Source: Sphaerolaimus hirsutus (taxonomy: Eukaryota > Nematoda > Chromadorea > Monhysterida > Sphaerolaimidae). Taken from it: DNA of 64,000 bases. A model generated the notes under the pieces. It was not told where the DNA came from and ran no database searches. It worked only from the letters and a program-made list of their open reading frames with translations. Positions 1 through 64,000 of this stretch are shown here, one piece after another. The stretch's first letter is position 1. Every line of letters begins with the position of its first letter. Position numbers and translations under genes: made by a program. The stretch lies in the NCBI GenBank assembly GCA_964036195.1, contig OZ038459.1, positions 21,325,206 through 21,389,205 on the forward strand, read 5' to 3'.

Positions 1-306
1 TGTGGGAGCACATTGGTTTGATATTATATACTACACTAGCATATCACGGCTTATTATTACATGGTAACATGAATAAATGGAAAATTTTACACTAAAAATG
101 CCCCAAAACCCATGAAAACACCACAAATGGTAATATGTATGAGAAATTGTGCACTTGTGAGCAAAAAAATGCAAAATACCTAGTGCAGGTCTACCAGAAA
201 TTTTGCCTTTTGATTTAAAAAAATTAAAATCAGTTTCCACCCTTTGATTTTTTTTTAAATCAGAATTTAAAAAAATCAGTTAAAAAAATCAAGTGCCAAC
301 CCTATA
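1..306. repeat. Truncated element of the 'TAGGGTTGGAAAAAA' family
   Basis: Ends ...aaaatcaagtgccaaccctat, the same end as copies at 15167-15829 and 27816-28246; the inside (agcacattggttt, atattatatacta, aaatgccccaaaacc) is similar to 15530-15730. Its other end lies before the window. Confidence 0.5.
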
Positions 307-493
307 CGCGACTACGCCTTTTCCTTTTAAAAATATTATTCTTTTATTGTGAATTAAGTATAGTAACCTGCTTGCTCGTTATCGACTAAGAAACAATTAA
401 TTTTGGATGCATACTTTGCGGTTCGCCGAGTATACAGACATTCATTAAAAAATAATCTGGAAATCGTAATTGCAATGACGCTATTTATCGCAG

Positions 494-596
494 GATTTAC
501 GCATTCGGCGTATTCAAGCGCGCCATTTTTGTGTCTGATATGGACATTCTGCGCAATGTGCTTATCAAGGACTTCAACAAGTTCACCGACAGAATG
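494..596 (+). CDS. P450 exon, beta-1 region (first exon in the window)
   Basis: Acceptor ttatcgcag before 494 and donor gtctgt after 596. Reads IYAFGVFKRAIFVSDMDI and then LIKDFNKFTDRM, matching the P450 stretch before the C-helix in which the protein passes from the substrate-side sheet to the B-helix (typical family text: G..PVLVVSDPELIKEILVKDF..F). It ends in phase 0, and the next exon at 1144 starts in phase 0. Confidence 0.85.
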
Positions 597-3500
597 GTCT
601 GTGATTAGTGGGACACAAAATTGTGAATGTCAAAAAGTGCAATAAAAAACTGCCTATTTTAAATGAAAGAAGTTAATACATTCAAAAGAATGAATATGAA
701 ATTGTGACACACTATGTGCACCTAATTGGCTCAAAATTGTATACCTTGTAATAAATAGGGTGTCAAAAAAATAATTTTACGGAAAACGGAAAGGTAGAAT
801 TTTTTCACTTGACGGAAAGCGGAAAGGTATAAAAGTTTCACTTGACGGTAAACGGAAAGGTTAAAATATTTTCTGCTGGAAAACGGAAAGGTAAAACAAA
901 TTTTCTGCTGGAAAACGGAAAGGTAAAACAAGATTTCTGCTGGAAAACGGAAAAGGTAGAAAATTTCCGGCTGCCGGAAAACAGAATAGTACAAAATTTT
1001 CAGTTGCCGGAAAACGGAAAGCGGAAAGGTAAAAAATTTTCCTGCGGAAAAACGAAAACGCAAATTTTACACCCTAGTCATAAGTCACTTATTGAGTTCA
1101 CTTTTTGCGTAATAAATCCAATACCAATACCACCTCTGTGCAGCACTCCGATGACATGCCTGCATTCAATAATGAAAGTAGAATGTTGTCAAAGTTTCTG
1201 GATATGGCACGCGGCCAACGCTGGAAGGACCGCAGGAGAACTGTTACTCCAGCATTTACTACTGGCAAAATAAAAATGGTAAGGATATTGGCACAGTTGT
1301 TGGAAGTACAAAAATATCGTCAAAGTACCTAAATATATGTAATAAAATAAAGTACACTACCATGTAACTTTTTTATAACTTTTGAGTGAAAGTGAATAAA
1401 TTATTGCAATTGTGGCAATTGGTTGCAACCAAATGAAAAAAAACGTTTTTGATAATTCTGACATTTGATATTCTTCAAATACAGTAATATTTGGCAATCC
1501 CATTGTACAGATGTCCACTTTCGTGCTTCGATGTATGAAGATTTTTGGTGAAATATTTGATGAATATGCTGAGGAATGCAAACCCTTGGATGTAAAACAG
1601 TGAGTGAATTTTAGAAGCTTTTTGTTTTCTTGTTTTTTGTTAGAAGCTTTTTGTTTTGTTATACCTTCTACAATTTTGATAAACAATATCATCACAGTCA
1701 CAGCCATCCAATTTTAAAGGCCAATAACTCTACCATTTCTGGGTAAATTTAGACTATTCAATACTTAAAATGATTAGGATCCATGGAATTTTATTTTTGG
1801 AATCATATTTATAAGTAATGTCCAAATTCCACACTACTGATTTGGCACAGTTATTGAACATGAAAATCAATTTTATTTGTCATGGTTTCATGTATAAAGA
1901 ATTCATTTAGCCAAAAATGTTTTTCAATATCTTTCTCCAGCTTCAAAAAAATCAAACAAACAAATAAACAAATCACCTGAAGATAAGTCACAACTGACAT
2001 CATGACATCATGAGTGGCTACAAAATGGCTAGAACCCCATGCACAAGTTTACCCAGTGCACAAGTAAATAGCAATATGCGGTGCCAATGTAGACCTAGTG
2101 CTTAGGTACAGCGCCCGTACTTGACCACAGGGTCTTCAGGGGTTCAGTATGGGGGGTTGGAGAGGGATTACTCCCCAAACGCTCCAGCTATCTACACATA
2201 CATTTTTCTCCCTTTTTCCTTCTAAAGCTTGAAAAACCCTGTAAATTGAACCCCTGCGAACCGCCCTCCAAAAACAACAAGTATACACATGATTAGTGAT
2301 GGAATGGAGCCATGAGGGCGCCACAAAGTACGCCGCACCATAGCGCCATTTTGTTACTTGTGCACCGGTACAGGGCCCTACAAAACATGTTCATTGCAAT
2401 TTCAGAGTGACAAGTGACTACACACTGGATGTGATCGCACTGGCCGCAATGGCCCAGGGGGCACTCCCAGACCCTGTAAAAGATCCTGTAAAGTGTCAAA
2501 TGTCATCATGCAAAGTGTAAAAGACCCTGTAAAGTGTCATGTGTCGTGTGAAAAGATAGAAATCGCATAAAAATAATAAAAAAAGAACGATACGGGACAT
2601 GGCAGCCGGCCAAAAGTTCGAATTTGTTCTATAAACGGGTTGAACATGGCTAAAGTATACTAAAAATACTAACGATCCAACTCCGACTTAAATTTTCCTT
2701 GGGATATCGTTCATTGATTTTATTTTGCGAATTTTGGCCGTCTGCCAAGTCGTCGTTCTTTTATTTTTATTTTTTATGCGATTTTTATCTTTTCGCATGA
2801 CACATGACACTTTACAGGGTCTTTTACATGACACATGACATTTTACAGGGTCCTTTACAGGGTCTGGGAGTGGCACCAGGACATCGACTGCCAGCGAGAC
2901 AAAAGTTCCACTTTCAGAAAATACTGCATAGAAATGATGGAATTGAGTTTCACGCAGCCAATGTTCTTATGCCAGAGTCGGTAACATTTCTATTTTGATA
3001 TGTGGTTTCAGCAACTAATTCCATTGCAATTCAAATAGGGTTCAAACGGGATCGACAAACTGTATCAAGATTCGTTTTTAAATTTTTTGGGATAAGGATC
3101 GGGATTGTGGTCTCAGAATTGGGATTTTTTTATTTTTGGGATCAGGATTAGGATCTTGGGATCGGGATTGAAACTTTGGACTAATTTCTGTTATTAATGG
3201 TTTTTCCCGAAAAACTTGAATGCCAGAGAAGTGGCATAAAGCGCACACTGGATCACATTTCTCACTACAAAAAAGTCATTTGGCAAATTTTTGCGGGATC
3301 AGGATCGGGATTAAAGAAATATTGTTTGGGATAAGGGTTAGGATTCAAAAATCTCCGGGATTGGGATCGGCTTTTCAAATTTTCAGGACTAGGATTAGAA
3401 TTAAGGCATCAGGATCACCATCGAAAAATCCCAGGAAAATTTTCAGGATTCAGAATCCTGTTTGAACCCAAACTTAAAATTAATTTCACTCCTCAAACTC

Positions 3501-6500
3501 AGTTCTCTTCCCACAAATCTACACATTCATCGAGAACAAATTGGGCAGACCATTGTGGTTTCGTGAAGGGGAGCAATTTTTTCGCAATGCAATCGGTGCA
3601 ATTATTGAACAGAGGAAAGCTGGCACCACTCTAGCTAAGGTGAAATACCGTATTTCCTCGAATTACCCCCCCGGGGGTTTATTTTTTCAGAGTGAAAATT
3701 TTGAGGTAAAAACGTAAAATGCAACAATAACCACCATTTATCAGTTTTTACAGCCTTATATAAGGATGTAGATGGTATTAACGATGTTCTAACGTAACAC
3801 AGTAAGTGTTTTGAACGTCTGTTATGCATTTCCCGGACCACAAATTCATAGTGCCCATTTTGAGGGGGGTATTTCGAGGGGGGGTATTTCGAGGAAAAAC
3901 GGTAATGTGCAATAATGACCCCACACACGCTAGTTGACATCGACACCAAATGTCAACTGGTTCCGTTCCTAATTCAAAGATTGCGTTTGAACGTCTTTCT
4001 TCCACTCGTCAGCAAGCTTTGAATCGGGATCGGCACCAGTTGACATTTGGTGTCGATGTCAACTAGCGTGTGTGGGGCCATTGGCCCTGCGCACACTAGT
4101 TTTCACACGGAATTTCGAAAACTGATAAATGAGTTTTGAACGCGTTTGAGTTTTCCACAATGAATCATTTTTAATCTCTGTCAACTGTATTTGACATTGT
4201 AGAAAACTCAAATGTGTTCTAAGATGATTTGCGAGTTTTCGAAATTTCGTGTGAAAACTAGTGTGCGCAGGCACATTGCTAAAAAAGTTGTTATGGGACA
4301 TCTCGGTTGTCCTTCTAATCTATCATCAGAATATGTAAAAATAAGGCAGATGTTACACATTTTATACCTAACAAAACAAAACATGTAATGTGAACAGGCA
4401 CTGGAGAAACGAATCGTTCTTAAAAACCAAAAAAATAAGTCCTCGGTGAAAAATAAGTGTAAAAAAGGTTACCGTATTACCTCGAAATACCCCCAGGGGA
4501 TTTATTATTTCGCCATCACAATTTCAGGGGGGGATTATTCGAGGGGGAGTTTATTCGAGGGGGAGTTTATTCGAGGGGGGTCTATTATTTCGCCAGAAAT
4601 TATCGGAAATTCCCCATACGCAGACGTAGAAAAATCGAACAATCACATAGATTTACATGTGTTTATAGGCATATATTACTGTATACCGTATATCCTCAAA
4701 TAAGACCCCCCCCCTTGAATAACTCCCCACCCTTGAATAACTCCCCCCTCAAAAACACTGACGAAAAAATAACTCCCTCCCTTGAATAACTCCCCACCCT
4801 TGAATAACTCCCCCCTCAAAAACTTTGACGAAAAAATAACTCCCCGGGGGACTTATTCGAGGATATACGGTATACACAAAAACCCTTCCATAACGTCACT
4901 TAATCATCAGTTTTAACGTGTGTTCTGCATTGTACAGATCACAAACTGCGGTATTTGTCATGTACGTTCACGTTACACTCAATTTTAGGGGGGGGGGGTA
5001 TTTCGAGTGGGGGGGGTTTATTTTTTTCCTCAGCCGAAATTTAGGGGGGGGGGGTATTTCGAGGGGGGGTTTATTCAAGGGGGGGGATAATTCGAGGTAA
5101 TACGGTATGCTATATTTATACCTAAGTGATGTTCTGTAGCCACTTCAAAAATTGAAGGCTCACATGATACATTTCATACCTAAGAAATGTGAAGTGCATT
5201 CAGGAATGTGTGCAGGTGGTGGAGCAAGTATTCACCCATTTAGCAACCCTAAAATATGCTAAATACAATCTCTGTTGAAAATGCTGAGCAGGTACTGTGC
5301 CATACAGTTACATTTCATGCTAAAAACAGCTGAAAAACCTATCACATGTCAGTACAATTCACATTAAACTATTATTCAAAATCACCATTTCCATTGAAGG
5401 CCAATCAAAAAGACTTCTTGCAAGTAGAGCTGGATCTTCTAGCTGAGAATGAGAATGAAATACCATCTGAAATAGATACGGAAATTGGTGAGCCACAAGA
5501 GGGTGCAAAAGTACAACTGAGCAGGGATGAAATAACAGCAGATTGTCTGCTTTTTCTCATAGCTGGCTTTGAGACCAGGTGCCAGTTCCGCAAATTGAGA
5601 AGTGAGAAGTAAAATGGCAAAAGCGAAGTGAAATGGCAAAAGCGAAGTAAAATGGCAAAAGTGAAGTGAAATTGCAAGTAAATTGGCAAAAGCGAAGTAA
5701 AAAAATAAAAAGTAAATTCTGTTTGCTTTTTGCCATTTTACTTCTCAATTCACTTATCTTTTGTCATTTCATTTTGCATTTTCCATTTTACTTCTCACTT
5801 TGCAATTTGCGGAAATGGCCCCAGCTCCACAACTTTGCAATATATACTCTATTTGTTGGCACATAATAAAGAGGTGCAGAATAAGTGTCAACAAGAGGCA
5901 GACCAAGTTTTGGATAATGAGGTTAGACCCCAGGGGTTTTGTAGATTTCAACCCCTGCGGTGGTTCATATAGATAGTAAATCACTCCTCCAGTCCAGAGG
6001 GATAGATTTGGGGCGGTGTTGAGGGGGGGGGGGGTCTGGGGGCGGTTTGGGGGGAGGGCGGTTACGGGGTTCCAATATACAGGCAAAATTACAAAATCAC
6101 AAAAATTATACGGAAAAATTGCACAAAGTAGTTAAAAATAGGTAAAAATAGGTACATAAGCATATAAAGTACACAAAATAGCTGAAAATAGTCAATAAAA
6201 CACATGAACTTGTGATTTTGAAGGTGAAAAACTATAAAAAGTATAAAAAGTATAAAAAGTATAAAACTATAAAAAGTATAAAACTAAAAAGGTATGAAAA
6301 GTGGCGATTTTGAGTGAAAATTGGGGCAAAATATATAAAAAAATCACTCCAAAAAGGCTGAACGCTGGACGACGTGGGGGGGGGGGGGTTCAGGGGATAG
6401 TGTAGACAAAAATGTGTGTGTGTGGCATTCTCACAAAAATATCAAAGCTTCAAAAAACTTTGACCGACACTGAGATTTGAGATTATTTGTCAAGGAAACC

Positions 6501-9419
6501 GTTTACAATGTCACACATATCCTTCATTTGAAACATGAAAAACATTATTTAAAAAACAAAGAACTTTACAGGAACTGTCATATGCGGCAATTGGCAAAAT
6601 GCCATACATTGAAGCTACTCTGAGTGAGACTCTGCGCCTGTACCCACCAGCGCCAAGGTATAACTTTTTGCTGTACAAATCAATAATCATAATGTTATAA
6701 TTACTAATAAATTATAATGATAATTATGGCCCTACACAAACTAGTTAACAACGACATCAAATGACGAACTGGTTCCGACCCCAATTCAAAGCTTGCTGGG
6801 GAGTAACACTGACGAGTAGCAAAATATTTTTTTCAGCACTGCAGCTTCTATGTAACATAATTCAACACTTGGCTGCGGGTAAACACTAGAGCTTTGAATT
6901 GGGATCGGAACCAGTTGACATTTACTGTCGTGTGTTTTTTGCAGTGACGTTTGTGTCGGGCCAAAGAATTTCAATAATTTTTTTGCAGGACATTCCGCGT
7001 GATAACAGAAGACGCAGAATACAATGGTATCAAATTCCGCAAAGGTGACAGCGTGGTGATTCCAATGTGGTATTTTCACCACAATGAGAATTACTTCCCA
7101 GATCCATACAAATTTGAACCGGAAAGGTATGCAGCATTCAGGCGCTTTATTGTACATTTCTGGACTAATCCAGAGTTGTTTAAAGTACTGAACTTTTTCA
7201 AAGTATACGTAAACGTAAAGTATTCTTTTTTTACTCACCCCTGAGTACAGAAAACGAAACGTAACTTTTTTACGTTTACTTATGAGTAAACGTGAGGAAA
7301 CGTAATTTTTCATACGGAAATCATAATCGTGAGTATTTTTTAAAGAAATTTCACCCAAATTGTCAGTCAAAATCTCAAATATTCGCACCGTTTGCCTATC
7401 TTCTGCAAATTTTGGCTACCGTATTTCCTCGAAATACCCCCCTCAAAATGGACACTATGAACTTATAAACCCCCCCCCCCTCGAAATACCCCCCCCCAAA
7501 TTTAGTGTATAGAGAACGTAAATGACAAAGGCTGCGGTTTATCATACGGGCAATGCAGAACACACGTTAAAAACGATGACTCTGTTATGTTAGAACAGTG
7601 TTTGTACATCTACACACTTATAAATGTCTTTAGAGTCTTCTAAATGGCGATTTTTGTTGCGTTTTTCGACGTCTGCGTACGTTTCAGACGACATTTTAGT
7701 ACTGGGATTTCAAAAAATTTCTGGCGAAATAATGACCCCCCCCCCCTCAAAATTCTCACTCTGAAAAAATAAACCCCCCGGGGGTATTTCGAGGAAATAC
7801 GGTATTTATGTGCTCTCTTCACCATTTTCAACGATTTTCCGCAATCTTTGGCGTAGTCTCTCTATTTTTCATTTAAAAGGCTAGACAAAACACTATCTGA
7901 AATACGTTTTCTGTACTCAAGTACTTTCAAAAAGTATACGTAAATGCGAGTACCGGTAATTTTTCCAGGGAAACGTACACCTATTTACTCAGTACTCGAG
8001 TATACACATTTTTCGGGTAAACGTAAATACCTTTTAACAACTATGGACTCATATAGTATGGCGTAAGGCAGACAATCGCAAAGAAACAAGCCAGCTGATA
8101 AAACATTTTCCATGAGGGGGTCAAGATTGGGGGTATACTTTTTCGTAATACGGGGATGGTAGGCAAAATCGTCACCTCGCAATTGAGATAAATCTAGCTG
8201 AGCGGCACCCGGGAAATATAGATAGACAGTTGGAGAATTTAGAGTGGGAGCTCGATTGGAAAACCCTGGTATTTTCAAACTACCGTATTACCTCGAATTA
8301 CCCCCACCCCTCAAAATGGGCTGGGGAAATAATGAACCCCCCCCCCCCTCCCGACTGATATTTATTACCGCTAATTTGCATCACAGCTACACATAGACTA
8401 CCTAGGTTGTGTAGCTGTGTACATATTTATGTTCAAATATATCCTGTTTGTATGCAGTTATTACCTGTTTTGGGTACGTAAATGCCTACTATTTACTACG
8501 ATCCTTACGAAATTTTCTGACGAAATAATAACCCCCCCTCGAATTAACCCCCCTCAAAATTTGCTAGCGAAATAATAAACCCCCATGGGGGTATTTCGAG
8601 GTAATACGGTGTTCTACAATACGACCCCACTACAAAAAATATAGAAAAATCGGTTCGAATTACAGATTCCTGCCAGAGAACCGCGGTTCGATCGACCCGA
8701 TGACATACATGCCATTTGGCGCCGGGCCAAGAAATTGCATTGGCATGCGATTTGCACAGATGCAGATCCGCATGACAATGGCCTCTCTCATGCACAAGTA
8801 CAACTTTGACCCGCTCCCTGACACACCGGTTGGCATTTTTAAACTAAATTTTTTTAAACAAGTTTCAAAACACAGCGCCCAGTGCCAGAGGGAAATGGCG
8901 CTATTTGTTACACTGAAATAATGCCATTTTGAAGGGCACCACACCCGGAAATAATGTCTTGATAAAAATTAAAGGCACCACAAGAAAATAGCACCGGTAG
9001 CGGCACCATTGTCGCTGCACACTAGTTCACTACTAAATCAGCCTTGTCAACTATCACCTCCCCATCGACTGTAGTTGACAAATACTTCAAAGTTACTTAA
9101 GACTTCACTTTACTTAATTTTTGTCATACTGCCAGCAAACTAGTGCATGCAGCACTCAAAAACAAGGTGTAAATAACCACTGGTTGGGGAGACTCTTTAC
9201 GGCATGTCTTACCCGCTGAGACACGTATGTGTAGTCGCTGAAAGATCAAAACAAATAAACAAACAATGTACAAACCAAATACCACAGAGAAAAACTCCGC
9301 ATACCTCCCTGGCAACTGCACAGGCACCATGTGATCTGAAGTTTGACGGGTCGAACATGTTCACGTTGCGCATCAAAGGCAAGCCCATCGAGCTGTCCAT
9401 CACAAAGAGGATCAAGTGA
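494..9419 (+). CDS. Cytochrome P450, clan 3 (CYP3-like), 5'-partial multi-exon gene
   Basis: Haem-thiolate monooxygenase expected on the endoplasmic reticulum membrane; substrate unknown. Exons read by phase: 494-596, 1144-1278, 1511-1599, 2406-2457 plus 2880-2976 (split by an element), 3503-3639, 5400-5578, 5825-5921, 6572-6657, 6989-7126, 8666-8828, 9324-9419 (stop TGA). About 457 codons, against about 500 for the family, so only the N-terminal membrane anchor is missing; it must lie before the window. Diagnostic motifs in order: WKDRRR (C-helix) and TPAFTTGKIKM in exon 2, YTLDVI (E-helix), I-helix AGFETSS across 5578/5825, ETLRLYPPAPR (ExxR, K-helix) in 6572-6657, FEPERFLPEN across 7126/8666, and the haem loop FGAGPRNCIG with its cysteine in 8666-8828. 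The WKDRRR to TPAFTTGK block points to clan 3. Weak points are the donor near 2976 and the element at 2458; if neither is spliced cleanly this copy is a pseudogene. Confidence 0.9.
754..1070 (+). repeat. Tandem-like array of GGAAAACGGAAAGGTA units in a P450 intron
   Basis: About ten copies of a 30-33 base unit built on ctggaaaacggaaaggtaaa, varying in length. It makes spurious frames on both strands. Confidence 0.7.
2458..2879. repeat. GTAAAATGTC-family palindromic element splitting the P450 E-helix exon
   Basis: Ends are ggcactcccagaccctgtaa on the left and cagggtctgggagtggcacc on the right, near-perfect inverted repeats; inner copies of the cctgtaaagtgtcatgtgtc type are also inverted. CAG is present on both sides (2455-2457 and 2877-2879). 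Removing exactly 2458-2879 restores an unbroken P450 reading frame (MAQ joined to DIDCQRDKS). The left end begins GGGG, where sister elements begin GTGC, so the expected donor GT is absent. The nearest in-phase GT is inside the element (cctgtaaaag, near 2476) and would add six residues. Confidence 0.75.
3036..3470. repeat. Diverged copy of the ATCCCG palindromic element
   Basis: Ends tagggttcaaacgggat and cctgtttgaaccca match the copies at 14015-14504 and 42191-42756, but the inner hexamers have decayed to ggatcgggatt, ggatcaggatt and similar. Confidence 0.65.
3646..3903. repeat. CCGTATTTCCTCGAA-family palindrome
   Basis: Left end taccgtatttcctcgaatta followed by a C run; right end gtatttcgaggaaaaacggt preceded by G runs. 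It lies just downstream of a P450 donor. Confidence 0.75.
3915..4082. repeat. CACACTAGTT-superfamily palindrome, subfamily with GTTGACATCGACACC
   Basis: Ends accccacacacgctagttga and gtgtgtggggcca-ttgg are inverted; inner arms agttgacatcgacaccaa and gttgacatttggtgtcgatg pair. Confidence 0.75.
4083..4274. repeat. CACACTAGTT-superfamily palindrome, subfamily with TTTTCACACGG
   Basis: Ends gcgcacactagttttcacac and gtgaaaactagtgtgcgcag are inverted, inner arms gttttgaacgcgtttgagtt and aaactcaaatgtgttctaag. It abuts the preceding element almost base to base. Sister copies: 49858-50053 and 55620-55864. Confidence 0.8.
4470..5108. repeat. Cluster of three CCGTATTTCCTCGAA-family units
   Basis: Successive blocks run ccgtattacctcgaaatacc (4473) to 4690, ccgtatatcctcaaataaga (4684) to ggatatacggtat (4873), and tttcgag plus G runs to ggtaatacggtat (5107). 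The middle block has tandem ataactcccccttgaa units. Sits in the intron before 5400. Confidence 0.65.
5579..5824 (+). repeat. Intron made of one palindromic element (introner-like)
   Basis: The 246-nt intron between the two halves of the P450 I-helix is an inverted repeat from splice site to splice site. It starts gtgccagttccgcaaattg and ends caatttgcggaaatggcc plus CCAG; the inner arms repeat agtgaagtaaaatggcaaaa in opposite orientations. The exon context is CAG before the element and CAG at its end, consistent with a 3-bp target duplication that supplies the acceptor AG. Its outer bases match the GGTGCCAGTCCC ends of the GTAAAATGTC repeat family elsewhere in the window. Confidence 0.8.
5996..6400. 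repeat. G-run and 'tataaaaag' low-complexity block in a P450 intron
   Basis: G runs at 6020-6060 and 6377-6390 flank short tandem copies of aaactataaaaagtataaaa. Related 'ccagatagatag' text with G runs recurs at 22640-22790, 33995-34165, 59035-59120 and 61890-62020. Confidence 0.5.
6724..6963. repeat. CACACTAGTT-superfamily palindrome in a P450 intron
   Basis: Left end tggccctacacaaactagtt, right end gtgacgtttgtgtcgggcca; inner arms caattcaaagcttgct and gagctttgaattgggatcgg pair. Confidence 0.7.
7170..8045. repeat. Nested foldback in a P450 intron
   Basis: The outer arms are gagttgtttaaagtact, with repeated gtatacgtaaacgtaaag, and their inverse ending ccttttaacaact. A complete CCGTATTTCCTCGAA-family element sits inside it at about 7421-7803. 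The same outer family occurs at 38034-38950, also with an inner element of that kind. Confidence 0.7.
8281..8613. repeat. CCGTATTTCCTCGAA-family palindrome
   Basis: Left end accgtattacctcgaatta with C runs, right end gtatttcgaggtaatacggt. It lies about 50 bases before the acceptor of the haem exon. Confidence 0.75.
8666..8828 (+). CDS. P450 haem-binding exon
   Basis: This exon carries FGAGPRNCIG, which satisfies FxxGxRxCxG; the cysteine is the axial haem ligand. The motif is intact, with no stop or frameshift. Acceptor is ttacag and donor is gttggc, one of several GTTGG donors in the window. The downstream L-helix text MRFAQMQIRMTMASL is normal for the family. Confidence 0.92.
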
Positions 9420-9535
9420 CCACTGGTCACTCCAAGCCGATGGTAGCTAGCTCTGTGCAGAAAAGTGGCCACGATATTTAAAAGAATATTTTCTGAGATT
9501 TTTTTGCCATCGTTACTACCAACTGGATTTTGTTG

Positions 9536-9541
9536 AATAAA
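9536..9541 (+). terminator. Poly(A) signal of the P450 gene
   Basis: AATAAA lies 116 bases after the P450 stop codon, in the same strand, as expected for a 3' end signal. Confidence 0.55.
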
Positions 9542-10765
9542 TAGATAAATTTAGCATACCTAGGTATATATTCTTAGGGGGATATGGCAATTGGCTTTTG
9601 CTGTGATTGAACACTTGCAATATCGGTACCAAATGGTACCGGCCCTGCCGAGTCAAGTTAGACAAATTTAAAAAAATAAAACTATACCAAAATTTCCACT
9701 GTCAAATTTCACTTGGAAACTGTCAAATTTATGATTGGGCTCATTTGATAGTACTAGTATGTAAAAAGATCCAAAACTTTAGTTAGGTTCGGGTCGGTTC
9801 GGGGTCCCAACCTTAACATGCGGTCCGTCAAGTATACCCATGACACTTTACAGGGTCTGGGAGTGTCCCCAGGGGACGATCCCGCCACCCTGTAAGTGTA
9901 CCCGTCACCAGTGATGAGAGATTTTCCTGGCGAGTGGGCTTTTTCTCCGAATTGAATCTGACCACAGAAAGTACCACAGATTTGAGCCATCTATATAGGT
10001 ACTCGAAAAAAAAAAACATTAGCGCGCGGTGTGAATCTAATTTTCTACACCGTTACACATATACACAGGTATGTATGTAGTGGCATCATAAATATTATAT
10101 TTTTAAACATTAGTGACCTGATTTTACCCTAAATTCATTCCATTTCAACGACAAATTCAGGAAATCGGGAAAAAAATGTTAACGTAGTATCTGCGTGATA
10201 AGCCTATATGATTATAATCTGCGAACATATTACACAATCCCATAAGAAACACTGGCCCGTAACAAAAAAATCAAAAGTGCAAGCTTAACGCAATTTGTAC
10301 GTCAACGGACTTTTCACCATAAATCTTACGAAATGAATGTTGGCTCTGAGCCAAAAAGAAATAAATACGTAGATTGTTCTTTCATTAAAAAATTTGAACT
10401 GAATAAAATCAACCATGAACTCTAAAATCAACGTATCCGTCCGTTCGAATTCAATTTAAGACATAAATTTTAAGTAATCGAACCTAAGTGGATCAAAATT
10501 ACACAGTTAAAAGTCCGCCGACTTTTACGAACGAAAATATTGAAAAATCGAATCGATATGACCATTAAACATACCTAATAAATACAATCGACGAATTTTT
10601 TACAAATATTAATACTGGAAATAAATAGACCGTTTTATCAATTACTGGTATCTTATATTTACACACACATTTAACAACTGGGTTAATCACACAGCGAATT
10701 TGAGCACACAAAGAACCGTGTCAATATACAGAAACTACCGAAGAACGAAATTGGCACACTCAATA

Positions 10766-11083
10766 CCGTATTTGCTCGAATAATTCCCCTGGGGAATTAT
10801 TTTTCGTCGGACATTTTCGAGGGGGGCTATTAAACAGGTGGAATTATTCAAGGGGAGAAATTATTCATGAATTACTATGTCATCAAAACCTTCAGTCATG
10901 TTTCTATAAACTGATTGCATGAAAATTTAATGATATGTGCTCTATTAACAAAATAGCATGCACTGTTTGTTCAAATTGGACACAACAAATTTATCATATG
11001 ACTCAAGGGGGAATTATTCGGGGGGAGGGATTATTTTCTTCCGTTTACGTCTAACATGGGAGAAATATTCGAGAAAATACGGT
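10766..11083. repeat. CCGTATTTCCTCGAA-family palindrome, variant
   Basis: Left end ataccgtatttgctcgaata, right end attcgagaaaatacggtaga; G-rich arms face each other around an AT-rich centre. Confidence 0.7.
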
Positions 11084-11206
11084 AGATAAAAATCAACCAG
11101 ACTCGTATGTCCCTCATCGGGCTGGAACGATATGACCACAGTATCGAACATACAATATCTACAGCCTCCATTGAAATTGAATTGCATCTCGATGATCGAG
11201 AAAAGC

Positions 11207-11587
11207 CCCACCCACACACACTGGATGTCAACTGTTTCGGTGTCAACTCGATTCTACGACACTGCAGGACAACTGTTAAGGTCACATGCGGCAATGTCGA
11301 AGAGGAATTAATATTGCCATGTGCATTTAAATACGGTTTCGCAACCCATAAACGAAAAAATTATGAAAAACAGTCAGCCCAGTTGACCTACGGATGTCAA
11401 CTGGGCCATCTATTTTTCAAAAATAATTTTTTGTTCATGGGCTGAGAAGCCATGTTCAAAATGCACATGGCAATATTAATTCCTCTTCCACATTGCCGCA
11501 AGTGCCCTTGTAAATTCTACTGCTACATAAATTCAACCATAATCGAGTTGACAGCGAAACAGTTGACATCGAGTGTGCGTGGCGCCA
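11207..11587. repeat. CACACACTGGATGTCAACTG palindrome
   Basis: Ends cacacactggatgtcaactg and agttgacatcgagtgtgcgt are inverted; inner arms gtcgaagaggaattaatatt and aatattaattcctcttccac match. A sister copy is at 29010-29385. Open frames here are by-products of the arms. Confidence 0.8.
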
Positions 11588-12401
11588 AAAATACGACGAT
11601 AAACTACCGGTATTTAGTTTTTGTCATATTTATGGAGCACGAGACATAAAGTACGTATTTCAATTCGAAACATTAATATTAAAAGTCATATGGTTCCAGT
11701 CCTTAGTGCCAAACAACTGGGGGGATCCCAGACCCTGTAAAATGCCCTGCAAAATGTCAATTGTCATGCAATGTGTAAAAAGTCATGTAAAATGTCCTGT
11801 ATCACAGCAAACTTCACGACTATTGACACCTTCCACGAGCCTGACATTTTACAAGCACAAGACACTTTACAGGTTCCAAAAATATATGCCCCCTAACCGC
11901 ACAACATCTACCCGCCAAACCCGAATGGAATGGTCACACGCGCCCTGGCTGTTCGGCACCACTATCGTCCATTTGTACCGACTGGGGGTGGGCACCGAAA
12001 CCCGTGCCCAGCACTTCTCTGGGTGCCCTGTCCTCGCCGGATAAGCCCACTGCACCGGGGGCGCTCGCTGTGGGGGGTACTTTTTTGAAATATGAGATTG
12101 TGATACGTCAATATGACGTCATCGTTAAAAAATCAACAAGTGTTCATAGTAATGGAAAACTATTTTTTTGCCGTTTTGTGTAAAACTGTTAAATGTATTG
12201 ATAAAAAGAAAAAAAAACCTTGGAAAAATTGAAACTGTTAGAGTAAACTGAAAAACAAACAGCACAACCTTCCCAACAAGTTAGAAAAGAAACGTGTTTT
12301 TTTTTCGTTGGGACGTACCCCTAACGAATATGCATGGGAGAAGCATGCTCTGTGCAGGTATACCGTCTGCCCACACAGTTGTGCATTCCTGTAGGGTCGG
12401 C

Positions 12402-12830
12402 ATGGGGGCAATCCCAAGCCCTGTAAAGTGTCAAATGTAAAGTCAAATGCAAAGTAAAGTGTCGAATGTAAAGTCAAATGCAAAGAAAAGTGTCAAATGT
12501 AAAGTAACGTGTCAATTGCGTATCCAAATCTTATTCTTGGTATCCAAATCTTATGTTATTGTATCCAAATCTGGATGTCAAAAAGTAAGATCTGGATACA
12601 AAAACATAAGATTTGGATACCAAAAATAAGATTTGGATACACAATTGACACTTTACTTTACATTTGACACGTTACTATGCATTTTACTTAACATTTGACA
12701 GTTTACTTTGCATTCGAACCCTTCACTCTGCATTTGACTTTACATTTGACAGTTTACTTTGCATTTGACTTTACATTTGACACTTTACTTTACACTTTAC
12801 AGGGCTTGGGATTGCCACATGGTGTACAGT
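12402..12830. repeat. GTAAAATGTC-family palindrome with an inner CCAAATCTTA foldback
   Basis: Outer ends caatcccaagccctgtaaag and cagggcttgggattgccac; the next layer is tandem aagtgtcaaatgtaaagtca and its inverse; the centre (about 12520-12650) is repeated gtatccaaatctta facing taagatttggatac. ATG flanks both ends. Confidence 0.8.
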
Positions 12831-12903
12831 TTTGATGTCATATTCGATATTCGACTTGACATTTCACATGACATTTTGCAGTTCCCCGAACAGGGCCTTC
12901 CAA

Positions 12904-15900
12904 TTAAATTTCAAGTTCCTTCCAAACTGCCCCCCCCCCAATCTCACCACTGGGGCCCACGCTGCCGGGGCGGCTGGGCGGCAGCATAAAACTGTATTCA
13001 TTAGCTCCATTGGAATTAGAATTTGACGCGGCACCGGCCGCATGCGCCACGTTGAAAGATGCGGGGGAAGACACGGCCGCCGGTGAACACTGGCCTGCCG
13101 CGCTGAAAACAATGGGGAATTGTTGGAACCAAGTTTGAGCAGGGCGCTGATTCAATTGGTCCGACGGGTTTTTCGGGTACCCGGTTTGTTGGATAGAGGA
13201 CCCGACATGGCTGTGAGACTGGCACTGGCAACGTGTCACTCCCGATACAACAAATTGGGCTAACTGTTTATTACTTAAGTTTTACATAGTATTTTTCATG
13301 CAGAGATGGCCACTGAAAAATACCTTCAGGCATGCCACTGAAAACCCCTCAGAAAACCAATGAAAAGAGCGTGAAAATACTCGCCTGAACGCAAAACTGT
13401 AAGATAACTAGTGAAATGCTACCAAAAAAATTGCCTTTTGATTTTTTTAAATAATCGGATTGACGTGTGATTTCAAACAAATCTGATTTAAAAATTTGAA
13501 AAAGTGACAATGGAATAGAATCTGTGCCCAGTGACTAGTCGCAGACCCTGTGAAATGTCAAATGATATGCATTTGACATGACTTTTGACACTTTGCATGG
13601 CATTTGACATTTTACAGGGTCCGGAACTGCCCCCAGGTGTGCCCAAACACGAAAACATACGGAGTGGAAGTGGGCGTGCGTGCATCTGCGCTGGTCGCCG
13701 CCTCGCTATCTGACTCCCCCAGACCGAATGAGGAGGGGCTGCAAAGGGAATTTAAATGTGAAAAATGGCTAATTAAATGAAATTTTTTGAAACAAACGAT
13801 TACGATTTAACGACATAATCCATGTTCAAATTAGAGCATATAAACGGATGAGAACTAGAGATAGCACTTAATTTCTTAACTGATTTAAATATAAATAAAT
13901 ATTGCACCTCAAATTTTGATTGCTTTTCAGCGATTTTCACAGGATGAAGAAAGTAGTAAATACGATATGAAATTGCATTGATACCAATGTTTTTAGCAAC
14001 AATGCACCTGCCTTTAGGGTTCAAACGGGATCCCGATCCCGGATCCCGTGAGATTCCGGCATTTAGCAGTCCCGATCCCGATCCCGAAATCCAAAAATAC
14101 CAATCCCGATCCCGAAAGTTTTCAAATCCCGATCCCGATCCCGAGAAACTCACAAGTCCGGGATCCCGATCCCGGAAAAAAATAGTGGAAAGTATGAAAA
14201 GTGAAAAAATAACATTTTTGCATGCAAAAATGTGAACGCAAACCCCCAGCGTCCATTTTATGTCACTTTTCTGGCATCCGACAGTGTTTTGAGACCTTTA
14301 TGAACAACTGTGAATGCCAGAACAGTGACGAAAATCTCTATCCCTAGACCCCAATCCCGATCCCGAAAAAATGACAATCCCAATCCCGATCCCGTGACCC
14401 CAATCCCGGCCAATCCTGATCCCGAAATCTCAAAATACCAATCCCGATCCCGAAACCCCAATCCCGATCCCGACCCCTGAAAAGTCAATCCCGTTTGAAC
14501 CCTACCTGCCTTATTCAAGAAGGATTTTTAAATAAAGATAAGCAACTTTGAAAAAAATCACATTTTAATATTTTTATCAAGACGCTCGAGAAAAAAGAAG
14601 ATTTCTTCCAACCATTGTGGGATATACTGTGCATTACACATCTGGAAAATCACCACAGCACCCTGAACCCACCTAAAACACCTCTGCACGCCTGCGGCCT
14701 GTCCAGCACCCAGCCCAGCGTGCTGCAGCCGCACATTGTCAACCAGAGGGCTCCTGCAATCGGACAAGCTGCCTATTAGTACCACGTAGGGTTGGGCAGA
14801 TGACTTTTCGATATCGATATTTAGTTTTTTTTTCTCTGAAACTCGATATTCGATATTTTTTTCAAAATTGTCGACATCGAGATTTCTCTGAAACTCGATA
14901 TTCAATGTTCAGTAGGAAAAATAGTCGATATTCGATATGAAAAATAGTCAACATTCAATAAAATTTCAAAACATTCGGTATTCGATACGAAAAATTGGTC
15001 GATATTTTATACGATACATCGTCCAAACACTACCCATTATGTAGTACAACAACGAATCGTTCACCGTTCACCGAATTACAATCAAAATCAGGCATCCAAA
15101 AATCTTGTCGGGCCAGGCTTTTGAGCGGGGAGCCCGGCGAACTGGGGGTGGGGGGGCGACCCGCCTAGGGTTGGAAAAAAAACGTTTTTTTAACTCGATG
15201 TTTTTTTATTAAAAAAACGTTTTTTTTTAAAAAAAACGTTTTTTTTAAAAAGCTCCCAGATATGACCTAGTGTCAACATATATAGGTATATCAGACACTG
15301 GCAATACTCTGTGATGTTAAATATGACCATATAATGGCTGTGGAGCCATGGGATAGCATTATAAGTTGTGATTTGTGTCAAAAATATCCATTTTTCGTCG
15401 ACATATCGTTCGTATATCGCCTTATAGTCAAATGTTCGTGACTTCAGGTAAAGTTTGGCACGAAATGGTGATCAAACAAGGTTATAAAAGGAGGTTGTTA
15501 CTTTGGGAGTGAAGTTACACACTGTGGAGGTACATGGAAGCACATTACCTCAATATTATATATTACAGCAACATATGTCGGCTTATTCACCCATGGTAGC
15601 ACATAGAAATGGATGTTTTGATACTAAAAATGCAACAAAACCAATGAAAACAACCACCAATGTCAATTTGTGTGTGAAATTGCGCGCTTGCGCGCAAAAA
15701 ATTTGCAAAATACCTAGTGCTTAGTACTAAAAATTTCGGCCGATGTTTTTTTAAAAAAAAAACATTTTGGACCTCATGTTTTTTTTTTAAAAAAAACGTT
15801 TAAAAAAAAACATCGGCCAACCCTAGACCCGCCCACCTAAAATTTAACCCTTGTAGTAAGGGAATGACGCCATTCGTAGGCGCCACGCCATGACGCTACT

Positions 15901-18900
15901 GGTCTTGGCATTGCGCCAAACACCGCTGTATTTGCCTGTATTTAAGACATTTACAGAGTCGAGGACAAAAATTGAGTGCATTTTTACGGAATTTGAAGCT
16001 GCCCAGATAGGTCAGCCGAAAATACCTGCTGCGTGAAGGAAAAATGCGCGTAAATTTTTTTCAAACTGGCGATAATATCGCCTTATGGAAGTGCCATTTC
16101 TGGCACATTTTGCCCGCCCGGGAAAGCGGGGGGGGGGCGGCCGCCCCCCCCCCCGCCCCCTGGCTACGTCCTTGTGTAGGGCAAACCAAACCACCCACCT
16201 AGGACTAGCAGATCTTTGCTGCTGCAACAAGGGCCAATTCACAGGGGAAGAGGAGCCACTGGCGCCACCAGAAGCCAAAAATGAAACTGGTTGATTTTGG
16301 GCGGAGTTTACACTGGCAGACTGCAGGCATAGGCGTTTGGGGGTGGTTAGTAAAACGCCAGATGTCACTGGGAAGGGGTCGCCTGAGAAGGGGGACACGG
16401 GGGTATTGTAGTGACCGGTTCGATTTTAGAATGCGATTATTTGAGTGAAAGTAAGGTTATATCAGCAATAGCAGTGTCGTAACTTACCCCCCTGCTTACA
16501 CCAACCCAATTTTCCCACCTTGAAGGCAGCCACGTAAACAAACAAAAATTTCGACACAATTTTTTATTGAAAATTATAAAATTTATCAATTGTGACGCCA
16601 AAAGCTACGTTCCCCGAACTAATTACGCAACAGTGAACTGCACAAAAAACATACCAGCGATACTATCGAATGGCTTTCGCTTGAGTCCAACCAACATGGG
16701 GAGGGCACGCGTAGCGGCAATGGGCGAAATGCAGCGACTGAAAACATTAGAATAAGTGAATAAATCAACTTGCAAAAATAATTCCCCCTGTTCGACGTGT
16801 GAGGAAAAAAATTCCCCCTTGAATAATTCCACCGCCTTTGGGCACGTGGTATTTTTGTGTCCAGTTTCGACTAAAATGACATGTGGTTTTGTTTATTTAG
16901 TATATTTCATGAAATGAGTTTCAACTGTTACATTTTAACATTTGAAAGCTTCGAAATTAAGACGAAATAATGATTCCCATTCTGGAATAGTTCCCTGCAA
17001 AAATGACGAAAAAATCATTTCCCACGGGAATCATTCGAGCAAAAACATTTCATCAATTTAAAAAACTTTTTTAAAGAGAAATTCAAATAAGCAACCCTAA
17101 AGCTCTGGGACTGGGCGTGGGGCTGGGGCTGGGTGAGAATGCCAAGTTGTGTCTCACTGGCCGCTGCGTAGACGGTGAGTAGCATTGCTGCGAATAGTGC
17201 CGCATTGCACATATTTTAATGGTGAATCTGGCACGCTGCCAAATGATAAAATGTTACTGTTAAATTTTGCACACACCCCGAAGATGTTCATGCATTTACT
17301 TAGACCGGTTTCAGCTTCTCGTGCATTTTTGTATTCCGGTTTATATGCAAATCACAATGCATATAATGCCCTTCTCAAATGGCAATCACATATAACTCGC
17401 TGATACGCGACCTAACATTTACGTAAAAATCCACCTTGTGCTGTTCGACCCTAGTCGGCGAGGGTGTGCAGCTGTGCGGCGCCAGGTAACTACCTCCAGT
17501 CACCACCATGATGGGCTCGGTCAGCGACGTGGTACGCTTCCTGTTCGTGTCCGGCGAGCTGACCGAGTCGTCCGTGGCCCCCGTGGGCGGAGCTTCGTTC
17601 GGCGTGGTTCCCATGGTCGAGTGCTGATTGGCCGCGGGAGGGTTAGAGCCTAATTCGCCCATGTAATCGTCGTCGCTCGTCTGCGAGTAGAGTGGGGAAT
17701 GGAAGGGCAAGTTTTTGTAGGTAATTAATTGCCTGTTGGATTGAAAATATAAATATGACTTTCTCAAAAATTCAAAAAAATGTGGATATGCGAGATTAAA
17801 AACGCTGACATATCCGAAAATATGAATAAAATTATAAGTGAATGTTTTTTTCGATATTTTAAAGTCTGTATTCAATAATTTTTGAAGAATATCTTACATG
17901 TGAAAAATGCAACGTATACGATAGTCGGTAATATTTTTGTCAAAATTCCAACCCTACGGTAAATTGGGACATTTTCCCACCCGATAAGTGACCTAAACTA
18001 GCTGAGTAGGCGGTCCATTCCAAAATCCTGGCAAAAGTCCAAAAAACGGAACTCACAAACGAAATCTCATCCATACCCCTGGACACTTTAACACCATCAG
18101 CCAACAACTTCTCACTTTGCACTTCTCCATCAATGGCATTTCTCACTGAAGATTGTCTGCGAATATCATCTACCCTGGACAACCTCCTGGTGGCGCGCAC
18201 TATGCGCCTGGCGTTCGTTGATTGGTCAGAGTTACTCAAGTGGGCGGAGTTTGGGGTGAGCGGCATCGGCACGAAGTAGGAGGCCTCGCTGCGACTACTT
18301 TGCTGTGGGGGAGGGGTGGATACTAGGGTTGGGGAACCGAACCGACCCGAACCGAGAACCGAGCACTATTTTGAAACCGATAACCGGAACCGAGCTTGAG
18401 AACCGAACCGGAACCGAGAACCGGCACTTATACCCGGAACCGAAGTAAATACCCGAAAGAACCGAAATTTTCTAGGAATCTCAAAATTTTTAAACAGCGT
18501 TTTTTCAACACCTAAATCTAAGCCTTTAAACATCAGCTGAACATCTTGGTGCGTGTTCAGAATTGCAAAATTCAATTGCAAAAATTGCAAAAAATTGCAA
18601 GAATTGCAAAAAAAACATTTTAAAAGTGACCACCGTCAACCAACCACGACAGCGTGTTGTCTCTCAAATCCTTCAGGCAGCGTGACCAATTTGGCAGCAG
18701 TTGGCAGCTGGCCAAGTTCACTCGAATTTGCCTGGTCGGCGGCTGCGGCAGCGGCGCTGTGGGCGTGATGCTGCGCTTGGTGATGCAGCTGGCCCAGAGA
18801 GAATGCAGCACCGGGGGTCAGCGAGCGGGAACGATTGTCGTTCAGCTGTGGGGGGGGGGTGAATGGTGGGTAGACGGTTTGTAATATGTTAGTTCTTAAA

Positions 18901-20453
18901 AAAAAATTTTAATATATTTTTAATTGATTCTTTTTAATTAAAATCGTAATTGATTATATTTGTAGTACTTTACAGTATTTTTTGTATTTGATTCATATTT
19001 ATAGTATTTTCACTATTTTAGAATCATTTTACTAAATACGCATGTCATGTATTTTTTATCAGTCTTATAAACTTTGCAAAACTTTGCATATTGCATTGCA
19101 CTGAGAAAAACATTGCTTAGGGTCAATCACAATTCTTCTATTTTTAATTTATTAATTCTGTAAAATAATGTCTGTTCTTGTAATGCCACGAAAGCATGAC
19201 AACTGTTTGAATCGAAAATTTCACTACAACACCAAAAAACATGCCAAAAGCAACCCAAAGCACCCCCAAACGAACAGCGGAATCGCTCGACATTGTGGTG
19301 TCCCCTTCGTCACCCCCCTGCTCAGCTGCGGCTTCGAGTGAACTGTCGCTCGAACTGCTGCTAGATTCGACCTGCGAATTGAACTCAAGTGTCAATCTGG
19401 CAGCGTCAAGTGGCGAGTTTATGACCATGATATTAGTGGTGATGTCAATTGAATGTTTTTCTCAACTGAATGTCAACTAAATGCGATAATAGTGACCAAA
19501 CCCCTTACTAATGACCCAGCAGCGGTCAACACAACTGGTGCCCAAGAAATAATTCCACAGCGCACTCCAAACGGCATTTCACTGTATCTTCACTCAATTT
19601 TACACATGCATAAGCTAAATTTTCATGCCAAATATCCAGTGAATAAGTGCTCGAAAAGTTGACTAGCGTTTTGAAACTATTTGACGTTTTTGGATCATTC
19701 TTTTTTAAACAACTGCCAAGTAGTTTGCCACTTGTAAATGATGGGAATTTTCCCCTAATACCCATACAACTGACCTCCACATCGAAATCCCGACTGGCAG
19801 AAATTCTCTTAAACCTTGATCTACCCCTCTGTTTCCTGTGTCTCAATTTATCCTTTCGCGTGTCTCTGGGCGGGCCAAAATCGCCCGTAGGACTTGATGC
19901 GACGGATAATGATCGGCGGCAGGAAAAAACGGACCCTGATATTGTTCCCGAGCATTGCGATGGCTGGTCAGATGTCGGACTGCAAATGCGTGTAATGAAC
20001 CATGAAAATAGGCCTAACCACAAAATAAAACTGGAGTGAAATGGAGTGAAAGCAACAGCGCACAGTGGAATTTATCAATCTGAATTCGAATCAATTTATC
20101 GATTTTATCAATTTGGTTTCTTGCAAAGCCATAACTAAACTAAAAGTCGTAATTAAAACGATTCCGATCAAAATTGTACTTTTCAGTTCATTCCAGTTAA
20201 AAATAATCGTTCGAACCGTCCACGCGATAGTTCACACGTGCATAACTTAAAAAACGTTCGAACGCGATCAAAATCGATTGCCAATTTCCCGTGTGCGGTG
20301 CGCCAAAATGTGTCAAAGCACTTACCCGATTGAAGTGGACAACAGAGCTGCATCCCCCACGGAATTACTGTCGGAATTCATCGAATCACATCGTTCCGCA
20401 CATCGCAATGACTTTGGCTGCCCCAAACTCGAATCTTCCTGTTCTCCATCCAT
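12904..20453 (-). CDS. Ser/Pro-rich protein with FAM122/PABIR-like motif order, eleven exons
   Basis: Minus-strand exons: 20453-20326 (ATG), 19979-19762, 19396-19264, 18845-18645, 18302-18057, 17680-about 17504, 17163-17096, 16737-16655, 16382-16199, 14753-14673, 13210-12904 (TAA). Phases agree at almost every junction; the exon 2 to 3 junction does not, so an exon or splice site there is misread. About 600 residues, mostly low complexity: RSRSLTPGAAFSLG, a His/Ala run, poly-Ser, FSPSPSPTPSPRA, LKRKPF, TPKRLCL. The order RL-x-RVDDIRR, GEVQ, ISF-T-SDDD, SPSPxPSP, ISPI, LKRK, PKR parallels FAM122/PABIR proteins (nuclear-cytoplasmic inhibitors of PP2A-B55), but this protein is about twice their length. 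That the gene is real is well supported by phase; the family is an inference, roughly even odds. A basic stretch RKDKLRHRKQRGRSRFKR in exon 2 may be a nuclear signal. Confidence 0.7.
13536..13642. repeat. Short GTAAAATGTC-family palindrome in intron 10 of the minus-strand gene
   Basis: gcagaccctgtgaaatgtca on the left faces acattttacagggtccgg on the right; only about 107 bases, the smallest near-complete copy seen. CCAG lies at both borders. Confidence 0.65.
14015..14504. repeat. ATCCCG-hexamer palindromic element
   Basis: Ends tagggttcaaacgggatccc and tcccgtttgaaccctac are inverted. The arms contain dozens of atcccg units interrupted by short A/T pieces; the spacer near 14225-14330 is unique and is shared with 42428-42540. 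Located in intron 10 of the minus-strand gene. Confidence 0.85.
14790..15030. repeat. GATATTCGATAT-rich palindrome
   Basis: Begins tagggttgggcag and ends cgtccaaacactaccca; the inside repeats tcgatattcgatat and atcgatatcg in both orientations. Confidence 0.5.
15085..16175. repeat. GACGTATCCAGG-family composite around another element
   Basis: Starts gggccaggcttttgagcggg and ends cccccctggctacgtccttg, with the family's gccattcgtaggcgccacgc text at 15870. The element at 15167-15829 has inserted inside it. Confidence 0.55.
15167..15829. repeat. 'TAGGGTTGGAAAAAA' element with poly-T/poly-A arms
   Basis: Left end cctagggttggaaaaaaaac, right end catcggccaaccctag; long T-run/A-run arms with ACG cores face each other around a unique centre. 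Similar copies: 1-306 and 27816-28246. Confidence 0.65.
16755..17050. repeat. AATTCCCCC/GGGAATCATTCGAG palindrome
   Basis: Left text aataattccccctgttcga and gaataattccaccgc; right text cccacgggaatcattcgag. A relative of the CCGTATTTGCTCGAATAATTC variant at 10766. It lies in intron 7 of the minus-strand gene. Confidence 0.45.
18057..18302 (-). CDS. Exon 5 of the FAM122/PABIR-like gene (candidate B55-binding segment)
   Basis: 82 codons in phase 0, acceptor ctcccccacag and donor gtgagt. It contains RRLSRVDDIRRQSS, then GEVQSEKLLADG, then SRGMDEISF continuing into TSDDDYM in the next exon. In FAM122/PABIR proteins a helix of similar pattern (RL..IK.EE..., EVQ, SFSLSDND) binds the B55 subunit. 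The resemblance is by eye only. Confidence 0.6.
18322..18470. repeat. GAACCGAGAACCG short repeat array
   Basis: Repeated aaccgaaccg, accgagaaccg and ccggaaccgag units fill intron 4 of the minus-strand gene, beginning with tagggttgggg. Confidence 0.6.
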
Positions 20454-22231
20454 TGGAATATATATAACCGCGTGAGTTTTTTATGGTAGATGGCCGCTGC
20501 CATCAGCCGAGAACAGCCTGCGACACTTTTTCTTTTTTTTGTGTCTGTGAACGTAATCGAATAAAGTGACTAGAATATGTTTGGGGAAGATTGAAGATTG
20601 GCGGCGATGACAAGGAAATCATGCGGTTTATGTTCCTAATATTTATCCTTGTGTTAAGCTTTTTTCCGCCTGGAAACGTTCAATTGAACCACTCAAAAAT
20701 TCTGTTCAATTGCTCTTGAAAGATTCATTTGGCGGTTAATAAAATTGACTCCGGCAACTGGCAGATGCGCAGATCGTCTGTTACGTAAAATATTTTCTTT
20801 ATAGATCACGCAACTCAAATAGATAGCCCGACACATTATTCACACAAAATACACGACGTTTCGTTCAAAGCGGCCTACTTCCTTGTGATCCACAACAAAA
20901 TTCAATTTACGATGTTTCTGTTGCTGCAGTTCTGTCAATTAGTTAAGGTTAACAAAATACGAAAAAAGCGTAATTCTGACATCTCTAATTAACTTTTGAC
21001 ACGGCTAAATTATTGGTAACTTATATCAAAATGTTGGAAGATGTCCAGAAGGCAAATTTGGTTTCTGATCTAGAGCCAACGGTCTTATAGATCTGCACTC
21101 TAAACCAGTTTTTTCATAAAAAATTGACTTTTTCTGCTCCAGCCGCGGATTTGTCAATTTTTATCGAAATTGACACTGCGACACTGAAAAATTCCGAAAA
21201 AGTGCGTACTTGAGAGGAAAGTGGCTGCACGGCAATTTTTTATGGCTGCTACACATGATTTTCATCACATGCTGTGTTTGACCAGGTGAATAGGCTGGAA
21301 TTTTTACCGACATGTTGGCACACCGCACACTCAAAATTGTCGAGGGCGGTTCGAACGTTTTTTTTTGCAAGGTCGGAATTAAAAGAGGGGTGAAATTCAA
21401 AATCGTCTGAACCGACCCAAATTTCAGTAGTTTTTCAGTCTGGTCGTAAATAAAGTCATCTGAGCCGACTTTAGAATTCCACCTGGGTATAAATATCAAA
21501 CGTTCAAACCACTCTTGCCAATTTTGAGTGTGGTACACTTAATTTGTTTTATTCGCAGTATTTTCCTGTTTCAATTTTATTAATGTATTTTTTTTTCTCA
21601 GCACGATGCTCTTGTGCTAGCCGTGCTGTACACTCTGTTGTCGACCACTCACAATTTTATCTAAATAGTTCGACTACTCTTCACCATAGACTGCTATTTA
21701 TTTATTTCTGCAGTTGGCTGTCATTCTGCTGTCATTCTCTTATTTTATTGGCAGGCTGCCAGTTTTCCGTCCAAGCTCCATACTTCAACCATGCTGGTTC
21801 GTGTGCTTTTCGTTTGTCAGTGTGGAGGTTGTATTTGCTGATCAGTTTTAGCACATCTATTGTTGAAGATTTTGTTCCCCATTTCAGTGGTTGATGTGTC
21901 TTGGTGTGGGTGCCGTGTCTTGGCACCCTACCATTTGCTAGACTCGTGTTTTTGGCAGTTCCATTCAAATGGTTGGTTTTTGTGGTCATTTCTAATTCTT
22001 TGTTTTTCTGTTCATCGCTGGTTTTTTCTTAATGTTGCGTTTTCCTTTTGCAGCTGTGAGTGGAGCTCTTGGTTGTGATGTTGTGTCTTGGCATCCTGCC
22101 AGCTGTGGTCGTGTGATTTGATCGTGATAGTTCCTGGGTTGGTGTCTTCATACATTTAGTAATTTGTATGCTAATGTTAAGTAGTATCTGGAATTTCTGT
22201 GTTTTTGGTTTATCGACCATTGTATTTATGC

Positions 22232-22560
22232 AGTGGTGTAGCCAGGAGTTTTGTGAAGGGGAATTCTGTACGGGGTTGGGCAAATGGGGGGTGGTTCCCC
22301 CTAAAATTTCACCCCTGTATTAATGGGAATGGTGCCATGGCGCCAACGCCATTCGTAGGCGTCACGCCATGGCGCCACTGCGGTTGGCATTCACGTCGTA
22401 GAATGCTATATGTATGTATTTTACATGCATATACAGTGGCGTGGGCACGTCGAGTGCTTATTCGCAGTATTTTAGGCTGCTGAAGCTGATAAGCTGCAAA
22501 TACCTGGCGTGTGTAAGAAAAATGTGCGCTTGCGCGCAAACGTTTTGCAAAACACGCAAA
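22232..22560. repeat. GACGTATCCAGG-family fragment with GCGCCA core
   Basis: Contains gtagccaggagttttgtg, ccatggcgccaacgccattc, cgtaggcgtcacgccatgg and the tgcgcttgcgcgcaaa motif shared with 35305, 48285 and 58295. Confidence 0.55.
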
Positions 22561-22639
22561 ACACTATTTGGAGGTGAACAACTATAAAAACGTACGAAAA
22601 TTAGCGAATTTGAGTGAAAATTGGCTAAAAAATTTCAAA

Positions 22640-22940
22640 AATCGCTCCAGATAGATAGAATGTTGGACGATTGGGGGGGGGGGTTACGGGATAGTAAATT
22701 TTTTGGGGATAGCCAAAAATTTTGCCTCCGGGATAGATAGATAGCTGTGCGGGCCTCCGGGATAGATATATACGGAACCCGGCAAATGGGGGTGCTAAAA
22801 TTTGACCCCTGTACCGTAGTGGGGAATGGAGCCATGGCACTGGCGGCATTTGTAAGCGCCAGCGCCACGGCGCCTTTGGCTGTATATGAATGTATTTTAC
22901 TTACATAAATATACAGCGAAGTGGCGAAATTCGCGTGCAT
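22640..22940. repeat. CCAGATAGATAG/G-run element
   Basis: ctccagatagatagaatgtt, a G run and ctccgggatagatagatagc; followed by GCGCCA-type text. Copies with the same layout occur near 33995-34165, 59035-59120 and 61890-62020. Confidence 0.5.
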
Positions 22941-25444
22941 TTCTGCCAGATTTGGGGCTGTCTGGTTGTGTGAAATGGGAAGAGAAAATTGAGAGTGAAA
23001 CCTGAAAAAAATCTGAAAAAGCAAACATTTTTATCATGTGATATTATTTCATAAATGAGTTCCACTCTAAAAGTGTGAAATTATTTGGAGTTCCATTCTA
23101 AAAGTGCACAAATGCCAAATCCAGAAAGTGAAGTGTGTATTTGACTTCCACATATAGTTTTTCACATTTTAGGAAAAAATTAATGTTATGGTCCATGTCA
23201 CTCCTGAGATACAGTGGTACTGATTTATTTTAAAATTGATATGAGCAGTGTACCATCAAACCACTGGAAAGTGCACAAATCCAAAAAATAGTTTCATTTC
23301 CAAATGTGCACATGTGCTTCAGATTGGTCGCGAAGACCTAGCTGTATTTTCCATACAAAAATTTGCATTTCCAAAATGTGCACACATAAATTTCCAAATC
23401 CATTTTGCACTATCTGATATATCAAATATGGATGTATATATATATAAATCTGAAAATTTAGGTTGAGGTACTTTTCGACATGGGCTTTTAATGGCACACT
23501 GGCATAGCGCTGTCGGGCTAGTGCCAAAATTTAAAATGCCATTTTGAAAAATCAAAGTATGTGGGTACCATAAATTCTCTATTATTGTGACCCCCTTCAA
23601 ATAAAGCGACCGCTCCAATAGTGCAACCCCTTTGAGCATCTTGTGCTAAAAAATGCTACTCCCTCCAACAATGCGACCCTCAACCTGCAAAATCACTCAT
23701 TTGTGAATCTAACTGCCTATTTTCAGCTATTATTATTTCTTGAATATGGTACATATTTTTAGCTATTTCTCTCTACTTTTAGTGATTTTTCTCCCCTTTT
23801 CTCCTACACCTTGAAAAAGCCTTTACGATGTCACGCTCACACTTGAGTGACGTGGACGTTAATTGGAAGCAAAATGGCTTGCGACCCTCCCTATTAATGC
23901 GACCCCTCTAATAATGTGACCTCTAAAAATGCACCGTGTATAAACTTGGCCCACGTCCAAGTTTGTGAGTCCAATTTTGGGACGTATTGACAAACGAAAG
24001 TGAAAGCGATGATAGTGCTCAAAATCACTAAAATTTGCTTCCGTTTGCCTATTTTCACCTTCGTGATCGCTATTTTCATCTAGGTATATATGTAGTTAGA
24101 TAAACACCTTCCCGGACAAGTTCACCACCCATTTTTTTATTTCACTTCGGTTGTAATATCTCCATCTATGGGGGTGTTATAAAGCTGAAACTTTGAATAC
24201 CTATATAAAGTTGTTACACCCCCCTACTCTGCTTCAATGGGGGGAGGTGGGGCGACTCACTACAGGGTGGATTGCCCTATATGCAACAATTTTTTTTGGC
24301 TTTTTTGGTGTCCCAAACAAGTTCACCACCCACTTGATTAGCTACACTTCGAGGGTCATATCTCCAGCTGTGAGGCTGGTATAAAGCTGAAATTTGGGGG
24401 ATGTCTTGCCAACAACCCCCCTTACAATACACCAGTGGGGGTGCCAGCCAGCGACCACTACGGTATGCGTTACTGTATGTACAGTTGTTCATTTTTTTCA
24501 AAACAACCCAAGTGTCCCAAACAATTTTGCCACCCAGCTCCATTATAAAAAATGTTGTGAGAAGATACCTAATATAAAATTGAGTCAGATTCGAACCCTA
24601 GTTCTGCTAATTAAATTTTTTTTCAATAGGGCACCCACCCCGTCCCAAAAACAGCAGAGCGAAAATTTCACTTTAAACCAATTTTTTGTTTCACACTTAA
24701 AAAGTTGGTTTACAAAGTTCACTATGGAAGGGTCCAAGGTTCAAAGTTACGTAAACAACATGACCTCTAAAATGCATCCATAAGGAAATTTATTTGGGGT
24801 GAATATTTTGATGTCATAATCACAACATTACAGGAACAAAATTTGACAAAATTTTTACTTTTTCATTCACCCCAAATAAATTTCGTTATGCAGGCATTTT
24901 AGAGGTTATGTTCTTTACATAACTTTGAACCTTAGACCCTCCCCTAGTGAACTTTGTAAAGCAACTTCTTAAGTATGAAACAAAAAATTGGTTTTTAAGT
25001 GAAATTTTCAGTCTGCCATTTATGGGACAGGGTGGGTGCCCTACTGAAAACTTTTTAATGAGCAGAACTAAGGTTCAAATCTGATTCAATTTTATATCAG
25101 GTTTGTTCTCACAACACTTTTTTACAATGCAGTTGGGCGGCGAACTTGTTTGGGAGACTTGCGTTGTTTGTAAAAAATGAACAAATTTATAAGCGGCGAC
25201 CCATGCTGTAGTGGGTCGTTGGCGGCCACCCACTGGTGTATTGTGAGGGGGGTTGTTTGCAAAGCAACCCCCAAATTATAGCTTTCTATCGCCCTCACAG
25301 CTGGAGATATGGCCCTTGTAGTGTTGCTAATCAAGTGGGTGGTGAACTTGTTTGGGACACCGAAAAAGCCACAAAAAATGTTTGCATATAGGGCGACTCA
25401 CCCTGTAGTGAGTCGCCGCACCTTCCCCCATTGACACGGAGTAG

Positions 25445-26045
25445 CAGGGTGTTAGGACGGCTCCGCACCTGTACGCACAAACGCCCGGCGCGCACAAACG
25501 CCTGGCACGCACAAAATGGAAGTCCGGTACGCACAAACGCCCGGTATGCACAAAAATTGTAGCTGTGTGCGTGCCGCACAATGTGCGTGCCAGTCGTTAT
25601 GTATTTATATACTCCAGTCACTTTACACCCTGCACGCGTGGTTCCCGCTGGAAGCGTGCCAACGATGTTTTACCCATGCGATTTTCAAGGTTGAAAAGTT
25701 GAAAAAAGTCATCTCTCTAACTATACTCATTTACTCTAACGATACTTATTCACACAATGATTTCTCTCATCTTTTATACAAAAATCGCATGCTTTATCAT
25801 CGTTGGCACGCTTCCAACGTGAGACATAAATGAGTGCGAGGGCAGAGTATCATATCCGCTGAGTAACGTTGCCACCAATCTCACCGAGTTTTTGAGTGCA
25901 TTTTGGGTGCATTCACGTGTATTCACGGTACGCACAGAGCAGCAGATTTGTGCGTACCGGACATTTGTGCGTGGCGGGCTCAATTTTGTGCGTGCCGGGC
26001 GTTTGTGCGCGCCGGGCGTTTGTGCGTAGGAGGCCTGGCCCGTTA
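25445..26045. repeat. CGCACAAACGCCCGG iteron-ended element
   Basis: Left end has four spaced gcacaaacgcc/gcacaaaatgg units, right end the same units inverted (gggcgtttgtgcg). The inside (25613-25865) is a separate palindromic element. Confidence 0.75.
25613..25865. repeat. CACGCGTGGTTCCCGC palindrome
   Basis: Ends actccagtcactttacaccc and agtatcatatccgctgagta enclose arms cgctggaagcgtgccaacga and catcgttggcacgcttccaa. Sister copies are at 42842-43086, 43478-43727 and 45688-45937; a partial copy is at 51905-52010. Confidence 0.8.
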
Positions 26046-26316
26046 GGACTATATACCCACCAAATATTAGGTTTATACGACTCCCATAGCCAGAGATATT
26101 GCATCTTGAGTGAAAAAAAAAATGGGTGGTGAACTTGTCCGGGAAGGTGTTTACATATTTTAGCGTATTGTATTTATAGCGATTCGAAAAAAATTTGGCC
26201 GGCAGCCAAGTTTATATACGGGGAATTCCCGTTATTTTAGGCAAATTTAATTTTGACATTTGAAAAATTTAAATCGGTGAAACCGAAAAACAGGTCGCAG
26301 AAAATCGCATGTCAAG

Positions 26317-28779
26317 ATGGAAAATATCGACCCTTCTGCGTACGATGGCGAGAAAATGGAACAAGAATTTGATCGCATTATGCGCGCCATAGATCGAGGT
26401 TGGCATCCTATCAAATTCCGTGTGAAATGTTTGAAAGTATTTTTGGCGCGGCGCCAAATTTGTGTGCAGAAACGCCGCAGTTGTCGCGGCTTGCCGATCG
26501 AAAGAGCGACGATTTGGCACAGCTCCAAAATGGTGAAAATCGAGCCGTGGACCAAAATGTGCGCCTGGAGGAGCAAATTAATTTGAGCAGGGCCAAATGC
26601 ACCGCGCTGACGGAATTAATCGGGAAGGTTGGGAAAAAGGATAGTACGTGAGTACATTTTTATCTTTCATGTATTGTTGGTTTTACTGGTTTTGTGATAC
26701 GCAAAATACGAAAGCAGAAAAGTTATGGTGTGCTGCGAAGTGTTCGGTTTTATTCTGTATCGAAAAATCCCCCATTTTTGTCTGTTGTTTGTTCGATGGC
26801 GTCAATTGTCTGACTTCTTGCCCGCGACAAAAATTTTGTTTTTGCACCCAAGCAATTTGTCTTGGGGGCGATTACCTATGAACTTATCCACTTCAAGAAA
26901 TCATTCTCCGCAACGGATTTACCGACTTGTCAAAGTGTGACACTTTAAATAAGAGGGGAATAACTTCGAAAAAATTGGAAAATTGTGAGGGGTGTGATTC
27001 TATTTTATTTTTCCGTACTTATCTCAATTTTCAAAATTTTTTGGTTATCGACTTTCAAAAGTGACCTAACTTACATTGACGCACGGTACGCTGAAATTTT
27101 TACCAAACGTGATTTTAACGAACCCCCAAATTTTAGTGTCCACATTGACTCTTACCCTCTGTCAGGTTGGTGGGTCGACTAGCAGATCGACAAAAACCCG
27201 ATTTGGAAAATAATCTCAATATCGGCGAGGGCCGCGGCATTGCCGCCATATGCGACGCGTTACACAGGTCAGTTTTTCAATTGGAACGTAAGGCGGCCAA
27301 CATTAGAAAAGGTTCACTTTGTGCGTGTTTGATGCTTGCCTTTTTTTAAAAATTTGTACAGTTAGGTCGTGTTTGCACGGTTTTTATGCCCAACGAAAAG
27401 CCCGAGGAAAGTGTAACATGCCCTGTGAAATTGCAAACTGGTTCGCCATTTTGCGGGGCATTTCACACGACTTTAGACATTTTGCATGACATTTCACATT
27501 TTACAGGGCATTTCACAGAGTCTGGAGCAGCTCCGAACCATCTATGATATAAAGTGTCCAAATCCACTGCAGGATGTCTAGTGCGCTGAGCGCGCGTCTG
27601 GACAACATGTCGGCGGCGGGGGACAAGTGCCGCTTGGAGGAGAGCGCCCGCGCCGCCCTGCACGCCGTCGCGCAGCAAGAGATCCTGTGTTCGTTTTTTT
27701 CTTCATTTTATTTTTTTTTGTGGTGGTATTTTGTGTCGAATCGAGGATACTAGGCGGACTGCAAAGTATGCGTCTGAAATTACTTATGTCTTGGTCGATA
27801 ACACGCCGGCAAGATTAGGGTTGGAAAAAATTATTTTTGTCAGATGCCATGATTTTTTAAAATTGAAGTGAGATTTTTTCAAAATCGTCCAAAATTGGGG
27901 TTTAGAGCAAAAATATGTGTATGTCAACTGTCAAGTGTCACATAATTTATTGTTATGTCTACTGTGGTCATATTATGACTGCTCATTCCACAGGATGTTC
28001 AACAAAACGCGGTATATTTGTGTAACTGACATAAAAATGGCTATTTTTGAAAGAAATCACCACTTATAATCTCATGGCTCAGCAGCCATTCTATGGCTAT
28101 TTATAACATCACGAAGCTCTGGCACACAACATATTTGTGAAAAAAAGCTTTGTTTTATAAAAAAAATGTGTTAGTTTTTTTTAAACACGGTCGTCAAAAA
28201 CATTTTTTGACAACAAAAACAAACGTTTGTTTCCATCCCTAATACGTAAAAACTTAACCCCCTCCCCTGCCCCCAGTGACTCAACTCAACGACACTGTGA
28301 CTAATCTGGAACTAGAATTGACTTCAGTGGCGCTGGACTGCAAGCAGCTGCGCGCGTCGGACGCGTTTGGGCCCAATCTGAAAATGGCCATGCTCAGGGT
28401 GGCCAAGGTCGATGTGAAGGCCGCTAGGAAGGAGTTGATGCAGGGGTTTGTTGTTTTGGGGGTTTGATTGTGTGGTAGATTCAATCAACTGGGGGTTTAG
28501 AATAGTGCTAACCCCCCCCCCCCAACCCCCTACTAGGTAAACCCCTGGGCCCTGGGACCAGGTTTTCGGGATTCGGGTTTACCGGCACCGGAATAGCATT
28601 TCGAACCGTCTAGATCTTGATTGACGGAACTTGATACTTTGGAAAACTTTGATACATTGGTGGGGATTGGTGTCTCTTTGCAATAGTTTCAATTGTGCAG
28701 AAACATGTACCTGCGAACTATCCCAACTCTCGTGTTGGTGGACGATCAAAGCACAGTGGTCGATGGCGGCGCAGATTGA
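26317..28779 (+). CDS. Coiled-coil protein of unknown family, five exons, frameshift in exon 1
   Basis: Exons: 26317-26647 (donor gtgagt), 27166-27267, 27573-27688, 28277-28445, 28701-28779 (TGA); AATAAA follows at 28978. Junction phases agree for exons 1 to 5. The text is charged and heptad-like: RLADRKSDDLAQLQNGENR, RLEEQINLSRAK, ARLDNMSAAGDKCRLEE, LNDTVTNLELELTSVALD; RLADR recurs at the starts of two segments. It should form a soluble coiled coil; I recognise no named family. Exon 1 opens as MENIDPSAYDGEKMEQEF but the rest continues in another frame from about 26398, so one base is lost or gained, or the true start is the ATG at 26427 (MFESIFGAAPN). No membrane segment or signal peptide is visible. 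Confidence 0.65.
27413..27540. repeat. GTAAAATGTC-family palindrome in intron 2 of the coiled-coil gene
   Basis: aacatgccctgtgaaattgc faces catttcacattttacagggc; it ends about 30 bases before the acceptor of exon 3. Confidence 0.6.
27816..28246. repeat. 'TAGGGTTGGAAAAAA' element in intron 3 of the coiled-coil gene
   Basis: Left end agattagggttggaaaaaat, right end gtttccatccctaatac; the exon 4 acceptor follows within 35 bases. Confidence 0.6.
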
Positions 28780-28793
28780 TTGTAACTGGTGCC

Positions 28794-28925
28794 AGTCCCG
28801 TACTCTGTAAAGTGTGAAGTAAAGTGTCAAGTGTGATTTAAAGTGTCACACAAATTTGTCAATTGTGATGAAAAATGTCAAGCGTTCAGTAATTTTGACA
28901 CTTTACTTTGCATTTTATGTGGTTT
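28794..28925. repeat. GTAAAATGTC-family copy with intact GGTGCCAGTCCCG end
   Basis: Begins ggtgccagtcccgtactctg 13 bases after the proposed coiled-coil stop codon; inner aagtgtcaagtg and tttactttgcattttat arms pair. Confidence 0.6.
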
Positions 28926-28977
28926 GGGGATACCTTCTGACTTAGCACTGTACTATCAATGGTACCATAGCTCGATG

Positions 28978-28983
28978 AATAAA
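28978..28983 (+). terminator. Poly(A) signal of the coiled-coil gene
   Basis: AATAAA about 200 bases past the proposed stop at 28777-28779; it supports 28701-28779 as the last exon. Confidence 0.4.
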
Positions 28984-29009
28984 GTCACGTGAGAAATCAT
29001 CACAATATT

Positions 29010-29385
29010 GGCACCACACACTGATGTCACCTGTTTCGGTGTCAACTCGAATTTAGTTCAATTTAGGTCGCAGTACAATTTTCAAGTGCATGTGCAGCAA
29101 AGTCGAAGATGAATTTATATTGCCATGTGTATTTGAACGTGGGTTGGCAGCCCATAAACTGAAAATTTACGAAAAACCATCGGCTCAGTTGACATCCGGA
29201 AATCAACTTTTCCAACATTTTTTCATAAATTTTATGTTTATGGGCTGCGAACCCACGTTCAAATGCACATGGCAATATAAATTCCTCTTCGACTTTGCCG
29301 CAGGTTCACTTGAAAATTGTCCTGCTACCTAAATTGAACTAAAATCGAGTTGACACTGAACCAGTTGACATCCAGTGTGTGTGAT
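29010..29385. repeat. CACACTGATGTCACCTG palindrome
   Basis: Close relative of 11207-11587: ends caccacacactgatgtcacc and gttgacatccagtgtgtgtg, arms cagcaaagtcgaagatgaat and attcctcttcgactttgccg. Confidence 0.75.
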
Positions 29386-30499
29386 CCATTCATCCATTGT
29401 GAGAGGAATGTAAAAATGGCATTTTTCTATTCAGATGGGTTACGGTACTAACGTCTAATTGTTAAGTGTACAGTAAGTGGGCTTTATACAACACACCTGT
29501 TTTTTTAATAATCGACTAAGTCTATGGTGGTTGGCAGGGTTCCACTTTTGATGTATCGGGTGGCCCACGTCAGGTGCACGGTTTCAATTGGCTCCCAACA
29601 CGTCATTTTTGAATGAAAACTGCTCAAATTTTGTATGTCGGTAGAAAAATGTACCCCATTTGTTGTGTTAAGTGCACGGTTCCACATAACAAAAATTCAT
29701 GTCGGAACGTGAAACACAGTTTTGTACGTGTTTGAACTGTCGAACGAGCTTCAATTGTCTACCAAATCACCAATAAAAATAGCCCAAATTTGGCATGGCA
29801 GTAGATAAATGTTCCCTATTTAGTATGTTAAGCGCACACATTCATATCACCAGATGTGTCACATTTATCACATCATATGCAAAAAAACGTGACTCCACAG
29901 GATCACCTAAATTGGGACTGTTTTCAACATGTGAATATGAAACTGTGCTTCACGTCATAGGCGGCGTAAGTGCTTGTGACATTGTGAATGTCACAAGCGG
30001 AATTTTTGGTGTCACAAGCAGAAATTTGGGTGTCACAATGTGTGACATTCACAAGCACAATTTGAAATTTTTGATGGTCCCTCACACATATAAATTCACT
30101 CCTCGATTCAACATTCTCTGTACTAGAGAACGAATATTAAATCTGCATTTCCCGTGAAATCGGTTTGCGCGCGGCGCCCAAAATGCAAATCACGACATAT
30201 TCATAGCATACCTAAATACAAACGTGTGTGCAGCAGTCAGCTCGGCGCAGCACAACTTTTGCTGCCAGCGGGGCAGCATTTTTTAAAAATGTCTCTATCG
30301 GTTGCCAATAGCGTATCGCTTTTTTGTCTGTGCTGTCGTATTTAGCTTGTGTTTATGTAAATGTTCATGTACAAAGAAAGAATGAGAGTGGTATTGAAAG
30401 CGCTGCAGTTGGGGAACAACATCAGTACTTGTTTATGTTGGTCATTTTATTGCATTTTCATCATTACTCAATTGCATTTTGGGATTTTGATAATCGCAG

Positions 30500-30605
30500 A
30501 TGGCTACACCAGCCAAGCAGAAGAAATCTGTGCTAGATTTTTTTCAAAAACCATCGACCAGCAAACAAAAATCGTCGAGCAGCGATGTTTCTGTAGAAAA
30601 AAATG
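30500..30605 (+). pseudogene. hAT transposase N-terminal fragment
   Basis: ATG at 30500 starts MATPAKQKKSVLDFF then QKPSTSKQKSSSSD, the usual basic, Ser/Lys-rich opening (KRKxxxLDFF) of KAT-type hAT/ZMYM-like transposases before the TTF/BED zinc finger. It stops at 30608. A donor GT lies at 30606, but joining it to the acceptor before 31015 does not keep frame, so this is a remnant. Confidence 0.6.
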
Positions 30606-31014
30606 GTTAGATATTTGTGATATTTATTCTTGTAGGGAGGGGAACATTGGGTCTCATTGTTGAATTTTTTGCCAAATTACTGATAATGGAATGTCGCCAT
30701 TTGACGGCGCCACGACATGGCGACATTGGCACTTTTGACACACTTTTCTGTGGCACCATCAATGCCTGGCGCACTGCTTTCAAATGGCAACATGGCCACA
30801 AGAAGAAAATCATCATGAAAATGGCGTCATCAGAAGAAAATGAAAAAATATATCTAATCAATTTTTTTTTGTATTTTATCTGCATTTTTCAGAGAAATTT
30901 AGTTATATTTTCTTTTTAAGAGAGAGATTTTCTGAGATTAAATAAAATTATATTTGCTCAAAACCACCCATTCTTTTACTGTTAAACCATATACACATAA
31001 AATTTGCATTTTAG

Positions 31015-31378
31015 AACAACTTGTCATACAGGCTGTGTGCAAACAATGTTTCGGACAAAAAAGGCTAACAGCATGCAGCAAGTCCTTGACATCCTGACAA
31101 ATGCTAATCTTATGCGATTAGAAAAACTGCACCAGTTGCAAAAAGTGGTCCACCTGGTGCGCCTCTACCCGGCGACCACAGCAACTAATGAGCGTGGTTT
31201 GGGGGCATTGAAACGCCTCAAATCAGCTCTACGCAGCACTCTTTCACAAGAGCGTCTCAATGTGATTGAAATACTGCACATGAACAAAGACATATTAAGC
31301 AGGGTATCGAACAGTGATGTCGCGGCAAAGTTTGTAGGCAAAAGTCAAGCTAGGCAAACTTATTTCGGGCAGTTTTAG
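31015..31378 (+). pseudogene. hAT transposase C-terminal dimerisation domain
   Basis: The reading frame contains YPATTATNERGLGALKRLK followed by ALRSTLSQERLNVIEIL, the conserved hAT C-terminal dimerisation block (A(T/S)xER.FS.L..IK..LR.xM.QERL..L). It ends with a stop at 31376-31378 and AATAAA follows at 31465. This domain keeps the last alpha-helical part of the transposase fold but has no DDE residues of its own apart from the C-terminal ER region. Confidence 0.8.
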
Positions 31379-32028
31379 GGCTGTTTGTCAATTGCTGCAC
31401 ACATGTATGTTCTTTTCTGAGTGTTTTACATACATTTGTTTGAGTATCGCATGCCTGGGCTGTCAATAAAGTAGCCATATGATACATAAGTGTGTATATC
31501 TACCAAGAAGCATGAAAACCTAAGCATACCTGGTAAAAAAGTGTCACAAGGTCAAATTTTGACCAAAGTGAATGTCACAAGCAGAAATTAGGACCTTGCG
31601 CCGCCTATGCTTCACGTTCAACACGAAATATTGTGATATGAAACCGTGATCTTAACATAACAAATGGGGTACATTTATCTACACTCATACCAAATTTCAG
31701 CCATTTCCATCCAAAATTGACGTGTTGGGAGCCCATTGAAACCGTGCGGCTGACGTGGGCCACCCTGTATTATTTTTTATGTTTGTTGTGTAAGTTGTGC
31801 AAATTGTGTCAGAAACTTGAATTTAGTTGACAGCCGGTTTTCAAAAATTTCCCGAAAATGTTTTTAAAAGTAGAGCGTCGTTGAAAAATTTTGTTTTACA
31901 ACCCATCGCTTGTCTCCGTTTTTGAATGGCGCAATTGCATCACAATAATAGCTCGTGTATACGGTTTTAAGGGTGTTTTTCCTTTTAAATCGACGTTGGT
32001 CAGTCAGTATTCTCAATGGGCGTGCACT

Positions 32029-33773
32029 GATACGCACACGTGCCCGATACGCACATATGCCCGTTTTTTTCACTTGACACTTTTTCAAGTGATTTTCAGA
32101 TATGAGTAATGTCAAAAAAAGTTGCGCGATGACATCAGTGAACTTTTTTCACTTCACTCAAATCTGAAAATCACTTGAAAAAGTGTCAAGTGAAAAAAAC
32201 GGGCATATGTGCGTATCGGGGGGTTACGTACCCTATCCCCCCATGGACATCTTCCCCCCTGGGTTGATATAGCCCTTGAGGACTACATCAGCCCGAGGAC
32301 TACTTCGACCCAACTTTTATAACGTGGGGGGAAGTAGTCCTCCATACAAAATAGTATTAAATAGTACATTGACCCCCGCCCACTCTAATTACTCTATTGG
32401 GGCGTCTGTTTGGCCATGGGAATGTGTGCTATGTGATTTTTTATTTTATCTAATGTGATGCAAGAACAACACTTGCATCAGTTTAAAATTATTTATTGAC
32501 GCGTGGCGCTCCACAGTTATGCACGCGTCTGTTAGGCCCATTGGCATCGATTATTGATTGTGTGAGTGCATGAAGAAAAATGCATGCAACTTCAAAACTC
32601 AATTTCTCAACCATTTCTCAGCCGATTTTCACCACTGAACACTTAAAATGATCAGAATCACATGGAGATTTCATTTTTAATGGTGTTTCATGTGTAGCAG
32701 TATGGTAATCATAACAGACAAAACGCCAATGGACCACAGACAAAACATTTATGCAACACAGACAAAAAAATCAATGCAACACAGACAAAACACCAATGGA
32801 TCACAGACAAAATGCTTTGGCATTTTGTTGTGTTGCATTGGTGTTTTGTCTGTGCTGCATTGAAATTTTTGTCCGTGTTGCATTGATGTTTTGTCTGTCA
32901 TGATTACCATAATGCAACACATGCAACACCGTTAAAAATGAAATCTCAATGTGATTCTGATCAGTTTAAGTGTTCAGTGGTGAAAATCGGCTGAGAAATG
33001 GCCGAGAAATTGAGTTTTGAAGTTGCATGCATTTTTCTTCATGCACTCACAAATTCGATAATCAATGCCAATGGGCCTAACCGACGCGTGCATAATTGTG
33101 GAGCGCCACGCGTCAATAAATAATTTTAAATGCATCTGTTGTCTCATGTTACATAGCAGTCAAGACAGATGGGACAAAAGGAGGGTGGCCCACATTGAAA
33201 GTGCAAACTCAAATTGCATTTTCATCGAAATGCATTTCATACATTCATTTATTTATGTAGACATATTTTAACTTAGAATGAGATTCTTTAAATTGTGTTT
33301 TGCATTTCTAATTCTATGTATAGATGTGGTTATACAGCTCTTTACATACACGATAAAATTGAATTTGCACTCAAGAATTTTTTTCTCGCTTCACTGACTA
33401 CACACTATACAATAAAAACTACCATATCCCATCCAAATAAAACCACTTTTTTAACTCTCACAATTTTAACAATTTAACACATTATCTCACATTGCTATTT
33501 GACCCACACTGTAATGTGATGGGCACTATAGTTTTCAGCATGCAGAGGTCACCTAAATATTGACCTTCTGCTGTGACCTTCGCGGGCAACGGGTCAATAT
33601 GTACGCAAGGCCGCGTGCAGCGGGTCAATGTAATGCATAATGGGTTGATATAGTCCTCATAACTCAAGGACTGTCGGGCGATATAGTCCTCGAGGACTAT
33701 ATCATCCCCCGGGGGAAGATGTCCATGGGGGGATAAATACCTGTAATCCGTATCGGGCACGTGTGCGTATCAG
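32029..33773. repeat. Multi-layer nested foldback
   Basis: Layers from outside in: tgatacgcacacgtgcccga with cgggcacgtgtgcgtatca; atggacatcttcccccc with gggggaagatgtccatgg; gttgatatag and gaggactac arms; gcatgcaacttcaaaactca with tgagttttgaagttgcatgc; aacaccaatgga-type units with their inverse at about 32800-32850. A small separate palindrome lies at 32049-32217. Confidence 0.85.
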
Positions 33774-34490
33774 GCCTGCCCCTTCTCAATTCCTTCAATT
33801 ATGATCACTGCTCATTTTAGCTTGTACCATTCCACTGTTCTGTTTACATTTTTGTTTCATGTTGCGTTTTTATTTATTTATTTTTGTTGTTTCAGTTTCA
33901 TTTTTCGCTATGCGTCGTATTTCTACAAATAGACAGTCAGAATTTGCACACGATGTTACCATATTTTGATGAATATACCTCAGGGGTCTCCAAGATTTTG
34001 GCCTTCGCGCGGGCTGGATAGATAGCAAATCGTTCCTCCGAAGGGATAGATCGCTGAAAAATTTTCTGGGGGAGGGGCTCGCGGTGGTAAAATATATAGG
34101 CTTTTTGTGCCTCCGGGATAGATAGATAGCTACGGGAATTGGCGGGGGGGGCGGCCCCCCCCCTAGGAGACCCGTGAGCGCCATGATACATCTTGCCAAA
34201 AATAATCCCATCGTTTAGGCAATGTATTAAAAGGGAAAAATTTAGAAAATGATTCATGATTCGGATGGGATATGGTAAATTTGTGTACAGCCTATGTATG
34301 TGCTGCCAGTAGATATCCTTTTCATATCAAACTTCCTTCAAGTTTATTTCATTTGCATTTTCCGAATATAAATGTTTTGAACTGTTTTCCGTCTTCACCG
34401 GCGCACTTGAATGAATTTCCATTTGAACTTTCCATTTCCATTTCCATTTGCTATTGAAATCGTAAATCCATGAATTTTTCATGATACAAC

Positions 34491-34675
34491 TAGTGATGGA
34501 AAAGCGCCAGAAAAAAGGGCGCCATGGCGCCATTCGGAAACTGGACGCCAAGCGCCAAGGGCGCCACAGAAAAAGGGCGCCATGGCGCCATTTGAAAAAT
34601 AGAGCGCCACAGAAAGAGGGCGCCAAGCATCATGGCGCCATTTGAAAAATAGCCATTGCGCCATTCCATCACTAG
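34491..34675. repeat. TAGTGATGG/GCGCCA element
   Basis: Ends tagtgatggaaaagcgcca and gcgccattccatcacta are inverted; the body is repeated gggcgccatggcgcca-type text. Copies: 46717-46894, a fragment at 2296-2345 and a decayed one at 40040-40240. Confidence 0.85.
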
Positions 34676-34995
34676 ATACAACTGATCGGTCGCGCCATTT
34701 ATTTGGCTATGTAAATATGTAAATTTCCGTTGATCTCATGGCTTTTCGGATGTGCACACGTATTTATGTATGCTTGTTGGCCAGTGGCCAGATTCAAATA
34801 ACCCGACTGGTTTTTTTATTGGGTTCCCCGATCCATTTAGGTATGCAACGATAAACCGTGGGGCTATTCGGTGACCTTATCTACTGGGTCCCAGAATGTA
34901 AAATGACCTGGAAAATGGCAAAAAGTCATGTAAAATGGCAAGACACTTAACATAGTCTGGGACCCTGATCGCGAAATATTGGCAAACTTTCACTG

Positions 34996-35445
34996 CAGGG
35001 ACGTATCCAGGACTTTTGAGCGGGGGGGGCTGCTCGTTTACGGGGGCCGGCGAGCGGGGGGGGGGCTCAGCCCCCCCCCCCTAAATTTTTTCCCTATAAA
35101 GGGACGGAAAGGTGTTTTGGCGCTAGCGCCATACCAAGGCGCCACGCCATGGCGCTATTGGCGTTGGCGCCAGCGCCAGGAACCGCTTTATATAGATGTA
35201 AATATGCATACATATGCAGCGAAAGTCGCAAAAATGTGTTCATTTTCAAGGATATTTGTTTACGGGGGCCGTTCCGCTAAAAATACAATGTATGGGTAAG
35301 AAATTGCGCGCTTGCGCGCAAAAATTTTAAGAAACCTCGAAAAATGTATAGGAAAAATAGCATTTTCCGGGACTTTTTAGGTCTCACCCCGGGAGGGGGG
35401 GGGGCTGCAGCCCCCCCCGCCCCCCCCCCCCTGGATACGGCCCTG
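34996..35445. repeat. CAGGGACGTATCCAGG element, full copy
   Basis: Ends cagggacgtatccaggactt and cctggatacggccctg are inverted, each next to long G or C runs. The core has accaaggcgccacgccatgg and the self-complementary cgcgcttgcgcgc. Confidence 0.85.
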
Positions 35446-35447
35446 TT

Positions 35448-35798
35448 TCACTGTAAAGCGTGCTCGTCCGGATTAGTGTAAAAAAATGTGGGGCAATGTG
35501 TTTGTGAGCGGGTAACCACTGAACAACCGAAAAAGCAGTCGGGCTTTTTGAATTTAGACCCTGGATCTTTGCGCCTGTGTAACCGTAATAATCCGTAAAT
35601 ATGTTTTAACGCAGAAGCACTTGTTTGCTTTCCACAAAAAATGCAGTGTGTATTTGTATCAATGATTTTGCAGACATTTTGCAGACAATTTTTTCCCATT
35701 TTTTGCGCGAAAAAATTTTGCCGGGTAAAAAGGTAAACTTCGCTTTGGTTTGTTGAATTAAGCGCTACAAATGAGTAGATTTTTCTGCAAAAATTCAT
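35448..35798 (-). CDS. Cysteine-rich hypothetical ORF
   Basis: An open frame of 116 codons from ATG to TGA. It has spaced cysteines and histidines (CLQNVCKIIDTNTHCIFCGK, then CFFGCSVVT and HCPTFFYTN), a composition unlike the low-complexity frames around it, so it may be an exon of a zinc-binding or domesticated-element protein. I recognise no family. Its 3' end abuts the element at 34996-35445. Chance openness is quite possible. Confidence 0.2.
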   Translation of the reverse strand: MNFCRKIYSFVALNSTNQSEVYLFTRQNFFAQKMGKNCLQNVCKIIDTNTHCIFCGKQTSASALKHIYGLLRLHRRKDPGSKFKKPDCFFGCSVVTRSQTHCPTFFYTNPDEHALQ

Positions 35799-36902
35799 CA
35801 GAAAAAGCGATCACACTGTAATATTCCAAATTACGATGAAGAGCAAATATTTATTTTGCAATTTTAATGTCCGCTCAGTAGCCATTTTACCCTGGCCAGC
35901 GCCTTCCCGAACTCCAGTTTTTCATCGATTTTTTTTCTATTCAAAATCAATTCGCTCGAAATCTAAGTTTGTACAGTTTGAAAGCATCAGACATTGTTAA
36001 GTTGCAGGTTTTGTATGGGTTACTTAGCTTTTTCTGTCAGAAGTTTTGTTTGTTGACCACTTGAGGTTTACCTATAGTTGGTTGTCTTTATTTGACTGAC
36101 AGTACCGGGTGATCTGTCGATTTTTTTTTGTCGATACAGCCATATTCTGATTTTTTTGCTATCAACGATCGAGTGAGATTATTGTCGATATTTTAATGTC
36201 GAAAAGAGTGAATTCAACGTTTTTTTGAAATTGCATATCAACGACAGGATCAATGAAAAACTGACTATCGAGTCATCGACATTTCACCTTATCGGATATC
36301 GATAACGTCTTGTTCGACATTTGATGTCAAAAAATTGTTGAAAATATATGGAAAGTTATCGACATTGAAAACTCTTAAATAACATGTCAACCGAAAAGTG
36401 TAAAAAATGAACTGCGAACTGCTAACCCACTGCAAATTCAAACAAAAAAGTTTTGCTGAAATCATTGTGACCACACTGTAAAATCGTAAATTGCCCTCTT
36501 TTTCTGGTGGATTTGCAGCATCAATCAACTATTTATATTTCAATCTTCTAACGTTCATCCTATGAAGTTTTCTCGAAGTTAAGGGGTTTTTTGTTCCCTG
36601 GCTTCTATGCTATGTAAATTTTCCGCCAGTGTCGTCATTTTTGTTGAACACTAGAAGAATGGAATCAAAATACACCTGGGGCACTTGACAATTTCGACAT
36701 TGACTGATCTGCGTTAAGCTCCGCTTTTTGTGCCATCTAGAAAATCGCCGCATCGACATTCTTTGGGTGGCTAGCGCAAATTATCGTTTTTCTTGTTTTC
36801 TGTTGAATTTTTGAAGGTTTAGTGATGAAATAGTTCTTTTGCTGGGGTCACCAGGGTTTTGATTTTGGGAGAGTTCATTTAATCACTAAAATTTGAATTT
36901 AA

Positions 36903-37100
36903 TACCGTATTTCTTCTAATAGAAGAGCGGGTCTCCAATAGAAGGGCGTCTCCAATAGAAGGTACACTTTTTGACTTTGTTTGGCCCATGAAATAAGTGT
37001 CAGTCCTCCGATAGAAGGGTCAGTAACTGCTGGAATTGTGCCAACTGCTCAAAATTTTATTGAGCTCAAAAAGCACCCTTCTATTAGAAGAAATACGGTA
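36903..37100. repeat. TTCTTCTAATAGAAG palindrome
   Basis: Left end accgtatttcttctaataga, right end tctattagaagaaatacggt, a perfect inverted match; inner units are ccaatagaagg type. It lies about 280 bases before innexin exon 1A. Other copies: 39843-40000, 41874-43405 (broken up), 52014-52110 and 56556-56815. Confidence 0.85.
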
Positions 37101-37383
37101 TCAACATTTGCACGCATTGAATGTTCTCGGATCTTTGTTCTCGCTTCTCCATTTTAATGTATTTTTGGTTTTTGTTACTCTTCCAACTACAGTTAGAAGT
37201 TTCAAATACAGTTAGAAGGTGCTACCTGCCGTTCTAAACATTGAGGCGTTTTGTGTTGGCATTTTGTAAATATAACTGTATGACAGGTGCAACAAATACA
37301 TAATTCACATTCCACGCCCATTCTGCACGCTCACCGTGCCCAGTATCCAATCCAACCCGTTGCCCAACTCTCAGTCCGGCGCC

Positions 37384-37580
37384 ATGTTCGACCTGTTCGG
37401 CCGCGTCGCGTTCAACTACATCAAACGGCGCACCGACGCCGGTGATGGCGCCGATATATTAAACTACTTTTACACGGCCATGATTATGAGCACGTCGGCT
37501 ATATTTCTGTTTGCTAGGAATTACGTGGGCGAGCCGATCCAGTGCTGGGTGCCCGCCCAGTTTACGGGAGCTTGGGAATC
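37384..37580 (+). CDS. Innexin alternative first exon 1A
   Basis: ATG at 37384 (MFDLFGRVAFNYIKRRTD), then a first membrane segment (residues about 28-45) and the start of extracellular loop 1, [18 protein letters not shown]. The exon holds 197 coding nt and ends in phase 2 at a gttgg donor, exactly like exon 1B at 46423. No second set of downstream innexin exons lies between 37580 and 46423, so it most likely splices to the shared exon 2 at 47391, giving a protein with a different cytoplasmic N-terminus and first membrane segment. N-terminal variants of this kind change junction pairing in other innexin genes. It could instead be an orphan duplicate. Confidence 0.8.
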
Positions 37581-37654
37581 GTTGGTTTTGGGGGTGGGTT
37601 TTTTTAAATGGGCTGCTGTTGTAGCTCGACGCAAATTCCAACGCAAAATTGATT

Positions 37655-37832
37655 ACCGTATTTCCTCGAATTACCCCCTGGAAGTTTTTACAGCCTTATA
37701 AATATAAGGATGTAGATGGTATAAGCGATGTTCTAACGAAACACCAAGTGTTTTGAACGTCTGTTGTGCATTTCCCGGACCACTGATACATAGTGCCCAT
37801 TTTGAGGGGGGTATTTCGAGGAAATACTGTAT
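37655..37832. repeat. CCGTATTTCCTCGAA-family palindrome just after innexin exon 1A
   Basis: Left end taccgtatttcctcgaatta, right end gtatttcgaggaaatactgt. Confidence 0.75.
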
Positions 37833-38033
37833 ATTAAAGTGGATGATTATAAATTAAAACCGTATCCGATTTTTCAATACATTGATTGGACAATATAATT
37901 ATCAATACATTAATTGTGTATAAAATCCAGTGTAAACTGCTAAAGTGTAAAGAGTGGTCACTGCTAGGTATATGATTTTTGAAATGTCTAATAGTATTTT
38001 TTATAACACTTACACCAGGTGAAGAAAAATCCA

Positions 38034-38950
38034 GAGTTGTTAAAATACCGGTATTTTTGGAAAGCGTAAGCGTAAATACACTTTCCAAATTTTGAGTATG
38101 GATACTAAAAGCGTAATGTATTTTTCAAATACCTAGGAAAGCGTAAAAAAGCGTAAGCGTAAAAATATTTAAGAGAGTGCTCTTGCTGTTGAGCATTGGA
38201 CAACACCCATGCTTTCACTTTTAGATGGTTTTACTGATTACTGTCCATTCATTACGTACTTAAAATTACCGTATTTCCGCGAAATACCCACAGGGGGGGG
38301 GTTATTTTTCCACGAAATATCCCCAGGGGGGGTTATTTTTTCGGAGTGAGAATTTGAGGGGGGTTTAACGAGGGAGGGGGTATTTCAGGGGAGGTCATTT
38401 ATTCGCCAGTAATTTTTCGAATGCCCGTTACTAATTTGTTGTTTGTAACATACACAGACGTAAAAAAATGCAACAATAAGCAACATGTATAAGGGTCTAT
38501 TATAAAAGTATGTAATTGGTATAAACCATGTTTTAACATAACAAAGTCGTTATTTTTAGCGTGTGTTTTGCATTGCCCATATCACAAAGTCGGACCACGA
38601 AAACATCGTTGCCGGAATCTATCATTTGACCCAAAATTCTCAATGTGACGCCACGATATTTTTACCACACACTCATATTTTGACACAATTTCTACTTCTG
38701 TCGCTATTTTCTGTGAAATATTGCACACGCGCAGTTATTTTTTACACACGTTCTTGTTCACTTTTTTTTGTATAGTTTTACGCTTTTTCAAAAGCGTAAA
38801 ACTGGGCCGTGTGAAATTCTTTTCACGCTGTAATTTGGCCGGGAAAGCGTTAAAAAGTGTACGGGTATTTTATGAAAGCGTAAGCGTAAATATAAACACC
38901 CATTTACCCAGGTATTTCGGGTAAGCGTAAATACACTTTCGCAACTCTGA
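38034..38950. repeat. AAAGCGTAAGCGTAAA foldback with inner G-run element
   Basis: Outer arms gagttgttaaaatacc with gaaagcgtaagcgtaaat, and the inverse ending acactttcgcaactct. A CCGTATTTCCGCGAAATACCC unit starts at 38269 inside it. Confidence 0.65.
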
Positions 38951-40866
38951 AAAAATCAATTGTATGTCGGTTATTGCATACAATCACATTCCGTAAAATA
39001 AATTTTTCTTCACTTGACGAAAAATGGTGATTATCAAATTTTACGTTCATCTAGCTGTGACCGTTTACTCTGAGTTTTGGACACAATGAAGGTATTGATT
39101 TATTGTTATGCTGTCCATGCCTAATATCATGAGACATGAATTATCATCCAGTTCTATGTACCTAAAGTCGGTGGACATTTCACCCTACAAAATCGGAGAG
39201 TTAGAATTCGCTCGCGAATAGAGCGAACACAAAACTTGGGTCCCACCTGAACGCTCGGAATTGAAAAAGAAAAAAAATATTAAATGAGAAATGGACGCTT
39301 CGCCGTGCCTGTGCGTGCGCGCCGCCCGTTTCAACGTTTCGTTTCAACGTTGTCCGTTGGAAGCGAAAAAATTTGACTGTTTTAATGACCCTTTTACCGT
39401 TTTTGTTAATTTTTATTCGTTGGCACCGTTCCAATGGAAGAGTCCCCATATGAGAACTTGGCAGCCAGCCAAAATTGCGAAATCCGCTATAAATGTGAAT
39501 AAAACAGGCTAACACTAACTATATAACCATGTATATAAACAAAAAAAGCGATTATAAGGGTGGAAATTGGCAAAGTGGAGCAACTTTTAACGATTTTTAG
39601 CTTACTTTGACTTTTCACTCGCATTTGTATAATACGCAACTGGAAACTGGGATAAGAGCCAAGTTTTCAAACGTGACCCGATCCATTCCAATCATTAAAA
39701 TATTGCGTCACAATAATGACGACATGCACTCTCCACTGGAGAGACTGACGCAAATGTTTGTAGGGCGATACGTCTGCCGACTTTAACCAATTTTGCGGTG
39801 GATATTTTTCGCTAGAAATTTTCGTCAAGCTGTAATCGCAGCTACCGTATTTATTCTAACAGAAGGGCGGGTGTCCAATGGAAGGTGCATTTTTTACTTT
39901 ATTTGCCCCACGAACTTAATAGAAGGGTGGTCTTTATTAAAAAGGTGAAAAAACTGCTGGAACTGTGCCAAATGAAAAAGAATGGCAGCAGACGCTATTA
40001 TTTAGTCGCTTTGCGCCATTAATTTGGCGTTATTGATGTATTGATTTAAGAGCGCCAGAAAGAGGGCGCCAAGCGCCAGCGGCGCTATGGGCTGGGTTCA
40101 CGGCGTCATGGAAAAGGGCGCCATTTGAAAGCAGGGCGCCACAGAAAACAGGGCGCCTAGCGCCAATACAACCGTCATCACACGGCACCCTTTGGCGCCA
40201 TAAAATGGTCCCTCGTAGTGGTCTCATTCCCTCACTAATAACGATGGCAAACCCTCCAAAAAAAAGTATTTAAATTTTTAGTGTTTTTTTCTGAAATGAA
40301 TTTTCGAATTTTTCCTGAAATGAATTTTCGAATTTTTCCTGAAATGAATTTTCAAATTTTGAAATTAATTTTTGAATTTTCGAATTTTTTTTGGCAATTT
40401 TTGAATTTTTTCGGCTATTTTTTGAATTTTTTCAAATAATTTTCGATTTTTTTTTGGTAAAAATATTGAATCTGAAGTTTTAAATGAAGAATTTGGACTG
40501 TTTTGGAAGTGGCTATACTCGGCAGATGTGATACTCTACAAATAGATATGATTTATGTCTTCGGCTGGCAGACAGCCAACCAAAAACTTGTGAACCGACT
40601 CCCCACTCCACTCCACTTCATCCCAACTCGGAACCGGTTCAGTGAGCCGTAAGTTCACTGCCAACTGCAGTTATGATGTCATGATGGAGTGTTACCTCCA
40701 GAAAAATGTACAGTGTAATGTCGCCCGAGTATAGCGCACTGAGCGTACTCAGTGCATACAGTGCTAACATCACAAGATACAGGTAAATACTTCTCAAACC
40801 ACTCTTCTTTGATAATATCTTTGATCACATCTTTTTTACTTAAAAATATGTGCAGTTCCTATGGGC

Positions 40867-41032
40867 CATCCCAGACACCTGTAAAATGCTCTGTGAAATG
40901 TCAAATGTTATGCAAAGTGTCTAAAGTCATGGAAATGCTGTGGAAAATAGCAAATATGTTAACCATTTTCCCGGGCATTTTCATAACTTTTGACACTTGC
41001 ATGACATTCCACATTTTACAGGGCATTTTACA
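40867..41032. repeat. GTAAAATGTC-family palindrome
   Basis: catcccagacacctgtaaaa and ttttacagggcattttac enclose arms gtctaaagtcatggaaatgc and gcattttcataacttttgac. Confidence 0.65.
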
Positions 41033-42190
41033 TTTCAACGTTTTTGTACGTTTTTTTGTTTTGTTTCGCTTTTTCATACGCACCGCGTACCAATTGTCAA
41101 TTTATTGAGCACGGTGAACTCAAGAGTACGTTTTGTTGCCTTGAATTCCCTGAAAAATTCAAAAAGTATTTTCGAATTTTCGAATTTTTTGAAAAATAAA
41201 TCGATTTTTAAGTGTTTTTTCTGGCGAGATCTCGGCCGTAAAGTAAACCCGGCCGTAAAGTAAATCCGGCCGTAATGCATAGTTGTACAAACGTATTTAC
41301 TTTTACTCAATAAATGCGTATACTCGAGTGCTGCGTAAATACGTTTACGTTTCCTCCCGAAAAAATACCGGTACTCACTTACTCGCGTACTTTTTGAAAG
41401 TACGCGAGTACAGAAAACTTAATTGAGAACATTTTTGAGTGCATAAAAAGCAAAAAATCACTCGCACGATCACGGCTGAAAAAATAGCGTAAAATAACAG
41501 CGGAAATTTTAGAATTCGCGATGGGTAGGGACGTAGGGATAACGACGACTCTCGCTTTCACCTACACTCATTTTTACGTTTTCCTAGGTACAAAACTAAA
41601 GTAGCACCCTCTACTTTACGGCCGGGTTTACTTTACGGCCGGACCATCCCCGTTTTTTCTAGTGGTGAAATAAAAATTCGAAAATTATGAAAAAATTCGA
41701 ATTTTCGAATCTTTTTTTGCCATCGTGGCTCACTAAACACACGAACGAGATGCGTATGGGCATGAAATTGTGCGCGTTCTGCGACTGGCCCCAGTAGGTA
41801 TAAATGTGACAAATAGACGCTGTTACATCAGTTATTTTACAAATAAGTATTTACAAATACCGCATTTCTTTTACCGTATTTCTTCCAATAGAAGAGTGCC
41901 GTTCTATTTTTTCGTCAACTTTTTTACCCGCCATTCTATTGGAGGAGTTGTTCTATTAGAGGCTGCCGTTCTATCTTCTTCGCCAGCCATTTTCACACTT
42001 TAAATCTGAACAGGTAATTAGTATTTTTAATGACACCTGAGCAACATTTTACAGCATCAATTTAAACAAAACCAAATGTGAAAACAACCCCTAAATCACA
42101 GTTCTGAACACTGGATATTCTCACCACCCATTTTTTAAATTTTTTGTGTTTTTGGCACTCTTCCAATGTAATTTCTCCCTGCCGTTCTTC

Positions 42191-42756
42191 TAGGGTTCAA
42201 ACGGGATCCCGATCCCGATCCCGGATCCCGTGAGATTCCGGGATTTAGCAGTCCCGATCCCGATCCCGAAACCCCAATCCCGATCCCGAAATCCAAAAAT
42301 ACCAATCCCGATCCCGATCCCGAAAACTTTCAAATCCCGATCCCGAGAATCTCCCAAGTCCGGGATCCCGATCCCGGAAAAAATAGTGGAAATTATCAAA
42401 AGTGAAAAAATGACATTTTTGCATGCAAAAATGTGAACACAAACCCCCAGCGTCCATTTTATGTCACTTTTCTGGCATCCAACAGTGTTTTGAGACCTTT
42501 ATGAACAACTGTGAATGCCAGAACAGTGATGAAAATCTCTATCCCTAGACCCCAATCCCGATCCCGAAAAAATGACAATCCCAATCCCGATCCCGTGACC
42601 CCAATCCCGGCCAATCCCGATCCCGATCCCGAAATCTCAAAATACCAATCCCGATCCCGATCCCGAAACCCCAATCCCGATCCCGATCCCGAAATATCAA
42701 AAAGTGAATCCCGATCCCGATCCCGATCCCGAAAAGTCAATCCCGTTTGAACCCTA
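42191..42756. repeat. ATCCCG-hexamer palindromic element, second full copy
   Basis: Ends tagggttcaaacgggatccc and tcccgtttgaaccctac; its unique spacer is nearly identical to that of 14015-14504, though the two copies differ in the number of hexamers. It has inserted into a TTCTTCTAATAGAAG element. Confidence 0.88.
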
Positions 42757-42841
42757 CGTTCTTCTGGAGGCTGCCATTCATTTTTTTGGTGGGTAAAAAG
42801 TGCCAAAACCTGCCGTTCTATTGGAGGTATACCATTCTACA

Positions 42842-43086
42842 CTTATGGTACATGATACTCTGCCCTTGCACTCATTTATGTCTCACGTTGGAAGCGTGCC
42901 AACGATGATAAAGCATGCGATTTTTGTGTAAAAGAAGAAGAAAATCATTGTTGTGAATGAATTAACGTATAGCGTTATAATAGTGATGACTTTTTCCAAC
43001 TTTTTATGAAAATCACATGTGTAAAAAACCGTTGGCACGCTTCCAGCGGGAACCGCGCGTGCAGGGTGTTAAGTTACAGGAGTATA
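42842..43086. repeat. CACGCGTGGTTCCCGC-family palindrome
   Basis: Arms tcacgttggaagcgtgccaa and ttggcacgcttccagcggga. It too is inserted in the TTCTTCTAATAGAAG cluster. Confidence 0.75.
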
Positions 43087-43477
43087 TTGGAGGTGCCGTT
43101 CTATCGGAGGTATAAGTACTTTTCTATTGGAGGTGGCGATCTATTGGAAGTATGCCATTCTATTAGAAGAAAGACGGCGATAGAAGGGCGGGTCTCACTA
43201 GAAGCGCGTACTCAGAAGTACACTTTTTTAACTTTGTTTTTGCGACGAAATAAATTCAAGGGCGGTCTCCATAAGAGGGGTAAAATAAAAACCGCTGGAA
43301 TTATGCCAAATGCATTAGAAACATTGAAAATCTCAGTGGGTGCTTTTATTTAGTGCATAAGGGCGCCCCTCTAGTACATGCCTAATTAGAAGAAGTATGG
43401 TATTTAAATTTATCTGCCTGCATGACCTTGCGACTGCCGCATGCAATCAGTTGTCGTGTTATTTTATTACACATGGT

Positions 43478-43727
43478 ATACTCGGCGTACATGATACTCT
43501 GCCCTCGCACTGATTTATGTCTCGTGTTGGAAGCGTGCCAATGATTATCAAATCATGCGATTTCAGTAAAAAGATGAAAAAATTCATCGATGTGAATATA
43601 TTAATGAATAACATTATAACAACAATCATTTTTGTCATCTTTTTATGAAACTCGCACGCGTTAACCATCATTGACGCACTTCCAGCGGGAACCACGCGTG
43701 CAAAGTGTAAAGTAACCGGAGTTATAT
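43478..43727. repeat. CACGCGTGGTTCCCGC-family palindrome
   Basis: gtctcgtgttggaagcgtgc and cagcgggaaccacgcgtgca mark the two arms. Confidence 0.75.
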
Positions 43728-45687
43728 TATATTTCTACATGTTATCTTGATTTTGCTTGAGACTGATTGATCTCTCTGTGATAAAGTTCATTTAAAAAAC
43801 TTAAAAATCGGCTGGTGTAATATTCATAGTGTGTGAAATTATCGTAAATATGTTATGAGTTGAATTACATATTTATGTACCACGCTTTTATAAAGTCGTA
43901 AGTTACATAAAATACCTGAGTACCTCAAGAGAAACTTTTCTGAATATGATATTATTTCCTAGAAACTTTTCTGAATATTATATCATTTCCAAGAAACTAC
44001 CGCAAAATTTATCGTAATTTGCAAACATTTAACCATAAAACTTTCTGTCAATGTCTCAAGATTACCTACCCATATAACTCTAACAGGTAAAATTCATAAA
44101 TACATCTATAGTGGGCAGCACAGGCACTGATTCTATCGCATTTACCTGGGCAACGTACAACGTAAAGATGGCAAAAATAAGAAAATTTAAAAACCTTTTT
44201 GAGTTTTGTCAAGTTTTCGAATTTTTATTTTACCGATAAAAACAGAAAATCTATTTTAACAACTTTACTTTCAACAACTTGCAAAGGTGGGAATCATTTA
44301 GATCAACATTCAACATCAACATTCGTTATTTAAATTTCCACAGAAAAATTCGAAAATGCGATAATTTAGTGGAAAAAATTCAAAAATTAGAAAAGCATGC
44401 CAAAAGATTCGAAAATTCGGAAACTTTTTTGTGGAAAACGCCATTTTCGAAGAACAAAAACTTAAACTTAAAACACTTTTTTCAAGAGAGTTTGCCATCG
44501 TTAGTTCTACAACACTTTGGTGCAAACTGCAGACCATTTTACCATGATTTTTCGATGACTGTTCACGGCTGAATGTCCATGTTGTTTGGTCTGCACTTTT
44601 GCACCATTGACGGTCAAATGGCTCTCTTTTCGATTTTTGTTTTCCTTTGGGAGAAAATTTTCTTAAGGATTACTACCAGCCATTTTATTCGATTTTTGCA
44701 TGTTTTTTTGTTCATTGGGTTATGGTACGTCTGATCCGCATGCAGTGCCGCATGGCCATTTGCAAATGAATAAGGCATTTTTAGTATACCGCATGGTGCA
44801 TCTAACATCTAGCTGAGTTAACATGTTTTTAGGTTGCATGAGAATTTTTTTTGCAAAAATTGTCATGATGCGTGAATTCTCATGTGTCCATAATTTTCAT
44901 TTGATTCATTTTGATAAGATAAAATCTTGTGGAAAATCTCATGCTTGCATTCAGGTGTTGGCATTGCATTAAATATTTTTCCATTTGCATGCTTCATCAA
45001 ACATTTCTAAATCAAACATTTTCTTCAACATTCCATACAAATGAGTACTTCTGCTAGTGCAAAAAGCAATTGACGGAAGTATTTTTAGTCCCATGCATAA
45101 TCATCCAATTCTGCATGGTCACATTTTAAGGGAAAAAAATGCAACAAATTTCAGAATAACTTTCTCATGTCCACTCGGCAAAAATAACACATGTAACACC
45201 ACTATCTGCCCACCACCGATATTGTCACTTGTCAGTTGTCACTGTGTGTAATATGCCCCGGATGTTATATGCACGCCTCACTATTTATTGTTGGCATAGA
45301 CGCGTTCACCACCGCATACTATCTGCACGGGCATCGACCCCCATTTGGTATTTTTCACTCAGCCCCCATTTATTGATTGCTTCTCTCCGATTTTCCGCAC
45401 TGTTGGCATAATGGTTTTTTGCGCTTTTTATTTGTGTATGCTATATTTTGCGTTTTTTTCAAAAAGCCTACACATTTTCACACAGTTTGCTTTCAACTGA
45501 GCTCAGATGTAGTGTAGATTTTGCACTTGAAGTGAAAAGTGTTTTGATTGGATGGGTTTTGGAGGCGAAATATCCGAATATTTGTTGGCCGCGTCGAATT
45601 TCACACAGTTTTCTGTTCACTTGTGCAGTTAGAAGTTAAATTGTGGTCACTGATGAATCTAGAATCGATATATTTGGGTGTAAGATA

Positions 45688-45937
45688 TACTCCGGTTACT
45701 TTACACCTTCCACCGGTTGTTCCCGCTGTAAGTGTGCCCACGATGATTAACACGTGCTAGTGTGATAAAAAGATGACAAAATTGATTGTTGTGATAATGT
45801 TATCCATTAACATATTGACATCAATGAATTTTTTCATCTTTTTACGGAAATCGCATGATTTAATACTCATTGGCACGCTTCCAACACGAGACATAAATCA
45901 GTGCGAGGGTAGAGTATCATGTCCGCCGAGTATATGT
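45688..45937. repeat. CACGCGTGGTTCCCGC-family palindrome in the innexin upstream region
   Basis: tactccggttactttacacc at one end and gagtatcatgtccgccgagt at the other; arms as in the sister copies. Confidence 0.75.
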
Positions 45938-46422
45938 ACCTTTTCCCTATGTCTTGCCCAGATCACGCCAAGCGCCAGCGTGCCCTGGGGCTAGTGAAAA
46001 ATTCACATAGGTGTAAAGTTGTAAAGTTCCCCGTAAAAATTTTACATGATATATTTACGGCACTTTACGTGGCAGATTCGATCATAAACTCTCAATATAT
46101 TATGTGATAAATATCCTCAAGTCTTATATTTCCCTCCAAATCTGTTCCATATGAACCACTGTGGTTACGTTGCACTGAATTTTACCATACTTTGATTTAT
46201 GAAGTACAGTATAATTTATTTTTCGCAAAGTTGCACGATAGTATACTGTGCTGAAAAATATACGTAATTATTGATTCATTATTCAAATGGTATATTGTAG
46301 ATTTGAGTGCAAAGCCTGCATATTTTCACGACACCTTCACTAACACTATTCCATCTTACCACACAGCCGGCAGCTCAAACCTCGAACAAAGGTCCAACCA
46401 GTCGCCCTAGTTCAGCTCCAGC

Positions 46423-49400
46423 ATGCTCGGCTTCGTCAACTACCTAACCAAGACCCAATTTCAACGGCGCTACGATGCGGGCGACTTCGTAGACCAACTG
46501 CACTACTTTTACAGTTCCTTAGTGCTCGCTTCCCTGGCGCTATTTCTCTTTGGAAGGAATTATGTGGGCCAGCCGATACAGTGCTGGGTGCCGGCCCAAT
46601 TTACGGGAGCCTGGGAAAAGTGAGGCGTTGATTTTGTGGGGGTGGGCACGCGCCCTGTAAAATGTCATGTAAAATGTCTATTTGTTTGCGGCGGGGTATT
46701 TTACATGACTTTTGACTAGTGATGGAAAATCGCCATGGCGCTGGCGCCTGGCGCTCGCGCCAATGCAAAACGCGCCACGGCGCTTTTGGCGCTTGGCGCC
46801 ATTTTGCTGTGGCGCCATTGGCGTTTGGCGCCGCTAGTCTCAAAAGCGCCATGGCGCTTGGCGATAGCACACTCTGGCGCTTTTTCCATCACTACTTTTG
46901 TCACTGCATGAATTTTATAGCGTAGCTTGAAAAAACTTTTTTTTGGCTATAAGTCTTTTTAATTGGGCTCTGTTTTCATCGATCATTTTTACAGTGTGAT
47001 TTGTTACTTATGCTTGATTTCTGAATTGCACATTAACATTGTCACTTTAACCGTTAACGTAATTTTATAACTGGCACAATGCCAATTCCATTCCAAGATG
47101 ACCATTCCGGTCATTCGAGTAACTTTTTTGAGTGAAAAACGTTAAGTTGGTATAGAAATGGTTTTTCAACGACACAAATATTGTTTGAAATATCGGATAG
47201 AGAAATTTTCTATACCGATATCGAAATTTAAAAAAATGTATTGTATATGGAAATGGAGACGCCTTATTTTTGAAATATTACGACGGAAAAACCTATAATT
47301 TTTGGGTTCCTTATTCATATAGGTTACGGTAGTTTTCCACACAGTGTCATATCACCCTGTATACCCAAATCACCCCCCCCCCTTGTACAGGTACACGGAA
47401 ACCTACTGCTACATCAAAAACACCTACTACCTCCCCCTGCACGACTACATCCCCGACAACTATGGGGAGAGGGAGGCTAAAGAAATTGGGTACTACCAGT
47501 GGGTGCCCATAGTGCTCATCATACAGGCCATCATGTTCTGGCTGCCTAGTATGGTTTGGAGAATGTTGAATAAAACTGGGGGTTGGTTTTTTGGGGGTTT
47601 TGGGGTTGCTTAAGTGTAAAGTGTCTAGTAAAATCCCTCTAAAATGGAAAATGTCATGCAAAGTTTCAAAAATCGTGTATGTAAATAATCAAATTTTTAT
47701 TTTTCATTTAGTGTATGTGTGGTATTTTTGCGATTTTACAGGGTATTTTACATGACTTTTGACGCTGCATTTTACCTAACTTCACGCAGTTTTGCTTATC
47801 ATGTCACTTGCTCACTTGCGGAACTGGACCCTCGTCAAGTGGAAAATGTCAGACAGAAATCCCCATTGGAAAAGATAAATAGTCATGTATGATATGAAAT
47901 GTCCGTTACAAAGCTAAACAAAATTTCTACCGCACTTTACATTTTCGCCCAATCTTGACGGATTTCTGTGACATATTACACGCAGGGACGTATCCAGGAT
48001 TTTTGAGCGGGGGGGCTGTTTGTTTACGGAGCCTCGCGAACGGGGGGGGCTCAGCCCCCCCCCCTAAAATTTTGTCTACAGTGTGACGGAATGGCGCCAT
48101 GGCGCTGGCGCCATTCGTAGGCGCCACGCCATGGCGCCATTGGCGTTGGCGCTGGCGCCAAGAGCCGCTGTATATGTATGTAAATATACATATAAACACA
48201 GCGGCAGGCACACAGAGGTGGCATTTTCAGCGATATGCGCGTGCAGAGGGCGATCCGCTGAAAACACCTCATATGTTAATTAAGATTGCGCGCTTGCGCG
48301 CAAAAAATTTTATGGGTACCTTTTAAATTCCACCCCAAAATCGCATTTTCAGAGAGTTTTCTGGTCTCACCCCGGGAAGGGGGGGGGGCTGCAGCCCCCC
48401 CCCCGCCCCCCCCCTGGATACGTCCTTGATTACACGACACTTTGGGAATATATTGATGTGACATATCACATGAAACATGAAGCCGTATTTCATTTACGTC
48501 GATTTGCCCCCCCCCCCACGCAGGTTTCAACGTGAAAACTGTGATGAACCAGGCGGCGGGTGAGCGCAAAAAGTTCAACAGAAAGGAAGAACTTGAACCA
48601 GCGGCAGAATTGGCAGCGTGCCATATCACCGAAACTTTGGACACCCAGCGAGATTTGAGGGCTGTCAAAAGTGGGTTTCTATTTGTTCTGAGGTGCATTA
48701 TGTTTGATTCGGGTTAGCGTGTGGGGAAGGTCAGATAATCATAGATGGTTTTTCGAGTAAATTTTTCACTCCGTTTTTGGAGACAACATTGTAGTCACGC
48801 ACGCTAGTACACCACTGAAATTTGGGAAACTTTAATTGGTTTTGAATACTGATTTCTGTAATTGACCGATTTCTAGTTCTGGTAAATTCAATTGTGTTCA
48901 AAACAATTTTCAGTGGTGTACTGGTGTGTGCAGCGCCGTTGTAGCCGCGCGCGCTGAATAATTTTCATTTTTTATGTTTTTTTTTCTGGCAATCGAACAC
49001 GATAAAAATTCCACGAAACATGCCACTGAAAAGGTGCCATATGGTGCAAATCATACTAAATCAAATAATGTTTTGGCGATGACTTCTTTGGGGGTGAAAA
49101 TATTTCAACAAAATACAGTAAACCATATTTCTCGTACTTCTGTGAGGTTTTCAGGTGGAGGTGGGGATGGTGCATTGATCTTTGATCACATTTGAGTTTG
49201 GTGACTTGGTGCTAGGTTCAATTAGAACGGCACAACGGCAATACACACACAGTTGATAAGGTCGCCAAATGACAACTGGTTCCCATCCCAATTCAAAGCT
49301 TGTTCACGAGCCCACCAACCAAGTTCAGATGAATGTTTTGAATTATGTTGCAAATGAAGCTGTAGTGTTCAAAGAAGTGTACTCATGAAGTGTTACTCAT

Positions 49401-52400
49401 GAGCAAGCTTGGAATTGGGATGAGCACCAGTTAACATTTTGTGACCTTGTCAACTGTTTGTGTTTGGCCTTATTCGCTGTCCTGCGTTTTACTTGAGATT
49501 GACGCCATTTTTACAAGTTACGTTTTTTGCCACTCCAGTCCACGCAGAGGTAATTTTTGTAACATGGTGATTTTCCGCCGCCGCAACGCGAAAAAAATGG
49601 CCGCTCAGAGACGACGCTGTCGCAATTCGAAAACCGGATGCAAGTAGCGAAAACTTCGATTGTGGCTCTCTCCGTGCCGCAGAGTAACTTTGAATAAAGA
49701 TCGCACGCATGGATAATAAAATCTACTTGGAATGTTGGCAGTTGGCATGTTGCCAATTGATACCTGAATGGCTTGAATGGCTGTTACATTTGTACCCGAT
49801 TTGGCTCGCATTTAGTGCCCGTGCGATTTAGGTTCTAAATAGTTATGTCCCGTTGTGCCTGTCCACACTAGTTTTCAACGGAAATGTCGAAAACTCATAA
49901 ATCAGCTTTGAACGCGTTTTAGTTTTCCAGAATTTGTGTCCGTCAACTACTGTTAACAGAGATTAAAAGTGACTTATTCTAGGCAACATAAATGCGTTCA
50001 AAGCTGATTTATGAGTTTCGAAATTTTGTTTGAAAACTAGTGTGTGTGTGGGCACATTATCTAACCACTTGCGTTATGGCTATGTGTCATTTTACTAATG
50101 AAATAAGTATCGCAGTTTGTAAATATATTAGTCTAGATGCCCGTGAATGGAATGAATGCCCGGACATTTTTATCCCCAATACCATTCTAAATCATAATCC
50201 ATAAATTAGTAATTGCTGCACCAGGAACCACTTACTCAAACTTGTTATATGACAGCAAAGTGTCAATCAAGATTTTCTTTGGTACCAGTCCTAGCTAGAC
50301 CCTGTAAACGTCAAATGCCATGCAAAGTGTATAAAGTCATGTAAAATACCATTTTCAGGGCATTTTACACAACTTTTGACACTTTGGTCGACATTTGACA
50401 TTTTACGTGGCCTGGGAACGCCCTGGGCAATTTGTAATCATCTCCTTTTGAACACACCGCCTTGTCAAATGCCAAAATTTGGAATGGAATCCTGGTGTTT
50501 CAATTTCATTTTTTTCTCATTAAAATGCATCAATTTCAACCATTTTTTCAGCCTCCCCGATCAGCCAGCTGACCTACGGGCGGTGGTATGGCACTTATCT
50601 GAACATTCTCTACATGTTCATTAAGCTGCTCTACGTGCTCAACGTGATCGCGCAATTTTTCATTATGAATGAATTTTTGAGGACTAATTATACGTGGTTG
50701 GTTTGGGGGGGGGGGGCGGTGGCTTTTATTTTGTCTGTTCATGAGTGGTTGAATAAAGTGTCATTGGAGTGAGATACCGCACGCTGTAAAATGTCATGTA
50801 GAATTTGAAATGTCAGACCAATGTGTCAAGTGTTAAGTTAATGTGTCTATTCACCCGTGAAATTTTCTTTCAATTTTCTGTTCGCTTAATATTTACATTA
50901 CGTTTGACAGATTTATTCTGACATTTTCTATTGTGCGGGACTGGCCTCTGTGACAATTTCAAAATACTTGATAATTTCAAAATTCCCAATTTCAACAAAT
51001 TTCTCAAAAATAGCAAGTACTTTCAGATGCCCTGTAGACATTCCAAACCTAATTTGAAATTCGTTAGACGACAGGGTGCAGCATTCGCTCGGGTGAACTA
51101 CATTTTTAGCTTTTATCACATACCTACCGTATTTCCTCGAAATACCCCCCGGGGGGTGATTGTTTCATAGTGGTCCCGAGAGGGGGGGGGGGGTCAAACG
51201 AGGGGGGGGGGTATTTCGAGGGGGGGGGGGTTATTATTTCACAAGAAAATTTTTGAAAACCAAGTACGAAATTGTCGTCTGAAACGTACTCAGACGTCGA
51301 AAAATGCAACAAAAACCGCCATTTATAAGGTTCTGTAGACTAATATTAGTATGTAGATGGTATGTACACTGTTCTAACGTGATTCCGACATTGTTTTAAC
51401 GTGTGTTCCGCACTACGCAGAACACAAACTGCCATATTTGTGATGTACGTTCTCTTTACACTCAATTTGGGGGGGGGTATTTCGAGGGGGGGGGGGGGTG
51501 ATTGTTTCATAGTGGTCTCGAGAGGGGGGGGGGGTCAAACGAGGGGGGGGTATTTCGAGGGGGGGGGGTATTTCGAGGAAATACGGTACTTATCATTTCC
51601 ATTTCGTGTGAAAATAAAACAGAACTAATCGAAGGTATTTTCTTTCATCGCTCTATCAAAATTCCGTTAAAATTTAATAAAAAAATTCTCCACATTTTTC
51701 AGGTGGGGCGCGGGCATTCTGAACGACGTGCTGCACGGACGCTCCTGGCAGGAATCGGGACACTTTCCAAGGGTTACCATGTGCGATTTTAACGTCAGTT
51801 TTCTGCTTCTATTTTAAAGCGTTTACCGTATCTCTTCAAATCGTGTTCAAAGCGATGGTGATGTGATAATGTTAACGTAAACTAACGTAAAATGACAGCT
51901 ATGAACTTTTTCCGCTTTGTTTATAAAAATCGAATGCATCAAATATGGTTGGAAAGTTTCCAGCATGAACCACGCCTGCGAGTTGTGAAGTCACTAGAAT
52001 ATAGGAGTATTTGCCGTATTTCTTCCAATAGAAGGGCGGGTCTCTAATAGAAGGGGGTACTTATAGGTTTATCGCCCGCGTACGTTCACTGTGTTCTTAT
52101 GTTTTGTACCCTTCGCCGTGTTTTTATTAGCTGCTATGCTCGGCGGACCGTACGCTATGCATTTTTCTGGAGGAAGTACTGCATCATCATGACGTCATCG
52201 TTAATGAAGTCATAATTGCCAATATAAAAAAGTTTCAGGAAAAAAACATACGCCACTCCGCATTTTTCTTCTTTAAATATTTTTTGTCCAAGTTCCTGCA
52301 TAAGTATCGTGCCCGAGAGTTATCAACTAGCACATAAGTAATTTTTGACGCATACTTTGCGGTCCGCCGACTATACACTTTTATTTTACCAATTTGACGC

Positions 52401-54346
52401 CGACACGTCCGACTGGTAATCAATTTGATTTTATTAAATGTGAATTAATTCACATTTACGTTTGCATTGCGATTTCAGATCCGAGTGCTGGGCAACGTGC
52501 ATCGGCACACGGTGCAGTGCGTGCTCATGATCAACATGTTCAACGAGAAAATATACATCTTTCTCTGGTGAGCTTCCTTCCTTCCTTTTATTTATGCATG
52601 CTTGAAGTTAATTTCTTTATCATTTGTTTGGTTCCCCTTGGGCAGTCCCGCACCCTGTAAAATGGGTGTTTTTTTAAATGCTAGAAAACATAAATTTTTC
52701 AGATGCCATCAAAAAAAAATTGTCTGACGTTTTATTTGGTATTGAAACCTAGAAGATTTCTTTTCAGAGTGTCAATCGTCATGTAAAATGGCGAAATGCA
52801 TTTGACATTTTCCAGAGAATTTTGCATGACATTTTACATTTTACAGGGCATTTACAATGTGCGGGACTGCCCCAAAATTAAGACTACCCCCATCATACCA
52901 ACCCTCAACCCCCCCCCCCCTCAGGTGGTGGGTCCTTTTCGTGGGCGTGGTCACAGTGGTCAACTTTTTCTACTGGCTACTGCAACTCGCCTTGCCCACC
53001 GAACGTCGCTCTTTTATCGAAAGATATTTACGTGTGAAGGGGTGCATTATTTCGGGGGATGCGCATGGAAAACATCGAGATGCGGAGGAAATTAAGAGGG
53101 TGAACCGTTTTGTGGGCAGTTTTCTGAGGCCGGATGGGGTTTTGTTGTTGAGAATGATTCAGGTCGGTTTTGGGGGATTTACCGAGTTGACGCTGCGCGA
53201 ACTAGTTGACAAGCGAAAATTGCAAAGGTGATAAATGTGGTTTGAACACATTTGAGTTTACCAGAATGAGAAGTCCGTCAACTACTATTGACGGAGAGAT
53301 TCATTATGGCAAACTCAAATGTGTTCGAAACAGGTTTGTCAGTTTCGGAAATTTTTGTTGTCGACTGTAATATGTTGAGTTAATTTCAGTTTACCACCAA
53401 TTTGTAAATATTTTATTTATTTATTTCCAACCTGTCGAGTTAGTGGGAAAGTGATCGGCTAAATTTTTGTTGAAATCTTTCTTCTGAAAATATAAAAGCT
53501 CGAAATACCCCCCGGGGGGTGATTGTTTCATAGTGGTCCCGAAAGGGGGGGGGGTTAAACGAGGGGGGGGGGGTATTTCGAGGGGGGGTTATTATTTCAC
53601 AAGAATTTTTTTGAAAACCAAGTACGAAAATGTCGTCTGAAACGTACGCAGACGTCGAAAAATGCAACAAAAACCGCCATTTATAAGGTTCTGTAGACTA
53701 GTAGATGTATGTAGATGGTATGTACACTGTTCTAACGTGACACCGACATTGTTTTAACGTGTGTTCTGCAGTACACAGAACACAAACTACAGTTATTGTC
53801 AGTTATTGTCATTGTCGTTCCCTTGTCACTCAATTTGGGGGGGGGGGGTATTTCGAGGGGGGGGGGGTGATTGTTTCATAGTGGTCCCGAGAGGGGGGGG
53901 ATGTATTTCGAGGGGGGGGGGTATTTCGAGGAAATACGGTATTAGGCAAGAATTTTTAAAATTAATAAAATTTAATGTTCAAGTGATGTCAGTTTTTATG
54001 ATGATATTTTCCACAATTTTTTTTCGGCTGCGTGACTATCGTCTCTATTCAATCACACCGAACGGAATTAAATTAAAAGCACGGCAGATTCTCGTTTCTC
54101 ATTCATTTTGTTTCATGTTTTTAAATCTAAAAATAGGCAATTTATTTTCCACAAAAATCATCCAAAAACCCGTTTCAGATCAACGGAGGCGACCTTCTAA
54201 CCGGAGAAGTAGTGTCCGCTCTGTGGGCGAAATTCTCCCGTCCCGAATCTGCTGATTACACGGACGACAGTTTCGCACATTCTGCCGGGGTGGACAGCGA
54301 CAAGAAGCCACTCACGCCGCAGAAACACGCCACTTTTGCATCGTAA
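46423..54346 (+). CDS. Innexin (gap-junction channel protein), complete, eight exons
   Basis: Forms invertebrate gap junctions and hemichannels in the plasma membrane. Exons: 46423-46619, 47391-47581, 48524-48670, 50552-50696, 51703-51793, 52479-52567, 52925-53162, 54179-54346 (TAA); all phases agree and total 422 codons (421 residues), a normal length. Four membrane segments: about 30-48, 105-122 (in [19 protein letters not shown]), the exon 4 segment with [20 protein letters not shown], and the exon 6/7 segment with [20 protein letters not shown]. Loop 1 keeps two cysteines (C54, C72) in [20 protein letters not shown]; loop 2 keeps MCDF and [17 protein letters not shown]. The signature YYQWVP is at about residues 100-105. 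C-terminus [16 protein letters not shown] then a Ser/Asp-rich tail. Start chosen at 46423 because it aligns with exon 1A; an acceptor (cacacag) lies 56 bases upstream in the leader. Confidence 0.95.
46620..47390. other. Innexin intron 1 with two palindromic families
   Basis: A GTAAAATGTC-family left part (about 46644-46712) is followed directly by a complete TAGTGATGG/GCGCCA element (46717-46894). The acceptor is preceded by a run of C rather than T. Confidence 0.6.
46717..46894. repeat. TAGTGATGG/GCGCCA element
   Basis: Ends tagtgatggaaaatcgcca and gcgctttttccatcacta; body of ggcgcc and cgccatggcgct units in opposite orientations. Confidence 0.85.
47617..47840. repeat. GTAAAATGTC-family copy in innexin intron 2
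   Basis: aagtgtaaagtgtctagtaa and atggaaaatgtcatgcaaag face gggtattttacatgactttt. The ends are decayed. Confidence 0.5.
47983..48429. repeat. CAGGGACGTATCCAGG element in innexin intron 2
   Basis: Ends cagggacgtatccaggattt and ccctggatacgtccttg; G/C runs next to both ends; core ggcgccacgccatggcgcca and cgcgcttgcgcgc. The acceptor of exon 3 is 95 bases downstream. Confidence 0.88.
49232..49473. repeat. CACACTAGTT-superfamily relative in innexin intron 3
   Basis: cacacacagttgataaggtc and gaccttgtcaactgtttgtg are inverted; inner caattcaaagcttgttcac faces atgagcaagcttggaattgg. Confidence 0.7.
49858..50053. repeat. CACACTAGTTTTCA palindrome in innexin intron 3
   Basis: Ends tccacactagttttcaacgg and tgaaaactagtgtgtgtgtg; arms aaatcagctttgaacgcgtt and gcgttcaaagctgatttatg. 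Confidence 0.8.
50284..50424. repeat. GTAAAATGTC-family palindrome in innexin intron 3
   Basis: Begins ggtaccagtcctagctagac; tgccatgcaaagtgtataaa faces ttttgacactttggtcgaca. Confidence 0.65.
50766..50945. repeat. GTAAAATGTC-family palindrome in innexin intron 4
   Basis: accgcacgctgtaaaatgtc at the left, ttgtgcgggactggcc at the right; the centre is decayed. Confidence 0.55.
51126..51590. repeat. CCGTATTTCCTCGAA-family palindrome in innexin intron 4
   Basis: Left end taccgtatttcctcgaaata, right end gtatttcgaggaaatacggt. Many G runs of 7-12 bases on the plus strand. Its core (tgattgtttcatagtggt, atgtacgttctctttacact) is shared with 53497-53941 and 61018-61424. Confidence 0.85.
52640..52875. 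repeat. GTAAAATGTC-family palindrome in innexin intron 6
   Basis: Ends gggcagtcccgcaccctgta and atgtgcgggactgcccc are precise inverses. Exon 7 begins 49 bases later. Confidence 0.75.
53497..53941. repeat. CCGTATTTCCTCGAA-family element in innexin intron 7
   Basis: Near copy of 51126-51590 with its left end trimmed; right end gtatttcgaggaaatacggt. Confidence 0.8.
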
Positions 54347-54407
54347 AGTGGCACTTTAATTGTGCGGCACTTTAAGTGTAAAGTGTGATTAAGTTGTGCT
54401 CTGGGGA

Positions 54408-54584
54408 CAGTCTCATACCCTGTAAAATGTCAAATGTCATGCAAAGTGTCAAAATTCATGTAAAATGCCCTGCAAAATGGCATCCGAGTTGCCATTTTGC
54501 AGGGCTTTTACATGACTTTTGACACGTTGCGTGACATTTGACATTTTACGGGGCACTTAACAGGGTACGGGATTAGCACCCAGG
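54408..54584. repeat. GTAAAATGTC-family palindrome, well preserved
   Basis: catgcaaagtgtcaaaattc, tgtaaaatgccctgcaaaat, and their inverses gccattttgcagggctttta and cttttgacacgttgcgtgac give an almost complete hairpin with ends ataccctgtaaaatgtcaaa and gacattttacggggc. Confidence 0.8.
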
Positions 54585-55619
54585 GCACCTCTGAGCCTGT
54601 AAAATGTCAAATTTCATGCAAAGTGTGAAATATCAAGCAAAATTCCTGGTAAAATGTCAAATGACTATTGACATTTTACATGATCTGAGAGTGCCCCAGC
54701 ACTTGATTTGTAAAGTTAAACTACAAAGTGGTGTTGGAAATTCCATCCTGCGGGATATTGTTCTTTTTGAATTTGGATGCAACAATTGGGTTAAAAAATT
54801 CAGTTCATAATAATTATGAAATAGCACATTTGGGTGACAATATTCGGATTTTTGTTAGGTCGCAGTTTTTTTGCACGTAGACTATTCTCAAGTGATCGTA
54901 ATGGACCATCGAAAGGTGCCTATGCATTTTCTTAAAAAAGTGCACCAAGGGCCCATTTTTTGAGTGATATGTAAGTGCTGGGAAAAGTTGTACACTTGTA
55001 GGTCTGTGACAGAAGTGACGGGTACCTTCACTATCAATTTTATCTGTCACATGACTCGTCACAGCTTCACCTACTGCTTACCACTTTCGTCACTTGACAA
55101 CTTGCCGAATTGGGCAATGGTGTACTTTTTGTGCACTTTTTGACACCTGACATAAACACAATTGTGAACTCGTGTACTTCCAGGGGGCAAAATCAAAAGT
55201 TGTAGCATTATCACAACTGATTTGATAATTTGTGTGCATATGAAATGCCAAAAATGGTGCCCACTGTTTTTAACGTTCCCACCATGTCTCTTCATAAATA
55301 TTGTCTATTTTTTTTCTTACAACTGTTGTGTGGCTGTTGTAGTTACCTATTTAGAAAGGTTTATATATTACATAGGTGAATCTTTTTGCCATCTGGGGTC
55401 AGTTTCGTAAATGGACAAATTATAATAATTGTGTTAAGTGGTAAGTAAAGTTTTAAGTGGCCAATCGAGTGACAAGTCTAGGAGTGACACTTGTCCACCT
55501 ACGTAATTGATATCTGATGGTTTATTTATTAAGTTTTTTTTCACATATCACAAATGCACAGTTTATGGTGCGCATTTCATATCATTTTGGATGGCCTGTA
55601 TATTTTGTGTGGGATTATT

Positions 55620-55864
55620 GTGCCTACACACACTAGTTTTCACCGTGACTTCGTGTGAAAACTGAAAAAAATTTAAATGCAAATAAATGAACCCGGTTGA
55701 CTGATTTAATTAAAATTTAATTTGAATTTAATTTAATAAAAGTTACAATTTGAAAATTTGTAAACTAAAACACATATAGCATACAATAAGAGTAGGCTGA
55801 ATGTGGCCATGTGGCCATTTCAGTTTTCACACAAGTCACGGTGAAAACTAGTGTGTGTAGGGCC
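55620..55864. repeat. CACACTAGTTTTCA palindrome, best-preserved ends
   Basis: tacacacactagttttcacc against gtgaaaactagtgtgtgtag, continuing through a GTGAC/GTCAC step; AT-rich centre. Confidence 0.85.
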
Positions 55865-56555
55865 ATCATCAGATAAAACATCAAGTAAAGCATTGCATTC
55901 TTTTTTATATTTCATGTATTTTAGTATTTAGATATCCATTTCAATTGCCTTTGATATCCTTTGAGGGTACTGCCATCCTTCCTAAATATTATATAACACT
56001 TAGTGGTTTTTCTCTTCTTTTTTGTGTGCTGCACATGGACGTTGACATTTTTGAAAAATGAATACGTCAACTGAACCGCGTTGAAGACTTATTTTTTAGT
56101 TGACGTTTTAGTTTACTGCAAGTCCGACTGTCAACTGAAAATTGAACGGTTTGATGTTTACAACTAAAACTCTAGTGAAATACCCATTTTTGTCGAATGA
56201 AGACTAACATGTGCAGCTTTTTGAATTCATGACAGCATTGTTCACTTTTTTACATTCATAATTCACTTTCCATTTTTGCAAGTAGATTTTGATGTACCTA
56301 TTTATGTATTTATAAAACGTCAATGTATTTAGAAGTGGCTTGTTCCCTAATAAATGATCAGTATATTTTTGTTGTCTATTGATTGGGTCAATTTAGGTAT
56401 TTTAGGTACTTTTTTAATCTTATCGGTAATTTTTGCAGTCGCTTGGCTACTTTTGGTAACATCACAATATTCAATGAATGTTGAATAAACATGTAGATTG
56501 AATTTTTCATTGTGTATTTTTAAATTTAAAAATAAAGTGCATTTTTCTTGTGACT

Positions 56556-56815
56556 TACGTATTTCTTCTAATAGAAGAGCGCCATTCTATCTTAGGCTTC
56601 CGCTCTATTTTTTCACCAATCTTTTTCACACATTGACATACACATTCATTTGAAGATAATGTTTTCAATGAAACTTGGGCAACATTTTAATATCAGCATC
56701 AATTCAAACAACACCACATCTGAAAAAAAACCCTGAATCAAAGTACTGAACCCTATTTTTTCGTGTTTGAAAAAAGTGCCAAAACCTGCCGTTCTATTAG
56801 AAGAAGTACGGTAGC
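56556..56815. repeat. TTCTTCTAATAGAAG palindrome upstream of the YIPF6-like gene
   Basis: tacgtatttcttctaataga and gttctattagaagaagtacg enclose repeated ccgttctat/attctatctt units. The copy at 41874 shares the internal gcaacattttaatatcagca-like text. Confidence 0.8.
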
Positions 56816-57146
56816 TGATACGGTTGGTGTGGTGAAACTAACTACCCGTTCACTCTACTTTCATCCGTTATTATTCATCCGGCTGCGTTTTGCATCGGTA
56901 TAAGCGGCAAAATCTGCGCGAATGAATTTTACGTGGCTGCTGAAAAGTTCCGTATCCAGATTCTATCGTGAATTTTCTCCTTTGGCCGAAACTAATGTTT
57001 GGACGAAATATCCATTCAGCAACGTATGCAATTCTCATTTCGTCCTATGCACGAAAAAGAAAAAACTCCGCAAAACGACCTCTATTGGCAAGTGTCCAAT
57101 ACAGAAAAGTAAATCAAAATTGTAAATGTAAATCGACAAGGGTGAC

Positions 57147-60100
57147 ATGTTGGAGCCTTCGCTAGCTGCCGAAGGAGGGACATCGGGACAGGGACACCCC
57201 TCGTTGCATTCCAATCGGACACATTCTGATAAAATGAGTGACCCCGCAGCCGCTGTGGTCGATATGGACGCGCTGCAAATGCAGGTATTTTGGGGAGGTG
57301 GAATTTTTGTTATTTTGCGGTGGTGCTGTTTTTTGCAATTAATTTAGTTGGTCACCTTCAAGTTTCATGTGTCTTTAATGCACTTTTCACTTCGCAGAGT
57401 GTTTTCTCCATGTAACACGACAATTTACTTAAAATCACTAGAATTTGTCCAGAACTTGTCGCTTGATATTACACTTTGCAGAAACCTAAAATACCCCAAA
57501 CTCTAAATCACGCTCTTATCACCCGGCACCCCACTTCAATTCTCCCTTTCGTGTCCCCCAAACATTGGCACTGTGCCAGGTAACTTCCCAAGCCGACCTA
57601 ACTTCCCTAAGCGGCGACATGACAGCGGGTGGCGGCAAAAGAGCACCGCAGTCTGGCAGCGGCGCCACCGCTGCTGCAGATTATGATAGCCAGTTCGATA
57701 CACTTGATGAGCCAGTTTGGCACACTGTTGTGGGTTGGACTGGGTGCTTTGGGCTGGGGGTTACAGGGTTGAGTTAGATTGGAATGTAATGCGCCAAAGT
57801 GAAACTAAGTACAATGCTAGCTAAGTTTGGCTAATGTAATGAAAAGGTCTATGTAACAAAGAGGTCTACAAATGTAATAAAAAGCTCCATATAATATACA
57901 TAAATAAGTGTCTGGAAAAAATTGGCTTTATTGGACAAATTACACTTAACATAGCATAGCACTCAACATAACCAAGTTCATCTGACATTTTACACTTTAC
58001 TCAGGGGCGTACGCAGGATTTTTGAGCGGGGGGGGGCGGATTGTATACGGAGCCCGGCGAACGGGGGGGGCGGCGCCCCCCCCCCTAAATTTTGGCCCTA
58101 TAGTAAAGAAATGGAGCCATGGCGCTGGCGCCATTTGTAGGCGCCAGCGCCATGACAGTATTGGCGCTGGCGTTGGCGACAACGTCTACGATATAGGTGT
58201 ATTTATATACCTACATTTCATACTAGAATAATGTTGGGTACCTATTTAACGCTGTTACGTTCCGGAAAAAGACATAATAATGATTGGGTGGGTATTTGCG
58301 CGCTTGCGCGCAAAATTTTTCTAGAAGTGCCTACAAAAACGCTTTAGATAAGTGCCATTTCTGGCGAATTTTTATGTCTGGCCCGGGAACGGGGGGGGCG
58401 GCCGCCCCCCCGCCCCCCCCCCTGCGTACGTCCTTGACTTTACTTGAAATTTGACAGGGTAAGGGTAAAACATTGGGTGATCCCAGACATTGTAAAAAGT
58501 CAAATGTCATGAAAGCGTGAAACGAGCAGAAAACAATATCAAATCAAATTTGAAATTTTCATGAAATTTTACATGCCTTTTGACAGTTTGCGTGGCATTA
58601 TACATTTTACAGGGCATTTCACACTTAACTCAACTTTTTATACTTTTCAGGGTCATTTTAGGACTGGCACCTAGTCCCATTGGGATTTTTTCACTTGTTT
58701 TTAATTAATCAGTTTCATGCCAAAATTCATTGCTCCATCTAAACAGGTTTTTGTTTTCTCAGCGTCGAGATTTGTGTGCGATCGGTGCCAAACTGACACA
58801 CGTAATCTACCCATCTCGGAGTGACGAATTGTTGCGAAATTGGGACTTGTGGGGACCCCTCTTTCTGTGTGTCTTTGTTTCTTTGTGAGTTGCTTTTGTG
58901 TGCTTTTTGAGCGAAAAGTAGCTGAAAATAGGCAGTTAGGGTCGTGATTGTGAAGGTGAAACTGTAATGGGCAAAACTGTGTGTAAGATAGTGATTGGTA
59001 GTGAAAGCTGGGGCATAATTTCTCAAAAATCGTACAAGATTGGGGGGGGGGTCGGGATAGTAGCCCAAAAATTTGCCTCAGGATAGACTGATAGCTTGCT
59101 GATTTGGGGGGGGAGGTGGTAGACTTCAAACGGTATCGGGATCTTTAACGAAGTTATGATATTCAGGGTTTTTCTGTTATTTTTAAGTAAAAGGATTTAA
59201 AAACACAAACAAGTTGCATAATTTTGGAAATTTGGCATATTTTTATTAAAAATGGTATATTTTGTCGCTCTTTTTTGTATATTTTCGGATTTGGGATTCC
59301 CTCTGAACCCTACCACCCCCAGGAAACCCCTGTAAAACCATGTACCCCTCACCGAACAACCCCCCCACGCAGAGTGCTGATGCAAAGTGGAGAAGAACAA
59401 GCTGAGCACCGGGGGCCGCACTTCGCCGATGTGTTTATTTTGACTTTCTTTGGCGCCTGCGTGGTCACTCTGAACATCAAGCTACTCGGCGGGCGGATAT
59501 CTTTCTTCCAGGTATTTTGTGCGGGTCAATTGGTATTTGGGGGTTAAAATACGCAAAAAGTTTTAGATAATTGAAAAGAAAAAATTAGCGATTTGGAGCA
59601 AATATATGGGTAAAATTTCGCAAAAATGACTCCAGATGGCCAGGCAGCTGGTCGATTGGGGGGGGGCAAGGACGTACCCAGGGGGATTGGGGGTAGCACC
59701 CCCCCACCTCCCGGGCCATACGTAAGAAGTGCCAGATATGGCACCGTTCTATATCGTTTTTGCAGTAAGTGTGCCAAAAATGCAGTGTGTATAAAATATT
59801 GAAAAAGACGGTTAAAAACACTTGAACTTGAACGTTATTAAAATCGGCCATCCTACAACAGCGTGGACGAAACGAGAATCTCGTGGACCCCCCCCCCCCC
59901 TAAAATACAACCCCCGATTTTCAAGAATGCTTTCAAGTTGCAAAACTAAAAACAACGGTTCAATTGTTAAAAAATTTTCTTCGAAAAAAAAAAACCGTTC
60001 ACCCCCCGTGTGCTCCCAGGCGCTGTGCGTGCTGGGCTACTGCCTGCTGCCGCCCGCCTGCGCGGCCGCCCTGTGCAAGATCGTCGTGCTCTTGGCACCC

Positions 60101-60170
60101 CGCCAATCCATGACTGCGTTCATTATCAGGGTCGTTGCCAGTCTGCTCGCATTTGCCTGGGCTACTTTTG
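57147..60170 (+). CDS. YIPF6: YIPF6-like Yip1-domain Golgi membrane protein, 3'-partial
   Basis: Yip1-family proteins are multi-pass membrane proteins of the Golgi and ER-to-Golgi path that work with Rab/Ypt GTPases. Exons: 57147-57284 (ATG), 57580-57729, 58763-58884, 59373-59511, 60020-60170; all junction phases agree. Order of motifs: acidic and Gly/Ser-rich cytosolic N-terminus; DTLDEPVWHTV; RRDLCAIGAKLTHVIYP; LLRNWDLWGPLFLCVFVSL (first membrane segment); FADVFILTFFGACVVTLN; KLLGGRISFFQALCVLGYC; then membrane segments through ASLLAFAWATFG. This is the YIPF6 layout (human protein about 236 residues). About 233 residues are present; a last exon of about 40-45 residues with the final membrane segment is not in the window, unless the read-through stop at 60189-60191 is used. 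Confidence 0.92.
58002..58436. repeat. CAGGGGCGTACGCAGG element in YIPF6 intron 2
   Basis: Ends caggggcgtacgcaggattt and cctgcgtacgtccttg; G and C runs, GCGCCA core and cgcgcttgcgcgc as in 34996-35445 and 47983-48429. Confidence 0.85.
58472..58668. repeat. GTAAAATGTC-family palindrome in YIPF6 intron 2
   Basis: atcccagacattgtaaaaag on the left and attttacagggcatttcaca on the right; right tip ggactggcacc matches the family end. Confidence 0.65.
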
Positions 60171-60872
60171 GTTGGTTTTGGGAGCACTGTTAGAACTGTT
60201 AGAATTGAAAATCTCATGTAAAATGCCCTGGGAAATGGTAAGCGTGTTGGCTTTACACAGGGTATTTTCACTTTGCTTGACATTTTAGATTTTACTGGGT
60301 CCGGCAGTGACACCAGCCGTTTTTGTTGTTGTTATTGCTGTAGATATTCAGAGATTTTTTATGAAGTTTTATGTCCGGTTAGCGTTTACTTAAAATTACA
60401 TGTATTCATGCATCTTTTTTACGATTTATACATTTATCCTTAAGCGGCGTTCACACTGCGAGCTGTGCCAGCAAATTTTTTTTGTCGCCAATGGACTTTT
60501 TGTCACGATAACGCACAAAATTTACAGAAATTTTGCCTGTGCCGACAAAGAAGCCTCGTTCAAAAGAAACCGAACCGACAACGAAAAAAGCCTCGTTGGA
60601 ATGAATGCAAACCGACAACAGCTGACATGTCATACAAAGTGTCAAAGGTCATGTAAAACGTCATAAATAATGTCAAATATGCAGTAATAAAAAAATGGAC
60701 AATTTATAAGGCTTTTAGCATGACTTTAGACAATTAATTGTTAACTGGCGCTTTCCCATGGGATACAAATTATCGCCATATTGTCGTCACAGAAAAGACG
60801 TTCGCAGCTTGTGACGGCAACACGACCATGAACCGACACATTATCGACGCGCTCGGCGTCGTTTTTGCTCAA

Positions 60873-60914
60873 TTTGTCGGTTTGGGTCTCGTTAACGAGA
60901 CCCAAACCGACAAA
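60873..60914. repeat. 42-bp perfect palindrome
   Basis: TTTGTCGGTTTGGGTCTCGT on the left half is followed by its exact reverse complement, with no spacer, centred on GTTAAC. It ends a block (60440-60950) rich in cgacaa/ttgtcgg motifs. Confidence 0.9.
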
Positions 60915-61017
60915 AACAAAAAAAAACAAAAAATGCCCCACAGCAGTTAAAAATATGGTGGGTGCGACAGTGGGAGATAATAAAATTGATTTTTCAATAT
61001 AGGTAATGATGGCAAAT

Positions 61018-61424
61018 CCCGGGGGGGGGGGTGATTGTTTCATAGTGCTCCCAAGAGGGTGGGGGTTAAACGAGGGGGGGAAGGTAATTATTTCACAGGA
61101 ATTTTTTTTGAAATCCTATTACAAAATCGTGGAATGTGATGTGCGCTGGGGTAGAAAATTGCATCAATAACTGACATGTATCAACTCCTGTATACTAATA
61201 TTAGTACGTAGATGGTATAAACACTGTTCTAACGTGATTCCAACATTGTTGTAAGGTGTGTTCTGCACTACGCAGAACACAAACTGCAGTACATATTTGT
61301 CATGTACGTTCTCTTTACACTCAATCTGGGGGGGGGTTATTTTGAGGGGGGGGTGATTGTTTCATAGTGGTCTCGAGAAGGGGGGTCAAACGAGGGGGGA
61401 TGGGTATTTCGAGGAAATACCGTA
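61018..61424. repeat. CCGTATTTCCTCGAA-family element
   Basis: Shares tgattgtttcatagtgctcc and tgtacgttctctttacactc with 51126-51590; right end gtatttcgaggaaataccgt. Confidence 0.75.
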
Positions 61425-63097
61425 AATTTTTTAAGTGTTTTTTCAAAAATGACTTTTCGATTTTTCCTCTAATTAATTTTTGAATTTCAAATTTAATTTT
61501 TGAATTTTCAAATCTTTTTGGTTAATTTTCGAATTTTTTGAGGTAATTTTCAAATTTTTTTACATACTTTGAATTTTTTGGAAAAATGTTCAATTAAGAG
61601 CTTTAAGCTGTTAAGTAGATAAGTTGAAATAGTTATGGGTACTGGGTGCATTCCTAAGCATTCTTCTATGTGCCTGGGTCTGCCCATAGCTGGGATTGGG
61701 GGTGGCTGTTATGGGCAGTGCACTATTCCCCATCCAAACCCATCCCGCATGTTGACCCGGAACACATTTTTTTATACCTGGCATGTTGAAAATAGGTAAT
61801 AAAACACAGAACCTAGTTATTTTGAAGGTGAAAATCTATAAGAATTATGAAAATAAAGGGAATTTTGGTGAAAATTTGGGTAAAATTGCTCAAAAGCGCT
61901 CCAGATAGCTAGATAGCTAGGCAATTTGTGGGTGGGGGATGTTCAGGGGAATGTAGCCAAAAAAAATTACGCCAGGAATAGATAGATAGCTGGGCGGTTT
62001 GGGGTGGTGTTACCCACCCCCCTTTCTTACCCCTGCAGGCATAATGTGTCTATAATGGGTCTACATGTGGAATGGGCTTTGATGCAGAATGGGCCCTAGC
62101 CGCTGTTATGGGGGGTCCACCAGACTTGTGTGTCATTCCATTCTGTTGCACATTTGCTGATTATATAATTTCAAAAATTTTATGTCAATTTGACCCTGTT
62201 GTTATGTGATTTATATTTATATATAAATTTACCATAAATCCTTGAATAAGTCCCTCTCGAATAAGTCCCCTCAAAAACCACTGACAAAAAATACCCCCCA
62301 GGGAAGTTATTCAAGGATATACAGTATTTATATGAAGTGAATATATGATGTTCAGAAAAAAAATTTTTTTACATGTTGAAATACTGGGTTATATTGGCAT
62401 ACTGAATTTATTCATCTACATTCTATCCATCTATCTACATACTTACCTACCATATTTCTTCAAAATACCCCCCTTGAATTAACCCCCCATCAAAATACCC
62501 CCAGGTGTTTTCAGGCTGGGGAAAAAATAACACCCCTCAGAACCCCCCCCCCCCGTAATGATGTACATCATGTATGCGATGTACATTATATACTTATTGA
62601 TGCCAGTTTGCATCACAGACATACATATACGCTAATATGAGTAGAGATAAATGTTTATATGTCACTATATATCCCATTTGGTCACATTGATTACCAGTTT
62701 TTGGTATGTAAAAGCATATTCATTACTAGGAATTTAAAGAAAATTTCTGATGAAATAATAACCCCCCTTGAAATACCCCCTCAAAATTTCCACTCTGAAA
62801 AAATAAACCCCCTGGGAGTATTTTGAGGAAATACAGTATATAATTAGGCAGGGGTCTGGTAGGGGGAGGGGTTGGGGGTCATTACCCCTCCCTGAAACGC
62901 TCCAGCTATCTATCAAATTTTTTTCCTTAAAATTACTGCATTTTTGCATTTTTCTGGTGAACTTTAAATACACCTTTAGATTTTTCAGCTTCAAAGCTTT
63001 TACAGCTTCAAAGCTGTTACTGCAGGTACACCCATGCAGTTTTGTTCTGCACCTACAGATGGATTCTTGCAAAATTGACATTTTCATTAAATGAAAT

Positions 63098-63536
63098 ACC
63101 GTATATCCTTGAATAAGTCCCCCCTCTCGAATAACTCCCCCCTCTCGAATAAGTCCCTCTTGTGAGTGTGAGGAACCAATAACTCCCCCCTCGAACAATT
63201 CCCCCACTTTGATAGGTAGAAAACATTTCACAACATTTCACTCTTACTAAAAACATTTTATGTAGTTAATATCTAAATATATTTATGTATTTTCTTGCAG
63301 CTAGAGTTCACTAACATTGATTTCACAGCTTGAATTGAGAATTTTGTATTCCTACAAATGATTTATGTTACCAAATTTACCCCATTTGTGTAGTAAATCA
63401 ATCATACATTTTACTGATAATTCTGATGAAAAAATAACTCCCCCTCAAATAACTCCCCCCTCTTGAAAAAGTCCCCCCTCAAAATATTCTGACAAAAAAA
63501 TAACTCCCCCAGGGACTTATTCGAAGATATACGGTA
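63098..63536. repeat. CCGTATATCCTTGAATAAGTCCC variant palindrome
   Basis: Left end taccgtatatccttgaataa with C runs, right end ttattcgaagatatacggta; a variant also seen at 4684-4875 and 62230-62325. Confidence 0.75.
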
Positions 63537-64000
63537 TGTATTTTCATCCAAAGATGCTGAAAAAATTCGTCCAATTTTTTAAAAAATTAATTGATTTTTT
63601 TTGTATTTTTTAACCTCATGCTTAAAAATTTGAAAAGTCCAAGAAAATTCGAAAATTTGAAAAATTTCAAATCTTTTTTGCCCTTGTTACACAGAAAACC
63701 ACTTGAAGAACTTGGCATTTGACTTCAAAACTCCTTATCTCAACCAACTCTCAGCTGATTTTCATCAATGAACACTTAAAATTATCAGAATAACCCGAAG
63801 ATTTCCTTTTTATGGCCAGATTATATATTTGCATTTTCATAATGATTATTTCATACAAGAGTTTGCATTATTTTGTTTTGTGGGAAATCTAGTGAAATAT
63901 ACAGATAATGTTAGCATAAAAATGAAATCTGCAGGTTATTCTGATCATTTGAAGTGTTCATTGGTGAAAATCGGTGAGAAAAATTTGAGATATTGAGTTT

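Follow-up and report, generated by a model that had tools for sequence, protein, structure and literature searches.

The origin of new introns is a long-standing question to which introners are a leading answer. Introns of Fritillaria reportedly have inverted repeats close to their ends, with short direct repeats at the exon borders. In the passages of Gozashti et al. (2022; PMC9860276) drawn on here, introners are similar introns whose similarity extends to near both splice borders; in some families the element supplies one splice site and the target-site duplication (TSD) the other, and the legend of Fig. 2C describes an element-borne 5′ splice site combined with a TSD-derived 3′ site. The same passages place introners in only two animal groups in that 2022 survey and give fungal introner-like elements as reported without TSDs or terminal inverted repeats (TIRs). 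The sections of Collemare et al. (2015; PMC4457414) used here describe parallel gains of fungal introner-like elements, repeatedly near one position, and an excerpted account of Amoebophrya (PMC7789003) describes non-canonical introner elements in which inverted repeats lie close to the intron ends and the exon borders carry short direct repeats.

Among DNA transposons, the NuwaI group of the PHIS superfamily makes a CWG duplication and has TIRs that usually start with GGG, according to the parts of Han et al. (2015; PMC4482050) cited here; it was found in 16 animal genomes and, within that survey, in animals only. Those parts do not describe the creation of introns by NuwaI. Here we report on a P450 gene in a 64,000-nt stretch of DNA, the whole of which we call the window. 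We consider it probable, at roughly 83%, that the intron at 5579–5824 of this gene is an introner, namely a copy of a short, palindromic, non-autonomous DNA transposon (a MITE) whose insertion split a coding exon at CAG and which the spliceosome takes out. It would be a rare animal case of intron origin in which mobile DNA carries its own splice marks.

The P450 gene and the element at 5579–5824

Judged by alignment, the window gene is a CYP3-like cytochrome P450 on the plus strand (Table 1). With exon ends set by hand, its six joined exons gave a frame that stays open from 5400 until a stop at 9419, and GT...AG was present at all five introns between them, of which 5579–5824 is the first. The joined protein aligned with CYP3A5 and CYP3A4 (best E = 1.5e-46), and the exon text across the site, with the insert removed, reads GAGACCAGCTCC. 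The initial annotation had described an intron running from element tip to element tip, with donor, acceptor and a CAG on each side, whose excision restores AGFET-SSTTLQY without loss or gain. The coordinates 5579–5824, the donor, the acceptor and the CAG at either side were borne out, the phase is 2 (ACC AG|C) as had been described, and the alignment with CYP3A5 and CYP3A4 is ungapped at AGFET-SSTTL, in keeping with the restored text.

Table 1. Positions of the P450 exons, the elements and their flanking repeats. Positions without a prefix are those of the window.
Feature	Position	Strand	Details
P450 exon part upstream of e1	2406..2457	+	
Second element, e1	2458..2876	-	CAG at 2455-2457 and 2877-2879; same P450, opposite orientation
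P450 exon part downstream of e1	2880..2980	+	
P450 exon A	5400..5578	+	KDFLQVELDLL...LLFLIAGFET S; ends set by hand
Left CAG of target-site duplication	5576..5578	+	Last bases of exon A
T-end tip GTGCCAGTTCCGCAAATTG	5579..5597	+	Putative source of GT donor
Element-intron	5579..5824	+	GTGCCAG...GGCCCCAG; 246 nt, right-hand CAG copy included
G-end tip GGGCCATTTCCGCAAATTG	5803..5821	-	Minus-strand reading
Right CAG of target-site duplication	5822..5824	+	Putative AG acceptor
P450 exon B	5825..5921	+	SSTTLQYILYLLAHNK...VLDNE
P450 exon C	6572..6657	+	ELSYAAIGKMPYIEATLSETLRLYPPAPR
P450 exon D	6989..7126	+	CYP3A alignment and hand-set ends
P450 exon E	8666..8828	+	Contains FGAGPRNCIG
P450 last exon	9324..9419	+	TGA at end; outside CYP3A alignment
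Other elements at same P450 codon	C7:23982867-23984440, C15:5042494-5042688		L049, L053, L052, L055
Exon like that of a short-chain dehydrogenase (SDR), split exactly at CAG, GGG end upstream	C2:25690182, C2:25616673, C2:25538784		L030, L031, L115

The insert starts with GTGCCAGTTCCGCAAATTG, finishes with ...CAATTTGCGGAAATGGCCCCAG and has CAG just before it. Its acceptor tip had been called the inverse of the donor tip, which holds nearly but not exactly, as GGGCCATTTCCGCAAATTG and GTGCCAGTTCCGCAAATTG differ at 2 of 19 positions. The element is palindromic, as claimed, but imperfectly so: its arms are 82% complementary across 82 nt, and complementarity is 68% across the entire self-alignment, which rules out a perfect palindrome. 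The predicted RNA fold of 5579–5824 has an energy of -111 kcal/mol (z = -13.8). The core TTCCGCAAATTG occurs exactly at both ends of the insert and nowhere else in the window; when up to two mismatches were allowed, 10 matches were observed against 12.4 expected, so that only the two exact matches are informative.

An element of this kind also lies within a second gene of the window. Innexin exons were found at 52479–53231 (Pfam E = 2.7e-21), and innexin alone stood above the curated Pfam cut-off in scans of 9601–24599 (six frames) and 49001–63999 (four of six frames). The innexin intron at 52568–52924 is ordinary (donor CTCTG|GTGAGC and acceptor CCTCAG|GTGG, set by hand), and the element that it contains, at 52640–52872, has tips that are not splice sites. 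Whereas the innexin element lies inside an intron, the P450 element is the intron, so that the two states can be distinguished here. Such elements are common in the window, and one might suppose from this that 5579–5824 is an ordinary intron with a chance transposon, the fit between tips and splice sites being a coincidence. This is scarcely credible given that, in five different genes, both tips are base-exact on the splice borders and CWG flanks the element at either side.

Related MITE-like elements, whose tips resemble GGGCANTCCC...CCCTGTAAA, were seen at 12406–12817, 13533–13632, 28790–28934, 50769–50946, 52640–52872, 54405–54578 and 54583–54696. The best profile score of the MITE-like tips in the window was 38, compared with at most 9.9 in reversed sequence, the best scores being partly circular because seven of the tips themselves went into the profile. 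Ten tandem-repeat rows with a period of 19 were also noted by eye in the window.

Element ends, the CWG duplication and a proposed route to an intron

A DNA search of the genome (348 Mb, 762 contigs) with the element gave 2497 first-look candidates, of which 40 were scored; the 39 other scored places were retrieved. These 39 copies have the layout N-CWG-GTGCCAGTTCCGC ... GCGGAACTGGCC-C-CWG-N, where W is A or T. The two ends of the element differ, the T-end reading GTGCCAG and the G-end GGGCCAG. Left ends aligned in 34 copies, of which 31 retained the T of GTG and 27 came directly after a CWG; right ends aligned in 36, of which 33 retained the second G of GGG, read inward, and 28 came directly before a CWG. 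Eleven elements have GTG at both ends. Over 69 copies (70 rows, one duplicated), the 42 nt upstream of the acceptor CAG averaged 69% pyrimidine and the 42 nt downstream of the donor 68% purine. A 5-bp duplication (CCAGG), considered on the basis of three window elements, was rejected since the 39 copies reduce it to CWG. By eye, the same 39 copies display an outer C/G preference beside CWG.

Full-length copies were then counted using exact tip patterns with CWG flanks and a gap of 196–226 nt, which gave 186 places genome-wide and 0 in the reversed control. The W bases to the left and right were A/A at 72 places, T/T at 67, T/A at 32 and A/T at 15. The two sides agree at 139 of the 186 (odds ratio 10, P = 3e-12), far above independence, which shows that CWG is duplicated upon insertion, the places being partly non-independent (57 distinct flank pairs among 60 retrieved). 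The remaining 47 disagreements, among which T/A is twice as common as A/T (P = 0.019), are more than decay explains, and we count them against reading the insert as an introner. The element family carries signs of DNA transposition, TIRs as well as the CWG duplication. The genome has 163 DDE_Tnp_4 matches, and many of those listed have equal scores and four in-frame TGA codons within the part that matches.

These features suggest how an insertion could become an intron. A MITE landing in a coding exon at CAG would duplicate the CAG. With the GTG end of the element upstream, the junction CAG|GT would provide the donor, and the transcript would read CAG|GTGCCAG...CCCAG|. The pyrimidine-rich 3′ arm can serve as the polypyrimidine tract, and the AG of the acceptor would come from the right-hand CAG. 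Splicing would leave one CAG, which is the sequence before insertion, with the frame unchanged. The predicted rule is that a GTG end upstream together with CAG at both sides would make a complete intron; the many near-intact copies with two distinguishable ends make it a clean rule for an insertion becoming an intron. We infer from the reading frames that 5579–5824 is spliced and, further, infer in what order the events occurred and that a PHIS/NuwaI-type (Harbinger-like) transposase mobilised the element.

Paralogues, other split genes and exonic copies

A two-exon P450 query gave 11 matches in the genome. A neighbouring P450, which lies ∼10 kb upstream of the window, has no break at the window’s codon (GAGACCAGCTCGAGC), and three P450-like matches that are more distant, located on C13 and C16, have no insert there; an empty site for the window’s insert is thus found within this genome, in paralogues only. 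Other matches are filled at this codon. C7a has a 1592-nt insert with the tips of another family (such as GTGCCAGTCCCAGACCCTGTAAA), C15:5.04 has a 211-nt insert with other-family tips in reverse orientation, and C7b has an other-family tip at the acceptor side, that side alone having been read. C15:5.04 has a canonical element-intron at IAQ|AALAQ, where the neighbour P450 is continuous. In the compared exons, 66 of 92 residues are shared between the window gene and C7a, its closest paralogue, and 55 of 79 between C15:5.04 and the neighbour.

Because C15:5.04 is filled and the neighbour is empty, independent insertion is favoured. The filling of both C7a and C15:5.04 indicates that the intron position may predate the window copy or may have received insertions more than once, and the introns of the window gene and C7a may stem from two separate insertions or from the replacement of one insert by the other. 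The window copy may have replaced an older insert, and the C7a intron is counted against a gain of the intron by this insertion. We regard it as unlikely, if worth real weight, that an old intron position of the P450 clade was later taken over end to end, either through an insertion after which the old intron was lost or through an exchange between elements. The window gene and C7a, mutually nearest in the compared exons, have introns of different families at the same codon, as that history would predict, and the element tips of C7b at the acceptor fit it as well; but element tips and CAG also delimit the fillings in the paralogues, an ordinary intron at the codon was seen in none of those read, and the neighbour is empty although closest to the filled C15:5.04. 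Moreover, the same fit recurs in HSP70, carbonic anhydrase, ANF receptor and zinc-finger genes. Filled by different elements beside an empty paralogue, this P450 codon is a test bed for parallel intron gain.

The recurrence in other genes came from a first screen in which 20 joined ORFs were chosen by eye; 4 of them stood above the curated Pfam cut-off. The length of the ORF across the joined flanks was rejected as exon evidence: A/A and T/T copies could not be told apart by it (means of 70.9 and 73.9 residues in sense and 63.4 and 77.2 in antisense), and Pfam matches were used instead. The four genes are HSP70 (L020; join GDTHL|GGNDF, E = 2.1e-37), a C2H2 zinc-finger gene (L043; KDQ|RYLAKH, 1.4e-16), carbonic anhydrase (L086; YEYQ|GSLTTPP, 1.2e-13) and an ANF receptor (L069; DDRT|RFSTF, 2.8e-7), each with an exact GT...AG copy of the element and a Pfam match spanning the join. 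In all four the element lies with its GTG end upstream, and CAG stands at the right; L069 and L086 were drawn from the A/A set, which is AG-selected, and L020 and L043 were not. With introns placed by reading frame, similarity to the element reaches both splice borders in these four genes and in the P450. A further locus (L073), which resembles a C-type lectin in its motif, had no Pfam match.

The genome search that the initial annotation had proposed has in part been answered: the element is repeated, and in four other Pfam-recognised genes its copies fit an intron-shaped gap exactly. Several further genes of the genome thus appear to have gained an intron in the way proposed for the P450. 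The claim that the element created the P450 intron on insertion gains support from the repeated family, from these four exact fillings and from the empty P450 neighbour.

A wider screen covered 98 loci (L031 was dropped as a duplicate of L030), 89 of them usable. It gave 125 crossing ORFs, 65 sense and 60 antisense; the scan took in 95 of them, 86 in sequence plus 9 chosen by eye among the final 39. HSP70 and carbonic anhydrase stood above noise in sense; in antisense, an SDR gene did so in two copies (1.3e-4 and 7.5e-5, both below the curated cut-off). The ANF receptor and the zinc finger were missed because of the length and end filters. No excess of sense copies was present among the 95 of 125 crossing ORFs scanned. 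A NAD-GH match over the cut-off was set aside, being antisense to HSP70 at one locus.

HSP70 allowed a comparison among copies. At L020 the left flank is CTG, a leucine codon, whereas the right flank is CAG, so that the acceptor A is no plain copy of the target there. A paralogue on C13 matches in a single piece over query residues 1–88. Of five other HSP70 places, L127 has the element at the same spot and four have ordinary introns nearby, elsewhere in the gene. One more place has a short gap that is readable as an intron. L020 and L127, both with the element, differ by 12 synonymous changes and 1 non-synonymous change (dS = 0.209, dN = 0.005, P = 1e-7), and the large excess of dS over dN indicates that the split HSP70 frame is still under protein selection, a test that is supporting rather than decisive, as it presumes frames that were already split while the two elements are not clearly orthologous. 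The elements of L020 and L127 are not clearly mutual nearest relatives, which we count against the introner reading.

Some exonic copies lack GT or AG at their borders. Element e1 splits the exon SDYTLDVIALAAMAQ|DIDCQRDK, a site that is continuous in 3 of 3 paralogues matched; its GGG end lies upstream, leaving the border without GT. An internal donor (CCT|GTAAAAG) used with the CAG acceptor keeps the frame and adds six residues, GALPDP. The insert of C15:5.04 and that of the SDR gene (three near copies, with a Pfam match below the curated cut-off) also have the G-end upstream and miss the border GT/AG. L116 and L104 are exonic inserts that lack a border GT or AG and have no Pfam support. CTG stands at the right of the exonic copy in L116 and of another element that lies in this exon of the neighbour P450, a gene apparently truncated in exon B.

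Exonic copies without border GT/AG are counted against the introner interpretation; such copies may lack function, use splice sites elsewhere or be eliminated by some other route. It is quite unlikely that the host removes elements in either orientation by means of the hairpin and the CAG repeats, through RNA or through exact DNA excision, with the GTG end as a later refinement suited to the ordinary spliceosome; if true, e1, C15:5.04 and SDR would be removed without canonical splice sites. We hold it to be very unlikely that insertions merely break genes and that the window P450 is a pseudogene without splicing. Exonic elements in both orientations, some of them without border GT or AG, and the apparently truncated neighbour are what gene breakage would produce, but the window P450 is open across its six exons to the stop, element-bearing HSP70 copies have a dN/dS of ∼0.02, and AG stands at the right in 4 of 4 Pfam-supported family-A, GTG-upstream cases outside P450 (2 of them AG-selected). 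An insertion at CAG that is spliced from its own GTG end remains our preferred reading of 5579–5824.

Comparison with known introners and transposons

In the open-licence literature we did not find this animal case, and the work there that joins introners with Harbinger elements concerns fungi. Unlike the introns of Amoebophrya and Fritillaria, the Pfam-supported family-A cases with GTG upstream are GT...AG here. The copies resemble the introners in the cited passages of Gozashti et al. (PMC9860276) in being repeated introns with TIRs and a short TSD; they differ from these in that the TSD is the 3-bp CWG and the donor T is present at one end only. Set against the two animal groups in those passages, the host here has animal-type genes such as innexin. 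As in the sections of Collemare et al. (PMC4457414) on fungal introner-like elements, new introns would have arisen recurrently near the same position, whereas here, unlike in fungi, one codon is filled in paralogues by TIR-bearing elements. With NuwaI, as given in the cited parts of Han et al. (PMC4482050), our elements share the CWG target-site duplication and GGG at one end, and they differ in that the other end starts with GTG. By their duplication and that one end, the elements would fit the NuwaI group, and the best reading is that the introner family of this genome derives from a PHIS/NuwaI-like element.
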